From contig NZ_AZVB01000014.1 of assembly GCF_000513995.1 (NCBI RefSeq), positions 1 to 64,000 of the forward strand: a stretch of 64,000 nt of DNA. The letters are read 5' to 3'. This DNA comes from Pseudoxanthomonas sp. J35. GTDB lineage: Bacteria > Pseudomonadota > Gammaproteobacteria > Xanthomonadales > Xanthomonadaceae. Of the stretch, positions 1-64,000 are shown one piece after another. The position numbers and the translations under genes were made by a program. The notes under the pieces were generated by a model. The model did no database searches, had not been told where the DNA came from, and worked only from the letters and a program-made list of their open reading frames with translations. Within the stretch, counting starts at the first letter, position 1, and each line of letters opens with the position of its first letter.

Positions 1-234
1 AGGTGCGCTACCGGGGCTTGGCGAAGAACACGGCGCAGGTGCTGACGCTGTTCGCGCTGTCGAACCTGTGGATAGCGCGGCGACGTCTGTTGCTGCCGAC
101 GGGCTAAATCCGTCCGTTGGACGGGGAAACCCGTCGAAAAAGCGCCAGAAATGGCGAGAAAGTGATCACATCGAGGTCGATCAGGCGCCTTGGCGCTGAA
201 ATCTAAGCATCAGCGCGCTTTGATCAGACCTTCC
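1..234. mobile_element. Right end of an IS5-family insertion sequence (left part outside window)
   Basis: The segment holds the last 34 codons of a transposase, then about 125 bases of non-coding DNA ending in a probable terminal inverted repeat that reads GGGAAGGTCTGATCAAAG on the minus strand. Immediately after it comes CTAA (235-238), the target duplication favoured by the IS5 subgroup. The element interrupts an IS3-type transposase reading frame just after its ...KALG codons, which supports the boundary. The left inverted repeat and the second CTAA copy lie outside the window and cannot be checked. Confidence 0.6.
3..107 (+). CDS. IS5-family transposase, C-terminal end (partial, runs off left edge)
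   Basis: Only the last 34 residues are present, in frame from base 3 to a TAA at 105-107. They begin VRYRGLAKN, continue with a leucine-rich LFALSNLW stretch and end in a basic RRRLLLPTG tail. This is the usual end of IS5-family DDE transposases, beyond the catalytic core. The catalytic DDE residues lie outside the window, so activity cannot be judged. It belongs to the insertion sequence ending near base 234. Confidence 0.7.
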   Translation: MRYRGLAKNTAQVLTLFALSNLWIARRRLLLPTG

Positions 235-680
235 CTAATGCCTTCCTTGGCCGCTCCTCGTTGTATTTCCGGCGCCAGGTTTCGATGACGGTCCGGGCGT
301 GCAGCAGGTGGGTGAACCAGTGTTCGTTGAGGCACTCGTCGCGCAGGCCGTTGAACGACTCGACGTAGGCGTTCTGCTTCGGCTTGCCCGGTTGGATCAG
401 GCGCAACTGCACGCCACGCGCGTGCGCCCAGGCGACCATCGCCTTGCCGCAGAACTCCTTGCCGTTGTCGGTGCGGATCACCCGCGGCAGGCCACGGGTG
501 AGCGCCAGACGGTCGAGCACGCGCGTCACGCCAAGTCCTGAGATCGCACGCTCCACCTCGATCGCGACCGCTTCGTGGGTGGCGTCATCGACGATCGTCA
601 GGCACTTGATGACCCGTCCGTCGGCGGTGCGGTCGAACACGAAGTCCATCGACCACACCTGATTGGCCGCACTCTCGTCT
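235..680 (-). pseudogene. IS3-family transposase (OrfB) fragment, broken at both ends
   Basis: The minus frame encodes the integrase (rve) core of an IS3-group transposase. It starts at NQVWSMDFVFD with the first catalytic Asp, has RTDNGKEF with the second Asp, and NAYVESFNGLRDE with the catalytic Glu. The 3' end is lost after EERPRKALG, where the IS5 element begins. On the 5' side the recognisable transposase stops near base 680, and the frame then runs through an unrelated gene remnant coded on the other strand. The GTG at 748 is therefore not a real start. The fragment is non-functional. Confidence 0.75.
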
Positions 681-682
681 GG

Positions 683-871
683 GGCAATGGAAGTGTTTCG
701 GCCCGGCTCTGGAACGCGATCCGCAGCGACGACTGCGCAGTTCCGCACATTGGCCTGAGCAGCCTCGGGGAAATCGTCGGCTGGGCGCGCCCAGACGAGT
801 TTCCGCCGAGGAACATGCGCACGAGCAAGGGGCTGCGGGCGCTCGGTTACAACGTGAGGATCGGTGTTTGA
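683..871 (+). pseudogene. 3' remnant of a gene resembling the RNA polymerase alpha C-terminal fold
   Basis: An open frame ending in TGA at 869-871 encodes about 60 residues starting SVSARLWNAIRSDD and ending RALGYNVRIGV. The pattern of a helix, then IGLSSLGEIVGW, then a basic RTSKGLRALGYNV helix resembles the helix-hairpin-helix arrangement of RpoA C-terminal-domain-like proteins. This is a pattern judgement, not a search result. Its 5' part is missing and replaced by the IS3 fragment at about 680. It probably belonged to the mobile element that delivered the adjacent stress-tolerance locus. Confidence 0.3.
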
Positions 872-998
872 TCTGCGGCCGTGGGCGGCGCCCGCAAGGT
901 CCCGATCAACCCATCGTCCCCTGCGCCGGACCGGCCCGCCCTGGCATACCGTCCTTGAAGATTTGAGTCACATCAATCGGCCAGCAGGTCGCTGGATG

Positions 999-1033
999 TT
1001 GACTCTTGACTTTCTGCATGCTAGGCGCAATAT
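999..1033 (+). promoter_or_regulatory. Probable sigma-70 promoter of the stress locus
   Basis: Two overlapping -35-like hexamers TTGACT occur at 999-1004 and 1006-1011. The second is 16 bases from a -10-like CAATAT at 1028-1033. The site is about 65 bases upstream of the first tLST gene, in an otherwise gene-free stretch (872-1098). No good CTTGAA/CCCCAT heat-shock promoter was found in this gap. Confidence 0.45.
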
Positions 1034-1052
1034 CTTGCAAAGTCTTGCAAAA
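1033..1052 (+). repeat. Tandem 10-bp repeat just after the tLST -10 box
   Basis: TCTTGCAAAG (1033-1042) is followed directly by TCTTGCAAAA (1043-1052). Two almost identical 10-base units, one helical turn apart and placed at the expected transcription start, look like an operator. The HTH protein encoded immediately downstream is a natural candidate to bind it; that link is inference. Confidence 0.5.
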
Positions 1053-1098
1053 ACTTCCTCGAGCGAGGCCGCGTGACGACGGAGCTTGTGGGGGTGGT

Positions 1099-1380
1099 AT
1101 GACAGCGCGCCAGCAGGCGATCTTCACACTTGACGAGTTGGCTGCCTACTTGAAAGTCGGCAAGCGGACGCTTTACCGGCTCGCCTCGCACGGGGAGATT
1201 CCGGCCTTCAAGGTCGGCGGGACGTGGCGGTTTCGTCAAAGTGAAATCGATCAATGGATCAATGATCAGACCCAAGCAGGCAGAAAGAAGGAGGGGATAC
1301 GCACAGATGAGCAGCCAAAGTCAGCGGAACACTCCGTGTCGCCTGGGCGTGCTGTCCGTCGCCGCAGGCAAGTGGAGTGA
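1099..1380 (+). CDS. Excisionase/MerR-like helix-turn-helix regulator of the tLST
   Basis: A 93-residue protein. Residues about 5-55 form a winged HTH of the excisionase (HTH_17) type: FTLDELAAYLKVGKRTLYRL, then a wing with FKVGGTWRF and SEIDQWI. The basic C-terminal tail (about residues 60-93) has no recognisable fold. The ATG at 1099 is chosen because GGGGGTGG lies just before it; the frame is open further upstream to 1006 without a better site. It is the first gene of the tLST, 35 bases before hsp20, and probably controls the locus or its excision. Confidence 0.8.
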   Translation: MTARQQAIFTLDELAAYLKVGKRTLYRLASHGEIPAFKVGGTWRFRQSEIDQWINDQTQAGRKKEGIRTDEQPKSAEHSVSPGRAVRRRRQVE

Positions 1381-1415
1381 GCGAGAGTCTTCAATTTTTC
1401 TTCTGGAGGTGTGAC

Positions 1416-1985
1416 ATGGACATTGATTTCAAGAAGTTGGCTCCCTGGAACTGGTTCAAGAAGGAGCAGGAAGAACAACAGAGCACTGCCTCTCTGCCCG
1501 TGCAGCGCAATGACCTGCCGGCGGCAGGCGGTCCCGTCAGTCCCATCCTGCAATTGCATCGCGAGATCGACCGCCTCTTTGATGATGCGTTTCGAGGCTT
1601 CGGCTTTCCGGCGCTGGCCATGCCGCGGTGGCCGTCGGACTGGCCGGGCCTGCTGAAGCCGGCACTTGACATCCAGGAAACCGACAAGCAGTACAAGATT
1701 TCTTTGGAGGTTCCCGGCGTCGAGGAAAAGGACATCCAGATCACGCTCGACAACGACGTGCTGATGATACGGGGCGAGAAGCGCCAGGAGCAGGAAAAGA
1801 AGGAGGGTGGCTTCCATCGCGTCGAACGCTCCTACGGCAGTTTCCAGCGTGTCCTGAACCTGCCTGACAACGCCAACCAGGAATCGATCAAGGCCGCATT
1901 CAAGAACGGCGTGCTCACGATCACGATGGACAAGCGCGAGGCCAGTGCGCCCAAGCAGGGGCGCTCGATCCCGATCAACGGCTGA
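1416..1985 (+). CDS. Small heat-shock protein (Hsp20 / alpha-crystallin family), island copy 1
   Basis: A 189-residue ATP-independent holdase that should bind unfolding proteins and pass them to the disaggregase encoded next. The N-terminal arm (1-75) has the hydrophobic PWNWFKK and a RLFDDAFRGF segment. The alpha-crystallin domain covers about 80-180, with LDIQETDKQYKISLEVPGV, the GEKRQE turn and the AAFKNGVLTITM ending. The C-terminal RSIPING supplies the I-x-I-type anchor. The ATG at 1416 has an ideal GGAGGT nine bases upstream. It corresponds to sHsp20-GI of the tLST. Confidence 0.93.
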   Translation: MDIDFKKLAPWNWFKKEQEEQQSTASLPVQRNDLPAAGGPVSPILQLHREIDRLFDDAFRGFGFPALAMPRWPSDWPGLLKPALDIQETDKQYKISLEVPGVEEKDIQITLDNDVLMIRGEKRQEQEKKEGGFHRVERSYGSFQRVLNLPDNANQESIKAAFKNGVLTITMDKREASAPKQGRSIPING

Positions 1986-2020
1986 CGCGGGGCAGCGCGT
2001 TTTTCTCAAAAACCACAAGA

Positions 2021-2051
2021 GATGAGGCACCGTGATCGGCGGTGCCTCGTC
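2021..2051 (+). other. Strong hairpin between hsp20 and clpG/clpK
   Basis: GATGAGGCACCG (2021-2032) pairs with CGGTGCCTCGTC (2040-2051) across a 7-base loop, with one G-U pair. No U-run follows, so it is not a classical terminator. It ends 15 bases before the SD sequence of the disaggregase gene. It could stabilise or punctuate the hsp20 message. Confidence 0.6.
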
Positions 2052-2077
2052 AGATCAATCTTTACAGGAGCATCAGC

Positions 2078-4927
2078 ATGGCCAGAAAACAATGCCAGGT
2101 CTGCGGCCAGCCCGCCACGGTGCGGATGGAAGCCAATCTCAATGGTCGCCACAGCACCATGCTGTTGTGTGACGATCACTATCGCCAACTGGTGCGCCAG
2201 CAAAAGCGCACCGTCTCGCCGCTGGAAGCGTTGTTCGGCTCGCGCAGCGGGCTGTTCGAAGACTTCCTTGGCAGCGACTTCTTCCGCATCGGTGACGGCG
2301 CACTGTCCATGGCGGCCGATACCGGCGAGGTCGTCGATGCCTCGTTCGGCGAACCTGCCCCGGCCGGTACGGGCACCGCGCGCCGTCGCGGCAGTGGGCT
2401 CGCCAGCCGTATCAGCGAACAGTCCGAGGCCCTATTGCAGGGGGCCGCCCGACACGCTGCAGAGTTCGGGCGCGCCGAAGTCGATACCGAACACCTGCTG
2501 CTGGCGCTATCCGGCAGCGACGTGGTCAAGACCATCCTGGGGCAGTTCAGGATCAAGGTCGATGACCTCAAGCGACAGATCGAATCCGAAGCCAAGCGCG
2601 GCGACAAGCCGTTCGAGGGCGAGATCGGCGTGTCGCCCCGGGTCAAGGACGCGCTCAGCCGTGCTTTCGTGGCCTCCAATGAACTCGGCCACTCTTATGT
2701 CGGGCCGGAGCATTTCCTGATCGGGCTGGCCGAGGAAGGCGAAGGTTTGGCGGCCAACCTGCTGCGCCGTTACGGCCTCACGCCGCAAGCGCTGCGCCAG
2801 CAGGTAAGCAAGGTGGTCGGCAAAGGTGCCGAGGATGGCCGCGCCGAGACGCCGACCAACACGCCCGAGCTGGATAAATACTCGCGAGACCTCACCAAAA
2901 TGGCGCGCGAGGGCAAGCTCGATCCGGTCATCGGCCGCGCGCAGGAGATCGAGACCACCATCGAGGTGCTGGCCCGGCGCAAGAAAAACAATCCGGTGCT
3001 GATCGGCGAGCCCGGCGTCGGCAAGACCGCCATCGTCGAAGGGTTGGCGCAGCGCATGGTGGCCGGCGAAGTGCCTGAGACGCTGCGCGACAAGCGCCTG
3101 GTGGAACTCAACATCAACGCCATGGTGGCAGGCGCCAAGTACCGCGGCGAGTTCGAGGAGCGCGTGCAGAAGGTGCTCAAGGAAGTGACCGAGCACCAGG
3201 GCGAGCTGATTCTCTTCATCGACGAGGTGCACACCATCGTCGGTGCCGGCCAGGGCGGTGGCGAAGGCGGGCTGGACGTGGCCAACGTGTTCAAGCCGAT
3301 GATGGCGCGCGGCGAACTGAACCTGATCGGCGCCACCACGCTCAACGAGTATCAGAAGTACATCGAGAAGGACGCCGCGCTGGAGCGTCGCTTCCAGCCG
3401 GTGATGGTGCCCGAGCCGACGGTAGCGCAGACCATGATGATCCTGCGCGGCCTGCGCGACACCTTCGAGGCGCACCACAAGGTCAGCATCACCGAGGATG
3501 CGATCATCGCCGCCGCCGAATTGTCGGACCGCTACATCACCGCGCGCTTTTTGCCTGACAAGGCCATCGACCTGCTCGACCAGGCGGCCGCACGCGTGAA
3601 GCTGTCGGCCACGGCCCGCCCGGTGGCGGTGCAAGAGCTGGAGTCCGAACTGCACCAGCTGCGGCGTGAGCAGGACTATGTGGCCTCGCGCAAGCAGTAC
3701 GACAAGGCCGCCGAGCTCGGCAAACGCATCGAAGCCAAGGAGGCCGAGCTCAAGAAGCTGATCGAGGACTGGGAGCGGGAGCGGGCCTCGGGCAGCGCCG
3801 AAGTCAAGGCCGAGCATGTTGCGCAGATCGTCTCGCGGCTGACCGGTATCCCGGTCAACGAGCTGACGGTGGAAGAACGCGAGAAGCTGCTGCATCTGGA
3901 ACAGCGGCTGCATGAGCGCCTGGTGGGACAGGACGAAGCAGTACGTGCCGTGGCCGATGCCGTGCGGCTGTCGCGCGCGGGCCTGCGCGAAGGCAGCAAG
4001 CCGGTGGCGACTTTTCTGTTCCTCGGGCCGACCGGCGTGGGCAAGACCGAGCTCGCCAAGGCGCTGGCCGAGTCCATCTATGGCGATGAAGGTGCGCTGC
4101 TGCGCATCGACATGTCCGAGTACGGGGAACGCCATACCGTGGCACGCCTGGTGGGCGCGCCTCCGGGTTATGTGGGCTATGACGAGGGCGGCCAGCTCAC
4201 CGAGAAGGTGCGTCGCAAGCCCTACAGCGTGTTGCTGCTGGACGAGATCGAGAAGGCTCACCCCGACGTCTACAACATCCTGCTGCAGGTGTTCGACGAC
4301 GGGCGGCTCACCGACGGCAAGGGCCGGGTGGTGGATTTCACCAATACCATCATCATCGCCACCTCGAACTTGGGCTCGGACATCATCCAGCGTCGGCTGA
4401 AGGCCGGTGGCGCCGCCGGCGAGGAATACGAGAAGACCAAGTCCGAGGTGATGGACGTGCTGCGCGGACACTTCCGCCCCGAGTTCCTCAACCGCATCGA
4501 CGAGATCATCGTCTTCCATGCGCTGGGCAAGGAGGAGATCCGCCATATCGTCGGCCTGCAGCTCGATCGTGTGGCCCGCAACGCCGCCAGCCAGGGCGTG
4601 ACGCTGACCTTCGATCAGACCTTGATCGACCACTTCGCGGAGGAAGGCTACAAGCCCGAGTTCGGCGCGCGTGAGCTCAAGCGGCTGATCCGCAGCGAGC
4701 TGGAGACCGCACTGGCGCGCGAGATGCTGGGTGGCGGTATCGGCAAGGGCGATCACGCCAGCGCCCGCTGGGACGACAAGGCCGAACGGGTAGTCTTCGA
4801 GCGCCAGGAGCCACCCGCGAAGCCGGCCGAGCCTGAAAAGCCCGATGCCGCGAACGTGGCTGAGGCACCGCCTGGCGACGCGAGCAAGCCTGCGCGCAGG
4901 AAGAAGTCAGCGGACGGCGAATCTTGA
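2078..4927 (+). CDS. clpK: ClpG/ClpK-type stand-alone protein disaggregase (AAA+ Hsp100)
   Basis: A 949-residue two-ring AAA+ unfoldase that dissolves heat aggregates. The N-terminal extension (1-100) starts [10 protein letters not shown] with Cys6, Cys9 and Cys31, a probable zinc site that marks ClpG/ClpK. A Clp-N repeat domain follows (about 105-250). The first ATPase has Walker A GEPGVGKT at 310-317 and a [10 protein letters not shown] Walker B. A short coiled middle domain covers about 510-600. The second ATPase has GPTGVGKT at 650-657 and [16 protein letters not shown]. The C-terminal tail is acidic/basic low complexity. ATG 2078 has CAGGAG upstream; the open frame before it overlaps the hairpin region. 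It is the key heat-resistance gene of the tLST. Confidence 0.95.
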
Positions 4928-4943
4928 GCGATGGGAGGCTGTT

Positions 4944-6374
4944 GTGTCCGACCCCAATGGGCTGACATGGGCAGCCACCCTCGTGTCGCTGGCGGTCGCT
5001 GTCCCCACAGCGGGGCACGCGGTCATCTACAAGCGTGACCCTCGATCGGCCACGCTGTGGGTACTGCTGATCGCCTTGTTGCCGCTGGGCGGTTCGCTGC
5101 TGTATGGGCTGTTCGGCATCAACCGTTACCAGCGGCGGGCGCGGCGGCTCTTCCCGGGGGCAGATCCTGCTGCTCGGCAGGACCTCTCGCCCACGATGCC
5201 CGAGGCTGTATCGCCGCCACTTGCCGGCCTGGCCCACCTGGTGGGACGCGCCACCGGCCAGTCGCTGACCGGTGGCAACCGCATCGAGCCGCTTGTCGAT
5301 GGCGAGCAGGCCTACCCGGCCATGCTCGCCGCCATCGAATCGGCGCGGTACAGCGTCGCCTTGGCCTCGTACATCTTCGACAGCCAAGGCATCGGGGCGC
5401 AGTTCGTCGATGCGCTGCGCCGGGCTCATGAGCGCGGCGTGCAAGTGCGGGTGCTGATCGACGACGTGTATGCCCGCTGGACGCCCCGCAGCGCCTACCG
5501 CGCCTTGCAGCGCGCCGGCGTTCCGGCGGCGACGTTCAACCCGACGTTGATTCCCGCGCGCCTGCATGCCGCGCATCTGCGCAATCACCGCAAGCTGCTG
5601 GTGATCGATGGCGAGACGGGTTTCACCGGCGGCATGAACATCTTCGGTCCGTATTGGCGGCCCGATGCGCCGGGCCAGGCCTGTCACGATTTGCACTTTC
5701 GTCTGCGCGGGCCGGTGGTTGCGCACCTGATGCGGTGCTTCACCGATGACTGGTGCGATACCACAGGCGAGCGACTCAGCGAGGCTTTCTGGGGCGAACC
5801 GCCCGCAACGGCTGATGAGCCGGGAACCAGTTGGGCGCGCGGCATCGAGGCCGGTCCCGACGAGGCCCTGGACCGGATGCGCTGGACCTTCATGGGTGCT
5901 TTGAGCGCCGCGAAGCATTCGGTGCGCATCTGGACACCGTATTTCGTCCCCGACCAGCCGATGATCGCGGCGCTAAGCACGGCCGCGTTGCGCGGCGTGC
6001 GTGTCGACGTGCTGACGCCTGCGAACGGTGACCATCCCACGGTGCAATGGGCCGCGCGCGCCCACTACTGGCAGGTGCTGGAGCACGGTGTGCGCATCTT
6101 CGAACGGCCTGGCCCGTTCGACCATAGCAAGCTGATGCTGGTAGACGGCAAGTGGTGCTGCCTGGGTTCGGCCAATTGGGATGCACGCAGCCTGCGCCTG
6201 AACTTCGAGTTCAATGTGGAGGTGTACGACACCGCGTTGTCTACGCGGCTGTCATCCCTTTTTGATGCCGCCCGTGATGCGGCGGACGAGATATCGGCGA
6301 TGGCGTTGCGCGCCCGCCCGCTGGCCATCCGCTTGCGCGACGGGGTGGCCCGTCTGTTCACCCCCATTCTCTAG
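4944..6374 (+). CDS. cls: Cardiolipin-synthase-like phospholipase D protein
   Basis: A 476-residue membrane protein. Two N-terminal transmembrane segments (about 10-65) are followed by a cytoplasmic domain with two HKD motifs: HLRNHRKLLVIDG with TGGMN, and FDHSKLMLVDG with GSANWD. In cardiolipin synthases these build cardiolipin from phosphatidylglycerol or a phosphatidyl donor. GTG 4944 is chosen because GGGAGG lies six bases upstream and translation then begins 17 bases after the clpK stop. The gene sits between clpK and ftsH as in other tLSTs and may adapt membrane lipid to heat stress (inference). Confidence 0.88.
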   Translation: MSDPNGLTWAATLVSLAVAVPTAGHAVIYKRDPRSATLWVLLIALLPLGGSLLYGLFGINRYQRRARRLFPGADPAARQDLSPTMPEAVSPPLAGLAHLVGRATGQSLTGGNRIEPLVDGEQAYPAMLAAIESARYSVALASYIFDSQGIGAQFVDALRRAHERGVQVRVLIDDVYARWTPRSAYRALQRAGVPAATFNPTLIPARLHAAHLRNHRKLLVIDGETGFTGGMNIFGPYWRPDAPGQACHDLHFRLRGPVVAHLMRCFTDDWCDTTGERLSEAFWGEPPATADEPGTSWARGIEAGPDEALDRMRWTFMGALSAAKHSVRIWTPYFVPDQPMIAALSTAALRGVRVDVLTPANGDHPTVQWAARAHYWQVLEHGVRIFERPGPFDHSKLMLVDGKWCCLGSANWDARSLRLNFEFNVEVYDTALSTRLSSLFDAARDAADEISAMALRARPLAIRLRDGVARLFTPIL

Positions 6375-6401
6375 CGACACGACCTGCGAGGAACATTGCC
6401 C

Positions 6402-8219
6402 ATGGAAAAGAAAGATCAATGGAACATTGGCTACTGGATCGTCGCCGGTCTGTTGCTGCTGACGCTGCAGAACTACTGGCAGGCGGCCAAGACCGTCGAG
6501 CCCGTACCCTACAGCGAATTCGAGAAGGCGCTGGCCGAGGGGCGCATCGCCGAAGTGCTGGTGTCGGACCGCACGGTCACCGGGCGCCTGAAATCGCCGG
6601 ACAGCCGGGGCAAGGCCACGATCGTGGCCACCCGTGTCGAACCCGACCTGGCCGAGCGGCTGTCCAAGTACGACGTGCCCTATGCGCGGGTGGTGGAAAG
6701 CACCTGGCTGCGTGATGTGCTCTCCTGGATTCTGCCGGCGGTGGCCTTCTTCGGCGTCTGGTTCTTCCTGTTCCGCCGCTTCGCCGAGAAGCAGGGCATG
6801 GGCGGCTTCCTGAGCATCGGCAAGAGTCGCGCCAAGGTGTTCATGGAGAAGAACACCGGCGTCACCTTTGCCGATGTCGCAGGCGTCGATGAGGCCAAGG
6901 CCGAGCTGGCCGAAATCGTCGACTTCCTGGCGAACCCGCAGGACTACGGTCGTCTCGGCGCGCGCATTCCCAAGGGCGTGTTGCTGGTCGGCCCACCGGG
7001 CACCGGCAAGACATTGCTGGCCAAGGCTATTGCCGGTGAGGCTGGGGTGCCCTTCTTCTCCATCTCCGGATCAGAGTTTGTCGAGATGTTCGTCGGCGTG
7101 GGTGCGGCGCGCGTGCGCGACCTGTTCGAGCAGGCGCGCGGGCAGGCGCCGGCCATCATCTTCATCGACGAACTCGACGCACTGGGCCGCGCGCGCGGTG
7201 TCGGCGGCCCCATCGGCGGCCACGACGAGCGCGAGCAGACCTTGAACCAGCTGCTCACCGAGATGGATGGCTTCGACAGTTCGGTGGGGCTCATCATCCT
7301 GGCTGCCACCAACCGGCCCGAAATCCTCGACCAGGCGCTGCTGCGCGCCGGTCGCTTCGACCGTCAGGTGCTGGTGGACCGGCCCGACAAGAAAGGTCGC
7401 CTGGATATCCTGAAGGTCCATGTCAAGAAGATCACCCTGGCCCACGGTGTAGATCTGGAACAGGTGGCGGCGCTGACCACCGGCTTTTCCGGCGCTGATC
7501 TGGCCAATCTCGTGAACGAAGCAGCGCTGAACGCGACGCGGCGCAAGGCGCAGGCTGTGGAACTGCAAGACTTCACCGCCGCCATCGAGCGCATCGTGGC
7601 CGGCCTGGAAAGGAAGAACCGTGTGCTCAATCCGAAGGAGCGGGAAACCGTGGCCTATCACGAGATGGGGCATGCGCTGGTGGCGCTGGCGCTGCCCGGC
7701 ACCGATCCGGTACACAAGATTTCAATCATTCCGCGTGGCATCGGTGCACTCGGCTACACCCTGCAGCGGCCCACCGAAGACCGATTTCTGATGACACGTG
7801 CCGACCTGGAGCACAAGATCGCCGTGCTCCTGGGAGGGCGCGCGGCCGAGAAGCTCGTGTTTGGCGAGCTGTCCACAGGGGCTTCAGACGATCTCGCGCG
7901 GGCCACCGACATCGCCCGCGACATGATTACACGCTTCGGCATGGATGAGGACTTGGGGTACGTTGCTTTTGAGGCACAGAGGCCGCGTTTTCTTGATGCG
8001 CCTGAACTGGTACAGGGTGGCTGCCGGGTAGCCGAATCGACTCAGACACGCATCGACCAAGCCATCCGTGACATCGTGATGGGTGTGTTTGATCGTGCAT
8101 ACCGAATTCTCGAAATCAACCGAGAAGTGCTGGAGCGCTGCGCGCGCGAGCTGCTCGCGCGGGAAACGCTCGACGAAAGCGATATCCGTCAATTGACTCA
8201 AGGACTTGTTCGGAACTGA
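6402..8219 (+). CDS. ftsH: FtsH family membrane AAA+ zinc protease, island copy
   Basis: A 605-residue membrane-anchored protease. Two transmembrane segments (about 8-25 and 105-125) flank a periplasmic domain. The AAA module has Walker A GPPGTGKT at 197-204, Walker [10 protein letters not shown] and the second-region-of-homology AATNRPE...GRFDRQ. The peptidase site is HEMGH at 420-424. This is slightly shorter than E. coli FtsH (644 aa), mainly at the C-terminus. ATG 6402 follows GAGGAAC. It lies between cls and the second hsp20 and matches the second FtsH of TLPQC loci. Confidence 0.95.
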
Positions 8220-8306
8220 AAACAGTAGTAGGTGCCATTCAGAGTAAGCCGACGGCTCTGTTCAGTGCGTCATCCAATTCGCCGGCATTGTTCAAGGAGA
8301 ACCGAT

Positions 8307-8765
8307 ATGTCTGCATTGACTCCGTGGGACCCCTTCCGGGAACTGGATGAATTGCAGAACCGCCTGGCGACGATGTTCGGACGGATACCCCAGCGACAGG
8401 GCGCCCGTACCGGCAACGAAGCCATGACCACGGCGGACTGGGCACCAATGGCGGACATCAGCGAGGATGAGAACGCATTCCTCCTCAAGCTGGATCTGCC
8501 GGAGGTCCCCAAGGATGCCGTACGCGTCAGCGCGGAAAACGGTGTGCTCACCATCAGCGGCGAGCGCAAACTGGAAAAAGAGGAGCAGGGCAAGAAGTTC
8601 CACCGCATCGAACGTGCGTATGGCCGCTTTGTGCGCAGCTTTGTCTTGCCTGACAACGTTGATCCGACCAAGGTGACGGCTTCCATGAAAGACGGCGTGC
8701 TGGAAGTGCGGCTTGTCAAGGCCGAGCAAGCCAAACCGAAACAGATTGAAATCTCAGTCAACTAA
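8307..8765 (+). CDS. Small heat-shock protein (Hsp20 family), island copy 2
   Basis: A 152-residue sHSP with a short N-terminal arm (PWDPFRELDELQNRL). The alpha-crystallin domain covers about 45-140: AFLLKLDLPEVPKDAVRVS, SGERKLEKEEQGKKFHRIE and ASMKDGVLEVRLVK. It ends in KQIEISVN, which carries the I-x-I anchor. The SD AAGGAGA is six bases before ATG 8307. It is only distantly similar to copy 1 and less hydrophobic, so the two may hold different clients. The preceding 87 bases have no obvious sigma-32 promoter. Confidence 0.92.
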   Translation: MSALTPWDPFRELDELQNRLATMFGRIPQRQGARTGNEAMTTADWAPMADISEDENAFLLKLDLPEVPKDAVRVSAENGVLTISGERKLEKEEQGKKFHRIERAYGRFVRSFVLPDNVDPTKVTASMKDGVLEVRLVKAEQAKPKQIEISVN

Positions 8766-8787
8766 CTTCAATCAGGAGCCCAGGATC

Positions 8788-9702
8788 ATGAATATCAAGC
8801 AGCCACAATACACCTTCTCCGCACTTGCCCTGGCGGTCGTCGTCGGACTGAGCGGACCGGCTCTGGCCCAATCGGCGGCAGGTTCTAGCCCAGGTGCTGC
8901 AGCACCCTCTGCCGCATCCAAGGCGGCACAGCCACAGGTAGATGACAAGGCCGCCCGGGAAGCCGATAAAAAGCGTGCCGAGCTCATTCAAGACGCCATC
9001 ACGGCGCTCACCAAGACCCAGGAGGCTTTGACCCTCCTTGATGCAAAGAAGACCAAGGAGGCGCTCGCTGCACTGGAACTGGCCAGCGGAAAGCTGGAAC
9101 TGGTATTGGCACGCGACGCCAAACTTGCTTTGGCGCCGGTCGATGTACGCGTCATCACCTACGATATCCACGCCAACGTGGAATCGGTAAAGAAAGCGGT
9201 CAAGTTGTCTCGGGACTTGTTGGATGATGGCGAGGTGCAAAAGGCCCGGCCCATCGTTGCCAATCTGGCCAGCGAAATCGTAATCCAAACCGACAACCTG
9301 CCGATGGCAACGTACCCGGCAGCGATCAAGTCGGCCGCACGGCTCATCGACAGCGGCAAGGTCGACAACGCCAAAGCGGAACTCGCCCGAGCACTGAACA
9401 CGCTGGTGGTGACCTCGGTCGTCTTTCCTCTGCCCGTGCTACGGGCCGAAGCCGCGATGGCAAAAGCTGAAAAGCTGGCCGAGACCGACAAGCGCGATGC
9501 CAAGCAGAACGAGGAGCTCAGCACCTTGCTGTCGTCCGTGCGCACGGAGATCGAGATGGCGCAGATCCTGGGTTATGGCAAGAAGGCGGACTTCAAACCC
9601 ATCTTCGATCAGGTGGAGTCCATTGAGCAAAAGTCGGCTGGTGGCAAAAGCGGCAAGGGATGGTTCGACGAGTTGAAGACGCGCATCCAAAAGCTGTTTT
9701 GA
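8788..9702 (+). CDS. yfdX1: YfdX family protein 1 (exported)
   Basis: A 304-residue protein with a signal peptide: a basic start, hydrophobic SALALAVVVGLSG, and a likely cut after ALAQS near residue 30. The mature part is the Ala/Lys-rich helical YfdX domain (about 55-300), with ITALTKTQEALTLLDAKK, LAPVDVRVITYD and ASEIVIQTDNLPMATYP. E. coli YfdX belongs to the EvgA acid-response regulon and has been reported as a periplasmic chaperone-like protein. Start at 8788 with a CAGGAG SD. A second YfdX follows after a structured 102-base gap. Confidence 0.88.
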   Translation: MNIKQPQYTFSALALAVVVGLSGPALAQSAAGSSPGAAAPSAASKAAQPQVDDKAAREADKKRAELIQDAITALTKTQEALTLLDAKKTKEALAALELASGKLELVLARDAKLALAPVDVRVITYDIHANVESVKKAVKLSRDLLDDGEVQKARPIVANLASEIVIQTDNLPMATYPAAIKSAARLIDSGKVDNAKAELARALNTLVVTSVVFPLPVLRAEAAMAKAEKLAETDKRDAKQNEELSTLLSSVRTEIEMAQILGYGKKADFKPIFDQVESIEQKSAGGKSGKGWFDELKTRIQKLF

Positions 9703-9711
9703 GGTGATGAA

Positions 9712-9760
9712 GGGGCTGACCGCTCTGTCGGTCAGTCTCGCGATGTTCGCATTCAGCCCC
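9712..9760 (+). other. Two mutually exclusive hairpins between yfdX1 and yfdX2
   Basis: CTGACCG (9716-9722) pairs with CGGTCAG (9729-9735). GGGGCTGA (9712-9719) can instead pair with TCAGCCCC (9753-9760). The two stems share bases 9716-9719, so they compete. There is no U-tract. The region starts 7 bases after the yfdX1 stop and ends 44 bases before yfdX2. Confidence 0.45.
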
Positions 9761-9804
9761 AGTAGATTCGCCTATTTTCACTATTTCATACGAGGCTTAT
9801 CACC

Positions 9805-10692
9805 ATGAATGAGCAAACATCGAATCCCAATGCGACGAACAAAGAAATAAACGAACAGGCCGCGGTAAGCAGCCTTCCTGTCAGTCCAGAGGCCAAGCCT
9901 GAAGTCGTCACGGAGGTACAGCCTGAGGTTCAGAAGGAAACGGACTCGCAGGCGGCAGACAAACGTAAACAAGTCCTCGATGAGGCCGTCTCGGCCTTGG
10001 CGCTGACCAAATCAGCGCTGGCCGCACTTGACGGCAAGGACGCTGCACGCGCATTGGCAACGCTGGCCGAAGTGACGGGAAAGCTGGAGCTGATCGTTGC
10101 GCGCGAACCCACGCTCGCCCTGGCCCCCGTTGATGTGCGCACCATCGTGCACGACTTGTTCGCCAACACGGAAACCATTGAGGCGATGACCGACGAGGCG
10201 CTGGATGCCCTCAAGCATGGCGAGGTGCAACAGGCACGTCACGTGCTGGCTTTGCTGGCCAGTGAAATCGTGATCGCGGTCACCAACATCCCTCTGGCGT
10301 CCTATCCCGCAGCCGTGAAGTCAGTCGTGCCGCTGATCGATCAGGGCAAGATCGAAGAAGCCAAAGCCGCGCTGCAGGCAGCGCTCAGCACGCTGGTCGA
10401 GACGCGCAGCGTGCATCCGCTGCCCGCCCTGCGCGCCAGGCTGCTCCTGAAGCGCGCCGAGCCCCTGGTAGAAGATGGTCAGCGCAGCGAAGCATCCAAT
10501 GAGCGCCTGGAGACATTGTTGAACGAAGCCCGGCGGCAGTTGGAAATGGCAGAACTGCTGGGCTATGGAAAAAGGAAGGACTTTGAGCCCCTGTACGATG
10601 AACTCAAGAAAATCAAGGAAAAGACGGGAGGGGGAGGCGGCGGAAAAGGCTGGCTCGATGAAGTCAAGGCAAAACTGTCCAAGTTGTTCTGA
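9805..10692 (+). CDS. yfdX2: YfdX family protein 2 (no signal peptide)
   Basis: A 295-residue paralogue of yfdX1. Shared landmarks are LAPVDVRTIVHD, ASEIVIAVTNIPLASYP and a common GxGKxWxDExK ending (GGKGWLDEVKAKLSKLF). The N-terminus is polar and acidic (MNEQTSNPNATNKEINEQ) and has no signal sequence, so this copy should stay in the cytosol. The pair could serve both compartments. The SD before ATG 9805 is weak (ACGAGGC). The gene ends 8 bases before a GC-rich hairpin. Confidence 0.87.
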   Translation: MNEQTSNPNATNKEINEQAAVSSLPVSPEAKPEVVTEVQPEVQKETDSQAADKRKQVLDEAVSALALTKSALAALDGKDAARALATLAEVTGKLELIVAREPTLALAPVDVRTIVHDLFANTETIEAMTDEALDALKHGEVQQARHVLALLASEIVIAVTNIPLASYPAAVKSVVPLIDQGKIEEAKAALQAALSTLVETRSVHPLPALRARLLLKRAEPLVEDGQRSEASNERLETLLNEARRQLEMAELLGYGKRKDFEPLYDELKKIKEKTGGGGGGKGWLDEVKAKLSKLF

Positions 10693-10700
10693 AACCGCTG

Positions 10701-10726
10701 GAGAGGGGCGCATAGCGCCCCCTCTC
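10701..10726 (+). terminator. GC-rich hairpin after yfdX2 (possible weak terminator)
   Basis: GAGAGGGGCGC pairs with GCGCCCCCTCTC around a 3-4 base loop, with one bulged C. It is followed by TTGTCC rather than a U-run. It may partly terminate or stabilise the transcript ahead of hdeD, and the DNA after it becomes distinctly AT-rich. Confidence 0.4.
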
Positions 10727-10780
10727 TTGTCCCATGAGTGTTTGATTTTTCATTTCGTATATATCTTTAGGAGATATTGC

Positions 10781-11392
10781 ATGAACACAGACACCATCGC
10801 CAATTCCAATGCGGATGACCCCACCAAGGCACTGTGTTCGCTGAGCCAAAATTGGTGGCTTTTTGCGCTGCGCGGTGTCTTGGCATTGATTTTCGCAGCC
10901 CTTGCGTTCTGGATGCCACAATCGGCTCTGTTGGCCACGACCTTAGTGTTCGGCGCATTTTCCTTGGTCAATGGCGCTTTCAACTTGGTTGCAGCGGTGC
11001 GCCATATCCAGAAAAAAGAGCGCTGGGGCTGGCTGCTGTTCAGCGGCATTGTCGGCATACTTACCGGCGTCGTCGTCCTGGTTGCTCCTTGGGTCGCCAC
11101 GATGGTCATGGCTTCTTTTTTATGGGCTAGCGTGGGGTTCTGGGCGATTTTCACCGGTGTGCTGGAGATATCCGCCGCGGTTCGGCTGCGTCAAGAAATC
11201 AAGGGTGAAATCTGGCTTGCCTTCAGTGGACTGCTCTCGATTGTCCTTGGCGCTATCGTCTTGTGGATATTTTTCTTCCGTCCGGCCGAGTCATTCCTGG
11301 CCGCAGGCTGGCTGTTGGGCTTCTATGCGGCAGTCTATGGTGTCACGCTTTTGTTCTTGAGTTGGCGTCTTCGCAAAACGCGCCAGGGATAA
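10781..11392 (+). CDS. hdeD: HdeD family acid-resistance membrane protein
   Basis: A 203-residue inner-membrane protein with six predicted transmembrane helices in two groups of three. After a polar N-terminus comes WWLFALRGVLALIFAALAF, the signature start of DUF308/HdeD proteins, and RHIQKKERWGW links two helices. HdeD in E. coli contributes to high-density acid resistance; the mechanism is unknown. ATG 10781 has TTTAGGAGAT upstream, and AT-rich sequence before it (CATTTCGTATATATC) could hold an internal promoter. Confidence 0.9.
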   Translation: MNTDTIANSNADDPTKALCSLSQNWWLFALRGVLALIFAALAFWMPQSALLATTLVFGAFSLVNGAFNLVAAVRHIQKKERWGWLLFSGIVGILTGVVVLVAPWVATMVMASFLWASVGFWAIFTGVLEISAAVRLRQEIKGEIWLAFSGLLSIVLGAIVLWIFFFRPAESFLAAGWLLGFYAAVYGVTLLFLSWRLRKTRQG

Positions 11393-11471
11393 GAGCAGGT
11401 CAAACTAAATTCTATGGATATGAGCATTTTCGGTTCGCGCCTCCATAGGAATGACATCAAAGGAGTCATGC

Positions 11472-12617
11472 ATGCAGATTCAATTTAGCTTTCGAGCTAT
11501 CGACAAAGAGTTTCATGAACCATGGCAGAGAGCTTTGGGGAATGTGATCGAGCGCGACCTCAAGCCATTGCTCGACAAACACACTAAAGATTCAGTGCGA
11601 CTTCAAATCGTCCTTGATCGCGACAAGATCAAGCGGCAATTTCTGGCCAGTGGCTATATGCACCTGCCCGGCAAAAAGATTGTCAGCGTTACTGCATCAC
11701 ATGACGAGCTGACGCCCCTCGCGCGGAAGCTCGCACAGTCGTTGTTCCGTCAGGCCAAGAAGCATTTTGACCGGCTGCATGCTCAGGACCAGATCAAGCG
11801 CAAAGCACGACGCGAGCGCTTGCGCGAGCTCAAGGTGCGGATTGCCGCAAAACCCGCGTCAGCCGCCCATGAGGCCAAAGTGACCCGAATGCCTCTACTG
11901 TCGAAACTTGAGGCTGTCGCAAGGCGTGAGCTGGCTTATCTGCGTGCCGTCGGCGATTTGCCGCGTGATTATCCGACGCTGCGCGACGTGGTGGATGAAG
12001 CGATTCTCCAAGCTGAGGTGGAATGGCAATCCGTGCCGGAAGAAAAAGCGGCTTACTTCGGTCTTCTGAAGCATCTGTTCGCCGTCCTGGATAACGAAGT
12101 GGCAAACAGCCGGCAATTTGGCGAATTCGTTTCTCTGGACGCGCCGGTCGAAGCGGATGCCCAGGACGTCGCCGAGGCCATGGTGGAAGAGGAAGTCTTC
12201 GAATTTTATCAGCCCGACGACACACTCAGGCTGGCCGATATCATCGCTGACAGTCAGCATCCCGATGCCGCAACGATCGCGGAACAGGAGGAGCTAGTTG
12301 ATCGGTCGAGCGAGCTCGCTTTTGCATTCGACCTGCTGAAGGACATGCCGCGTTTGTGGCGGCGCATTTTTCTGCTTATCCGTGTGGACGGGCTGGATGC
12401 CAGCAGCGTCTCTGAAATCCTGCTGATTCCTAGTAAGGAAGATACTGTCCAAAGGTGGCTCATTCAGGCCGAAGCGTTCATCGCTGCTCATTTGGAAGAG
12501 GCCGGAGTAAGCAAAGACGGGAATGATTGGCTCCAAGGCGTTGATTGGTCGGCATTGTCTGTGACCCGAAGCGCGGCAGCCTCACTGTGGTCCAAGGAGG
12601 CGAACCATGAAGAATGA
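11472..12617 (+). CDS. tLST protein with HPF-like N-terminus and sigma-factor-like C-terminus
   Basis: A 381-residue cytosolic protein. Residues 1-125 (MQIQFSFRAIDKE... with an IQIVL-type strand, KIVSVTASH and a long basic helix) resemble the fold and layout of hibernation-promoting factor / S30EA proteins. Residues about 155-345 look like a sigma-70-type factor: ARRELAYLRAVGDLP resembles region 2, and LPRLWRRIFLLIRVDGL with EILLIPSKEDTVQRWL resembles region 4. The proline/acid-rich linker carries FYQPDDTL. Both assignments are pattern-based. ATG 11472 is preceded by AAAGGAG. It overlaps the thioredoxin gene by 11 bases. Confidence 0.6.
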   Translation: MQIQFSFRAIDKEFHEPWQRALGNVIERDLKPLLDKHTKDSVRLQIVLDRDKIKRQFLASGYMHLPGKKIVSVTASHDELTPLARKLAQSLFRQAKKHFDRLHAQDQIKRKARRERLRELKVRIAAKPASAAHEAKVTRMPLLSKLEAVARRELAYLRAVGDLPRDYPTLRDVVDEAILQAEVEWQSVPEEKAAYFGLLKHLFAVLDNEVANSRQFGEFVSLDAPVEADAQDVAEAMVEEEVFEFYQPDDTLRLADIIADSQHPDAATIAEQEELVDRSSELAFAFDLLKDMPRLWRRIFLLIRVDGLDASSVSEILLIPSKEDTVQRWLIQAEAFIAAHLEEAGVSKDGNDWLQGVDWSALSVTRSAAASLWSKEANHEE

Positions 12618-13047
12618 TCTTCACCTCGTCTGTCCGCATTGCCAGTCCATCAACCGCGTACCGACTGCGAAGCTATCGGAACATCCCAACTGCGGCCGCT
12701 GCCAGCAGCCCTTGTTCACGGGCGAACCCATCGAGTTGACCACGGCTACGTTCTTGCGCCACGTGGAGCGCAGCGACCTGCCACTGTTGGTCGATTTCTG
12801 GGCACCTTGGTGCGGGCCGTGCAAGATGATGGCCCCGCAGTTCCAGCAAGCGGCGCGCCAGCTCGAACCCAGGGTCAGGCTGGCCAAGGTCAATACCGAG
12901 GCAGAACCCCACCTGGCCGCGCAGTTCGGCATCCGCAGCATTCCGACGCTCGCCCTGTTCCAGGGTGGGCAGGAGATCGGGCGTCAGGCCGGCGCCTTGG
13001 GCGCGCAGGACATCGTGCGCTGGGCATCTGCACAGGTGGGGCGCTGA
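12607..13047 (+). CDS. Thioredoxin 2-type (TrxC-like) disulfide reductase
   Basis: A 146-residue TrxC-type thioredoxin. The N-terminal zinc finger has CPHCQ and CGRCQ (about 10-36), and the thioredoxin fold has the WCGPC active site at 68-72, RSIPTL with the cis-proline and a GxxxIGRQxG ending. It should reduce disulfides in stressed cytosolic proteins; TrxC zinc fingers respond to oxidation. It starts inside the end of the preceding gene (overlap 12607-12617), suggesting translational coupling, and ends 3 bases before the damaged kefB. Confidence 0.93.
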   Translation: MKNDLHLVCPHCQSINRVPTAKLSEHPNCGRCQQPLFTGEPIELTTATFLRHVERSDLPLLVDFWAPWCGPCKMMAPQFQQAARQLEPRVRLAKVNTEAEPHLAAQFGIRSIPTLALFQGGQEIGRQAGALGAQDIVRWASAQVGR

Positions 13048-13050
13048 CCG

Positions 13051-14081
13051 ATGCAGGACTTGCTCGGCGCCACCCTGATCCTGCTGGCGGCATGCAGCCT
13101 CGCGGCGGTGGCGACGGCGGCGTTCAGAGCGAGAGCGACTTCCGGCACCACATGGAAAACCACCTCAAGCCGTTTCGCGATGTGTTGTCGGGCGTATTCT
13201 TCGTGACTATCGGCCTGAAGCTGGACGGGGCGCAGGTGCTCTCGGCACCACTGGCAGTGCTGGCATGGCTGCTGGCGCTGGCTCCGGTCAATACCCTGGC
13301 CTTGCGGGCGACGCGCCTGTCCGCCCTCGATGCCTGGCGCACGGGCATAGCGTTGGGGCATGGCGGCGAGTTCGCCCTGCTGTTGTTGGGCATGGTCTTG
13401 CAGCAGCATCTGATTCCCGCGACCGTCGTACAACCCATGCTGGTCGCGCTGGTGCTCAGCATGGCCTTGGCACCGCTGCTGATCCGCCATCACGATGTAC
13501 TTGCCCGGTTCTTGAGCCGCACCGGCGGCGTCATTCAGCCACCCCAGGCTGAAGAAGTCGAGATCGCTGCGCAGACAGCGCGATTTCGAGACCACGTCAT
13601 CATCTGCGGCGCGGGCGAGCTTGGCCTGACCGTCAGCGAGATTCTTCGCCACGCCGGCGTGGCGCATCTGCTGCTGGAAGCGGACGAGCAGAGGGTCGAG
13701 GCCGCACGTGCCACCGGCGCCCCGGTGTTCCATGGCGATGCCAGTCGCCCCGATACCTTGCTGGCTACCGGCTTGGTGCACGCGCGCCTGGTGGTGTTGA
13801 CGTTCGCCCATGTCCAGCAAGCGCTGCGCATCGCCCTGGCGATTTCCGAGCGCCGTCCGGTGCTGACCTTGTGGGTGTCATGCAGAAGTACGACCACGGC
13901 CGATGCATTTCGCGCCAAGCCCAATGTGCGCGTTTATCAGCAATCCTTTGCCGCAGCTACTGGGCTGGCGGAACAGGTGATGTCGACGCTTGGCATGTCG
14001 CCCGAGCTGATTGAAGGACACATCAGCGCAATGCGTCGCCGTCTCGACAGCAGCCGTTTTCCAGGGAGTTCATCGTCATGA
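13051..14081 (+). pseudogene. kefB: kefB-type K+/H+ antiporter, internally deleted and frameshifted
   Basis: The first frame opens normally at ATG 13051 with MQDLLGATLILLAACSLAA, the first helix of a Kef/CPA2 antiporter. It then runs into a GC-rich GGCGGTGGCGACGGCGG stretch (about 13099-13116). From there the homology continues in a different frame with SESDFRHHMENHLKPF, three to four C-terminal membrane helices and a complete RCK/TrkA-N domain (VIICGAGELG, EADEQRVEAA). Compared with the roughly 600-residue family, about 250 codons are missing. A downstream ATG at 13092 could yield a 329-residue remnant with the RCK domain, but not a transporter. Confidence 0.85.
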
Positions 14082-14575
14082 AATCAACACGCCTTAACCC
14101 ATTTCAGGTCTTGCGTGACCAGTGGGCCATCATGAGTTTTTACGAGCGCTTCGAGCAGGTCGTCGCGCTCGTGCTGTCGGCGGTGATTGCCGTCATCATC
14201 GTGGTGTCGCTGGTCCAGCTCATCTCCATCGTCTTCACGATGCTGGTTCTCGATGCCTTCAATCCCCTGGATCACGGGGTATTCCAGAGTGTGTTCGGCA
14301 TGATCATGACGCTCTTGATCGCGATGGAGTTCAAGCATTCCATCATGCGCGTGGCGACGCGTCGGGACAGCATCATCCAGGTCAAGACCGTGATCCTCAT
14401 CGGCCTGATCGCGCTGGCGCGCAAGTTCGTGATCCTCGACCTCGAGGCGAGCCCTGGCAAGATCGCCGCGCTTGCAGGCGCCACGCTGGCGCTTGGCGCC
14501 ACTTACTGGCTGCTGCGCGAGCGCGACGACCGCGCCGCCGAGACATCTGAGCATGACCCGTCATCATCCCAGTGA
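14078..14575 (+). CDS. psiE: PsiE family membrane protein
   Basis: A 165-residue protein with four transmembrane helices, beginning after WAIMSFYERFEQ. The conserved MEFKHSIMRV and ARKFVILDL motifs of PsiE (phosphate-starvation-inducible) proteins are present. The function is not established. ATG 14078 overlaps the kefB stop (ATGA), and its last 23 bases overlap the next gene, showing tight coupling. The C-terminus is short, polar and cytoplasmic. Confidence 0.88.
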   Translation: MKSTRLNPFQVLRDQWAIMSFYERFEQVVALVLSAVIAVIIVVSLVQLISIVFTMLVLDAFNPLDHGVFQSVFGMIMTLLIAMEFKHSIMRVATRRDSIIQVKTVILIGLIALARKFVILDLEASPGKIAALAGATLALGATYWLLRERDDRAAETSEHDPSSSQ

Positions 14576-15518
14576 CCCGCGCGCGGCGTTGTTGCAACAC
14601 CGCTGGCTCAACCGCCTGCAGACCGGGCTGTTGGTCCTGACCCTGGTCGGGATCGCAGCCGCCGCAGGAAGCCTGCTGTTCGGGGAAAGCGGCCTGTGGC
14701 TCGCGCTGTTTGCCGTTGGAGGCACGCTGCTGCTGGAACCGGCAGCCGCATCTGCCTTGACCTTGCGTCTATACCGCGCCCGGGCGCTGCACCCGCACGA
14801 AGCCCCGGAAATCTGGGCCCTGTTGCACGAGCTGTCCGTCCGTGCCGGTTTGCCCGCAACGCCGGTGCCGTACTACGTGCCCAGTGCCGTCGTCAACGCC
14901 TTCGCCACCGGATCGAAGCAGGAGGCATCGATCGCCCTCACCGATGGCCTGCTGCGCCGCCTGAGCCCACGCGAGCTGGCGGGTGTGCTCGCGCACGAGA
15001 TCGCGCACATCGCCAATGAGGATCTGCGCGTCATGGGGCTGGCGGATTCCGTCAGTCGCCTTACGAGCCTACTGGCCCTTATGGGACAGATCGCGATCCT
15101 GCTGAGCCTGCCCGCGCTGCTGGTTGGCGCGGCGGACGTCTATTGGCCTGGTTTATTGTTATTGGCCGCATCGCCCCAGCTGGCCCTGCTCGCACAGCTC
15201 GGCTTGTCTCGCGTGCGTGAGTTCGACGCTGACCGCCTCGCGGTGGAACTGACCGGCGACCCGCAAGGGCTGGCGTCTGCGCTGGCGAAGATCGAGCGGG
15301 TCAGTCGCTCCTGGCGTGCCTGGCTGTGGCCGGGATGGGGCAATCCCGAGCCTTCCTGGTTGCGCACGCATCCGGCAACGCAAGATCGCATCTCACGCCT
15401 GCTGACGTTGGCGCCTGGACCAGCAACAGCCTTGCCGTTTCACGCGCCCCATTTCTTGCCGGAATCCGCTGTGACGCCGCGCCCGCCGCGCTGGCGCCCG
15501 AGCGGGCTATGGCGCTGA
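14553..15518 (+). CDS. M48 family membrane zinc metalloprotease (HtpX-like)
   Basis: A 321-residue protease. Two transmembrane helices (about 22-40, 45-65) precede the zinc motif HEIAH at 148-152. The third ligand is probably the Glu of VREFDADRLAVEL, and a second helix pair (about 175-220) precedes it. HtpX enzymes cut misfolded inner-membrane proteins and work alongside FtsH, which this locus also encodes. The ATG at 14553, 23 bases inside psiE, begins MTRHHPSDP; upstream in-frame codons are shadows of psiE. Confidence 0.88.
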   Translation: MTRHHPSDPRAALLQHRWLNRLQTGLLVLTLVGIAAAAGSLLFGESGLWLALFAVGGTLLLEPAAASALTLRLYRARALHPHEAPEIWALLHELSVRAGLPATPVPYYVPSAVVNAFATGSKQEASIALTDGLLRRLSPRELAGVLAHEIAHIANEDLRVMGLADSVSRLTSLLALMGQIAILLSLPALLVGAADVYWPGLLLLAASPQLALLAQLGLSRVREFDADRLAVELTGDPQGLASALAKIERVSRSWRAWLWPGWGNPEPSWLRTHPATQDRISRLLTLAPGPATALPFHAPHFLPESAVTPRPPRWRPSGLWR

Positions 15519-15542
15519 TTGTGTATCAACAGGAGACTTCTC

Positions 15543-16694
15543 ATGGCCTACCCTGACCCGTACCCACGCCCCGCACCGGATCGCTTCATCCGGCGCTGGC
15601 TCTTCATCACCGCCTGTATTGCCACCCTCGTGCTGCTGTGGCAGTTCCTGCCCGCCATCGAGGCATGCTCCACTCCGCGCGAGGCGGCAGAACGCACCGT
15701 GACGGTGCGCGGCGACTTGGCGGCGGACGAAAAGGCCACCATCGAACTGTTCGAAAAATCACGCGCCTCGGTGGTCTACATCACCACCGCGCAGCTGGTG
15801 CGCGACGTCTGGACGCGCAATGTCTTCTCCGTGCCCCGTGGCACGGGATCGGGCTTCATTTGGGACGACGCCGGCCATGTCGTCACCAACTTCCACGTCA
15901 TCCAGGGCGCGTCCGAAGCCACCGTCAAGCTTGCCGACGGCCGCGACTACCAGGCTGCGCTGGTGGGGGCGAGCCCAGCGCACGACATCGCCGTACTCAA
16001 GATCGGCGTCGGCTTCAAACGCCCGCCTGCCGTGCCTGTCGGCACCAGCACCGACCTCAAGGTGGGACAGAAGGTGTTTGCTATCGGCAACCCCTTTGGC
16101 CTGGACTGGACGCTCACCACCGGCATCGTCTCCGCGCTCGACCGCTCGTTACCGGGAGAAGCGGGCGGCCCGGCCATCGATCACCTGATCCAGACCGACG
16201 CCGCCATCAACCCTGGCAACTCCGGTGGGCCGCTGCTCGATTCGGCAGGAAGGCTCATCGGCATCAACACGGCGATCTATAGCCCCTCCGGCGCATCGGC
16301 CGGGATCGGTTTCGCCGTGCCGGTGGACACCGTCATGCGCGTAGTCCCGCAACTGATCAAGACTGGCAAGTACATCCGCCCGGCGCTGGGCATTGAGGTG
16401 GACGAACAGCTCAATCAGCGCCTGCTGGCGCTGACTGGAAGCAAGGGCGTGTTCGTGCTGCGTGTTACCCCTGGTTCGGCAGCGCACAAGGCCGGACTCG
16501 CGGGTGTCGAAGTCACGCCGCAAGGCATCGTGCCCGGCGACCGCATCATCGGTGTTGATGGCAAGGCGACGGACGATGTGGCCAAGCTGCTCGCGCGGCT
16601 AGACGACAGGAAGGTCGGCGATGTGGTGGTCCTGTCAGTGGAGCGGGCCGGCAAATCGCGCGAGGTGCGTGTGGAGTTGCAACCGGGGATTTGA
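15543..16694 (+). CDS. degP: DegP/HtrA-type trypsin-like serine protease, single PDZ
   Basis: A 383-residue envelope protease. One N-terminal membrane anchor (about 20-42, RRWLFITACIATLVLLWQF) keeps it in the inner membrane facing the periplasm. The catalytic triad is His118 (TNFHVIQG), Asp148 (HDIAVLKI) and Ser227 (PGNSGGPLL). A single PDZ domain covers about 285-380, as in DegS rather than the two of DegP. SD AGGAGA is seven bases before ATG 15543. It is the last intact gene of the tLST. Confidence 0.93.
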   Translation: MAYPDPYPRPAPDRFIRRWLFITACIATLVLLWQFLPAIEACSTPREAAERTVTVRGDLAADEKATIELFEKSRASVVYITTAQLVRDVWTRNVFSVPRGTGSGFIWDDAGHVVTNFHVIQGASEATVKLADGRDYQAALVGASPAHDIAVLKIGVGFKRPPAVPVGTSTDLKVGQKVFAIGNPFGLDWTLTTGIVSALDRSLPGEAGGPAIDHLIQTDAAINPGNSGGPLLDSAGRLIGINTAIYSPSGASAGIGFAVPVDTVMRVVPQLIKTGKYIRPALGIEVDEQLNQRLLALTGSKGVFVLRVTPGSAAHKAGLAGVEVTPQGIVPGDRIIGVDGKATDDVAKLLARLDDRKVGDVVVLSVERAGKSREVRVELQPGI

Positions 16695-16712
16695 TCGAGG
16701 CGACCCGGTCTA

Positions 16713-16963
16713 TCAGGCGGCGCGGAGCAGGCAAGTCGCCTCTGCCTCTCGCCGCGTGACAAGCCCCGGCAGTACCTTGCCACCGCCATACACCCAGCGC
16801 CGCAGCTCTTGGCCAGCACTATGCCAGTCCTGCTGGTTTATCCGCCGCCGCAGCGTCGACGTTTACAGTCGCTCCGCGCCGAGGTTGAAGTCGACGATGG
16901 CCGCGAGTCGCTTTTCTGGCTCGGTGGCCAGCACCGGGCAGTAGCGCAGCGTCGCGTTCAATG
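16713..16963 (-). pseudogene. Phage lysozyme (GH24 endolysin) C-terminal relic with in-frame stop
   Basis: The minus frame reads LRYCPVLATEPEKRLAAIV, then DFNLGAERL, a TAA stop (16863-16865), then [13 protein letters not shown] and [19 protein letters not shown] before the final TGA. This is the characteristic second half of lambdoid/P2-type lysozymes. The catalytic Glu region is missing. The stop replaces the usual Gln or Arg of the GAGRLQTSTLRR segment. The relic starts abruptly where the next gene is truncated, marking the scar of an earlier insertion or recombination. Confidence 0.8.
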
Positions 16964-18325
16964 CCGTCGTCGGTCGCGCACGTCGGTGGCCACCACCATA
17001 ACCGCGCGCGGGCGCACGTACACGCCCAGCGCGTCCATCAGCTGCTGCAGGCTCAGCTCGTCCGAACGCGTGCTCAGTTCCGGCTGGTACACCGGTGGCA
17101 GGTCCAGGCTGGTTCCCGCGTCGCGCATGTCCAGTTCCAGGAAGCGGCGCGGCACCAGTTCGGGATTGCGCGCGTTCTCGTGGTCCAGGCGGGCGTGTTC
17201 GGCGCGGATCGTGGAGATGTTCTGCGGGAACTGCAGGTAGGTCGGCTGCGGCCGTTCCGCGCAGGCCGGGGCGGGTGCTGCCATCGCCTCGGCGGCGGCG
17301 CGCTCGCCGGCCAGCTGGGTCTCCGTCTCCTCGCTGCCCTGGCCGAAGGCCGATTCCTCGGTCAGCACGACCACGTCGCCGGGGCAGATGCCGTGCACGG
17401 TTTCGAGGTAGGCGAACAGGTGCGCCATCTGCTGCACCTGGTCCCACTGGGCGAAGGTGCGGTAGCGCAGCGAATGCCGGCCTTCGTCGTCTTCCCAGGC
17501 GATGTGGCGGTTGCTGGCCACCGTGGCCGAGGGACTCATCAGGTCCAGGTGCAGGCCGGCCTGGCGGGCGGTCGCGGCGATCGAGGCCAGCGAACCGGAG
17601 AAGCTCGGGCCCAGCACCGCGATCCGGGTGGACGCGGCCGACCTCGGGAGCGGCCGTGGCGCCATGGAGTCGCGGCCCCCGTCGTCGCGGCCGGGCCGGT
17701 CGCCGCCGGCTTCCAGCGCCAGCGCCTGGCGCACCGCGCCACAGAAGGCCAGCGGCCGCACGCCGAAGGTCGGCGACTCGCCGACCAGGTAGAGGACGAA
17801 GTAATGCATGCGCGGGCCAAGGTGGCCCGGCGTGCGCCAGGCATCGCGGCGGAACACCAGCACGCCGGGCGTGGAGCGGTACGGACGGCCCGCCGCGTCC
17901 TCCGCCTTCGTGCCCGGGGCCGGCCACGGCATGGCATGGCCCTGCAGCACGTAGCCCCCGAACTGGAAGCTGCGCACCAAGGTGGCCACCTCGATGTCGA
18001 AGGACCGGCCCATGCGCGACTCGACCGGATCGGGCAGGGTGGCCAAGGCCGCGCGCCAGGCCGCTTCCCCCGCGGCGACGCCGGGCAGCGGATCGAACAC
18101 GTCGCGCACGGACGCTGAATCGACCAGCACGCCCGGGCCGGGGAGCGCGGGATCGACGACGGCGGTTTCCGCGAGTGCATCGTCGTCGGTGGCCGCCGAC
18201 GCAGGTGCGGCCTGGGCATGCGCGGACGCGCCCGCCACCGCGAGCACGAACGCCAGCGCGATAGCGAACGCGAGCGTCGCCGCCATGCCGGCGGGCCGGC
18301 GCCTTGCTGCCTTCCACGTTGCCAC
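16958..18325 (-). pseudogene. Exported protein of unknown function, 3' end truncated at the island edge
   Basis: About 455 residues with an N-terminal signal peptide (basic KAARRRPAG, then a hydrophobic AATLAFAIALAFVLAVAG run and SAHA cut). I do not recognise a named family. The middle part (RIAVLGPSFSGSLASI, then DVVVLTEESAFG) alternates strands and helices like a periplasmic-binding fold, which is only a guess. Homology-like sequence stops at MVVATDVRDR, where the frame enters the lysozyme relic and ends within four codons. The start is uncertain: GTG 18325 gives the full signal peptide, while ATG 18286 would drop the basic region. It follows the muramidase-protease gene by 32 bases. Confidence 0.55.
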
Positions 18326-18357
18326 CGCCTCCGAGAGGGGCCGGGCGGGGCCTCCGC

Positions 18358-21012
18358 TCAGGCCTTGTGGATCAGGTCGAACACCAGCCGCTGCAGCGCC
18401 TTGTCGTCGTCGAGGCTGCCGTGGGTGGTGGCCTCGGTGCGGCGCGTGGCGCGGCCATCCAGCGTGGTCGCGCTGGGCAGGCGCGCGATGTCCGAATGCG
18501 GGCTGGGCACGGCGATGGTCTGCGCGCCCCAGGGCAGGGTGGCGCGCGCCGGCACCAGGTCGCGCTCCAGGCCGAGGATCGGGGTTTCCTTCTTGTCCTC
18601 GAACGAGCGCGAGACCAGGTACAGCAGTGAGTGGCCGTAGGGCTTGCAGGTGGGATCGGCGCGCTCGGCCGCGTCGGTCAGGTGCGCGACCAGCAGCTTG
18701 GTCCCGGTCTTCAGGATGGCCCTGCCGAGGGTGCGGTCGAACTCGTCCACCCGCACCGCCGGTGCGATCAGGCTCACCGAGCGCAGGTCGAAGCCGGCGG
18801 CGATCGCGGCCGTGCCCAGGTGCGAATGCAGGATGCCGCCAGCCGAATGCCCGACCAGGTGCAGGCGGATCTTCGGCAGGCCGTATTCGCGGGCCTTGGC
18901 CTTGTACAGGTCGAACAGCATGCGTACGCCGGAAGCGGGGTTGCTGCTGATCTTCGCCGCGTTCTCCTTCATCTCGTTCCACAGCGGCCGGCCCAGCGGG
19001 CGGGCGATGCCCTCCACGCGCTGGTTCCACCATTCCTTCCAGGCGTCCTTGACCCGGTCCCAGCCGCCAGCGGCGCGCGCCTGCTCCGGCGCGATCCGGT
19101 CCTCGATCAGGTTGCCGATGGTCTTGATCGCGCCGGTCTCCCACATCAGGAACACCGGGAAGATCCTCTCGTCGTACAGCCGCGGCACCCACAGCCGCGC
19201 CGCGACCGCGGCCGCCTCCTCGTCATTGAGGCCGCCGTGCGCGTAGATCGCCACGTCCACCGCCTGGTTGGCGCGCACGCCCCACTTGCGGCAGGCCTCC
19301 TTGAGGTGGATCCGCAGCAGCGCGTCGATGTCCGATTCCTGGGTGCGGAACTGGCCGCGCTGGCTCAGCCGGCCGTTGTTCTCCATGTTGATGATGAACG
19401 GGCTCAACTCGTGCGCGGCGAGGATCGGGTTGCTCGACACCACGCCCTTGCCGGAGGCATCGGTGCGCAGCGAGGTCGCGTCGGCGATGGCCTCGTGCTC
19501 GGCGGTGACCACGCCCAGCTGCGCGACCCAGCAGTCCATCGCGTTCTCCAGCCAGTCGCTGTAGCGCAGCACGGCCAGCCCGCCCTTGCCCCAGGCCGGG
19601 CCCCAGGAGTTGTGCACGATGAAGCCGTCGCGGGTGTAGCCGACGATGGCGAAGGCGTGGCCGGCGTCGGGATTGCCGGTCATGCGCCGGATCACCGGCA
19701 GGTCGCCGGGGTTCTCCGGGCGCGGCACCGCCTCGTCGCCCAGCAGTTCCTCCCAGCCACCGTGGGTGAATGCGCTGGCGAAGAGCGCGCCGACCTGGTC
19801 GATGGCCACGTGCATGTCGCGCAGCGAGCGCGGGTCGATGCGGTAGTAGGCGCCGAGCGGGCGCTTGATCGCATCGGTCCACCAGTCCTCGCTGGCCTGC
19901 GTCTTCGGCCTGGGCATGTCGCTCTTCGGCCACAGCCGGGCGCTGCTGGCGCCGTGCCGCAGCCAGCCCTTGAGCGCGCCGCGCAGCGAAGAGCCGGTAT
20001 CGGCTTCCGGGCCACCGTCGTCGTTTTCGGCCCATTCGTCGTAGCGGCGCGCCATGCTGTAGAGCATGTGCGGCGAGATCGGTTCGACGTGGCGGCCGGC
20101 GCGCACCAGCAGGTATTCGATCACGGTGGCCAGCGCGTAGCCGGTGCAGGCGCTGGTCGTACCCTGGTCCAGCACCGGACGCACGTCCGGCGGGTAGCGC
20201 ACGTCGGCCGGGGCCGAGGCGACGCTGGGCTGGAACTCCCAGTCGCGCAGGTCCACCGCGTCCGGGCGCACGTTGAATACGCGGCTGGTGCGCTTGCGCG
20301 CCGTGCCGGCGGCGGTGAGCTCCAGCATCTCCAGCGGCGCCAGTTCCGGCCGGCCCGGCGCGACCAGGGCGCGCGGGGAGGGGGCGCCGGACGCGCGGCG
20401 GCGACCGCGCGCAGGCGCCGTCGCCGTGTGGCGCGCGTAGGCGGCGGCGATCTTCTCGTCGTAGCGGTTCTGGCGGTAGCCGGGGCCGTTGTAGAGGCTG
20501 GCGAACTTCGCCCAGTCCTTGCGCCGCAAGGGCTGGATCAGCGGCGAGCCCGGGCGCGCGAGCAGGTTGGCGAAGGCTTCCAGCTGGCCCTCCGCGCCGG
20601 AGGCCTGCGCCTCGACGAAGCAGCCGACGCTGTCGAAGCCGCACAGCGCGTAGTTGAAGCCCATGATCTGGAACATCCCCCAGCTGGCCGACTGCATCGC
20701 CGCTTCCGGGTCCAGCGCCGCGGCGCGGTCGAGCCGCTTCCATTCACCGGCCAGTGAGCCGGAGTACTGCTTCCGGTCCCACTTCGGATGGCTGAGGTTC
20801 GGATGCGTGGCGCTGTAGCGGCCGGCGGTGAGGCGGTGGAAGACGTGGCCCTCGAACAGGATCTTCGGGCGCCGGTCCGGCGCGGGGAGGAAACCTGAAC
20901 CGCTCGACTCGACCTCGGCGATCGCCTTCAGCGCGGCCGGCTCCACCTGCAACCTGGCCGCCAGCTGCTTCCACATCGCTTCGCTGGCCGTACGCGTGAG
21001 ATCGGTGTCCAT
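18358..21012 (-). CDS. Multidomain N-acetylmuramidase / papain-like protease / alpha-beta hydrolase
   Basis: A protein of 884 residues with three apparent enzymes. Residues about 15-200 are a DUF3380-type N-acetylmuramidase (AIAEVESSG, KILFEGHVFHRL, SASWGMFQIMGFN, SLYNGPGY). Residues about 265-505 are a C1-papain-like protease: Cys289 in DQGTTSACTGYALA, His452 in AGHAFAIVGY and Asn468 in HNSWGPAWGKGG. Residues about 580-880 contain a serine-hydrolase elbow GHSAGG (Ser723), preceded by VDVAIYAHGGLND. No signal peptide, membrane helix or XVIPCD-like tail is visible. ATG 21012 is preferred over GTG 21039 because GGAGTGGAG lies just upstream. It is co-directional with the exported protein that follows. 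Confidence 0.85.
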   Translation of the reverse strand: MDTDLTRTASEAMWKQLAARLQVEPAALKAIAEVESSGSGFLPAPDRRPKILFEGHVFHRLTAGRYSATHPNLSHPKWDRKQYSGSLAGEWKRLDRAAALDPEAAMQSASWGMFQIMGFNYALCGFDSVGCFVEAQASGAEGQLEAFANLLARPGSPLIQPLRRKDWAKFASLYNGPGYRQNRYDEKIAAAYARHTATAPARGRRRASGAPSPRALVAPGRPELAPLEMLELTAAGTARKRTSRVFNVRPDAVDLRDWEFQPSVASAPADVRYPPDVRPVLDQGTTSACTGYALATVIEYLLVRAGRHVEPISPHMLYSMARRYDEWAENDDGGPEADTGSSLRGALKGWLRHGASSARLWPKSDMPRPKTQASEDWWTDAIKRPLGAYYRIDPRSLRDMHVAIDQVGALFASAFTHGGWEELLGDEAVPRPENPGDLPVIRRMTGNPDAGHAFAIVGYTRDGFIVHNSWGPAWGKGGLAVLRYSDWLENAMDCWVAQLGVVTAEHEAIADATSLRTDASGKGVVSSNPILAAHELSPFIINMENNGRLSQRGQFRTQESDIDALLRIHLKEACRKWGVRANQAVDVAIYAHGGLNDEEAAAVAARLWVPRLYDERIFPVFLMWETGAIKTIGNLIEDRIAPEQARAAGGWDRVKDAWKEWWNQRVEGIARPLGRPLWNEMKENAAKISSNPASGVRMLFDLYKAKAREYGLPKIRLHLVGHSAGGILHSHLGTAAIAAGFDLRSVSLIAPAVRVDEFDRTLGRAILKTGTKLLVAHLTDAAERADPTCKPYGHSLLYLVSRSFEDKKETPILGLERDLVPARATLPWGAQTIAVPSPHSDIARLPSATTLDGRATRRTEATTHGSLDDDKALQRLVFDLIHKA

Positions 21013-21084
21013 GCGGCGCTCCACTCCCTTGGGGGACAACGGGGACTACGCATGCGGGCCGTGGCGCAGGCCACGGGCCGCGGG

Positions 21085-21681
21085 TCACTGCATGTAGGCC
21101 GACAGCTCGCGCGGCAGGCGGATGTCGACCAGGCGCCAGCGCAGGCCCTGGCGCTCGAGCACGAACACGGTTTCGCCGCCACCGGCGTGGTGTACGGTGG
21201 CGCTGAACCGCGACAGCGATTCGTAGCGGTGGCTGGCCTCGCGCAGCGGGCGCGCCGGTTCCGGCGTGGCCTGCAGGCCGCTGCCGCGGGTATCGCCGCT
21301 GGCGCGCTTCCACACCGCGTGGCCCTGCAGCAGCGCGCCGATCCCGGCGGGGGTGACCAGGGTGTCCACCGCGGCGCGGCTCACGCCGCCGGCGGCGGCC
21401 AGCGCCAGCATGCCCAGCGGATGGCTGGCCACGTCTTCGCCGGCCTCGCGCACCAGGCGGTCCTGCAATTGCGCTTGCAGGCTGGCGCGCAGCCGCGGGA
21501 AGTCGACATGGCGTTCCAGCGCGGCGGTGTCGCGTTCGGCGATCGCCTGTTCGATGCCGCGCACCGCCAGCCAGGGGCCGGCAGCCAGCCATGCGGCCGC
21601 CAGCAGCAGTGCCAGCGTCGCCAGGCCGACGATCCAGCGCCACGGGGTGGGGCGTGAGGCGGCGGCGGGGCGCGGTTCCAT
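21085..21681 (-). CDS. DUF2939 family membrane-anchored protein
   Basis: A 198-residue protein with one N-terminal transmembrane segment (about 14-36, WRWIVGLATLALLLAAAWLA). A soluble domain follows, with AIAERDTAALERHVDFPRLR typical of DUF2939, and FVLERQGLRWRLVDIRLP at the end. The function is unknown; orientation suggests a periplasmic domain. ATG 21681 begins two bases after the stop of the upstream DUF2461 gene, so both are probably co-translated. It is the last gene of a minus-strand series beginning at carbonic anhydrase. Confidence 0.75.
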   Translation of the reverse strand: MEPRPAAASRPTPWRWIVGLATLALLLAAAWLAAGPWLAVRGIEQAIAERDTAALERHVDFPRLRASLQAQLQDRLVREAGEDVASHPLGMLALAAAGGVSRAAVDTLVTPAGIGALLQGHAVWKRASGDTRGSGLQATPEPARPLREASHRYESLSRFSATVHHAGGGETVFVLERQGLRWRLVDIRLPRELSAYMQ

Positions 21682-21683
21682 GG

Positions 21684-22370
21684 TCAGAACTCCAGGTCCA
21701 GTGCGGCGCAGAGGTAGTCGACGAACGGGCCCAGCGCGGCCAGGTCGGCCTCGAGGGTCTTCCGCAGCCGCGGCCCGGTCATCAGCGCATCGTCCAGCGG
21801 CCGCCAGAATACCCAGTTGCGGTGCTTGAGGTCGTCGATGAATTCGAAGTCGGCCGGGAAGCCGCGCGGTGCCCGCGACAGCACCTCGCTGTCGTCCAGG
21901 TTGAAGCGGCGGCGCAGCTTCGGGTCGTGGGCGACGCGCTTCCAGGTCGAGGGGTTGTCGAGGATGAACTGGCGCACCTTGCGCTGGGTGTCCGGCTCCG
22001 GATGCCACAGCCCGGCGCCGACGAAACTTTCGCCCGGCTGCAGGTGGATGTAGAACGACGGCGCCGGTACTTCGCGGCGGCGCTCGTGGAACAGGCGCGC
22101 GCCCTGCCAGCTCTTGTACGGCGACTTGTCGCTGGAGAAGCGCGCGTCGCGGTGGATCCGGAACAGCGAGCCGCCGACCGTGCGCGGGTCGGCGCGGAAG
22201 TACGGGCTGACCGCGGCCAGTGCCGGCTGCAGGTCGGTGATCAGGCGCAGGAAGGGCTGGCGCACGTGCGCCTCGTAGTCGGCGCGGTGCGCCTCGAACC
22301 AGGCCTTCTCGTTGTGGCGGGCCAGGCCGCGCAGGAACCTGAAGCTGGCGTCGCTGAAATAGCTGGTCAT
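21684..22370 (-). CDS. DUF2461 (TIGR02453) family protein
   Basis: A 228-residue cytosolic protein with the family landmarks FLRGLARHNEKAWFEAHR, FRIHRDARFSSDKSPYK and FYIHLQPGESFVGAGLW. Members are widespread and uncharacterised. Its ATG overlaps the sbcB stop by four bases (ATGA), indicating translational coupling to exonuclease I. Full length for the family. Confidence 0.88.
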   Translation of the reverse strand: MTSYFSDASFRFLRGLARHNEKAWFEAHRADYEAHVRQPFLRLITDLQPALAAVSPYFRADPRTVGGSLFRIHRDARFSSDKSPYKSWQGARLFHERRREVPAPSFYIHLQPGESFVGAGLWHPEPDTQRKVRQFILDNPSTWKRVAHDPKLRRRFNLDDSEVLSRAPRGFPADFEFIDDLKHRNWVFWRPLDDALMTGPRLRKTLEADLAALGPFVDYLCAALDLEF

Positions 22371-23806
22371 AGCGTGTCTTGCAGTTCGCGGCCCCACTGC
22401 TCGAGCTGGTCCAGCAGGACCAGGCGGCTGCCGTCGCCGGCATGCACGCCGCGCAGGGTGGCGATTTCCTCGAAGAAGCGGGCGAAGGTGTATTCGGACA
22501 GGCCGCTGTCCTGCTGCAGGCGGTAGCGGCGATAGTCGTCCCAGCGCTCGCGCTCGGCCGGGCCCAGGGTCTGCGGCCAGTTGCGCGCGCGGTAGCGGAA
22601 CAGCAGCTCCGGCAGGCGCGGGTCGCGGAACTCGAAAGTGCGCGTGGCCAGTTCGGCCGGCGAGGTGGCGCGCACCTGGCTGCACAGGCGGCGGTCGCCG
22701 TCGCCGCAGAAGCCGGCGTACAGCGAGCCGTCGACGTCGCCGCCGTCGCGCTCGCGGCCGGCGGCGAATACCTGGCGGGCTTTCTCGGCCAGTTCCGGCG
22801 CATGCGCGCGCAGGCGCCCGGCGCGGGCGAGCAGGGTGTCCGGCTCCAGGCCCAGGCGCTGGAAGTCCGTCGGACGCAGGTGCGCCCACGGCACCAGCAT
22901 CGGCGAGCGGTTCAGGTGCACTTCCTTCAGCGGCACGCGGGCCACGCCTTCGGGCAGGTCGGCGGCCGGGGTGTAGAGGCGGTCGGCAATGCCGGCGGCA
23001 TCCTGTTCCAGCAGCGCGTCGACGTCGCCGTCCAGGTCGAACACGATCACCCGGTTGGAGACCGACGGGTGCACGGCCAGCGGCAGCACCACCGCCGCGC
23101 ACATGCGCGCGGCCGGATAGCGCTGCGACACGTGCAGCACCGGCTGCATGGCGAACGGATCGAGCAGGCTGGCGGCGTGGCGCTTGTCACGCAGGCGCAG
23201 CGCGTAGTCCCACAGCCGCGGCTGCGCCTGGCGCAGCTTCCGCGCCAGGCCGATGGTGGCGTAAACGTCCGACAGCGCCTCGTGCGCATCGCCCTCGCGC
23301 ACGTCGTTGGCCAGGGCCAGGTGCTCGAGCTTGAACGAGGTGGCGCCGTCCTCGCGCCTGGGCCATTCGATGCCTTCCGGGCGCAGCGCGTGGGCCAGGC
23401 GCAGCACGTCGAGCAGGTCCCAGCGCGAGTTGCCGTTGCGCCACTCGCGCTCGTACGGGTCGAAGAAGTTGCGGAACAGGGTGTGGCGGACGAACTCGTC
23501 GTCGAAGCGCAGCGAGTTGTAGCCCAGGGTGCAGGTGCCCGGGCGAGCCATCTCCTCGACGATGCGCGCGGCCGCTTCGGCCTCCGGCAGGCCTTCGCGC
23601 AGCGCCTGCTGCGGGCTGATGCCGGTGATCATGGTGGCGGCCGGGGAGGGCAGCAGGTCCTCGGCCGGCCGCACGAACAGGCTGACCGGCTCCTCGACCT
23701 GGCGCAGCTCCGGATCGGTGCGCACCGCGGCGAACTGGGCGATGCGGCTGCGCCGCGGGTCGGCGCCGAAGGTCTCCAGGTCGTAGAACAGGAAGCTGTC
23801 GCTCAT
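22367..23806 (-). CDS. sbcB: Exodeoxyribonuclease I (3'-5' ssDNA exonuclease)
   Basis: A 479-residue enzyme that degrades single-stranded DNA from 3' ends in recombination and mismatch repair. The DnaQ-like exonuclease core has FLFYDLETFG (Asp/Glu metal ligands near residues 9-11), GYNSLRFDDEF and HEALSDVYATIGLA (third motif with His and Asp). The SH3-like and C-terminal helical domains follow; length equals E. coli SbcB (475). It lies 10 bases after kmo in an unusual operon with tryptophan-catabolic genes. Confidence 0.95.
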   Translation of the reverse strand: MSDSFLFYDLETFGADPRRSRIAQFAAVRTDPELRQVEEPVSLFVRPAEDLLPSPAATMITGISPQQALREGLPEAEAAARIVEEMARPGTCTLGYNSLRFDDEFVRHTLFRNFFDPYEREWRNGNSRWDLLDVLRLAHALRPEGIEWPRREDGATSFKLEHLALANDVREGDAHEALSDVYATIGLARKLRQAQPRLWDYALRLRDKRHAASLLDPFAMQPVLHVSQRYPAARMCAAVVLPLAVHPSVSNRVIVFDLDGDVDALLEQDAAGIADRLYTPAADLPEGVARVPLKEVHLNRSPMLVPWAHLRPTDFQRLGLEPDTLLARAGRLRAHAPELAEKARQVFAAGRERDGGDVDGSLYAGFCGDGDRRLCSQVRATSPAELATRTFEFRDPRLPELLFRYRARNWPQTLGPAERERWDDYRRYRLQQDSGLSEYTFARFFEEIATLRGVHAGDGSRLVLLDQLEQWGRELQDTL

Positions 23807-23816
23807 CCGTGCGTCC

Positions 23817-25203
23817 TCATGCCGCATCCTGCAGCACCGGCAGCGCATCGTGCACCTGCCGGTCCAGCGCGTCCCAGTCCAGCCCGGACAGGTCGCCGCG
23901 GCCGGCGGTGGCCTGCTCGAGGATGCGCCGCTGGATCGCGCTGCGTTCCAGCGCCACCGCGTACGGGATGCGCATGAAGGTGACCATGGTGTAGTGCGGG
24001 ACGAAGCGCGCCGGGTGGCGTTCCTGCAACGTCCGCTCCAGTTCGCGCTGGAGCAGGAAGTCCGGGTCGTCGACACGGTCGCGCATCTCGATGTAGTTCT
24101 CCAGGGCCATGGCCTGGATCGCGCGGGCGTTGGGTTTGCGCTCGGCCTCGAAGGCGGCGAACGCGCTGGCCAGGTCGCCGGCATCGCGTTCCATGGCCTC
24201 GGCCAGGGCGACGCAGTCCTCGAAGGCGCAGTTCATGCCCTGGCCGTGGAACGGCACCATCGCGTGGGCGGCATCGCCCAGCAGCACCGCGCGGTTGCCC
24301 AGGTGCCAGCGGTCCAGGTACAGGGTGCCGAGCAGGCCCGGCGGGTGGTGTTCCCAGTCCCGTTCCAGGTCCGGGATCAGCGGTAGCGCGTCGGGAAAGT
24401 CGCGCTCGAACAGGGCGCGCACCTCCGCGCCGCTGCGCACGCTGGCGAAGCTGGGCTCGTCGCCGTCCGGCGGGCCGTGGTTGGGCAGGAACAGGGTGAC
24501 GGTGAAGGTGCGCTCGTCGTTGGGCAGAGCGATGCACATGTAGCGCCCGCGCGGCCAGATGTGCAGCGCGTGCGGCTCGATCATGAAGCCGCCGTCCGCT
24601 GCCGGCGGGATGGCCAGTTCCTTGTAGGAATGGTCGAGGAACTCGGTGCGCTCGCCGAAGCCGGCCTTGCGCACCATCTCCGCGCGCAGCGCCGAGCCGG
24701 CGCCGTCGCTGCCGACCAGGGTCTCGAAACGGATGTCGTGCGGCTGGTCGTCGCGGTCGTCGATCAGGCGCGCGTAGCCGGCGTCGAAGTCGACGGTGTG
24801 CAGGCGGCGGTGGAAGTGGATCCGTGCGCCGGCACGCTCGGCCGCTTCCAGCAGGGTGATGTTGAGGTCGGCCCGGTGCACCGACCAGATCACTTCCGAG
24901 TCGTCGCGGCCGTAGCGCAGCAGCTGCAGCGAGCCGTCCAGGCCGTGGACCATGCGCCCGCGCATCATCACCGCCTGGCGCATCACCTGGTCCTCGACCC
25001 CGGCGGCGCGCAGCGCGTGGCGGCCGCGCTCGGCCAGGGCCAGGTTGATCGAACGGCCGGACTCGTAGCCCTTGATCCGCGGGTCGCCGCGGCGTTCGTA
25101 CACATCCACTTCCCAGCCGCGTCGCGACAGCAGGATCGCCAGCAGCGAACCGGCCAGGCCGGCGCCGACCAGGGTCAAATGCCGGCGGCCGCCGATGTTA
25201 CGT

Positions 25204-25214
<11 letters not shown>
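23817..25214 (-). CDS. kmo: Kynurenine 3-monooxygenase
   Basis: A 465-residue FAD/NADPH hydroxylase converting kynurenine to 3-hydroxykynurenine. The N-terminal GAGLAGSLLAILLSRRG binds FAD, RSINLALAERGRHAL is diagnostic of KMO, and GDAAHAMVPFHGQGMNCAFED is the second flavin motif. The C-terminal region is shorter and less hydrophobic than the mitochondrial-anchored eukaryotic form. The GTG start at 25214 overlaps the last codons of kynU and has GGAG eight bases upstream. It works with its two upstream neighbours to make quinolinate precursors. Confidence 0.95.
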
Positions 25215-26472
<1,258 letters not shown>

Positions 26473-26494
26473 CGGGTCTTCGTGGTGGAAGGGG

Positions 26495-27058
26495 TCAGGT
26501 GATGTCGGCGAGCGAATCGGGGTGCGCCGCGGGCTTTGCCGGACGCGGGTTGAGGTACCCGCAATGGCGGCAGGTGCGGCGCTCCTCCGATCCGTGGAAG
26601 CGCTCGAATACGGGCGGGAAGTCCCGCTCGATGTCCCGTAGCTGGAAGTACTCTTCGTACAGCTTGTGGTTGCAGCGTTCGCAGTACCACAGCAGGCCGT
26701 CGAGCTCGCCGGGCAGGCGCCGGCGCTCGATCACCAGGCCGACGCCACCGGCCATCCGCTGCGGCGAATGCGGCACGCGCGGTGGCAGCAGGAACACCTC
26801 GCCGGCGCGGATCGGGATGTCGCGGACCGCGCCGGGACCGCCTTCGGGATCGTCCTGCACGCGCAGCACCATCTCGCCCTCGAGCTGGTAGAACCACTCC
26901 GGGCCTTCGTCCCAGTGGAAATCGTTGCGCGCGTTGGGGCCGCCGACCACCATCACGATGAAGTCGCCATCGTGGATGCACTTGTTGCCGACCGGTGGCT
27001 TCAGCAGGTGGCGGTGCTCGTCGATCCAGGCCTGCAGGTTGAGGGGGGCGGGCAGCAT
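26495..27058 (-). CDS. nbaC: 3-hydroxyanthranilate 3,4-dioxygenase
   Basis: A 187-residue cupin that opens 3-hydroxyanthranilate on the way to quinolinate and NAD. Iron ligands are expected in [19 protein letters not shown] (His and Glu) and in PHSPQRM. The bacterial-type C-terminal rubredoxin-like site is intact, with CERC and [11 protein letters not shown]. The start at 27058 has GGAACCC-type sequence upstream. Together with kynU and kmo it gives three consecutive steps from kynurenine; the first enzymes (TDO, formamidase) and quinolinate phosphoribosyltransferase are not in this window. Confidence 0.93.
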
Positions 27059-27093
27059 GGGGGTTCCTGCGGGAGGCGCCGGCCGGCGCGGGG

Positions 27094-27759
27094 TCAGCGG
27101 ATCTCGCGGTCCTGGCAGATGCGGGCCAGCGCCGCTTCGTACTTCGGCTCCAGGTCCTCGATGCGGTCCACGTCCATGCCCAGGTGGTGGACGCGGCCGT
27201 CGCGCAGGCTGTAGACCCAGCCGTGCACGGTCAGGTCCTGGCCACGGTCCCAGGCGTCGCGGATCACGTGGGTCTTGCACACGTTGACCACCTGCTCGAG
27301 CACGTTGAGCTCGCACAGGCGCGCATGCTGGACCTCGGTGCCGCCGGCCGCGTGCAGGCAGCCTTCGTGGTGTTCGGCCACGTCGGTGACGTGGCGGATC
27401 CAGTTGTCGACCAGGCCCAGGCGCTGGCGGGTGAGGGCGGCATACACGCCGCCGCAGCCGTAGTGGCCAACGACGAGGATGTGCTTGACCTTGAGCACGT
27501 CCACCGAGAACTGGATCACCGACAGGCAGTTGAGGTCGGTGTGGACCACGACGTTGGCGACGTTGCGGTGGACGAAGACCTCGCCCGGGGCCATGTCGAT
27601 GATCTGGTTGGCCGGCACGCGCGAATCGGAGCAGCCGATCCACAGGTACTCGGGCGCCTGCTGCTTGGACAGTCGCGAGAAGAAGCCGGGGTCCTCGGCG
27701 CGTATGCGCTCGGACCAGGCATGGTTGCGGCGGATCAGTTCGTGGAGGTCGTCGGCCAT
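27094..27759 (-). CDS. can: Beta-class carbonic anhydrase
   Basis: A 221-residue zinc enzyme interconverting CO2 and bicarbonate. Zinc ligands are in CSDSRVPAN (Cys, Asp) and GHYGCGG (His, Cys), matching E. coli Can, with HRNVANVV between them. The GTG upstream (27804) is in frame, but ATG 27759 begins the usual [15 protein letters not shown]. It is first in the minus-strand series, 35 bases before the dioxygenase gene. Confidence 0.95.
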
Positions 27760-27813
27760 GCCGCCATTATCACAGACCGGAGCGTGCCTGCCGCGTGCCT
27801 TCACGCCGCGCGT

Positions 27814-28449
27814 TCACGTTGGACCGCGACGGGACAGGCGATCGGCCATCAATGCCGCGACCTCGGTCGCGTTTTCGCCCGGCACTCCACGCAGGCCGTC
27901 GATGGCGCCCTGCACATTCGCAGGCGGATGGTTCTGGTTGAGCTTGAACTTCAACTCGATCCGGCTGGCCACGAAGCGGAAGCCGACGATCCCGCGCAGC
28001 TGGCGGCGCTCGCGCGGGTCGTCGTGGTCGTAGCGCCAGCGGCCGCCGACGCCGGGTTCGAAGCGTTCGCCCAGGCGGGCGACGATCGACGCCAATGCGG
28101 CTTCGTCGTGCAGCGGCTCGAGCGTGCCGTACAGGTGCGCGGCGGCGTAGTTCCAGGTCGGCACGCGCGCCATCTCCGCCTTGTCCGGATACCAGTCCGG
28201 CGAGATGTAGTGGTGCGGGCCGTGCACGACCAGCAGGGCAGGCCCGGCGTGGCCGGCCTGCGGGTTGGGCCTGGCCCAATGGCCTTCCAGCCGCACGCGT
28301 TCGCCGTCGCGGGCGTAGAGCACCGGCAGGTGAGTGGCCAGCGGCAGGCCGTCGGCGCCGGTGGTCACCAGGGTGGCGAAAGGATCGCGCGCCAGCAGCC
28401 AGTCCAGGCCGGCCAGGTCGGTTTCGGCGAAGGACGGTGGCGTGTACAC
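27814..28449 (-). CDS. PaiB-like FMN-binding split-barrel protein
   Basis: A 211-residue protein of the PaiB (FMN-binding negative transcriptional regulator) family. It starts MYTPPSF, has ATLVTTGADGLPLATHLPVL, GPHHYISPDWY and VPTWNYAAAHLYG, and ends with the typical LKFKLNQNHP and NVQGAIDGL. The start is GTG at 28449. In Bacillus, PaiB acts with PaiA on sporulation and protease genes; here the role is unknown. It follows the small hypothetical gene by 13 bases. Confidence 0.9.
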   Translation of the reverse strand: MYTPPSFAETDLAGLDWLLARDPFATLVTTGADGLPLATHLPVLYARDGERVRLEGHWARPNPQAGHAGPALLVVHGPHHYISPDWYPDKAEMARVPTWNYAAAHLYGTLEPLHDEAALASIVARLGERFEPGVGGRWRYDHDDPRERRQLRGIVGFRFVASRIELKFKLNQNHPPANVQGAIDGLRGVPGENATEVAALMADRLSRRGPT

Positions 28450-28462
28450 CGTCGTCCCCGCC

Positions 28463-28759
28463 TCAGGCGCGGCGGCCGAGGCTGACGTTCATCAGCGGCA
28501 GCAGGCCCTCGTCGCTGTCGGCGCGCGGCGGGGCGACCTCGTCCAGCGAGAAGCCGCGCTCCAGCGCGTCGTCCTCGTCCAGGCCGTCGAACTCGACGTA
28601 GCCGGCGTCCAGCAGCATCGAACGCGCGGTGTCCTCGCTGTCGTAGGTGTGCAGGTTGCCTTCGTGGTCGAGGACCTCGGCGGTGCCGGCCTCGCGTTCG
28701 CGCAGCCGTGCCCAGAGCAGTTGGCGGCCGAGGGTGGCGATCCACCAGGTGTCGTTCAT
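28463..28759 (-). CDS. Conserved hypothetical acidic protein
   Basis: A 98-residue soluble protein starting MNDTWWIATLGRQLLWARLRER, then EVLDHEGNLHTYDSEDTARS and an acidic middle, ending MNVSLGRRA. I do not recognise a named family. Its ATG overlaps the stop of the membrane-protein gene upstream by four bases. The ending MNVSLGRRA resembles tails of small proteobacterial regulatory proteins, but no function follows from that. Confidence 0.7.
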   Translation of the reverse strand: MNDTWWIATLGRQLLWARLREREAGTAEVLDHEGNLHTYDSEDTARSMLLDAGYVEFDGLDEDDALERGFSLDEVAPPRADSDEGLLPLMNVSLGRRA

Positions 28760-29058
28760 GCAACCTCCGAAAGCAGCCAGAGCAGGGCCGCCATCGACAG
28801 GCCGGCAATGACCGTGAAAAGGGAAATGCGCGCCGGCGTGGCCAGCCCGCTGAGCGAGCTGTCGCGCACGGAGCGGTAGCCGCCGCTGAGCAGCCAGCGC
28901 AGCGCCGCCGGGGCGATGAAGGCGCCCGGGCCGAAGTCGGCCCCGGTGCCGGCGTGGCGGTCGCGGATGTGGACCAGGGTCAGCGGCCAGAAGATCACGA
29001 AGGCGGTGGCCCCGGCGATGGCCACGCCTACGAAACACAGGGCGAAGAACAGGAGCAT
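28756..29058 (-). CDS. Small membrane protein of unknown function
   Basis: A 100-residue protein with two clear transmembrane helices: an N-terminal LLFFALCFVGVAIAGATAFVIFW and a C-terminal ISLFTVIAGLSMAALLWLL. They are joined by a basic loop (HIRDRHAG, GGYRSVRDSS). No known family recognised. It is coupled by ATGA overlap to the next gene. The 7-bp repeat array lies 10 bases upstream of its start. Confidence 0.65.
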   Translation of the reverse strand: MLLFFALCFVGVAIAGATAFVIFWPLTLVHIRDRHAGTGADFGPGAFIAPAALRWLLSGGYRSVRDSSLSGLATPARISLFTVIAGLSMAALLWLLSEVA

Positions 29059-29067
29059 GGGAGCCGG

Positions 29068-29094
29068 GATTCGTGATTCGTGATTCGTGATTCG
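29068..29094. repeat. GATTCGT tandem repeat (3.9 copies)
   Basis: GATTCGT occurs three times in a row, followed by GATTCG, between asnS and the small membrane protein. Related GTGATTGG / GATTCGTG arrays occur between dnaK and dnaJ (60613-60641 and, inverted, 60703-60730), so this is a dispersed genomic repeat. Confidence 0.8.
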
Positions 29095-29143
29095 AAAAAG
29101 GCACTGGCCCGCGTTACGTCACGGATGGCGGAGGCCGGGAGCC

Positions 29144-30544
<1,401 letters not shown>

Positions 30545-30682
30545 GGCTTGAATCCTTGTGTCCTGGAGCCCATCTGGGAAGGGCGGAAGTGTAGCGGCTG
30601 CGCCCCCGCGGGCGCGAGCCGCCGCGCCGCTGCGTTCCACCCGGAACGGCAATGCCGACAGGGGCGGGACAGCCTCGACGCC

Positions 30683-30688
30683 TATAAT
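30683..30688 (+). promoter_or_regulatory. Candidate -10 box for the Fe-S carrier gene
   Basis: A perfect TATAAT lies 27 bases before the start codon at 30716 in the divergent gap with asnS. No convincing -35 sits 16-18 bases upstream (CCGACA at 30655-30660 is 22 bases away), so an activator may be needed. Confidence 0.3.
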
Positions 30689-30715
30689 CACCGGGCCACC
30701 ACGGAGATGCACCCC

Positions 30716-31048
30716 ATGCCAGTCACTCTCACCCCCGTCGCCCTGGAACGCGTGCAGCGCTTCCTGCAGCGCGACCCGGCCGCGCTGGGCCTGCGCTTCG
30801 GCGTGGAGCGCACCGGCTGCTCGGGCTGGGGCCACGTGGCCGACCTGGCCCGCGAGCAGCGCGAGGGCGACGCCGTGTTCGAGCAGGGCGGGGTGCGGAT
30901 CTACGTCGATGCGCAGAGCCTGCCGCTGGTCGACGGCACCGAGATCGACTTTGCCCGCCAGGGGCTGGGCGAGGGCTTCGTGTTCCGCAACCCCAACGCC
31001 ACGGCGGAGTGCGGCTGCGGCGAGAGCTTCACCACCGGGCCGGCCTGA
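30716..31048 (+). CDS. A-type iron-sulfur carrier (IscA/ErpA/SufA family)
   Basis: A 110-residue scaffold/carrier for Fe-S clusters. The three conserved cysteines are visible in [11 protein letters not shown] and in AECGCGESF near the C-terminus. The start at 30716 is preferred to the in-frame ATG at 30707, since GGAG lies ten bases before 30716. It stands alone, not in a suf or isc operon, so the exact paralogue cannot be named. Confidence 0.9.
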
Positions 31049-31144
31049 AGCGGGCCCGTCTGGCCGGAAGGCGTGCCTTCCGGCATGGCCGCCGCGCGGC
31101 CGCACGCGCTAGGCTTGGGCGCTTCCAGTCCGCCCGGAGTCCCG

Positions 31145-32938
31145 ATGCGTCGTACCGTCCTGGCCGTTGCCCTGGCCGCCTGCTGCTTCCCCGTGTTCTC
31201 CGCCGAGCCCGCGACGCCCGCCGCCGCGTCCGCGTCGCGCAACGCGGCCTCGCTCGCGCTGCACCGCCTGTTCGACAGCGAATGGGAGCGCAACCTGCGC
31301 GAGTCGCCGGAGAACGCCGCCTACCTGGGCGACCACCGCTACGACGACCGCTGGACCGACATGAGCCTGGAGGCGATCCAGCGCCGCGAGGCCGCGGACC
31401 GCGAGGCGCTGGCCGCGCTGCGCCGGATCGACCGCGCCGCGCTGCCGCCGGACGACCAGCTCACCTATGACACCTTCCTGTGGCTGCAGGAGCGGGCGGT
31501 GGCGCGCCAGCGCTTCCGCGAATACCTGCAGCCGATCGGCCACCAGGGCGGGGTGCAGACCGCCGACGGCATCGCCGAGATCCTGCCGTTCGCCAGCGCC
31601 GCCGACTACCGCAACTGGATCGCCCGCCTGCAGTCGCTGCCGCAGGTGCTGGAGCAGACCACCGCACTGATGCGCGCCGGCATCGAAGCCGGCAGCCTGC
31701 CGCCGAAGGTGCTGATGCAGCGCGTCTCCGGCCAGATCGCCGCGCAGGTGGTGGAGGATCCGGAAGCCAGCCCGTTCTACCGGCCCTTCAGGAAGATGCC
31801 CGACGCCATCCCGGCGGCCGAGCAGGCCGCGTTGCGCGCGCAGGCCAAGGCCGCCATCACCGGCAAGGTGGTGCCGGCCTACCGCGAGTTCGGCCGCTTC
31901 TTCGAGGCCGAGTACCTGCCGCGCACCCGCGACAGCATCGCCGCCACGGACCTGCCCGACGGCAAGGCGTACTACGACTTCCTGGCCGGCTGGTACACGA
32001 CCACGCGCCTGACCGCCGACGAGATCCACCAGATCGGCCTCGAGGAGGTGGCGCGGATCCGCGCGGAGATGGAGAAGGTCCGCGAGGAGGTCGGCTTCAA
32101 GGGCGACCTGAAGGCCTTTTTCCAGCACCTGCGCACCGATCCGGAGTTCTTCTACACCGATCCGGCCGACCTGCTGGAGGCCTACCAGGCCCTGGCCAAG
32201 CGCATCGACCCGGAGCTGGTGAAGGTGTTCCGCACCATCCCGCGCCAGCCCTACGGCGTGCGCCCGATCCCCGACAACATCGCCCCGGACACGACCACCG
32301 CCTATTACCAGCCCGGCGCGGTGGACGGCAGCCGCGCCGGCTTCTACTACGTGAACCTGTACAAGCCCGAGGTGCGGCCGAAGTGGGAGATGCTGGCGCT
32401 GTCGCTGCACGAGGCGGTGCCGGGCCACCACTTCCAGTTCGCCCGCGGCGCCGAGCTGCCGGGGCTGCCGCTGTTCCGCCGCTCGGCCTATTTCGTCGCC
32501 TACGGCGAGGGCTGGGGCCTGTACGCCGAACGCCTGGGCTACGACATGGGCCTGTACGACGACCCGTACGACCGCATGGGCCAGCTGGCCTACGACATGT
32601 GGCGCGCGGTGCGCCTGGTGGTCGACACCGGGATGCACGCCAAGGGCTGGAGCCGGCAGCAGGCGATCGATTTCTTCATGGACAACTCGCCCAAGACCGA
32701 ACAGGACGTGGTCAACGAGATCGACCGCTACATCGCCTGGCCGGGGCAGGCCCTGGCCTACAAGATCGGCCAGCTGAAGATCTCGGGCCTGCGCGAGGAG
32801 GCCGCGCGCGAGCTGGGGCCGGCCTTCGACGTGCGCGATTTCAACGACGCGGTGCTGGAGACCGGGTCGGTGCCGCTGGAGACGCTGGAGGCGCATGTCC
32901 GCGCCTGGATCGCGGAGCGCAAGAAGGATTCCCGCTGA
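31145..32938 (+). CDS. Exported DUF885 zinc metallopeptidase
   Basis: A 597-residue protein with a signal peptide (MRRTVLAVALAACCFPVFSA). The DUF885 body is mostly helical. The gluzincin-like motif HEAVPGHH is at 422-429, with the downstream Glu in YGEGWGLYAERLG. DUF885 proteins are proposed periplasmic peptidases or carboxypeptidases. ATG 31145 lies 25 codons inside the longest frame and gives the signal peptide directly. It is monocistronic. Confidence 0.88.
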   Translation: MRRTVLAVALAACCFPVFSAEPATPAAASASRNAASLALHRLFDSEWERNLRESPENAAYLGDHRYDDRWTDMSLEAIQRREAADREALAALRRIDRAALPPDDQLTYDTFLWLQERAVARQRFREYLQPIGHQGGVQTADGIAEILPFASAADYRNWIARLQSLPQVLEQTTALMRAGIEAGSLPPKVLMQRVSGQIAAQVVEDPEASPFYRPFRKMPDAIPAAEQAALRAQAKAAITGKVVPAYREFGRFFEAEYLPRTRDSIAATDLPDGKAYYDFLAGWYTTTRLTADEIHQIGLEEVARIRAEMEKVREEVGFKGDLKAFFQHLRTDPEFFYTDPADLLEAYQALAKRIDPELVKVFRTIPRQPYGVRPIPDNIAPDTTTAYYQPGAVDGSRAGFYYVNLYKPEVRPKWEMLALSLHEAVPGHHFQFARGAELPGLPLFRRSAYFVAYGEGWGLYAERLGYDMGLYDDPYDRMGQLAYDMWRAVRLVVDTGMHAKGWSRQQAIDFFMDNSPKTEQDVVNEIDRYIAWPGQALAYKIGQLKISGLREEAARELGPAFDVRDFNDAVLETGSVPLETLEAHVRAWIAERKKDSR

Positions 32939-33052
32939 TATTTTAAAGAGTTGCGCGATATAGTTGCAGCGTTTTGTTGCGAAGGGCTCCTCGTCCCGCG
33001 GTCTCGGCCAGGGGCAGGGGAGTCGCCCGAAGCCGGGCGCAGACCCGCGGGT

Positions 33053-33081
33053 TTGCGCCCAAGTGACTGACCCGGCATAAT
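33053..33081 (+). promoter_or_regulatory. Promoter for the rpsF-rpsR-rplI operon
   Basis: TTGCGC (33053-33058), a 17-base spacer and CATAAT (33076-33081) form a good sigma-70 promoter. It leaves a leader of about 100 bases before rpsF. The leader contains a hairpin CCTGCGGCA / TGCCGGCAGG near 33092-33113 that could serve S6-S18 autoregulation; this is untested. Confidence 0.5.
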
Positions 33082-33192
33082 TTCCGGCTTCCTGCGGCAC
33101 GCTGCCGGCAGGAACCCTTGCCCCACCGCTTCCGTTCCGGTCGACGGGGGGCTGCCAGGCCCGCAAGGGCCGCATCCACGAGGAAACCAACG

Positions 33193-33627
33193 ATGCGTCA
33201 TTACGAAATCGTGTTCCTGGTCCATCCGGACCAGAGCGAGCAGGTCCCGGCGATGATCGAGCGCTACAAGTCGATCATCGAGGGCGGCAACGGCACCGTG
33301 CACCGCCTGGAAGACTGGGGCCGCCGCCAGCTGGCCTACCCGATCCAGAACCTGGTCAAGGCCCACTACGTCCTGTTCAACGTCGAGGCCTCGCAGGCCG
33401 TCCTGGACGAGCTGGTCGAAACCTTCCGCTTCAACGACGCGATCCTGCGCCACCTGGTCATCCGCCGCGACGGCCCGGAGACCGAGCAGTCGCTGATCAT
33501 GAAGAGCAAGGACGAGAAGGGCGACAAGCCCGAGCGTGGCGAGCGCCGCCGCCGTGACGAGGAAGGCGAGGGCAACGCCACCGCCGCCGCTGAAACCGAC
33601 GGCGACAACGCCGAAGCCGCCGCCTAA
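33193..33627 (+). CDS. rpsF: 30S ribosomal protein S6
   Basis: A 144-residue S6. The ferredoxin-like core [14 protein letters not shown] ... [11 protein letters not shown] ... HYVLFNVEA is followed by an unusually long charged tail (about 105-144, [17 protein letters not shown] then Ala/Glu-rich), as in other xanthomonads. It binds S18 in the small-subunit platform. Followed after 11 bases by rpsR. Confidence 0.97.
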
Positions 33628-33638
33628 GGAGCACAGCC

Positions 33639-33869
33639 ATGTCCAAGTTCTTCCGCCGCCGCAAGTTCTGCAAGTTCACTGCCGAGGGCGTCAAGGAGAT
33701 CGATTACAAGGATCTCAACACCCTGCGCCAGTACCTGACCGAGAACGGCAAGATCGTCCCGAGCCGCGTGACCGGCACCAAGTCGCGTTACCAGCGCCAG
33801 CTGTCGACCGCGATCAAGCGCGCCCGTTACCTGGCCCTGATCCCGTACACCGACAACCACGACATCTGA
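33639..33869 (+). CDS. rpsR: 30S ribosomal protein S18
   Basis: A 76-residue S18 with the basic start [34 protein letters not shown] and [28 protein letters not shown]. Full length for the family. AGGAGC is upstream of the ATG. Confidence 0.98.
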
Positions 33870-33982
33870 TGCGGGTCCTTCGCAGGAGCCCGCACATCCG
33901 TGTGCGGACTGTTGACGAAAGGCACTTCATCTTCAGAGCTGGTTGTTAGAACAAGACACGTCCGATCCGGACAGCAATCGTT

Positions 33983-34004
33983 GCCGCGCCTGCCATGGCG
34001 CGGC
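33983..34004 (+). other. Hairpin in the rpsR-rplI gap
   Basis: GCCGCGCC (33983-33990) pairs with GGCGCGGC (33997-34004) around TGCCAT, 22 bases before rplI. A second stem GATGCGGG / CCCGCACATC lies just after rpsR (about 33867-33900). No U-runs follow, so transcription probably continues into rplI. Confidence 0.5.
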
Positions 34005-34026
34005 TAACGGATAGAGGAGCAATACG

Positions 34027-34476
34027 ATGGAACTGATCCTTCTGCAGAAGGTCACCAACTTGGGCAACCTCGGCGACAAGGTCACCGTGAAGCCGGGCTA
34101 CGGCCGCAACTTCCTGGTCCCGCAGGGCAAGGCCGTGCCGGCCACCGCCGCCAACCTGGCCGAGTTCGAGGCCAAGCGCGCCGAGTACGAAGCCAAGGCC
34201 AAGGCGCTGCTGGACGAGGCCCAGGCCCGCCTGGCCAAGCTGGAAGGCGCCAGCATCACGGTCAAGGCCAACGCCTCGACCGAAGGCAAGCTGTACGGCT
34301 CGGTCGGCCCGCGCGACATCGCCGAGGCCTTCACCGCCGCCGGCCTGCCGCTGGAGAAGAGCGAAGTGGTGATGGGCGAAGGCCCGATCCGCCACACCGG
34401 CGAGTTCGACGTGACCGTGCACCTGCACGCCGACGTCGAGACCACCGTCAAGGTCGTGGTCGAGCCGGAAGCCTGA
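34027..34476 (+). CDS. rplI: 50S ribosomal protein L9
   Basis: A 149-residue L9. The N-terminal domain [36 protein letters not shown] is textbook and is followed by the long connecting helix (Ala/Glu/Lys-rich, about 45-75) and the C-terminal rRNA-binding domain ([22 protein letters not shown]). AGAGGAGC precedes the start. Confidence 0.98.
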
Positions 34477-34505
34477 TCGGCCCCTGGTCCGCAATACCCG
34501 ACGGA

Positions 34506-34532
34506 GGGCGCCGCAAGGCGCCCTTCTCTTTT
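34506..34532 (+). terminator. Rho-independent terminator after rplI
   Basis: GGGCGCC (34506-34512), loop GCAA, GGCGCCC (34517-34523), then TTCTCTTTT. It separates the ribosomal operon from dnaB. Confidence 0.85.
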
Positions 34533-34682
34533 GCGGCCCGTCGCAGCCGGTGAGATGTCCACGGGTTATGCACAGGGTTGTGCATGGCAGTGGCGCTGGC
34601 CGGCGCATACGATGGGCCGCTGCTCCACTGGTCCATTCCGGCCGCGTGCCCAGGCACCCGGCCGTATCGAGGAACGCCCCGA

Positions 34683-36092
34683 ATGTCCGCACGCCCCGGT
34701 TTCCGCAAAGACCGCGAACGCGACAGCAGCGATGGCCGTATCGAACACCTGCGCGTCCCGCCGCATTCAGTCGAGGCCGAACAGGCGGTGCTCGGCGGCC
34801 TGATGCTGGCGCCGGAGTCGTACGACAGCGTCGGCGACATCCTGGTCGAGAAGGACTTCTACCGCCGCGACCACCAGCTGATCTACCGCGCCATCCGCGA
34901 GCTGGCCGAGAAGAACCAGCCGTTCGACGCGGTGACCCTGGGCGAGTGGTTCGATTCGCAGGGCTTCTCCGAGCAGATCGGCGGCGGCGCCTACCTGGTG
35001 GAGCTGGTCACCACCACGCCCTCGGCAGCCAACATCCGCGCCTACGCCGAGATCGTCCGCGACAAGGCGGTGCTGCGCCAGCTGATCGAGGTCGGCACCG
35101 ACATCGTCAACAACGGCTTCCAGCCCGAAGGGCGCGACAGCGCCGAGCTGCTGGCCAAGGCCGAGCAGGACGTGTTCGCGATCGCCGAGGCCGGCGCGCG
35201 CGGGCGCACCGACTTCACCGGCCTCAACACCGCGCTGCGCGACGCCTTCGAGGTGCTGCAGAAGCGCTTCGAGAGCGGCGGCAACATCACCGGCCTGCCG
35301 ACCGGCTATACCGAGTTCGACAACATCACCGCCGGCCTGCAGCCGACCGACCTGATCATCCTCGCGGCGCGCCCGGCGATGGGCAAGACCACCTTCGCCC
35401 TGAACATCGCCGAGTACGCGGCGATCAAGTCGAAGAAGGCGGTGGCGGTGTTCTCCATGGAAATGTCGGCCGCGCAGCTGGCGCTGCGCCTGATCTCCTC
35501 CAACGGCCGGGTCAACGCCCAGCGCCTGCGCACCGGCCAGCTGGAGGACGAGGACTGGAGCCGGGTGACGGCGGCCATCCGCATGCTCAAGGAAACCAAG
35601 ATCTTCATCGACGACACGCCGGCGCTGTCGCCGGACGTGCTGCGCTCCAAGTGCCGCCGCCTCAAGCGCGAGCACGGCCTGGGCCTGGTGGTGATCGACT
35701 ACCTGCAGCTGATGCAGGTGCCGGGCAACAGCGAGAACCGCGCGACCGAGATCTCGGAGATCAGCCGTTCGCTCAAGGCCCTGGCCAAGGAGCTCAACGT
35801 GCCGGTGATCGCGCTGTCGCAGCTCAACCGCTCGCTGGAAACGCGTACCGACAAGCGCCCGGTGATGGCCGACCTGCGCGAATCGGGCGCCATCGAGCAG
35901 GACGCGGACATCATCCTGTTCATCTACCGCGACGAGTACTACAACAAGGAAAACTCGCCGGACAAGGGACTGGCCGAGGTGATCATCGGCAAGCACCGTA
36001 GCGGTCCGACCGGCTCGGTGAAGCTGAAGTTCTTCGGCGAATACACCCGCTTCGACAACCTCAGCCACGACTCGGTGGGCAGCTTCGAGTAG
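34683..36092 (+). CDS. dnaB: Replicative DNA helicase DnaB
   Basis: A 469-residue hexameric helicase. The N-terminal domain has VPPHSVEAEQAVLGGLM, the linker covers about 130-175, and the RecA-like core has RPAMGKTTFALNIA (Walker A), VVIDYLQLM (Walker B) and SQLNRSLETR. It ends GPTGSVKLKFFGEYTRFDNL. ATG 34683 (MSARPGFRKD) is chosen over the in-frame codons back to 34578, which would add unrelated residues. rpsF-rpsR-rplI-dnaB is a widely conserved order. Confidence 0.97.
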   Translation: MSARPGFRKDRERDSSDGRIEHLRVPPHSVEAEQAVLGGLMLAPESYDSVGDILVEKDFYRRDHQLIYRAIRELAEKNQPFDAVTLGEWFDSQGFSEQIGGGAYLVELVTTTPSAANIRAYAEIVRDKAVLRQLIEVGTDIVNNGFQPEGRDSAELLAKAEQDVFAIAEAGARGRTDFTGLNTALRDAFEVLQKRFESGGNITGLPTGYTEFDNITAGLQPTDLIILAARPAMGKTTFALNIAEYAAIKSKKAVAVFSMEMSAAQLALRLISSNGRVNAQRLRTGQLEDEDWSRVTAAIRMLKETKIFIDDTPALSPDVLRSKCRRLKREHGLGLVVIDYLQLMQVPGNSENRATEISEISRSLKALAKELNVPVIALSQLNRSLETRTDKRPVMADLRESGAIEQDADIILFIYRDEYYNKENSPDKGLAEVIIGKHRSGPTGSVKLKFFGEYTRFDNLSHDSVGSFE

Positions 36093-36219
36093 GCCGGCGG
36101 CCGCGCCGCCGGCCGCCGGCCGGATCTGTGGCCGCAGACACGATCCGCTCATCTTGGGCTGCTTATGCTCCCGTGCACCCGGCCGGACGGCCGTGAATCC
36201 CCGCACAGGAGCGTGTCCC

Positions 36220-36891
36220 ATGACCAAGAACAACATCCTCGCCGGTACCGCCATGCTCGTGGCCGTGCTCGCCGCCGGCTGCCAGACCACCGATCCGTAC
36301 AGCGGCCAGCGCCAGCAGAACCGCACCGGCACCGGCGCGCTGATCGGCGCGGGCATCGGCATCGCCGCCGGCCTGCTGAGCGGCGACAGCGCGGTCGAGC
36401 GCCGCCAGCACGCCCTGATCGGCGCCGGCCTGGGCGGCCTGGCCGGCGCGGCCGTCGGCAACTACCAGGACCGCCAGCAGGCGGCGCTGCGCGAGAAGCT
36501 GCAGGGCACCGGCGTGGACGTGGCGCGCAAGGGCGACAACATCACCCTCAACATGCCGGGCAACATCACCTTCGCCTTCAACAGCGCCAACATCGACCCG
36601 CAGTTCTACACCGTGCTCAACGACGTGGCCGGCGTGCTGCGCGAGTACGACCAGACCGTGGTCGAGGTCGCCGGCCACACCGACAGCGTGGGCAGCGACG
36701 AGGTCAACCAGCGCCTGTCCGAGCAGCGCGCCGAAGCGGTGGCCCAGTACCTGGCCGCGCAGGGCGTGCAGCGCGAGCGCCTGATCACCGTCGGCGCCGG
36801 CAAGCGCTACCCGATTGCCAGCAACGACACCGAGGCCGGTCGCGCCGCCAACCGCCGCGTGGAAATCACCCTGGTCCCGATCCAGTCCTGA
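36220..36891 (+). CDS. OmpA-family outer-membrane lipoprotein (YiaD-like)
   Basis: A 223-residue lipoprotein. The signal peptide ends in a lipobox (VLAAGC, lipidated Cys near residue 22). Two glycine-zipper segments (GALIGAGIGIAAGLLSG and LIGAGLGGLAGAAVG) suggest membrane association. The OmpA C-terminal domain (about 110-220) has FNSANIDPQ, VEVAGHTDSVGS and RLSEQRAEAVAQYL for peptidoglycan binding, ending NRRVEITLVP. It is monocistronic with GAGCGTGTCCC before the ATG. Confidence 0.93.
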   Translation: MTKNNILAGTAMLVAVLAAGCQTTDPYSGQRQQNRTGTGALIGAGIGIAAGLLSGDSAVERRQHALIGAGLGGLAGAAVGNYQDRQQAALREKLQGTGVDVARKGDNITLNMPGNITFAFNSANIDPQFYTVLNDVAGVLREYDQTVVEVAGHTDSVGSDEVNQRLSEQRAEAVAQYLAAQGVQRERLITVGAGKRYPIASNDTEAGRAANRRVEITLVPIQS

Positions 36892-37121
36892 GCCGGCCGA
36901 CTCAGCCGGCCACTTCGGCCAGCACGCGCTCGCCCTCGCGGCGGGCGCTTTCCGCGGCCTCGGCCACGGCGGCGTCTTCCGCCGCGGCCGAGGCCGCGTT
37001 CGCCGCCGCGCACTGCGCCAGGACGGCTCCGGCGCCGGACCTGGCCGCGGCGGAACCGGGCCGGGCACCCCCGGCTGACGGCTTCGCGGCGGCTTGACGG
37101 TGCGCCGGCGATGGTGCGCCG

Positions 37122-37592
37122 ATGGAATGGTTCGACGAACTGCGGACACTGCCGGGCGTCCTCTATGCGATGGCGCTCGGCGGCGCGATCGGCTTCGAGC
37201 GCGAGCTGAAGGACCGGCCGGCCGGTTTCCGCACGCACATGCTGGTGGCCGGCACCGCGGCGCTGCTGCTGGGCCTGAGCCGGATGGTGCTGGAGGACGG
37301 CCGCTACGGCGGCGCCGGCCTGCAGATCGATCCGCTGCGCCTGGTGGAGGCGGTCGTGGCCGGTGTTTCCTTCATCGGCGCCGGCACCATCTTCGCCAGC
37401 CGCAGCGGCGAGAGCGTGCAAGGCATCACCACGGCCGCCTCGCTGCTGATGGTGGCGGCGATCGGGATCACCGTCGGCTTCCGCTACCACCTGCTGGCCC
37501 TGGCCATCACCGTGCTGGCCCTGGGGGTGCTGACGGTGCTGCGCTGGGTCGAACGGCGGGCCAGGTCCGGCGGGCCGGCGCGCGGCGACTAG
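37122..37592 (+). CDS. MgtC/SapB family membrane protein
   Basis: A 156-residue protein with four transmembrane helices and the MgtC signature GGAIGFERELKDRPAGFRTHMLV followed by GVSFIGAGTIF and VQGITTAASLL. Only the membrane domain is present; the C-terminal ACT-like domain of Salmonella MgtC is absent. MgtC proteins affect virulence and F-ATPase or Mg2+ adaptation; in this genome the role is unknown. The 229 bases before it hold no gene I can support. Confidence 0.88.
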   Translation: MEWFDELRTLPGVLYAMALGGAIGFERELKDRPAGFRTHMLVAGTAALLLGLSRMVLEDGRYGGAGLQIDPLRLVEAVVAGVSFIGAGTIFASRSGESVQGITTAASLLMVAAIGITVGFRYHLLALAITVLALGVLTVLRWVERRARSGGPARGD

Positions 37593-37619
37593 CGCTTCCC
37601 GTCGGCGGGGCGCGGTGGC

Positions 37620-37856
37620 TCAGACCCGGTCCTCGATGCCCTCGACCCCGGCGTGCGCGGCGCAATGCGCGCAGCAGAAGAAGCGGCCGTCGTGTTCGGC
37701 GCCGTGGCCGATGATCCGGCAGCCGCAATGCTCGCAGGCCGGGGCGACGGCATGGATCGCGCATTCGAACGAGTCGTAGGTGCCGCGGGTGCCGTCGGCC
37801 TGGACGATCTCGAAGGCCTTGTCGTAGTCGTTACCGCAGACGTCGCAGCGTGCCAT
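37620..37856 (-). CDS. Small zinc-ribbon protein, conserved hypothetical
   Basis: A 78-residue protein with several paired cysteines: CDVCGNDYDKAF at the start, DSFECAIHAVAP, CEHCGCRIIGHG and FFCCAHCAAHAG. These should bind two zinc ions (treble-clef/LIM-like). No enzyme motif. It lies 53 bases downstream of the UdgX-like gene on the same strand. Related short proteins are annotated only as hypothetical in actinobacteria and proteobacteria. Confidence 0.7.
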   Translation of the reverse strand: MARCDVCGNDYDKAFEIVQADGTRGTYDSFECAIHAVAPACEHCGCRIIGHGAEHDGRFFCCAHCAAHAGVEGIEDRV

Positions 37857-37909
37857 GGGGGTTCTCCGGGGGCGTCGGGGCGTGCCATTGCAGCGCCGCC
37901 GCCGTGAAA

Positions 37910-38581
37910 TCAGGGCGACGGTCGCGCGAAGCCGCGGTCGAGCCCGGCCGCAGCGGTGCGCAGGTCGCTGAGCAGTTGCGCGCGGGCGGCCTCGCGGTCG
38001 GGTCCGCGCATGCGCAGGATCGCCGAGGGATGCCAGGTCGCCAATGCGTGTGTTTCCGGTCCCGGCACCTGCCAGCGTCCACGTTCGCGCAGCAGGCCGA
38101 ACCGGTTGCCGAACAGCGTATGCGCGGCCATCGCGCCAAGCGCGACCGCCGCCGGCCGCAGCCGGTCCAGCTCGGCGGCCAGCCATGGCCGGCATGCGGC
38201 CTGTTCGGCGGCATTGGCGCGGCTGTGCAGGCGGCGCTTGCCGCGCATGCGGAACTTGAAGTGCTTGACGGTGTTGGTCAGGTAGACCTGCAGCGGATCG
38301 ATCCCGGCCTCGGCCAGCAGCTCGCGCAGCAGGCGCCCCGCCGGCCCGACGAAGGGCTTGCCCGCCAGGTCCTCCTCGTTGCCCGGCTGTTCGCCGACCA
38401 GCATCAGCCGCGCGCGGCCAGGGCCGGCGCCGAACACGGTGCGGGTGGCATCGCGCCAGAGCGGGCAGCGTCGGCAGCCGGCCGCCTCGCGGCGCAAAGC
38501 CGCCAGGGAACCGTCCGGCACCTCGTCGACCGGCTTGGCCAGGCGGGGCGGCTCGGGTCTGCGGGCGCGTGGCGGGACCAT
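37910..38581 (-). CDS. UdgX-like uracil-DNA glycosylase (family 4-like)
   Basis: A 223-residue Fe-S glycosylase removing uracil from DNA. The active-site loop is GEQPGNEEDLAGKPFVGPAGRLL. GKRRLHSRANAAE matches the R-loop KRRIH of UdgX, whose His forms a covalent bond with the abasic site. WHPSAILR is motif 2. Cluster cysteines are in AGCRRCPLW, ACRPWL and nearby. The Ile-to-Leu change in KRRLH is minor. ATG 38581 gives MVPPRARRP; the longer frame to 38767 runs towards the tmRNA promoter. It is divergent from ssrA. Confidence 0.85.
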   Translation of the reverse strand: MVPPRARRPEPPRLAKPVDEVPDGSLAALRREAAGCRRCPLWRDATRTVFGAGPGRARLMLVGEQPGNEEDLAGKPFVGPAGRLLRELLAEAGIDPLQVYLTNTVKHFKFRMRGKRRLHSRANAAEQAACRPWLAAELDRLRPAAVALGAMAAHTLFGNRFGLLRERGRWQVPGPETHALATWHPSAILRMRGPDREAARAQLLSDLRTAAAGLDRGFARPSP

Positions 38582-38721
38582 CGCCGCAGGCTGGCGCCGG
38601 CGCCGTGGCGCGGCGGTGAACGGATGAACCCCCGCCCAGCAGCACGCAGGCCGAGCTTGAAGCGGGGCAGGGGCGTCCCTACACTGCAGGGTGTCTGGCG
38701 ATACGCTCGCCCGAAGTTTCC

Positions 38722-39076
<355 letters not shown>

Positions 39077-39082
39077 ATAATG

Positions 39083-39114
39083 AAACCCCAACCGTTCTCG
39101 GTTGGGGTTTTTTC
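39083..39114 (+). terminator. Rho-independent terminator of ssrA
   Basis: AAACCCCAACCG pairs with CGGTTGGGGTTT around TTCT and runs into TTTTTTC. It begins seven bases after the CCA end of tmRNA. Confidence 0.92.
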
Positions 39115-39291
39115 TTGCCTGATCGCGCCGGTTCCCGCGTGTTCTTGGGGGTTCCTGCGGAAGCCTGCGGACTTCGCCGGTCAGCCTCTCAGCCCGTTCC
39201 GGGCCACATTCCACTCTCTCCTGGCCATTCCTCGCTCCGACCTCGCTCCCTGGAAGTTGCCCGAAGTCCGCAAGGGCCACAACTCAGGCCC

Positions 39292-39435
39292 TTACAGATC
39301 AAAGAGTTACGCGCGGACGAATCAAGCGGTTGGATTGCGGCATCGGGTGGCGACGGAAACGCTGCGGGTGCGTTTCGTCGGTCGTTATCGAGCACTACCG
39401 ACAGATTGCAACGCGGAAGTATGTGCCTGGATGGG
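39292..39435 (+). pseudogene. Possible integrase (tyrosine recombinase) N-terminal relic, frameshifted
   Basis: Three consecutive reading-frame pieces look like parts of one N-terminal integrase domain: LQIKELRADESSGWIAASGG in frame 1, then ETLRVRFVGRYR in a second frame, then HYRQIATRKYVPGWG in the third. The order and spacing fit the start of DUF4102-type phage integrases that use ssrA. Two frameshifts and truncation near 39,435 make it dead. The assignment rests on eye comparison only. Confidence 0.35.
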
Positions 39436-39454
39436 GGCCAAGATAAGAAATGCC

Positions 39455-39484
39455 TTGTCAGGACAATGTCCGGACACCTACAAT
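39455..39484 (+). promoter_or_regulatory. Promoter with overlapping operators for the tacA-tacT pair
   Basis: TTGTCA (39455-39460), 18-base spacer and TACAAT (39479-39484). The spacer holds two near-identical 10-base palindromic sites, TGTCAGGACA (39456-39465) and TGTCCGGACA (39468-39477), centred 12 bases apart. Ribbon-helix-helix antitoxins bind such tandem sites, so the downstream DUF1778 protein with its toxin probably represses here. GGAGGGG is the SD, seven bases before the ATG at 39517. Confidence 0.7.
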
Positions 39485-39516
39485 AGAGACATCCAAAATC
39501 CGTCCGGAGGGGCACC

Positions 39517-39795
39517 ATGAGCACCCTGAATCTTTCCAAGACCGAACGCATTGACGTTCGTGCCAGCGCGCCAGTCAAGCAACTGCTGCAGGAAGCCGCA
39601 CGCGCCTGCCACAAGAACGTCAGCGAGTTTCTGCTCGATGCAGGTGTAACGGCGGCCACGCAGACGCTGGCGGATCGTCGCCAGTTCCTACTGGACGAGG
39701 CGCAGTGGCAAGCCTTCCAGGAGGCACTGGACCGCCCGGTGCAAAGCAAGCCGCGTCTGAAAAAATTGCTGCGTGAGCCCGGGGTTCTGGATTGA
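39517..39795 (+). CDS. DUF1778 ribbon-helix-helix antitoxin (TacA-like)
   Basis: A 92-residue antitoxin. The N-terminal RHH (about 5-45) has KTERIDVRASAPVKQLLQEAARACHKNVSEF. The C-terminal tail, with ALDRPVQSKPRLKKLL, is the part expected to wrap the toxin active site, as in TacA. It overlaps the toxin gene by four bases and should autorepress through the operators upstream. Confidence 0.92.
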   Translation: MSTLNLSKTERIDVRASAPVKQLLQEAARACHKNVSEFLLDAGVTAATQTLADRRQFLLDEAQWQAFQEALDRPVQSKPRLKKLLREPGVLD

Positions 39796-40295
39796 GCAGT
39801 GCTTACTCCCCCGTTCGCAAGCTGCTTGCTACGGATCAGGTCGATGCGTTCGACTGCGGTGAGAATGCGCTGAACCAGTTCCTGCAGCGCTACGCGCTCG
39901 TCAACCAGAAGGCCAACAGCGCGCAGACCTACGTTTGCTGCCAGGGTGACGTGGTGGTCGGCTTCTACAGCCTGGCCGTTGGTAGCGTCGATCCGATCGC
40001 TGCACCGTCGAGAGTGATGAAGGGGCTGGCACGCCACCCGGCGCCGGTCATGATCCTGGCCCGGCTCGCCGTGGACAAGGAGCATCAGCGTAAAGGTCTG
40101 GGCCAGGCCTTGCTCAAGGATGCGCTCCTGCGTACCGCACAGGCCGCCGACATCGCCGGCATCCGCTGCCTGTTGGTCCATGCCAAGGACGATGCGGCGC
40201 GGCAGTGGTACGAATCGTGGGAATTCGAGCCCAGCCCGACCGATCCGTACCATCTGTTCCTGATGCTCAAGGATCTCAAGGGCATGTTGAGCTGA
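39792..40295 (+). CDS. GNAT-family tRNA-acetylating toxin (TacT-like)
   Basis: A 167-residue acetyltransferase. The start is TTG 39792 in an ATTGA overlap with the antitoxin stop. Motifs include FDCGENALNQFLQRYA (typical of TacT), VILARLAVDKEHQRKGLGQALL (acetyl-CoA loop Q/RxxGxG/A) and ARQWYESWEFEPSP near the C-terminus, including the catalytic Tyr region. TacT toxins acetylate aminoacyl-tRNA and stop translation. The intact reading frame suggests an active pair. Confidence 0.92.
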   Translation: MSSAYSPVRKLLATDQVDAFDCGENALNQFLQRYALVNQKANSAQTYVCCQGDVVVGFYSLAVGSVDPIAAPSRVMKGLARHPAPVMILARLAVDKEHQRKGLGQALLKDALLRTAQAADIAGIRCLLVHAKDDAARQWYESWEFEPSPTDPYHLFLMLKDLKGMLS

Positions 40296-40310
40296 GGGAG
40301 TGTCTCCACC

Positions 40311-40443
40311 TCAGAGTCCGACTCTCTCCCGCTGCTCATCCCACAGCGCCGGCGGATCAACCGCCAGATCGAACAACGTAATGTGGTTCGGCAGTGCGTC
40401 GTCCAGGATGGCCGTCACGATGTCGGGCGCCAGCGTGGTCAGT
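40311..40443 (-). pseudogene. C-terminal remnant of a serine recombinase
   Basis: A minus-strand frame of 43 codons reads LTTLAPDIVTAILDDALP, then HITLFDLAVDPPALWDEQ, to a TGA at 40311-40313. LAPDIVxAILDG is the usual tail of large serine recombinases linked to DUF2924/DUF3489 genes. A stop (TAA) lies directly upstream, so only the tail survives. Confidence 0.5.
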
Positions 40444-40930
40444 TACCGGTTACCAACCACCGATGATGCAGATCATGGCCACGGGCGCGAACCTTGTCCG
40501 CGCACAGGTTTGCACCGGCGCAGTGGCAGCTGCGCGTATGCGGGCACTGACGCTGGATGGCGCGGGCTCAGGTGGGGCGGTGTGTGCGAACCGCAAACCC
40601 TGCAAACCTTGTTTTCTGGCCAGACGGTAGCGCAATGCTGCGCTCGCGCCCCCCGTATAGAGGAATGGCGGGGAAGGACCCATTTCACCTGTGGCCGTCA
40701 CGAGCCCCGGCAAAACGGTGATCGACGCAAACGCACAAGGACGCGGGCTTGCGGCCGTTTCAACGCTGGATCGCGCTCAATCGGTTAGCGTGGCGCAGCC
40801 TCAGGCCGAAACGGCCGACGTGGGAACTCCAGTGCTGGCACGGGTTTGAGGGCGATCTGCCCCACAAACCCCTGAAATCGGCCACCGTGGGTGCAAGGGC
40901 CTCCAGAAACTGGACACCCTTGGCGGTAGA
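40444..40930. other. 487-bp stretch without a supportable gene
   Basis: It lies between the recombinase tail and the DUF3489 gene, where the body of the recombinase would be expected. Short open frames exist on both strands, but none shows a family pattern or a ribosome-binding site. A 7-bp inverted repeat GGGTTTG/CAAACCC occurs near 40,843-40,878. It is best read as deletion scar and decayed sequence. Confidence 0.5.
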
Positions 40931-41416
40931 TCACACCACCCTGTACACCCGTTCGCCGCTGTCGTTGTGCGCCAGCACCACGTTCAGGCCCAGCTTCTTG
41001 CGCAGCATCCCGGAAATTGCCCCGCGCACGGTGTGGGGCTGCCAGCCGGTGGCCAGCATCAGTTGCAGGCTGGTCGCGCCTTGCGGGCGGCGCAGCGACA
41101 TCACCAGCGCGGCGAGCTTGCTGCCAGGGCGGATCGGGATGCCCTCCAGAAGTTGGAGGTCGTCGGTGGCGTCCATCGGCTGGACGTCATCCGGCGGCAC
41201 GGATCGTTGCTGGCCGATGGCCGCATAGCCCGCGTCGGTCAGCATGTGGCCGCTGTCGGCAGGGTCGATCCACCCGCGCTGCAGCAGTGCGGTCAGCACC
41301 TTGACCCGTGCGCTACCGCGCAGGGTGTCCGGCGGAATCACGCGCCCATCGGCGCGGCGGGCGGCAGTGCGCAGCAGCAGGGCTTGGGCCGGGGAGAGTT
41401 TGGGCAGGGTGTCCAT
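40931..41416 (-). CDS. DUF3489 domain protein
   Basis: A 161-residue protein. The N-terminal half (LSPAQALLLRTAARRADG ... LTALLQRGWI ... LTDAGYAAIG) is a winged-helix-like segment. The C-terminal DUF3489 (about 100-161) has GSKLAALVMSLRRPQGATSLQLM, ATGWQPHTVRGAISGMLRKKLG and GERVYRVV. Such proteins occur with DUF2924 and serine recombinase genes on phage-like elements and may regulate them. ATG 41416 is chosen because GAGGGC lies upstream. Confidence 0.8.
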   Translation of the reverse strand: MDTLPKLSPAQALLLRTAARRADGRVIPPDTLRGSARVKVLTALLQRGWIDPADSGHMLTDAGYAAIGQQRSVPPDDVQPMDATDDLQLLEGIPIRPGSKLAALVMSLRRPQGATSLQLMLATGWQPHTVRGAISGMLRKKLGLNVVLAHNDSGERVYRVV

Positions 41417-41427
41417 CGCTGCCGCCC

Positions 41428-41630
41428 TCACTTGGCCTGACCGTCGAAGATCGCCAGCAGCTCATCCAGCGCCTGGTCCACCCGCCCGAGGTCACCGACT
41501 GGCCCCAGTGGATGGCGTCCGGGGCGTGGCCGAAGTGGTCGTCGGCCAGTTGGCGCAGGGCCTCGATCTTGTCGAGAATCAGCGGCAGGCGCTGCAGGTC
41601 GGTGTCGAGGGCGGTGGGCTGGGTGGTCAT
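41428..41630 (-). pseudogene. Small DUF3489-associated gene with one-base frameshift
   Basis: It starts ATG 41630 with MTTQPTALDTDLQRLPLILDK and continues to DHFGHAPDAIHWG. The coding pattern then moves to another frame with PVGDLGRVDQALDELLAIFDGQAK and TGA at 41428. A single missing base after the TGGGGCCA run (about 41,500) explains the break. An intact version would have about 67 residues. No known fold. It lies 11 bases ahead of DUF3489. Confidence 0.6.
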
Positions 41631-41810
41631 GGCGGTCTCCGGGTTGATTGATGACGCCGCCATTCACGCGCTGAACCACAAGCAAGCCAAGCTAAAGATC
41701 ATGCTCTGGGCATATGGCGCTCGCCGGCCACCCGCCAAACTGATAAATTACACCTTTTGCGATTTAAACCGACTTTATGCCGCCCGAACCGCTTTCGCCG
41801 GAGCATTGCC

Positions 41811-42029
41811 ATGACCGCTGAACCATGGGTATCCGTGGACCAGATTGCCGAGCATCTGGGCGTCACACGCGACTCGATCTACCGCTGGATCGACCGCAAG
41901 CACCTGCCCGCGCACCGCGTGGGTCGGTTGTGGAAGTTCAAAGTGTCCGAGGTGGACGACTGGGTGCGTGCGGGCGGCGCGGATGAAGAACAACGCAGCG
42001 ACGGCCAGACGCCATCGCGCAAAATTTGA
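41811..42029 (+). CDS. AlpA/excisionase-like HTH regulator of the defence operon
   Basis: A 72-residue winged HTH: WVSVDQIAEHLGVTRDSIYRWIDRK, then a wing HRVGRLWKFKVSEVDDWV and a polar tail. It is related in pattern to the tLST HTH protein at 1099 but is not the same protein. GGAGC lies eight bases before ATG 41811. It ends 13 bases before mod, so it is the first gene of the restriction operon. An AT-rich stretch (about 41,740-41,775) precedes it. Confidence 0.85.
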   Translation: MTAEPWVSVDQIAEHLGVTRDSIYRWIDRKHLPAHRVGRLWKFKVSEVDDWVRAGGADEEQRSDGQTPSRKI

Positions 42030-42042
42030 GGGGATGGGCTGA

Positions 42043-43755
42043 ATGCCAACATTGAACTGGATCGGCAAAGAAGCCGTCGTCAAACACCACAAGGATGTGC
42101 CGTTCCGCCTGCTGGAGCCGGTGCCGGAACTCTCCTGCGGTGATGCCAACAGCGGCAACCTCATCGTGCAGGGCGACAACCTGCACGCGCTCAAGGCGTT
42201 GTTGCCCCGCTATGCCGGGCAGGTGAAGTGCATCTACATCGACCCGCCGTACAACACCGGCAACGAGGGCTGGGTGTACAACGACAACGTGAACAGCCCG
42301 GAGATTCGTCGCTGGCTGGGCGAGGTGGTGGGCAAGGAAGGCGAGACGCTGGACCGCCACGACCGCTGGCTGTGCATGATGTACCCGCGGCTGGTGCTGT
42401 TGAAGCAATTCCTCCGTGAGGACGGGGCGATCTTTGTGTCCATCGACGACAACGAGGTCGGCAACCTGCAAGCCTTGATGCGCGAGGTCTTCGGCGCCAC
42501 GAACGAGGTTGCCACCATCGTCTGGGAGAAGGGCAAGAAGGGCGACTCGAAGCTCGTATCGGTCACGCACGAGTACATCGTCGCCTTCGCGCGGAACAAG
42601 GCTCTGCTCAAGGAGCGCAAGGTCCGCTGGCGGCGCAAGAAACCGGGCGTTGACGCCGTGCTGGAGCACTATGAGAGCTTGCGCAAGAAGCACGGTGACG
42701 ACCACACCTCGATTCGCAAGGAAATGATGGCTTGGTACCGCGCCTTGCCCAAGGGTGATCCGCGCAAGGGGCACAAGCACTACAACTGGTCTGACAAGCG
42801 CGGGCTTTACTTCGCGGCGGACTTTGCGGGACCTGATGACGGGCGCGAGAACCGCCCGCGCTATCCGATCCTGCATCCCGTCACCCAGCAGCCCTGCGCC
42901 ATGCCCTCGACTGGCTGGCGGTGGGAAGAGGACACCACGAAAGCGGCGCTGGCTGAGGACCCGCCGCGTATTCACTTCGGCAAGGACCACACGACGATTC
43001 CAAACCGCAAGAGCTACCTCTTCGAGATCGACGAAGAGCCGATGATGAGCGTGTTCTACAAGGACGGGCGCGCGGCCACGCTGGAGGTCGAAGCGATCCT
43101 TGGCGCGGGGGCGTTTCCGTTTCCAAAGGATTCCGAGGTCATTGCCGACCTGGTGGGCATGGTGGTCGAGCCCGGTGACCTCGTGCTCGATAGCTTTGGC
43201 GGCTCCGGCACCACGGCGCACGCGGTGCTCAGGTTGAATCAGTACTTGAAGGAGCCCGTTCGCTTCATCCTTGTCGAACTTGACGACGATGTCGCACGGA
43301 ACAAGACGCGCGAGCGTGTCCGAAAGGCCATCGAGGGCTACACGCCTCTCGTGGGGAAGAAGCGAGTCCCGATCGAAGGCCTCGGCGGCGGCTTCCAGTT
43401 CTGCCGCTTGTCCAAAGAACCCCTGTTCGACGCCGACGGCCAGATCCGCCGCGATGTGACCTTCGCGCAACTGGCCGAATTCGTCTGGTTTGCTGAAACC
43501 GGCACGGGCTTTATCGGCACCGCCGATTCACCGCTGCTGGGCATCCACGAGGGCCGCGCCATTTACCTGCTCTACAACGGCATCCTCAAGGACAAATCTG
43601 TGGGCGGCGGGAATGTACTCACCGGCCCGGTGTTCGATGTGTTGCCCAAGTTCCCAGGCCCCAAAGTGATCTACGCCGCCGCCAACCGCATGGGTGCCCG
43701 CGCCGCACGCGAGGGCATCACCTTCAAGCAAACCCCTTACGCGCTGGAGGTGTAA
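42043..43755 (+). CDS. mod: Type III-like DNA modification methyltransferase (Mod, beta class)
   Basis: A 570-residue N6-adenine or N4-cytosine methyltransferase. The catalytic DPPY (67-70, IYIDPPYNTGNEGW) precedes the SAM motif FGGSGT (385-390, DSFGGSGTTAH), the beta order typical of type III Mod. The target-recognition region between about 165 and 340 is large and includes WRWEEDTT and NRKSYLF segments. The C-terminal domain (about 430-570) has LLGIHEGRAIYLLYNG. It is followed after 5 bases by res. Confidence 0.93.
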   Translation: MPTLNWIGKEAVVKHHKDVPFRLLEPVPELSCGDANSGNLIVQGDNLHALKALLPRYAGQVKCIYIDPPYNTGNEGWVYNDNVNSPEIRRWLGEVVGKEGETLDRHDRWLCMMYPRLVLLKQFLREDGAIFVSIDDNEVGNLQALMREVFGATNEVATIVWEKGKKGDSKLVSVTHEYIVAFARNKALLKERKVRWRRKKPGVDAVLEHYESLRKKHGDDHTSIRKEMMAWYRALPKGDPRKGHKHYNWSDKRGLYFAADFAGPDDGRENRPRYPILHPVTQQPCAMPSTGWRWEEDTTKAALAEDPPRIHFGKDHTTIPNRKSYLFEIDEEPMMSVFYKDGRAATLEVEAILGAGAFPFPKDSEVIADLVGMVVEPGDLVLDSFGGSGTTAHAVLRLNQYLKEPVRFILVELDDDVARNKTRERVRKAIEGYTPLVGKKRVPIEGLGGGFQFCRLSKEPLFDADGQIRRDVTFAQLAEFVWFAETGTGFIGTADSPLLGIHEGRAIYLLYNGILKDKSVGGGNVLTGPVFDVLPKFPGPKVIYAAANRMGARAAREGITFKQTPYALEV

Positions 43756-43760
43756 GCCCC

Positions 43761-46475
43761 ATGAGTTCCCAAATTCGCGGATTCGCACCGAAAATCTATC
43801 AACAGCAAGTGCTCGACAGCGTGGAAGCCTATTTCAAGGCCTGCCACGAACTGCCGTCGCCCTCGATCGCCTTCACCGCCACCACCGAACGCCTGTGGGG
43901 GCGCGGCAACCCCTACAGCCCGCTGTCGGGCTTCCCGGCCGACATGCCGTACTTCTGCCTGCGCGTGCCCACCGGTGGCGGCAAGACCTGGCTGGCTGCC
44001 AAGAGCGTGGCCTTGGTCAACACGCATCTGCTGCGCTGCGAGCACAGCGTGATTCTGTGGCTGGTGCCCAGCAAACCGATCCGCGAGCAGACGCTCAAGG
44101 CGCTGAAGGATCGCAACCACCCCTACCACGCCGCGCTGCGCGAGGCGGGGCCGATCACGGTGCTGGATCTGGAAGAAGCCAAGAGCGTGACCCGCGCCAC
44201 GCTGGACACCTCGACCACGGTGATCGTCGCCACCCGGCAGGCATTTCAGGTGGAAGAGGAGGAGTGCCGCAAGGTGTACCAGTCCAGTGGCGCACTGATG
44301 CACCACTTCGACAACCTGTCGCCCACACAGCGCGATGAATTGCTGACCGATGGCGAGGGCAGCGAGCGCACCACACCGTATTCGCTGGCCAACGTGCTGC
44401 GCCTGCGCCGCCCGTTCGTCGTTGTGGATGAGGCGCACAACAGCCGCACAGAACTGGCCTTCGACATGCTGGCGCGCTTTCGCCCCAGCGGGGTGATGGA
44501 GCTGACCGCCACGCCCGACCTGGAGCGCACGCCCAGCAACGTGCTGCACAGCGTTTCCGCCGCCGAGTTGAAGGCGGAAGAAATGATCAAGCTGCCGGTA
44601 GTGCTGGAAACGGAGCCCAACTGGCAGCAGTGCCTGGCCGATGCCATTGGCCGCCGCGATGCCTTGCAAAAGCTCGCAGACGAAGAACGCCGGGCCGGGG
44701 CGTCTTATCTGCGGCCCATCGTGCTGATTCAGTCCGAACCTCGCCGCGCCGGTATCGAGACGCTGGATTTCGAGAAGGTGAAAAACGAGCTGATCACCAA
44801 CCACGGCATTCCCGCCAGCGAAATCGTGGTGGCTACTGGCGAGGAAAAAGGGCTGGAGCAGATCGATGCCGATTACAAGCTGGGCATTGCCGACCCGGCC
44901 TGCCCGGTGAAGTTCGTCATCACCCAGAAGGCGCTGGCCGAAGGCTGGGACTGCCCGTTTGCCTACATCCTGGTGAGCATGGCCTCGCTGTCATCGGCTA
45001 CGGCGGTGGAGCAGTTGCTGGGGCGCGTGCTGCGGCAGCCCGGTGCCAGCCATCGGCAGGCCCGCGCATTGAATCAGTCTTATGCCTTCGTGGTATCCCG
45101 CAACTTTGCCGAGACAGCTGGCGCACTGCGCGACCGTCTGGTTGCCGGTGCCGGGTTCGAGCGGCGCGAAGTCACCGAGTTCGTTACCGCCGCCAAGGCC
45201 GAGCAGGCACGGCTGGACTTGGAGGGCCACGCCGGGCGCGTGGTCGTTCGGCCCGTGGCGATTACCTTGTCCGAAAAGCCCGACCTTAAAAGCGTGCCGA
45301 AGCCGGTGCGAGACAAGGTGAGCTGGGACGGCAAGCTCAACACGCTGACCATCAGCACGCCGCTCACGGAAGATGAAGCCGAAGTGCTCAAGGCATCGGT
45401 GACTTCGGAAACCGCCGCAGCGGCGATTGTGGAGGCCGCCGAAGTCAGCCGCACCACGGCGATTGAGTTCTTCCAGACGCCCGCCGAATTGGGTGAGCGT
45501 TTTCGGGTGCCACAGTTGGCCTTGCGCGTGCAGGGCGAGCTGGCGCTGTTTGATGATCCGGAGGTGCTGGAGTATCCGTGGGACCTCTCACCCTACGATG
45601 CGGCACCGACGGCCGATGAGCTGAAGGCGCTGGGCGCCGCGCTGAAGGTGTCGGAAGGTGGCGAAATCGACATCGACGAAGGCGGCCACGTGGTGTCGCG
45701 CTTCTTGCCCGAGTTGCAGCGCGATCTTGCCCTCGTCTATCAACCGGAAAACTGGGATGAGGTTCGTCTCGCCACCTGGCTGTGCCGCAACCTGCCCGAG
45801 CCGTCACTGACCCATGCCAGCAAACAGGCCTTTGTCGCGGCGTGGCTGACCGACTTGCTGCGCCGGGATGGTTTCACGCTGGCGCGGGCCAATTTGCAGA
45901 AGTTTCTGATTCGCAATCTGCTGGAGGCGCGCATTCGTGAGCTGCGCAAACAGGCCGTCGGCAGGGCATTCCAACAGACACTGTTCGGTGACGATGCGGC
46001 CACGCGGGTGGCGGTGACCGATCAATACGCCTTTGAGTTTCACGCCCAAGCCTATGCACCGAGCCGCGACTACGACGGGCGCTTTGGGCACTTCGATTTC
46101 CGCAAGCACTTCTATGGGCGGATGGGTGACTTCGACAGCAAGGAAGAATTCGAGTGTGCCTGCCAGTTGGATATGTGGGCGCAGCAGGGCCGCATCCAGT
46201 TCTGGGTGCGCAACCTCGTGCGGCGCGAAGGCAGTTCATTCTTCTTGCAGAAGGCCGATGGCCGCTTCTACCCAGACTTCCTCTGCCAGTTGCCAGGGAC
46301 GGCAGGCCAGCCGGGGCCGGTTCTCGCGGTTGAGTACAAGGGCGCGGATCGATGGAACGAGGCTGAGGATGACCGCTTGATCGGTGGCCTGTGGGCCAAT
46401 CTGTCGCAAAACCGTTGCCGGTTCGTGATGCTCAAGGACAAGCGGTGGGATTGGATTGAGGAGGCGCTGAAGTGA
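43761..46475 (+). CDS. res: Type III restriction helicase-endonuclease (Res-like)
   Basis: A 904-residue superfamily 2 ATPase. Walker A is TGGGKT at 71-76, the DEAH box at 223-226 (VVDEAHNSRT) and motif III TATP at 249-252. Helicase motifs V-VI follow in KALAEGWDCPFA and QLLGRVLRQPGA. A C-terminal PD-(D/E)xK nuclease is visible with PD at 838-839 (RFYPDFLCQ) and E-Y-K at 858-860 (LAVEYKG). It should translocate on DNA and cut unmodified sites together with Mod. The stop overlaps the mcrB start. Confidence 0.93.
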   Translation: MSSQIRGFAPKIYQQQVLDSVEAYFKACHELPSPSIAFTATTERLWGRGNPYSPLSGFPADMPYFCLRVPTGGGKTWLAAKSVALVNTHLLRCEHSVILWLVPSKPIREQTLKALKDRNHPYHAALREAGPITVLDLEEAKSVTRATLDTSTTVIVATRQAFQVEEEECRKVYQSSGALMHHFDNLSPTQRDELLTDGEGSERTTPYSLANVLRLRRPFVVVDEAHNSRTELAFDMLARFRPSGVMELTATPDLERTPSNVLHSVSAAELKAEEMIKLPVVLETEPNWQQCLADAIGRRDALQKLADEERRAGASYLRPIVLIQSEPRRAGIETLDFEKVKNELITNHGIPASEIVVATGEEKGLEQIDADYKLGIADPACPVKFVITQKALAEGWDCPFAYILVSMASLSSATAVEQLLGRVLRQPGASHRQARALNQSYAFVVSRNFAETAGALRDRLVAGAGFERREVTEFVTAAKAEQARLDLEGHAGRVVVRPVAITLSEKPDLKSVPKPVRDKVSWDGKLNTLTISTPLTEDEAEVLKASVTSETAAAAIVEAAEVSRTTAIEFFQTPAELGERFRVPQLALRVQGELALFDDPEVLEYPWDLSPYDAAPTADELKALGAALKVSEGGEIDIDEGGHVVSRFLPELQRDLALVYQPENWDEVRLATWLCRNLPEPSLTHASKQAFVAAWLTDLLRRDGFTLARANLQKFLIRNLLEARIRELRKQAVGRAFQQTLFGDDAATRVAVTDQYAFEFHAQAYAPSRDYDGRFGHFDFRKHFYGRMGDFDSKEEFECACQLDMWAQQGRIQFWVRNLVRREGSSFFLQKADGRFYPDFLCQLPGTAGQPGPVLAVEYKGADRWNEAEDDRLIGGLWANLSQNRCRFVMLKDKRWDWIEEALK

Positions 46476-48982
46476 GCGACTTCCAAGAACAATACGCCCT
46501 GTGGGATGAGTTTCTGACCATCTGGCCCGCCTCGCGGCTGGCCACGATGACGCTGGATGAGTACACCCAGGCCGGCTCGAAGGAGAGCTTCACCTACTGG
46601 ATCGAATCCCGCATGGATGAGATGGGCAGCATCTGGGGCGGCTCGGCGTTCAAATTCGGCGTGTTCTCTCGCAAGGACACCGAGGTGCGCGAGAGTGCGG
46701 AGAGCCGCAGCTATTCGGACACCCACGGCTGGTATTCCGCGCTAGGTGCCACGGCGGAAGAAGCCTTCGAAAAGGTGCGTGGCTACGTCGGGCAGATCGC
46801 AGCCTTGGCTGCGAATGGCGATCTGGACGGTATCGAGGCCTTCGATCATCTGGGCGAAGCCATCAAGTGGAAGATCGCCTTTCACTACCAGAACCGGCAG
46901 CAGCCGGTGATCGTGGACATCTTCAAGCGCGCGCCGCTGGCCGCGTTCACCGGCGGCGCGGCCAGCCAGAGCATGGCCGCCTTGCAGCAGGCCGCGCTGG
47001 CCCAGCGCCCTGAGGGCGTGGGCATTCTGGAATTCGGGCGGCAGGTGTGGGAGGCGTGGAGCCAGAAGAACCTGGCCATCTGGAAGCTTTCCCACGGCAA
47101 CCCACCTAACTTCACCGACGCCGAGCGTCAGCAGTACCTCGATGGCCAGTGGGCGGTGATGCACCGCGACACCGGCAAGGAGCAGGGCAAGAAGTTCGCC
47201 GAAGCGCCGCTGGGCACGCTGTTCTTCCTGTGCCACGGCAACAGCCCTCAGCGCATCGGCCAGTTCACCTCAAACGCCATGCCCTGCGCCAAGGGCGACG
47301 GCTGGCTGCAGCGCAGCTACCGCGTGCTCAAGCCTGCCACGCGCACGGATCGCTACACCGCCAATTCCAAGTACTGGTCACCTCAGGGCAACACCACCTT
47401 CTGGCAGGTGGGCGCAGACGATCTGCCGGAATTCGAATCGACCTTGCTCAAGGAGTACTTCGGCACCGATCTGGCCGAGCTGGCCACCCTGGCGGGCGAG
47501 CCCATCGAGGCCGCCAGCATTGGCACCGGCCTTGCGCCGCCGCCCTCGGTGCCTGCACAGCCCGCCGCCAGCAAGCCAGTCGCCACCTGCATCAACCGCA
47601 TCTACTACGGCCCGCCCGGCACCGGCAAAACCTACACGCTGATGCAACTGCTCAAGCGGGATTACGAGCAGGCGGCGGCCATGATCTCGCCGGAGGAGTG
47701 GCGCAACCAGATCATTGCCGAGAAGATCGCGGTGCTGAAATGGTGGGAGGGCGCGGCCGCCGCGCTGTACGACCTGGGCGGCAAGGCGAAGGTGGCGGAC
47801 ATCGCCGAGCACCGTTTCATCCAGGCCATCACGGCGGCCAACGGCTCCAACCGCAACGTCCGGCAAACGCTGTGGCGCACCCTGCAGAACCACACGGTGG
47901 ACGAATCCATCACCGTGAAGATGAAAAAGCGCCTGAGCCCCGCCGTGTTCGACAAGGCGGCCGATTCGGTGTGGCAGTTTGCCGGAGACTGGCGCGACGA
48001 CTGCGCCGATCTGATTGCGTTGGTCGATCAGCTCAAGCGTGGCCAGCAGGACGCCGGTGCGGTGCAGCGCTACAGCTTTGTCACCTTCCACCAGTCCTAC
48101 GGCTACGAGGAGTTCGTCGAAGGGCTGCGCCCCATACTGGCGGGCGATGCGGACGCGGGCGAAGTGGCCTACGAAATCCGCCCCGGCGCGTTCAAGGAGC
48201 TGTGCCGCAAGGCGCGGCAAGCTCCCGACCAGCGCTTTGCGATGGTGATCGACGAGATCAACCGGGGCAACATCAGCAAAATCTTCGGTGAGCTGATCAC
48301 CCTGATCGAGGCCGACAAGCGCGACCCGTTGGACGGCAGCGCGCCGCCGGTGGAAGTGGTCTTGGCGTATTCCGGCGAGAAGTTCTCGGTGCCCGCCAAC
48401 GTGGACATCATCGGTACGATGAATACGGCGGATCGCTCACTCGCATTGCTGGACACGGCGCTGCGCCGCCGCTTCGACTTCGTGCCGCTACTGCCTGACA
48501 CCCGTGAAGAGAAAGATGCGGATGACCCGCACAGCGCGCCCTTGGCGGGCTTGGTGGTCACCACATCAATCGGCGCGATTGACGTGCGCCAGATGCTGGA
48601 GCGCATCAACGAGCGCATCGAAGCCCTGTACGACCGCGATCACTGCATCGGCCACGCCTATCTCACAACACTGGCGGATGTGGATGATGGCGAGGCCCGC
48701 TTTGAAAAATTGGCCGACATCTTCCGCGATCGCATCGTGCCTTTGCTGGAGGAGTACTTCTTTGAAGATTGGCGCAAGATTCGGCTGGTACTGGGCGACA
48801 ACCAGAAGCCCCAAGCGGCCCAGTTCATCACCGAGAGCGATGCTCACGAACAGGACTTGAATGACTTGTTCGGCAACGACCACGGCCTGGACAGCTACGC
48901 CACCCAGCGGCGCTATCAATCGCAGCCGTCGGCATTTGCTAACCCCGCCGCGTACCGTGGCATCTACCTGTCCTTGGCTTGA
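46472..48982 (+). CDS. mcrB: McrB-like GTP/ATP-dependent restriction motor
   Basis: A protein of 836 residues. GTG 46472 overlaps the res stop (GTGA). The AAA+ motor has Walker A GPPGTGKT at 380-387, Walker B MVIDEINRGN at about 591-600 and the McrB signature GTMNTADRSLALLDTALRRRF. FVTFHQSYGYEEFVEGLRP (about 536-554) is typical of McrB. The long N-terminal half (1-350) includes ESRMDEMGSIWGGSAFKFG and a GTLFFLCHGN...IGQF region resembling EVE/PUA-like modified-base readers. That last point is inference. Confidence 0.92.
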   Translation: MSDFQEQYALWDEFLTIWPASRLATMTLDEYTQAGSKESFTYWIESRMDEMGSIWGGSAFKFGVFSRKDTEVRESAESRSYSDTHGWYSALGATAEEAFEKVRGYVGQIAALAANGDLDGIEAFDHLGEAIKWKIAFHYQNRQQPVIVDIFKRAPLAAFTGGAASQSMAALQQAALAQRPEGVGILEFGRQVWEAWSQKNLAIWKLSHGNPPNFTDAERQQYLDGQWAVMHRDTGKEQGKKFAEAPLGTLFFLCHGNSPQRIGQFTSNAMPCAKGDGWLQRSYRVLKPATRTDRYTANSKYWSPQGNTTFWQVGADDLPEFESTLLKEYFGTDLAELATLAGEPIEAASIGTGLAPPPSVPAQPAASKPVATCINRIYYGPPGTGKTYTLMQLLKRDYEQAAAMISPEEWRNQIIAEKIAVLKWWEGAAAALYDLGGKAKVADIAEHRFIQAITAANGSNRNVRQTLWRTLQNHTVDESITVKMKKRLSPAVFDKAADSVWQFAGDWRDDCADLIALVDQLKRGQQDAGAVQRYSFVTFHQSYGYEEFVEGLRPILAGDADAGEVAYEIRPGAFKELCRKARQAPDQRFAMVIDEINRGNISKIFGELITLIEADKRDPLDGSAPPVEVVLAYSGEKFSVPANVDIIGTMNTADRSLALLDTALRRRFDFVPLLPDTREEKDADDPHSAPLAGLVVTTSIGAIDVRQMLERINERIEALYDRDHCIGHAYLTTLADVDDGEARFEKLADIFRDRIVPLLEEYFFEDWRKIRLVLGDNQKPQAAQFITESDAHEQDLNDLFGNDHGLDSYATQRRYQSQPSAFANPAAYRGIYLSLA

Positions 48983-48995
48983 GGGGTGGATCACA

Positions 48996-50387
48996 ATGTC
49001 AGGCACCACGATCTACGAATTTGATGCGCTGGCCGCAGATGCCCCCGGCGTATCCGATGCCGTAGGCCTGCGCTCGGTGCCTCAGTCGGTGTTTGCCTGG
49101 CTGGAATCCCTGGCCCTGAGCCTAGCCGAAGCGGGCGAAACCGCGTGGCTGAAACTGTCTCAACGGCGAGGTCGACGGGCCGTGCAGGTGGCCAGTTTCG
49201 TGGGGGTGATTCGGGCACCGGATGGGTATCAGATCGAGGTACTACCCAAAGTCGCCAAGGCCATCGGCGGCGGGGATGATGAGGCGCGTGAGCTGCTGAT
49301 CGAAATGCTTCGTTGCCTGGGCGGTTTTCGTCATATCCAGTCCGACAGTGCCAAGCTGGTGGCCACCCGCATGCCGTTGCTCGAGGTGTTCATCGGAGAG
49401 TTCCTGCGCGCCGTGGAGCATCTAGTCAAACGCGGCCTGCGCAGTGATTACAACCTGCAGCAAGACAACCTGTTTGCCTTGCGCGGCAAGTTGCAGATGG
49501 CAACGCACCTGCGACGCAACCTCTGTCGCCGTGATCGCTTCTTTGCGGAGTTCGACGAGTTTTCTCCTGACCGGCCAGAAAACCGTCTGTTGCACGCGGC
49601 ATTGCGACGCGCGCTGGCTTGGACTGCCTCGCAGACCAATCAGCAACTGGCACGCGAGTTGTGCTTTGTGTTTGCTGAGATACCAGCATCACAGCATCCC
49701 GCAATGGACTTCCAGCGGGTTCGTCTGGATCGCGGCATGGCGCATTACGACGCGGCCCTTGCGTGGGCTCGCTTAATTCTGGAGGACGAATCACCACTCA
49801 CTGGGGCCGGCGGCCATCGTGCGCCATCCCTGCTGTTCCCGATGGAGGCGGTGTTCGAAGCCTTCGTCGCCAAACACCTTGCCCGGCAACTTGGGCAGGG
49901 GTTCACTCTGCGCACTCAGGCGCACACCCTGTCGCTGGTCAGGCATCTTGAGAAGGATTGGTTCCGTCTCAAACCCGATTTGCTAGTGCAGGAATCGAAG
50001 GTGAATCGTTTGGTACTGGACACCAAATGGAAGCTGATCGACGGCCAGCAGGCCACGGGTTCGGAAAAGTACGGGTTGGATCAAGGGGACTTTTATCAGC
50101 TCCACGCCTACGGCCAAAACTATCTCGACGGCGTTGGTGATGTGGTGTTGATCTACCCGAAGACGGATGCTTTCAGCAAGGCACTGCCGGTGTTCGAATT
50201 TCCGAAATCGTCAGGACTGCGGGTGTGGGTGTTGCCGTTCTGCCTTAAGCAGAAGCGATTGCAGTTGCCGTCGTGCGGCAGTCTGAATGTGTTTTTCGTG
50301 GATGCGGAGACCGCCGATTCAGTTGTTCGAAAAGTTCGAATACCTGCCTCCGTGGACAGATTTCAAACAGTGACAAGCAGTAGTTGA
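48996..50387 (+). CDS. mcrC: McrC family nuclease subunit
   Basis: A 463-residue partner of McrB. The N-terminal part has ASFVGVIRAPDGYQIEVLPKV, typical of McrC finger/linker domains. The C-terminal PD-(D/E)xK nuclease shows PD at 327-328 (FRLKPDLLVQ) and D-T-K at 342-344 (LDTKWK), followed by a conserved QLHAYG helix. ATG 48996 follows GAGGGGTGG. It begins 13 bases after mcrB and ends one base before the DUF6155-like gene. Confidence 0.92.
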   Translation: MSGTTIYEFDALAADAPGVSDAVGLRSVPQSVFAWLESLALSLAEAGETAWLKLSQRRGRRAVQVASFVGVIRAPDGYQIEVLPKVAKAIGGGDDEARELLIEMLRCLGGFRHIQSDSAKLVATRMPLLEVFIGEFLRAVEHLVKRGLRSDYNLQQDNLFALRGKLQMATHLRRNLCRRDRFFAEFDEFSPDRPENRLLHAALRRALAWTASQTNQQLARELCFVFAEIPASQHPAMDFQRVRLDRGMAHYDAALAWARLILEDESPLTGAGGHRAPSLLFPMEAVFEAFVAKHLARQLGQGFTLRTQAHTLSLVRHLEKDWFRLKPDLLVQESKVNRLVLDTKWKLIDGQQATGSEKYGLDQGDFYQLHAYGQNYLDGVGDVVLIYPKTDAFSKALPVFEFPKSSGLRVWVLPFCLKQKRLQLPSCGSLNVFFVDAETADSVVRKVRIPASVDRFQTVTSSS

Positions 50388-50388
50388 A

Positions 50389-50952
50389 ATGGCGACGAAG
50401 AAAACCACCAAGTCCACACCCAGCTGGAGCGACGTCAAATCCAAGCTGGCCGATTTCGACCGCGCGGGCCTGCTTGGCTTGGTGCAAGACCTGTACACAG
50501 CCAGCAAGGACAACAAGGCCTTTCTGCACGCCCGCTTTGGTCTGGGCGATGATCCGCTGGAACCCTACAAGGCCATCATCACGCAGTGGATCAATCCGTC
50601 CGACTATCGCAAGCCGCAATCGGTGGCCAAGGCAAAAAAAGCCATCAGCGATTACAAGAAGGCCCTGGGCCTGCCCGAGGGCCTGGCCGAACTCACCGTG
50701 TTCTATTGCGAAGAGGTGTTCGACTTCCTGGCCGGATGCGGCATGGACGACGAAAGCTTTTACGATGCGCTGGTGCGGATGTTCGAGCAGGCACTGAAAT
50801 ATGTGCTGGCCTTGCCCACCGCGCAGCAGGCCACATTCATTGCCAGGTTGGACCGGGTGCGCCAACTGGGGCAGGACGTCGGCTGGGGCGTGGGCGATGA
50901 CTTCGACCATTTCTGGTCGGAAGAGGGTCTGGTGATGCATCGTGATCAATGA
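50389..50952 (+). CDS. DUF6155-like protein, last gene of the defence operon
   Basis: A 187-residue soluble helical protein. The start SWSDVKSKLADFDRAGLLGLVQDLY and the KAKKAISDYKKALG segment resemble DUF6155. The second half has ELTVFYCEEVFDFLAGCGM and DALVRMFEQALKYVL. The function is unknown. Spacing of one base after mcrC shows it is co-translated and probably part of the defence unit. No SD other than the mcrC end itself is needed. Confidence 0.65.
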   Translation: MATKKTTKSTPSWSDVKSKLADFDRAGLLGLVQDLYTASKDNKAFLHARFGLGDDPLEPYKAIITQWINPSDYRKPQSVAKAKKAISDYKKALGLPEGLAELTVFYCEEVFDFLAGCGMDDESFYDALVRMFEQALKYVLALPTAQQATFIARLDRVRQLGQDVGWGVGDDFDHFWSEEGLVMHRDQ

Positions 50953-50959
50953 AAGACAT

Positions 50960-50998
50960 CTTTAATTCTTGCTATTCAAATTAAAGAATGCTTTAATT
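50960..50998 (+). promoter_or_regulatory. Fic-gene operator: three CTTTAATT copies
   Basis: CTTTAATT (50960-50967) and AATTAAAG (50979-50986) form an inverted repeat. A third copy CTTTAATT (50991-50998) follows. The 75-base gap is far more AT-rich than its surroundings and ends 30 bases before the Fic start. The Fic protein carries a C-terminal winged-helix-like segment that could bind here. Confidence 0.65.
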
Positions 50999-51027
50999 TG
51001 ATCGCGATCTACTAAAGACAGCTTTCA

Positions 51028-52179
51028 ATGACACGCACCACCGGGACCTATTCAATTGCCACGACACTGGGTGAATCGGTGCGCGCATTCGTGCCCCACG
51101 CCTTGCCGCCGTCTGACCCTGCCCTCTCACCCGAGGTGTTCACTGACCTCAATCGGCTGGCAGAACTCGCGCTTGCACGTTTGGCGGGCGTGTCTGGCTT
51201 GGTGCCTTCGGTCGATTGGCTCTTGTACAGCGCCATCCGCAAGGAAGCCCTGCTCACATCGCAGATTGAGGGTACGCAGGCCACGCTGACCGATCTGTTC
51301 GACGAGGAAGCTGGCTTCAAGGTCAGCAACACCGACGACGTGGAAGAAGTGATCAACTACCTGCGCGCTTTCCGCTGGACGCAGGAGCAACTGCGCGATC
51401 CGAAAGGGCTGCCCATTAGCGTACGGCTGTTGTGCGAGGCACATCGACGCCTGCTGGATGGGGCTCGCGGCGCAGGCAAACAACCCGGGGAGTTGCGTCG
51501 GTCGCAAAACTGGATTGGTGGCACACGGCCCGGCAATGCGGTTTTCGTGCCACCGCCGCCGGAGCACGTTTCAACCCTGCTGGCCGACATGGAGCGCTTC
51601 ATCCACGACGAAGCGACGGACCTGCCACCGATGGTCAAGGTGGCGCTCATCCACGCGCAGTTTGAAACCATCCATCCGTTTCTTGACGGCAACGGGCGCA
51701 TTGGCCGCCTCCTGATCGCGGCGCTGTTTGAACACTGGGGGCTGCTGTCGGAGCCTTTGATGTACCTCAGCGGCTACCTCAAACAACACCAAGCTGAGTA
51801 CTACCGTCGCCTGTCGGCCATCCGCACGGAGGGCGACTGGGAATCCTGGGTGACTTTCTTTCTGGAAGGTGTCGCCACCGCTGCGAGCGACGCCGAAAAA
51901 AACATTATCGAGGTCGCCAGTCTTGTGGCCACCGACCGCCGACGCCTTTTGCAATCTGCCAAAGCAGGCCCGGCCAGCTACCGGCTGTTCGAAATGCTAC
52001 CTATGATGCCGCGCTTCACCATCGAACGCGTTCGCCAGCAACTCGATACCAGTTTCCCTACGGCGACGGCGGCGGTCAAGGTGCTGGAAGAGTTGGGCAT
52101 CGTGACGGAAATGACCGGGCAGAAGAAAAACCGGAGTTACAGTTACCAGGCCTACATTGAACTGCTCTCTCGGCAATAA
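51028..52179 (+). CDS. Fic family protein (class II, self-inhibited AMPylase type)
   Basis: A protein of 383 residues. The catalytic motif HPFLDGNGRIGR is at 216-227. The N-terminal inhibitory helix has TSQIEG at 77-82, matching the (S/T)xxxE(G/N) motif of class II Fic enzymes. The C-terminal 60 residues (FTIERVRQQLDTSFPTATAA ... LEELGIVTEMTG) form a winged helix. These enzymes transfer AMP to target proteins or themselves; the target is unknown. It has its own promoter region and is not in the McrBC operon. Confidence 0.92.
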   Translation: MTRTTGTYSIATTLGESVRAFVPHALPPSDPALSPEVFTDLNRLAELALARLAGVSGLVPSVDWLLYSAIRKEALLTSQIEGTQATLTDLFDEEAGFKVSNTDDVEEVINYLRAFRWTQEQLRDPKGLPISVRLLCEAHRRLLDGARGAGKQPGELRRSQNWIGGTRPGNAVFVPPPPEHVSTLLADMERFIHDEATDLPPMVKVALIHAQFETIHPFLDGNGRIGRLLIAALFEHWGLLSEPLMYLSGYLKQHQAEYYRRLSAIRTEGDWESWVTFFLEGVATAASDAEKNIIEVASLVATDRRRLLQSAKAGPASYRLFEMLPMMPRFTIERVRQQLDTSFPTATAAVKVLEELGIVTEMTGQKKNRSYSYQAYIELLSRQ

Positions 52180-52275
52180 ACACCCGCAAACCCGCAACAC
52201 CCCGCGCCAGTGCTCATAAGCTCGGGAGGCCAGTCAGCACATGGTCAACCGTCCGCCACCAATGCCGCAACGACG

Positions 52276-52304
52276 AAAGGCCGGGAGCGATCCCGGCCTT
52301 TTTC
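52276..52304. terminator. Bidirectional rho-independent terminator at the island edge
   Basis: AAAGGCCGGGA (52276-52286) and TCCCGGCCTTTTT pair around GCGA. It serves the minus-strand DUF2188-like gene ending at 52326 and could also stop plus-strand transcription. Just before it (about 52,257-52,264) is CCACCAAT, the same 8 bases as the tmRNA end plus two, so this may be the original ssrA terminator displaced by the island. Confidence 0.8.
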
Positions 52305-52325
52305 GTGTGCGTGTTCCTGCGCCGA

Positions 52326-52541
52326 TCACGGAAACGAGGCGACCAGCTCCAGTTCGCCGGCTTCGTTCTCGGCCTCGATCCGGGTCGGGATGTAGCGCAG
52401 GCCGGCGCGGGAATCGGCGATGACGCGGGCGATGGCCATGGCCTGCTCGCGTTCCAGGAACCAGAACGACGGCTTGCCGTTGTCGATCAGGCGCCAGCCG
52501 CCATGGGATACGACCAGTTGCAGGGTACTGCTGCTGTGCAT
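52326..52541 (-). CDS. DUF2188-like small protein
   Basis: A 71-residue protein: MHSSSTLQLVVSHGGWRLIDNG, then FWFLEREQAMAIARVIADS and an acidic end ENEAGELELVASFP. The pattern (strand, GGW, strand, helix) resembles DUF2188. The function is unknown. The in-frame start at 52616 would add unrelated residues; ATG 52541 has GGAGGTCGCCACCG upstream. Confidence 0.65.
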   Translation of the reverse strand: MHSSSTLQLVVSHGGWRLIDNGKPSFWFLEREQAMAIARVIADSRAGLRYIPTRIEAENEAGELELVASFP

Positions 52542-52701
52542 CGGTGGCGACCTCCGTTGAAAGTTCCCCGGCCCGGCATCCTGCCGGCGACCTTGTCCGT
52601 TGCAGAGCGGTTCCATGTCAATCGTGCAAGCCGTTCTGCCGGGGCCCCGTTAGCTTGCTCGGCGGGAAGGTCAGGGGACAGTCGGCCAACGGCTCGGCCT
52701 G

Positions 52702-52721
52702 GCGTAGGAAAATTCCTACGC
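52702..52721. repeat. 9-bp inverted repeat in the gap upstream of the DUF2188-like gene
   Basis: GCGTAGGAA and TTCCTACGC are separated by AA. The site lies in a 295-base gene-free stretch (52542-52836), about 160 bases upstream of the minus-strand small gene and 115 bases past the smpB end. No other gene is visible in the gap. It could be an operator; too AT-poor and U-free to be a terminator. Confidence 0.6.
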
Positions 52722-52836
52722 AGGCATGCGTGGCCGGAACCGCGAGCCGGGCGCGTTCGTGTACACGCGGGGCCTCCCCGCGGCGTGGCGCAGGCGTGGG
52801 ATCGGCGGAAAGGGGCGATGCGCGGGGAAAGCGGAA

Positions 52837-53346
52837 TCAGGCGTCCTTGTTGTGCCGGCGCATGGCGCGCTGCTTCTCGCGCTGCCAGTCGCGTTCCTTG
52901 GCGGTGTCGCGCTTGTCGTGTTCCTTCTTGCCCTTGGCCAGGGCGATCTCGACCTTGACCTTGTTGCCGCTCCAGTACATCGCGGTGGGCACCAGGGTGT
53001 AGCCGTCGCGCTGCACGCGGCCGATCAGCTTGTCGATCTCGTGACGGTGCAGCAGCAGCTTGCGCGTGCGCCGGTCGTTGGCGATGACATGGGTCGAGGC
53101 CTGGATCAGCGGGGTGATCTGCGCGCCGACCAGGTAGATCTCGCCGTCCTCGACGTAGGCGTAGCCGTCGGTGAGGTTGGCGCGTCCGGCACGGATCGCC
53201 TTCACCTCCCAGCCCTGCAGCGCCAGCCCGGCCTCGACCCGTTCGACCAGGTGGTACTCGTGCCGCGCGCGCTTGTTCAGGGCGATGGTGCGGTTGGCCG
53301 GCTCGCGCCGGGCCTTTGCCTTATCATTGGACGGCTTCTTGCTCAT
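52837..53346 (-). CDS. smpB: SsrA-binding protein SmpB
   Basis: A 169-residue partner of tmRNA in trans-translation. The OB fold has [29 protein letters not shown] and [13 protein letters not shown]. The basic C-terminal tail [15 protein letters not shown]-like sequence reaches into the ribosomal mRNA channel. ATG 53346 starts [11 protein letters not shown]; it is divergent from ratA with a 45-base gap. Confidence 0.97.
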
Positions 53347-53391
53347 TCCGCCATTGTCGCCCAATCCGGGCTTCCGGACACGCTCCACCCC

Positions 53392-53820
53392 ATGCCCAGC
53401 ATCCACCGCAGCGCCCTCGTCGCGCACCCGTCATCGCGCATGTTCGACCTGGTGAACGACGTGGCGGCCTATCCGCGGCGCTTTTCCTGGTGCGAACAGG
53501 CGCAGGTCCTGGAGCAGGGCGAGGACCGCATGGTCGCGCGCCTGGATCTGGGTCTGGGCTCGCTGCGGACCTGGTTCACCACCGAGAACCGGCTGGTGCG
53601 GCCCACGCGGATCGACATGCAGCTGCGCGACGGGCCATTCCGCCGCCTGCACGGGGTGTGGGAGTTCCATGCGCTGGACGAGTCGGCGTGCAAGGTCTCG
53701 CTGACCCTGGACTTCGAGGCGAACTCGCGCCTGCTCGGGCCGGTGTTCGCGCTGGGCATGCAGGGGCTGGCCGACCGCATGGTCGACGACTTCGTGCGCG
53801 TGGCCGACCGCGAGGCCTGA
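53392..53820 (+). CDS. ratA: RatA/PasT-type START-domain protein
   Basis: A 142-residue protein with a START/SRPBCC fold. It begins [24 protein letters not shown], has [15 protein letters not shown] and ends [12 protein letters not shown]. It is related to E. coli RatA (ribosome association) and to coenzyme Q-binding Coq10. It forms the conserved smpB-ratA-rnfH cluster, with rnfH starting two bases after its stop. Confidence 0.93.
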
Positions 53821-53822
53821 GC

Positions 53823-54089
53823 GTGATCCGGGTGCAGGTCGTGCTCGCCTGGCCGCACCGGTTCCTGCAGCGCGAGGTGCTGCTGGAGGAGGGCGCCTGC
53901 GTGGCCGACGCGGTGCGCGCGGCGGCGCTGGGCCACGACGACGAGGTGGCCGGGCTGGCGGTGTTCGGTGCGGCGGCGGCGCCTTCGACGCCTCTGCGGG
54001 ACGGGGACCGGGTGGAGCTGCTCAGGCCGCTGCAGCTGGACCCGAAGGAAGCGCGGCGCCGGCGCGCGCAGCGCCAGCGCGGCGGCTGA
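53823..54089 (+). CDS. rnfH: RnfH (UPF0125) ubiquitin-like protein
   Basis: An 88-residue beta-grasp protein: MIRVQVVLAWPHRFLQREVLL and VAGLAVFG, then LRDGDRVELLRPLQLDPKEARRRRA. GTG 53823 gives the conserved start right after ratA. The function is unclear despite the name; it may act as a sulfur-carrier-like or antitoxin-like partner of RatA. Confidence 0.9.
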   Translation: MIRVQVVLAWPHRFLQREVLLEEGACVADAVRAAALGHDDEVAGLAVFGAAAAPSTPLRDGDRVELLRPLQLDPKEARRRRAQRQRGG

Positions 54090-54092
54090 GGA

Positions 54093-54494
54093 TCAGCGCC
54101 GGCGCTTGTCCTTTTCCTTGGCCAGGTTCGGGCCGAACTGCTTGTACGCCTTGCGCGACAGCTCCAGGTCCTGCTCCGGGAAGTAGTCGCCTTCCCAGCG
54201 CACCAGCGCGTCGTTTTCGAAGTACAGGGTCAGGGTCCTGCCTTCGACGGTGCCGCGGCGGTTGGTGCGCTCGGTGGCGGCGTAGTCCCAGCGCTGGGCG
54301 TGGAACGGGTCCCGGATCGACGGCGTGCCGAGCAGGCCGGCGACCTGCTGCTTGCTCAGGCCCGGGCGCAGCTGGTCCACGGCTTCCTTCTCCATCAGGT
54401 TGCCCTGGTAGATCGGCTGCTTGTAGAGGATGCCGCAACCGGTCACGGCGAGGGTCAGGGGAGCGATCAGCAGCAGGCGTCGGAAGCTTGGCAT
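54093..54494 (-). CDS. bamE: Outer-membrane assembly lipoprotein BamE
   Basis: A 133-residue lipoprotein of the BAM complex. The signal peptide ends in VTGCG (lipidated Cys near residue 20). The SmpA/OmlA domain has YKQPIYQGNLM, QLRPGLSKQQVAGLLGTPSIRDPFH and WDYAATE. The long basic C-terminus is typical of xanthomonads. Divergent from fur (106-base gap). Confidence 0.95.
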   Translation of the reverse strand: MPSFRRLLLIAPLTLAVTGCGILYKQPIYQGNLMEKEAVDQLRPGLSKQQVAGLLGTPSIRDPFHAQRWDYAATERTNRRGTVEGRTLTLYFENDALVRWEGDYFPEQDLELSRKAYKQFGPNLAKEKDKRRR

Positions 54495-54599
54495 TGCAGG
54501 CACGCGGGACGGAAAGTCGGCCGATGATACACTCCCGGCGCACCCTGGGGCCGGCTGCGGGGGATTGGCGGTAAACCGGCAGTGAACGAGGAGGAGAAG

Positions 54600-55007
54600 A
54601 TGGAATCGAACGACCTGCGCCGCGTCGGGCTGAAGGTGACCCACCCGCGCATGCGCATCCTCGAACTGCTGGAAGAAAAACAGCCGCAGCACCACCTGAC
54701 CGCCGAGGACATCTACCGCCGCCTGCTGGAGAACGGCGACGAGATCGGCCTGGCCACGGTCTACCGGGTCCTGACCCAGTTCGAGGCCGCCGGGCTGGTG
54801 ATCAAGCACAACTTCGAGGGCGGCCAGGCGATGTACGAGCTGGACCGCGGCGGCCACCACGACCACATGGTGGACGTGGACACCGGCAAGATCATCGAGT
54901 TCGAGAGCCCGGAGATCGAGCAGCTGCAGCGCGAGATCGCCGCCCGCCACGGCTACGAGCTGGAAGAGCACTCGCTGGTGCTCTACGTGCGCAAGAAGCG
55001 GCGCTGA
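54600..55007 (+). CDS. fur: Ferric uptake regulator Fur
   Basis: A 135-residue iron-sensing repressor. The winged helix has GLKVTHPRMRILELLEE and IGLATVYRVLTQFEAAG; the metal-binding dimer domain has GGHHDHMVDVDTGKIIEFESPEIE. The CxxC zinc site of E. coli Fur is absent, as in other Xanthomonas Fur proteins. ATG 54600 is chosen with GAGGAGAAG upstream, rather than the GTG at 54582. Confidence 0.96.
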   Translation: MESNDLRRVGLKVTHPRMRILELLEEKQPQHHLTAEDIYRRLLENGDEIGLATVYRVLTQFEAAGLVIKHNFEGGQAMYELDRGGHHDHMVDVDTGKIIEFESPEIEQLQREIAARHGYELEEHSLVLYVRKKRR

Positions 55008-55052
55008 GCCGCGCGGCCGCGGGGCGGCCGCTTCCCGACATCGGATGACCGC

Positions 55053-56786
55053 TCAGCGGGTGCCGGTACGGCGCTGGCGCCGGCCGGTGGCCGTGTCCGC
55101 CGCCGCGGCCTCGTCCGCGGCCACCGCCGCATCCAGCAGCCGGCGCGCCGCGGCATGGGCCTCGGCGCCGATCTCCACGCCGCCGAGCATGCGCGCCAGT
55201 TCCAGTTCGCGCCCGGGGTCGTCCAGCAGCTCCACCGCGCTGCGGGTGATGCCTTCCACCGGCGCCTTGCTGACCCGGTAGTGGGCATGGCCCTGCGCGG
55301 CCACCTGCGGCAGGTGGGTCACGCACAGCACCTGGCGGGCCCGGCCGAGCGCGCGCAGCTTGCGGCCGACGATCTCGGCCACGGCGCCACCGATGCCCGA
55401 ATCGACCTCGTCGAAGACCATGGTCGGCACCGCGTCCGAGCCCAGCGCGGCGACCTCGATCGCCAGCGAGATGCGCGACAGTTCGCCGCCCGAAGCCACC
55501 TTGCGCAACGGCCGCGGCGGCTGGCCGGCGTTGGCCGCGACCAGGAACTCGACCCGCTCGGCGCCGTTGGGGTCGGGCCGGCGGGCCTCGACCGGCTCCA
55601 GCTCGACCAGGAAGCGGCCACCGCCCATGCCCAGCTCGTCGATGATCGCGGTGGTAGCGGCGGCCAGCGTCTCGCCGGCGGCGCGCCGGGTGACGCCGAG
55701 CGCGTCGGCGGCAGCCTGCCAGGCCGCGGCGGCGGCGGCGATCTCGCCGTCGAGCTGGTCCAGGCGCTCGCCGGCGCCGCGCAGCTTCTGCAGCTCGGCG
55801 GCGATGCCGTCGCGGTGCGCCGCCAGCCCGGTTACCGGCAGGCGGTGCTTGCGCGCCAGGTCGTGGATCCGGCCGAGGCGCCGTTCCAGCTCCTCGAAGC
55901 GGGCCGGGTCCAGCTCCAGGTCGTCGCGGATCCGGCCGACGAGGGCCAGGGCTTCCTCCAGCTGCACCGCCGCGCCCTCGAGCAGGGCGTCGGCCTCGCC
56001 CAGGCGCGGTTCGTGCCCGGCGGCGCGGGACAGGCCGGCGCGGGCCTGCTGCAGCTGCCGCGACAGCGAGGGGCCGTCGTCGCCGCCGAGGCGGGCAAGG
56101 GCGTCGTCGCAGGCGGCGATCAGGCCGGCGGCATTGGCCTGGCGGCGGTGGGCGGCGTCCAGCGCCTCCAGCGCGGCCGGGTCCAGGTCCTCCCGTTCCA
56201 GTTCGGCCAGCTGGTGTTCGAGCCAGCCGATCCGGTCGGAGACGTCGCCCTGCGCCTGCAACGCCTCGCGCTCGTCCAGCAGCGCCTGCCAGGCCGCAGC
56301 GGCGGCGCGCACCCGGGCGCGCTCGGCGTCGTTGCGGGCATGGGCATCGAGCAGGGCCAGCTGGCTGGCGCGGGAGAGCAGGGACTGGTGTTCGTGCTGG
56401 CCATGGATCTCGACCAGCAACCCGGCCAGTTCGGTGAGCTGGGCGAGGGTGACCGGGCGGCCGTTGATCCAGGCGCGCGAACCGCCGTCGGCGCGGATCA
56501 CCCGGCGCAGCTGGCACTGGCCGTCCTCGTCCAGCTCGTTGCCGCGCAGCCACTCGCGCGCGGCCGGGTTGCCGGACAGGTCGAAGTCGGCGGACAGCTC
56601 GGCGCGCTCGCAGCCGTGGCGGACCACCCCGCTGTCGGCGCGCAGGCCGGAGAGGAAGCCGAGGGCGTCCACCAGCAGCGACTTGCCGGCGCCGGTTTCG
56701 CCGGAGATCACGGTCATGCCCGGCCCGAACTCCAGTTCGGTGGCGCGGACGACGGCAAAGTCCTTCAGGGCGAGATGGGTCAGCAT
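55053..56786 (-). CDS. recN: DNA repair protein RecN
   Basis: A 577-residue SMC-like ATPase acting in double-strand break repair. Walker A GETGAGKS (29-36) follows LTHLALKDFAVVRATELEFG. The ABC signature is KVASGGELSRISLAIE, and Walker B is TMVFDEVDSGIGG. The middle is a coiled coil rich in Ala/Glu/Arg. It is divergent from hrcA with 132 bases between them, a conserved arrangement. Confidence 0.96.
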   Translation of the reverse strand: MLTHLALKDFAVVRATELEFGPGMTVISGETGAGKSLLVDALGFLSGLRADSGVVRHGCERAELSADFDLSGNPAAREWLRGNELDEDGQCQLRRVIRADGGSRAWINGRPVTLAQLTELAGLLVEIHGQHEHQSLLSRASQLALLDAHARNDAERARVRAAAAAWQALLDEREALQAQGDVSDRIGWLEHQLAELEREDLDPAALEALDAAHRRQANAAGLIAACDDALARLGGDDGPSLSRQLQQARAGLSRAAGHEPRLGEADALLEGAAVQLEEALALVGRIRDDLELDPARFEELERRLGRIHDLARKHRLPVTGLAAHRDGIAAELQKLRGAGERLDQLDGEIAAAAAAWQAAADALGVTRRAAGETLAAATTAIIDELGMGGGRFLVELEPVEARRPDPNGAERVEFLVAANAGQPPRPLRKVASGGELSRISLAIEVAALGSDAVPTMVFDEVDSGIGGAVAEIVGRKLRALGRARQVLCVTHLPQVAAQGHAHYRVSKAPVEGITRSAVELLDDPGRELELARMLGGVEIGAEAHAAARRLLDAAVAADEAAAADTATGRRQRRTGTR

Positions 56787-56918
56787 GGCGGCATTGTAGG
56801 GGCGGCATGGGTGGGCGCGAACCGTCGCCCCGCGAGCATCGCCGGGCGCCGTCGCGCAGGCTGAGATGCGACCTCCGGCCGGCTTGCAAAGGTGCCGGGC
56901 GGCCGCTATCTATCGGCC

Positions 56919-57995
56919 ATGATCGCCCAGCCGTCCCCGCCGATACCCCCGCTGGACCCGCGCGCGCGGCAGCTGCTGCGCACCCTGATCGAGCGCTACA
57001 TCCGCGACGGCGAACCGGTCGGCTCGCAGACCCTGGCCAGGCTGTCGGGGCTGGACGTGAGCCCGGCCACGATCCGCAACATCCTCGCCGACCTGGAGGA
57101 CAGCGGCCTGCTCAGCTCGCCGCACGCGTCGGCCGGGCGGGTGCCGACCGCGCAGGGCTACCGGGTGTTCGTCGACAGCCTGCTGCAGGTCAAGTCGCTG
57201 GGCGAGCGCGAGCTGGCCCGGCTGCGCGCCGAGCTGACCGCCGGCACGCCCGGCACCCAGGCCCTGCTGGGCAACACCTCCGAGCTGCTGTCGGCGATGA
57301 CCCATTTCGTCGGCGTGGTCAGCGCGCCGCAGCGCGGCCAGTTCGCCTTCCGCCAGATCGACTTCGTGCCGCTGGGTGGGCGCCGGGTACTGGCCATCGT
57401 GGTGTTCGCCGATGGCGAGGTGCAGAACCGGGTGATCGAGCCGCAGCGGGTGTTCGAACCGGCCGAGCTGGAACGGGTCGCCAACTACCTCAACGCCCAC
57501 TGCAGCGGCCGCCCGCTGGCGCAGATCCGGGCCATGCTGCTGGACGAGCTGCGCCAGGCCCGCGACGAGATGGAGCAGCTGCTGTCGCAGTCGGTGGAGC
57601 TGGCCGCGCAGGCGCTGGAACCACCGGACGAGGACATGGTCGTGGCCGGCCAGACGCGGCTGATGGGGCTGCAGGACCTGTCCGACCTGGAGCGGTTGCG
57701 CGAACTGTTCGAGGCCTTCGCCCGCAAGCGCGAGATCCTGCAGCTGCTCGAGCGCACCCAGCGCGCCCCCGGGGTGCGCATCTTCATCGGCGAGGAAACC
57801 GGCCTGGTCCCGCTGGAGGGCATCTCGGTGGTCGCCGCCCCGTACGCGGCCGGCGGCCAGGTGCTGGGCGTGCTGGGCGTGATCGGCCCGACCCGGATGG
57901 CCTACGACAAGGTGATCCCGGTGGTCCAGGCCACCGCCGACCTGCTCGGTTCGGCGTTGCAGGTTCCCGGCGAGGATCCCGAATCCCTGCCTTGA
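56919..57995 (+). CDS. hrcA: Heat-inducible transcription repressor HrcA
   Basis: A 358-residue repressor of class I heat-shock genes. The winged-helix N-terminus has LDPRARQLLRTLIERYI and LDVSPATIRNILADLE with SPHASAGRVPTAQGYRVFVDSLL. The GAF-like domain has GEVQNRVI, and the C-terminus has GVLGVIGPTRMAYDKVIPVV. ATG 56919 is preferred over the in-frame ATG at 56892. No CIRCE element (TTAGCACTC and its inverse) is visible near hrcA, grpE or dnaK, so its target may be groESL elsewhere. Confidence 0.95.
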   Translation: MIAQPSPPIPPLDPRARQLLRTLIERYIRDGEPVGSQTLARLSGLDVSPATIRNILADLEDSGLLSSPHASAGRVPTAQGYRVFVDSLLQVKSLGERELARLRAELTAGTPGTQALLGNTSELLSAMTHFVGVVSAPQRGQFAFRQIDFVPLGGRRVLAIVVFADGEVQNRVIEPQRVFEPAELERVANYLNAHCSGRPLAQIRAMLLDELRQARDEMEQLLSQSVELAAQALEPPDEDMVVAGQTRLMGLQDLSDLERLRELFEAFARKREILQLLERTQRAPGVRIFIGEETGLVPLEGISVVAAPYAAGGQVLGVLGVIGPTRMAYDKVIPVVQATADLLGSALQVPGEDPESLP

Positions 57996-58017
57996 ATCGT
58001 CCCGGCCCGGCCCCCAT
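57991..58017 (+). promoter_or_regulatory. Sigma-32-like promoter for grpE
   Basis: CTTGAAT (57991-57997), 14-base spacer, CCCCAT (58012-58017). The -35 box overlaps the hrcA stop codon. This is close to the heat-shock consensus CTTGAAA-N12-15-CCCCAT. Confidence 0.7.
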
Positions 58018-58064
58018 AGGGTCGGAATAGGCGGCCGGGAGCGCCGCCAGGGAGCCCAATCAGC

Positions 58065-58577
58065 ATGACCGAAGACCAGAACACGCCCCCCGCCGACAAC
58101 GCCGAGGCCAGCCTGGAAGCCCAGCTGCGCGACCAGATCGAGGCGCTGCGCGGGGAGCTGGAGCAGCTGCGCGCCGATTCCCTGCGCGAGCGCGCCGACC
58201 TGGAGAACCAGCGCAAGCGCGTGGCCCGCGACATCGAGATGGCCCGCCGCTTCGCCAACGAGAAGCTGCTGGCCGAGCTGCTGCCGGTGTTCGACAGCCT
58301 CGATGCCGGCCTGGCCGCCGCCGGCGACCAGCCCAGCCCGCTGCGCGACGGCCTCGAGCTGACCCTGCGCCAGCTGCTGAAGGTGGCCAACGACAACGGC
58401 CTGACCGTGGTCGATCCGCTGGGCCAGCCGTTCAATCCCGAGCACCACCAGGCCATCAGCCAGGCTGATCCGGGCGATGCCGCGCCGGGCAGCGTGCTGC
58501 AGGTGTTCCAGAAGGGCTACCTGCTGAACGAGCGCCTGCTGCGCCCGGCCCTGGTCGTGGTCGCGCGCCACGACTGA
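58065..58577 (+). CDS. grpE: Nucleotide exchange factor GrpE
   Basis: A 170-residue dimeric DnaK cofactor. The long N-terminal coiled coil (about 15-75) includes [34 protein letters not shown]. The C-terminal beta-wing has [12 protein letters not shown] and [21 protein letters not shown]. It is in the hrcA-grpE-dnaK-dnaJ cluster, with its own heat-shock promoter. Confidence 0.97.
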
Positions 58578-58602
58578 CCGGTCCCCGCCGCCGCGACGCC
58601 TA

Positions 58603-58628
58603 CTTGAACGGCGCCGGCGGGACCCTAT
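58603..58628 (+). promoter_or_regulatory. Sigma-32-like promoter for dnaK
   Basis: CTTGAAC (58603-58609), 13-base spacer, CCCTAT (58623-58628) followed by CT. It lies 60 bases before the dnaK start and 26 bases after grpE. Confidence 0.65.
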
Positions 58629-58687
58629 CTAGCGAACAGGGCCGACGCAGACCGGCCGGAAAAATTTCCCCGAGGGAGCAAAGACAC

Positions 58688-60612
<1,925 letters not shown>

Positions 60613-60616
<4 letters not shown>

Positions 60617-60730
60617 TTGGTGATTGGTGATTCGTGATTGGAAGGAGCGGGGCCTGGCCCCGCTCTTTCCTCACGGATCGCCTTGGCCTGAAACCGCCTT
60701 TTCGAATCACCAGTAACGAATCACGAATCC
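60613..60730. repeat. Paired GTGATTGG / CGAATCAC repeat arrays flanking a terminator
   Basis: GTGATTGG-type units (three to four copies, 60613-60641) stand before the hairpin, and inverted related units CGAATCACCAGTAACGAATC... (60703-60730) stand after it. Together they bracket the 60645-60668 terminator. A relative array is at 29068-29094. Confidence 0.7.
60645..60668 (+). terminator. Rho-independent terminator between dnaK and dnaJ
   Basis: GAGCGGGG (60645-60652), loop CCTGG, CCCCGCTC (60658-60665), then TTTCC. A short U-run makes it weak to moderate, allowing less dnaJ than dnaK message. Confidence 0.65.
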
Positions 60731-60739
60731 CGGCCTCCA

Positions 60740-61855
60740 ATGAAACGCGACTACTACGAAGTCCTCGGCGTGTCCCGCACCGCCAGCGACGAGGAGCTGA
60801 AGAAGGCTTACCGCCGCTGCGCGATGAAGCACCATCCGGACCGCAACCCGGGCGATGCCCAGGCCGAGGCCCTGTTCAAGGAGTGCAAGGAGGCCTACGA
60901 GGTCCTGTCGGACCCGGCCCGGCGCCGTGCCTACGACGCGCACGGCCACGTCGCGTTCGAACACGGCATGGGCGGTGGCGGCCCGGCCCCGGACATGGGC
61001 GACATCTTCGGCGACATCTTCGGGACCATCTTCGGCGGCGCCGGGCAGCGCGCCGCACGCCGCGGCGCCGACATCGGCTACGTGATGGAGCTGGACCTGG
61101 AGGAGGCCGTCGCCGGCATCGAGAAGCGCATCGAGATTCCGACGCTCGCCGAATGCCACCACTGCCGCGGCAGCGGTTCGGAGGACGGCAAGATCGACAC
61201 CTGCGGCACCTGCCTCGGGCGCGGCCAGGTCCGCTTCCAGCGCGGCATCTTCACCATGCAGCAGACCTGCCCGGATTGTGGCGGCCGCGGCCAGTCGATC
61301 AGCAACCCGTGCAAGCACTGCCACGGCGCCGGCCGCATCGAGGACGAGAAGATCCTGTCGGTGAAGATCCCCGCCGGCGTGGACAGCGGCGACCGCATCC
61401 GCCTGCAGGGCGAGGGCGAGGCCGGCCCGCCGGGAACCCCGCCGGGCGATCTGTACGTGGAAGTGCGCGTGCGCGAGCACGCGATCTTCCGCCGCGACGG
61501 CGACGACCTGCACTGCGAGGTGCCGATCCGCATCTCCCAGGCGGCGCTGGGCGACGTGGTCAACGTGCCCACGCTCGACGGCGAGGCGGAGATCCGCATC
61601 CCCGCCGAGACCCAGACCGGCAAGGTCTTCCGCCTGCGCGGCAAGGGCGTCCGTTCGGTGCGCAGCCGCGCGCCGGGCGACCTGTACTGCCGCGTCGTGG
61701 TCGAGACCCCGGTCAACCTCACCGCCGAGCAGCGCGAGCTGCTGGAGAAGTTCGAGGCCACCTTCACCGGCGAGGAGGGCCGCCGGCATTCGCCGCGTTC
61801 GGCCACCTTCCTCGACGGGGTCAAGTCGTTCTGGGACCGGATGACCTCGTCCTGA
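60740..61855 (+). CDS. dnaJ: Chaperone DnaJ (Hsp40)
   Basis: A 371-residue co-chaperone. The J domain (1-70) has [25 protein letters not shown] and [10 protein letters not shown] Gly-rich linker follows, then four zinc motifs ([36 protein letters not shown]) and the client-binding C-terminal domain. ATG 60740 starts right after the inverted repeat array, with a poor SD. Confidence 0.97.
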
Positions 61856-61934
61856 CATCCGCGCCGCGCGTTCCTGCGGGATTCCGCGGGAAATGCGCCG
61901 GAACCGGCATGGTTCCGTTGCACCTGAAACGCTG

Positions 61935-61957
61935 CGCGCCGCCCACCGGGCGGCGCG
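61935..61957 (+). other. Perfect GC hairpin between dnaJ and pdxY
   Basis: CGCGCCGCCC (61935-61944), loop ACC, GGGCGGCGCG (61948-61957), then TTAGC. It could terminate dnaJ, but lacks a real U-tract, and lies 34 bases before the pdxY start. Confidence 0.45.
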
Positions 61958-61991
61958 TTAGCATGTGGCGTTTCCCCGCAGCACCCACCGC

Positions 61992-62900
61992 ATGAGCGAC
62001 GCACTGGAAAGCCACCTGGTCCACGAACGCCGCAACCGCCCGCAGGGACCGCTGCCGGTGGACCTGGTCTCGGTGCAGTCGCAGCTGGCCTACGGCCATG
62101 CCGGCAACAGTTCGGCGGTGCCGGTGCTGCGCATGCTTGGCGTGCGCGTGGTCGAGGTGCCGACCACGCTGTTCAGCAACACGCCTTTCTACGCGACCCT
62201 GCGCGGCCGCGTGCTGCCCTCCGACTGGGTCGCCGACCTGCTGCGCGGCCTGGACGAGCGCGACGTCACCGCGCGCGTGCCGATGCTGCTGTCGGGCTAT
62301 TTCGGCAGCGTCGCCAACGGCGAGGTCTTCGCCGGGTGGCTCGAACGCCACCACGCCGCCGGCGCCGCGCCGCGCTACCTGCTCGATCCGGTGATCGGCG
62401 ACACCCACACCGGCCCCTATGTCGAACCGGGACTGGAGAAGGTGTTCGTCGAACGGCTGCTGCCGCTGGCGTGGATGGTCACGCCCAACGCCTTCGAACT
62501 CGGGCGCCTGGCCGGCATGCCCGCGCTGCACGAGCCGGATGCGCTGCGCGCGGCCCGCGCGCTGCTCGACCGCGGCCCGGAATGGGTGCTGGCGCACAGC
62601 GTCGCCGGCGAGGGCGACGGGCTGGTGACATTGCTGGTCGGCCGCGAAGGTGCGTGGCGCCTGCATTCGCCGCGCCTGGACGTGGACGTGGCCGGCACCG
62701 GCGACGTGCTCTCGGCGCTGATGGCCACCTTCCTGCTGCGCGGCGACTCTCCGGTGCGGGCCGCCGAACGGGCGCTCGCCGGCTGCCACGCCACCCTGGA
62801 ATCGACCCTGGCCCACGGCTGGGAAGAACTGGACGTGCTGGCCGCGCCGGCCGCCGCGCTTGCGGACGGCGCACCGCGTTTCCCGGCGGAGGCGCTGTGA
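61992..62900 (+). CDS. pdxY: Pyridoxal kinase PdxY
   Basis: A 302-residue ribokinase-family enzyme that phosphorylates pyridoxal to PLP. It has VDLVSVQSQLAYGHAGNSSAVPVL at the start (substrate and cation site), LLDPVIGDTHTGPY, WMVTPNAFELGRLAG and VDVAGTGDVLSALMATFLL (ATP/anion hole with catalytic Asp). It overlaps the next gene by four bases (GTGA). Confidence 0.93.
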   Translation: MSDALESHLVHERRNRPQGPLPVDLVSVQSQLAYGHAGNSSAVPVLRMLGVRVVEVPTTLFSNTPFYATLRGRVLPSDWVADLLRGLDERDVTARVPMLLSGYFGSVANGEVFAGWLERHHAAGAAPRYLLDPVIGDTHTGPYVEPGLEKVFVERLLPLAWMVTPNAFELGRLAGMPALHEPDALRAARALLDRGPEWVLAHSVAGEGDGLVTLLVGREGAWRLHSPRLDVDVAGTGDVLSALMATFLLRGDSPVRAAERALAGCHATLESTLAHGWEELDVLAAPAAALADGAPRFPAEAL

Positions 62901-64000
62901 GCGCAACCCCGGTGCGGCCGCCGGGCGCGCCAGTTATCGGCGTGGTCGGCAGCGCCGGCGCCTATGGCGTCTGGCTGCGCCGCTTCTTCGAGGAATGCAT
63001 GGGCCTGCGCGTGCTCGGCCACGATCCGGCCGATCCGCAAAGCGATCCGTCGGAGCGGCTGCTCGACGAGGCCGAGGTGCTGGTGTTCGCCGCGCCGATC
63101 CGTCACACCCCCGCATTGATCGCCGACTACGCGGCGCGTTCGGCCGGGCGCGAACGCGGCCGGCTGTGGCTGGACATCACCTCGCTCAAACAGGCGCCGG
63201 TGGAGGCGATGCTGGCCTCGCAGGCCGAGGTCGTCGGCCTGCACCCGATGACGGCGCCGCTGAAGACGCCGACCCTGAAGGGCAGGGTGGTGGTGGTCTG
63301 CGAGGCGCGCCTGGATGCGTGGCGGCCCTGGCTGCAGCACCTGCTGGACGCGCTGCAGGGCGAATACGTGCGCACCACGCCCGCCCACCACGACCGGGTC
63401 ATGGCGGCGGTGCAGGCGATGGTGCATGCCGCGCACCTGGGCCAGGCCGGCGCGCTGCGGGGCCTGGCCGCGGAACTGGGCGGGCCGGCGGCGCTGATGC
63501 CGTTCCGTTCGGTGGCCTTCGAGATGGACGCGGCGGTGATCGCACGGATCCTGGCGCTGAACCCGGAGATCTACGAGGACATCCAGTTCGGCAACCCGCA
63601 CGCCGGCGAGGCGCTGGCGCGGCTGGGCGAGGAGATCGAGCGCATGCGGGCGCTGGTGTCGCGTGGCGACGAAGGCGCCCGCGCCGAGTTCCGCCGCCAC
63701 TTCCTCGACGCCAACCGCGAGGCCTGGGGCGAGACGGCAACCGCCGAGGGCAGCTACACCTTCGAGCGCGTCGGCTACCTGCTGGCCGACCTCACCGAGA
63801 CCCGGCGCCTGAGCGTGCACCTGCCCGAGGACCGGGCCGGCTCGCTGCGCGCGCTGCTGGCCGTGTTCGAGGCGCGGGGGATCAGCCTGTCCTCGATCCA
63901 TTCCTCGCGTACCCCGGCCGGCGAGGTGCATTTCCGCATCGGCTTCGACGCCGGCGCGGACGTGGCCCGCCTGCGCGCGGCCGCCGAGGAGATCGACCGC
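62897..64000 (+). CDS. Prephenate dehydrogenase with ACT domain (partial, runs off right edge)
   Basis: The first 368 codons of a TyrA-type enzyme that makes 4-hydroxyphenylpyruvate in tyrosine synthesis. The NAD site is VIGVVGSAGAYGVWLRRFFEE. VFAAPIRHTP, ITSLKQAPVEAM and GLHPMTAPLKTP are conserved. An ACT regulatory domain begins near residue 295 (RLSVHLPEDRAGSLRALLAVF). GTG 62897 overlaps the pdxY stop. The stop codon is beyond the window. The GxGxxG is modified to GSAGAY. Confidence 0.9.
   Translation, partial: MSATPVRPPGAPVIGVVGSAGAYGVWLRRFFEECMGLRVLGHDPADPQSDPSERLLDEAEVLVFAAPIRHTPALIADYAARSAGRERGRLWLDITSLKQAPVEAMLASQAEVVGLHPMTAPLKTPTLKGRVVVVCEARLDAWRPWLQHLLDALQGEYVRTTPAHHDRVMAAVQAMVHAAHLGQAGALRGLAAELGGPAALMPFRSVAFEMDAAVIARILALNPEIYEDIQFGNPHAGEALARLGEEIERMRALVSRGDEGARAEFRRHFLDANREAWGETATAEGSYTFERVGYLLADLTETRRLSVHLPEDRAGSLRALLAVFEARGISLSSIHSSRTPAGEVHFRIGFDAGADVARLRAAAEEIDR

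Follow-up and report, generated by a model that had tools for sequence, protein, structure and literature searches.

The 64,000-nucleotide stretch of Pseudoxanthomonas sp. J35 DNA analysed here (hereafter the window) carries, on a mobile island, what we consider reasonably likely to be a two-layer restriction operon, in which a type III restriction–modification (RM) system occupying an exchangeable cassette is combined with an independent McrBC system. The features established directly are the gene content, its recurrence at other loci, the junctions of the cassette and the fact that the N-terminal region of McrB does not track the target region of Mod.

Gene content and genomic setting of the operon

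The operon consists of six co-directional open reading frames with gaps of exactly 13, 5, −4, 13 and 1 bases, and the arrangement given in an earlier, sequence-only reading was thus reproduced to the base by the ORF coordinates. An AlpA/excisionase-type helix–turn–helix (HTH) gene (41811–42029, + strand; PF12728, HTH_17, 60 bits) is followed by mod (42043–43755, +), encoding an adenine-type type III methyltransferase (PDLC03644, 728 bits over residues 1–569; DPPY and FGGSG motifs), and res (43761–46475, +), encoding the helicase-nuclease (PDLC03650, 403 bits; PF04851). The GTPase gene mcrB (46472–48982, +; AAA_5, with McrB chains in the PDB as relatives) has a GTG start and a 4-base overlap with res. 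It is followed by mcrC (48996–50387, +; PF10117, McrBC, 329 bits; PD-x(n)-DTK), encoding the nuclease subunit, and by a DUF6155-like gene (50389–50952, +). Res contains GGGKT, DEAH, TATP and a C-terminal PD-x(n)-ExK, and McrB contains Walker A, Walker B and an NTAD of the NxxD form. The first pair can be identified as type III RM genes, since Mod (DPPY/FxGxG), whose target region is variable, adjoins Res, an SF2 helicase with PD-ExK, and McrB GTPase motifs followed by an McrC with PF10117 and PD-(D/E)xK identify the second as McrBC. The claim that the catalytic motifs are intact was borne out, in that every motif checked in Mod, Res, McrB and McrC, which we take to be the catalytic ones, was found, presence alone being the property checked. 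The genes would be expected to be co-expressed; candidate promoters and terminators were no more numerous in scans of the operon than in shuffled sequences.

The operon lies on a genomic island of about 13 kb (39117–52322), extending from ssrA to the DUF1508–smpB side. This island is missing from a close relative of the same genus (L128, ssrA 99% identical), which aligns only to window positions 38511–39116 and 52323–53892 and has 230 bases of its own in place of the island. The ssrA–smpB interval is variable, and no exact direct repeat of 12–40 bases, as a candidate attachment repeat, was shared between 38701–39300 and 50901–53100. A DUF3489 gene (40931–41431, − strand; PF11994, 75.7 bits) is divergent from the operon and is a frequent companion of it, homologues (31–89% identity) being present at 6 of the 25 loci searched (L056, L080, L061, L058, L102 and L096); within the same 25 loci none was found in L057, L060, L081 or six loci with Mod-Res only.

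The DUF6155-like gene

The last gene scores 20.1 bits against DUF6155 (PF19652), for which the gathering score is 27, so that the label is fair while family membership is not reached. The suggestion that it may be a new component of the system did not hold up. Among the other type III plus McrBC loci with a visible stretch after mcrC (L056, L058 and L061), a DUF6155-like gene is found only in L061, where it precedes a TOTE primase-helicase. A role as a part of the system was accordingly rejected, as TOTE follows the gene in six (L002, L004, L005, L040, L061 and L159) of the seven relatives with 53% identity or more, and in the seventh, L003, 35 TOTE residues come next. More distant relatives (L006–L009, 30–48% identity) gave no TOTE match. 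TOTE itself (AEP-TOTE, PF22548) had no match in the genome that carries the window, nor did the window match the L061 TOTE protein significantly. Judged by these relatives, the gene is an orphan homologue of TOTE-partner genes and not a core part of the operon. TOTE is usually found without such a partner: 33 genomes had a TOTE match, and of 18 TOTE loci, taken from 18 of these genomes, 1 had the partner.

A constant frame with an exchangeable middle

The order HTH-Mod-Res-McrB-McrC was found at high identity in four other loci (L056, L058, L061 and L066, the contig ends of L066 cutting its HTH gene and mcrC), which is more than chance recurrence, and L080 has HTH-Mod-Res-McrB with McrB cut short and McrC missing. 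Of the mod-res-mcrB-mcrC-DUF6155 neighbourhood for which the sequence-only reading proposed a search, the part from mod to mcrC recurs, with the DUF6155-like gene in one of three loci with a visible 3′ stretch. A gene-order search centred on G208 in eight genomes gave no match, but had no positive control and carries no weight.

Comparison of the wider set of loci revealed that the frame, HTH at one end and McrB-McrC at the other, is kept while the RM middle changes as one unit. Blastn homology to L057, L060, L081, L096 and L102 stops at 41971–41994, near the 3′ end of the HTH gene, and restarts at 46473, or in L102 at 46459, i.e. 13 bases before the mcrB start. The junctions coincide at these five loci and delimit a cassette interval of 41995–46471, the left edge of which is approximate (41971–41994) and the right edge of which is the mcrB start codon. 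Besides type III Mod-Res, the slot holds an N6-methyltransferase (MTase) plus an S subunit (L057, and L096 from ORF likeness and position), a fused type IIG enzyme (L081 and L102) or no RM module at all (L060). HTH homologues head L056, L057, L058, L060, L061, L066 (partial, at the contig edge), L080, L081, L096 and L102, so that the HTH gene is the constant head of the operon; its product is a probable regulator.

McrB of the same N-terminal type (at least 60% identity) was present at 14 other loci, 13 of them with a visible stretch upstream of mcrB. An RM module lies directly upstream in 9 of these 13, each of the nine also having the HTH gene, and is missing from L060, L055, L082 and L106. 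McrBC without an upstream RM module (L060 and L106, for which the upstream slot was the region surveyed) speaks against cutting of unmodified sites, although a cognate MTase may lie elsewhere in these genomes, the L060 genome having Mod-Res on another contig. In a thin background control for McrBC in general, covering seven loci with other McrB proteins (L048–L054, L049 being a short contig), a sequence search with the RM proteins of the operon, which is insensitive to distant RM families, found no RM genes.

It could be argued that RM and McrBC genes merely pile up in a defence island where insertions survive, with no functional link between them. The location in the variable ssrA–smpB interval agrees with such passive co-residence, as do the damaged McrB in three of the nine RM-linked loci (L080, L081 and L096, with no McrC seen in L080 and L081) and the separability of the two halves, Mod relatives in all 10 further genomes from the class sample lacking an adjacent McrBC. 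However, several cassette types have been exchanged at the same junctions behind the same HTH head, and a GTGA or ATGA overlap at the mcrB start is present in both type III and MTase-plus-S loci (the window, L055 with a res remnant, L056, L057, L080 and L096), albeit missing in L058, L061, L066, L081 and L102. Passive co-residence is on balance quite unlikely. The two halves, whose consistent separability the earlier reading had named as a possible refutation, are indeed separable, yet they are repeatedly joined at one and the same junction.

McrB does not track the target region of Mod

Residues 186–350 of Mod form a variable region presumed to recognize the target. In 14 of 15 pairs of loci this region is only 3–27% identical, while in the same pairs McrB residues 1–145 are 74–93% and residues 146–365 are 59–96% identical. 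Because the Mod region diverges while the N-terminal half of McrB stays similar, McrBC probably does not have Mod's site in common. The similarity is not uniform across residues 146–365, where L058 is 59–67% identical to the other loci, and this segment may therefore itself change specificity.

These data bear on a single machine of the LlaJI kind, in which McrB-McrC would be the RM nuclease acting, together with Mod, on an unmodified site protected by the neighbouring MTase. According to PMC1459862, the McrB/McrC-like subunits of lactococcal LlaJI act on an unmodified site beside their own MTases, the genes being co-directional as in the window; LlaJI has two m5C MTases and an McrB-like subunit that alone sets specificity, whereas the window has a type III MTase whose target region McrB does not track. 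The N-terminal domain of McrB (NTD1, residues 1–145) also occurs in McrB proteins beside m5C-MTase-like genes (L144, L145, L146, L148 and L149, read by eye), which fits the LlaJI-like reading, as does some variation of residues 146–365. Conversely, the Mod/McrB comparison, an indirect test, gave no support for the coupling and no sign of a shared specificity, and one McrB type stands behind type III, MTase-plus-S or IIG modules or none. The LlaJI-like arrangement is highly improbable, and an independent second layer is favoured over one machine. Of the two options raised in the sequence-only reading, the recurrent type III plus McrBC operon and its layered interpretation are supported, and a fixed single machine is not, given the separability of the halves, the same McrBC behind other RM modules or none, and an McrB that does not track the specificity of Mod.

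McrB comprises NTD1, a second domain (NTD2, residues about 146–365) and the GTPase from about residue 366. NTD1 is related to PD-T4-1 (46 bits) and to some other McrB proteins, and, given its presence in McrB beside m5C-MTase-like genes, as in LlaJI, does not necessarily read modified bases. No Pfam domain, DUF3578 included, was detected in residues 1–365 even at E 10, and the N-terminal region had no convincing match among PDB sequences. A model of residues 1–365 (8 sequences) reached a pLDDT of 37. For NTD1 (18 sequences) the best of five models reached 85.5 and the other four 55–70, and Foldseek against the PDB returned nothing at E < 0.001. By eye, NTD2 is possibly PUA/EVE-like.

Discussion

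In the proposed mechanism, the first layer would be ordinary type III RM, Mod placing an adenine-type mark on host sites and Mod-Res cleaving DNA that carries unmodified sites. The second layer, McrBC, is a kind of nuclease that as a rule attacks modified DNA. It would load via the McrB N-terminal region on something different from Mod's site, in all likelihood modified cytosine or some other base modification by which a phage would escape the first layer, and would cleave with McrC by GTP-driven translocation. The HTH head and McrBC tail would stay while the RM cassette between them is swapped as a block. The substrate of McrBC and any protective effect of the operon are inferences; since relatives keep the ends and swap the front enzyme set, the arrangement looks less like a new machine than like layered defence in which one part can be exchanged.

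A role in epigenetic policing, in which McrBC would kill cells or invaders that carry in a competing methyltransferase, and so guard the methylation identity of the island and the island itself, rather than serve as a backup against modified phages, appears unlikely. The window holds nothing that sets policing apart from the layered reading, and, in PMC2614495, five McrBC homologues from archaea and Deinococcus caused no killing with any of four MTases in E. coli at 37 °C.

The E. coli K-12 immigration control region, with the gene order hsd-mcrBC-mrr, likewise has McrBC adjoining RM genes, and a 2004 paper by Sibley and Raleigh, cited in PMC12707154, reportedly addresses, in its title, cassette-like variation of restriction genes. 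For MADS (methylation-associated defence system), the likeness extends to the HTH protein (64 bits to the MAD1 model, below the equivalog cut-off of 80) and, in L057, to the MTase (mad2, 162 bits) and S subunit (mad5, 64 bits), although the best type I models score far higher for both. The window has Mod-Res and McrBC in place of the other mad genes, and among the matches listed for the ten window proteins scanned (in the case of Mod, 25 of 34 families, the best-scoring ones) only mad1 appeared, and none of mad2–mad8.

Linkage of McrBC and RM genes is already known. mcrBC is linked to RM systems or MTases, and in some cases a complex of RM genes has taken it up as an insertion (PMC2614495); McrBC lies beside type I RM, usually in the same direction, in the branch to which the E. 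coli K-12 McrBC belongs (PMC11090510). Type III genes near an McrBC relative are likewise in print, since Mod/Res is among the abbreviations in a CoCoNuT superoperon figure (PMC11090510). The operon described here differs from McrBC plus type I operons in its type III RM, its HTH head and the exchange of the RM part between HTH and mcrB, and from E. coli K-12 McrBC in an McrB without DUF3578 or another Pfam domain in residues 1–365. In the literature searched (titles and abstract starts) no description of the HTH-[Mod-Res]-McrBC frame was found, and one may still exist in print. A precedent for complementary layers is the pEFER island, in which methylation-based BREX is combined with the type IV enzyme BrxU (GmrSD type; PMC8565348). 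The proposal likewise pairs a modification-based system with a type IV enzyme, but with McrBC instead of GmrSD and type III RM instead of BREX.

The general linkage of McrBC and RM thereby becomes a testable frame, with HTH and McrBC constant, the RM block exchanged and a junction at the mcrB start, and NTD1 emerges as an N-terminal domain common to several McrB proteins and a PD-T4-1-like protein. A further possibility, decidedly unlikely at present, is that the frame of HTH and McrBC serves generally as a docking site, with McrBC as a shared fail-safe effector whose expression the HTH protein would raise once the RM module in front has been saturated, blocked or lost; if true, one conserved backup nuclease would serve many interchangeable first-line systems. 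If the layers are functional, swapping of the first line with retention of the second would explain the fast specificity change of such islands.

Organization and genomic setting of the operon

The locus is a type III restriction-modification (RM) system and McrBC in one operon on a genomic island. The six genes lie where the sequence-only reading had placed them, encoding a HTH protein (41811-42029), Mod (42043-43755), Res (43761-46475), McrB (46472-48982), McrC (48996-50387) and a DUF6155-like protein (50389-50952), and the ORF coordinates reproduce its gaps of 13, 5, -4, 13 and 1 bases exactly. Family searches assigned the first protein to HTH_17, Mod over its entire length to the type III methyltransferases, Res to the type III restriction enzymes and McrB to the AAA_5 GTPases of McrB type, and backed the assignment of McrC, the only McrC-family match in its genome; the sixth protein scored 20.1 bits against DUF6155, below the curated cut-off of 27. 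As claimed, Mod, Res, McrB and McrC all carry the expected motifs, which we take to be the catalytic ones.

The island lies between ssrA (38722-39076) and smpB, and GC is 0.62 in the operon, compared with 0.67 to the left of where ssrA starts and 0.71 to the right of 52326. L128 (L numbers denote other loci or contigs, G numbers other genomes), of the same genus and with a 99% identical ssrA, is the nearest relative in the sample. It aligns only to 38511-39116 and 52323-53892, with 230 bases of its own in between, and about 13.2 kb (39117-52322) are therefore extra in the window. The ssrA-smpB interval is variable across same-genus relatives: among 12 fetched of the 16 having ssrA, smpB lies at most 3.6 kb downstream in seven (L128-L131, L133, L134, L138), was not found in the examined stretch in four (L132, L136, L137, L139) and appears as a fragment only, on the other side, in L135. 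No exact direct repeats of at least 12 bases were found between the tested stretches at the island ends. A TacAT-like pair (39517-40295; TacA1 92 bits, GNAT acetyltransferase) occupies the ssrA end, and a Fic-family gene (51028-52179; PADLOC SoFic 377 bits, HPFLDGNGR motif) directly follows the DUF6155-like gene. A pair 92% identical to the former occurs in L162 near a gene for the TOTE primase-helicase, and a divergent DUF3489 gene (40931-41431) is kept upstream of the HTH gene in six related loci.

Recurrence of the gene order

An McrC scan of genome contigs of 84,980 species (the database's own description) returned 12 loci. The mod-res-mcrB-mcrC order recurs behind the HTH gene in L056 (Burkholderiaceae), L058 (Alphaproteobacteria), L061 (Sulfuricellaceae) and L066 (labelled Edaphobacter; contig ends cut both HTH and McrC), all MAGs whose taxonomic labels may be wrong; Res is 90-96% and McrB 73-88% identical to the window's. 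At E 1e-40, McrB matched nine of 369 class genomes including its own, and since the one close other was G258 (72% identical), this McrB type is rare. Searches with the McrB N-terminal half matched eight of 399 genomes in the order of G432 (E 1e-20; two already known) and eight of 378 in the organism's own order, itself included and most of them distant, while viral contigs added L102 and others. Mod relatives were present at E 1e-60 in 10 other genomes of the class sample, and McrB or McrC was found near none of them (stretches of 13-20 kb, some shortened by contig ends); Mod-Res therefore does not need McrBC.

An exchangeable RM cassette ahead of mcrB

Loci were counted as the same type when the visible part of the McrB N-terminal half reached 60% identity with that of the window, which gave 14 others (L055-L058, L060, L061, L066, L080-L082, L096, L102, L103/L105, L106). 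Excluded were L059 and L062 (N-terminal half not visible), L063-L065 and L107-L109 (different N-terminus), and L083, L084 and L097-L101 (whole half only 28-34% identical). L103/L105 was dropped from the upstream count (n=13), as its contig holds nothing upstream of mcrB and the gene seems interrupted by a phage. The break would lie near residue 333, the two parts (L103 1-1005, L105 8481-9974) are on one contig, and the apparent phage carries genes that look Mu-like by eye.

Directly upstream of mcrB, type III Mod-Res was found in five of the 13 (L056, L058, L061, L066, L080), a HSDR_N/N6-MTase fusion with an S subunit in two (L057 and L096, the latter assigned by ORF likeness and position), and a type IIG enzyme in two (L081 and L102, 81% identical to each other). 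No RM module was seen upstream in the other four: L060 has HTH alone, L055 a res remnant of the last 39 codons only, L082 a degenerate McrB, and L106 has McrBC beside phage-like genes. HTH accompanies all nine RM modules. McrB is damaged in three of these nine: it is truncated near residue 432 in L080 and broken in L096, and in L081 genes that look transposase-like by eye come after it. In neither L080 nor L081 was McrC seen. Blastn homology between the window and other loci breaks off at 41971-41994, within the 3' end of HTH, and picks up again at 46473 in four of them (L057, L060, L081, L096) and at 46459 in L102. The start-stop overlap of mcrB (GTGA or ATGA) is present in the window, L055 (with the res remnant), L056, L057, L080 and L096, and not kept in L058, L060, L061, L066, L081 and L102. 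In the McrC tree, which lacks L080 and L081 as neither has McrC, the window groups with L055, L056 and L057 (support 92/99), beside L102 and L096 (86/96), and type III, MTase plus S and IIG cassettes are mixed among these; support for the L056-L057 pair is low (80/47), 9 of the tree's 22 inner branches are open, and its outgroup sits on long branches.

Linkage of McrBC to RM systems is as such already known. Excerpts of PMC2614495 describe McrBC as often linked to RM systems or methyltransferases and sometimes inserted within an RM gene complex, and portions of PMC11090510 report type I RM and McrBC in a single direction and a surprising link of McrBC to predicted methyltransferases. The apparently new feature is the HTH/McrBC frame in which the RM block is swapped at the mcrB start, and this did not appear among the papers listed by a literature search. 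The operon's 3' end is also variable, since the gene after McrC encodes a Schlafen-AlbA_2 protein in L056 (11230-12921) and L058 (11371-12921) and RhuM in L060 (11374-12039) and L061 (11405-12490).

Where McrC relatives come with a different McrB N-terminus, a type I system precedes them in L063, in L064 (HsdM and HsdR by Pfam, plus YgjP-like in L064; remaining subunits by ORF likeness) and in phage contigs L108, L109 and, partly seen, L107; no type I system was seen in L065. Phage tail-like genes (by eye) adjoin McrBC in L106 (alone) and L107-L109 (after type I). Among seven distant N-terminal relatives, L099 and L100 have RM-like genes and L098 has weak matches to such genes; in L083 a helicase resembling Res lies about 8-10 kb upstream together with a weak match to Mod, and none were found in L084, L097 and L101. 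In L048 (9029-17291), a related HTH (57% identity) precedes a distant McrB-McrC by about 5.4 kb, and the intervening genes include, judged by eye, a transposase as well as genes resembling helicases and nucleases.

The DUF6155-like gene

The suggestion that the sixth gene is a new component did not hold up, as six of its seven close relatives precede TOTE, which was not found in this genome; it is most plausibly an orphan companion gene. The nearest relatives found on plasmids (57-59% identity) are followed by TOTE in L002, L004 and L005 and by a TOTE reduced to 35 residues in L003. The same succession occurs in L040 (Mod-Res without McrBC), L061 and L159, and a PF22548 match backs the TOTE assignment in L002, L040 and L061. 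In L102, TOTE follows McrC without a DUF6155-like gene. A search of 350 genomes of the class found TOTE in 33, but neither in the window nor in its genome. The series HTH, type IIG enzyme, McrB, McrC and TOTE spans 5988-16260 of L102, a viral-collection contig, and a Mod-Res pair (34-37% identity) beside TOTE without McrBC in L171 (1376-8999) is a further RM-TOTE neighbourhood.

The McrB N-terminal region and its variation relative to Mod

McrB residues 1-365 gave no Pfam match, even at E 10. Residues 1-145 (NTD1) resemble the N-terminus of PD-T4-1 in PADLOC (46 bits; 60 in L098 and 67 in L097), and recur in viral contigs, in a 337-aa protein of L143 and the McrB proteins of L144-L149, with one or two m5C methyltransferase-like genes (by eye) just upstream of McrB in all of the latter six except L147. 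NTD1 is thus a recurrent module and at most a candidate modification reader. Of five predicted structures, the best reached a pLDDT of 85.5, and no significant match was found in the PDB. The L143 protein (3282-4295; viral-collection contig) is PD-T4-1-like with NTD1 at its N-terminus, and its C-terminus is possibly a PD-(D/E)xK nuclease, judged by eye.

Whether the operon forms one machine or a layered defence had been left undecided. A single machine has a model in LlaJI, in which, according to excerpts of PMC1459862 and PMC12707154, the McrB-like R1 shares the site of the LlaJI methyltransferases. A McrB sharing Mod's site in this way would be expected to vary with Mod, and it does not. Across the window, L056, L058, L061, L066 and L080, Mod residues 186-350, the presumed target-recognition region, share only 3-27% identity in all but one of the 15 pairs (L056-L061, 60%), whereas the Mod flanks are 64-89%, Res 86-99%, McrB 1-145 74-93% and McrB 146-365 59-96% identical. 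The last segment is less uniform, L058 being 59-67% identical to the other loci, and some change in McrB specificity is therefore possible. McrBC without an RM module upstream in L060 and L106 may point to the same decoupling, but the L060 genome has Mod-Res on another contig (L085). Taken together, these comparisons favour an independent self/non-self rule for McrBC, which would most simply be recognition of modified DNA.

Thus, of the sequence-only reading, the observation is confirmed and the interpretation supported in part, for the layers and not for the DUF6155-like component. Two layers are most likely, in which Mod-Res would act against unmodified DNA and McrBC against DNA carrying a different modification, a layering like that of the two-layer defence by BREX and BrxU described in portions of PMC8565348.
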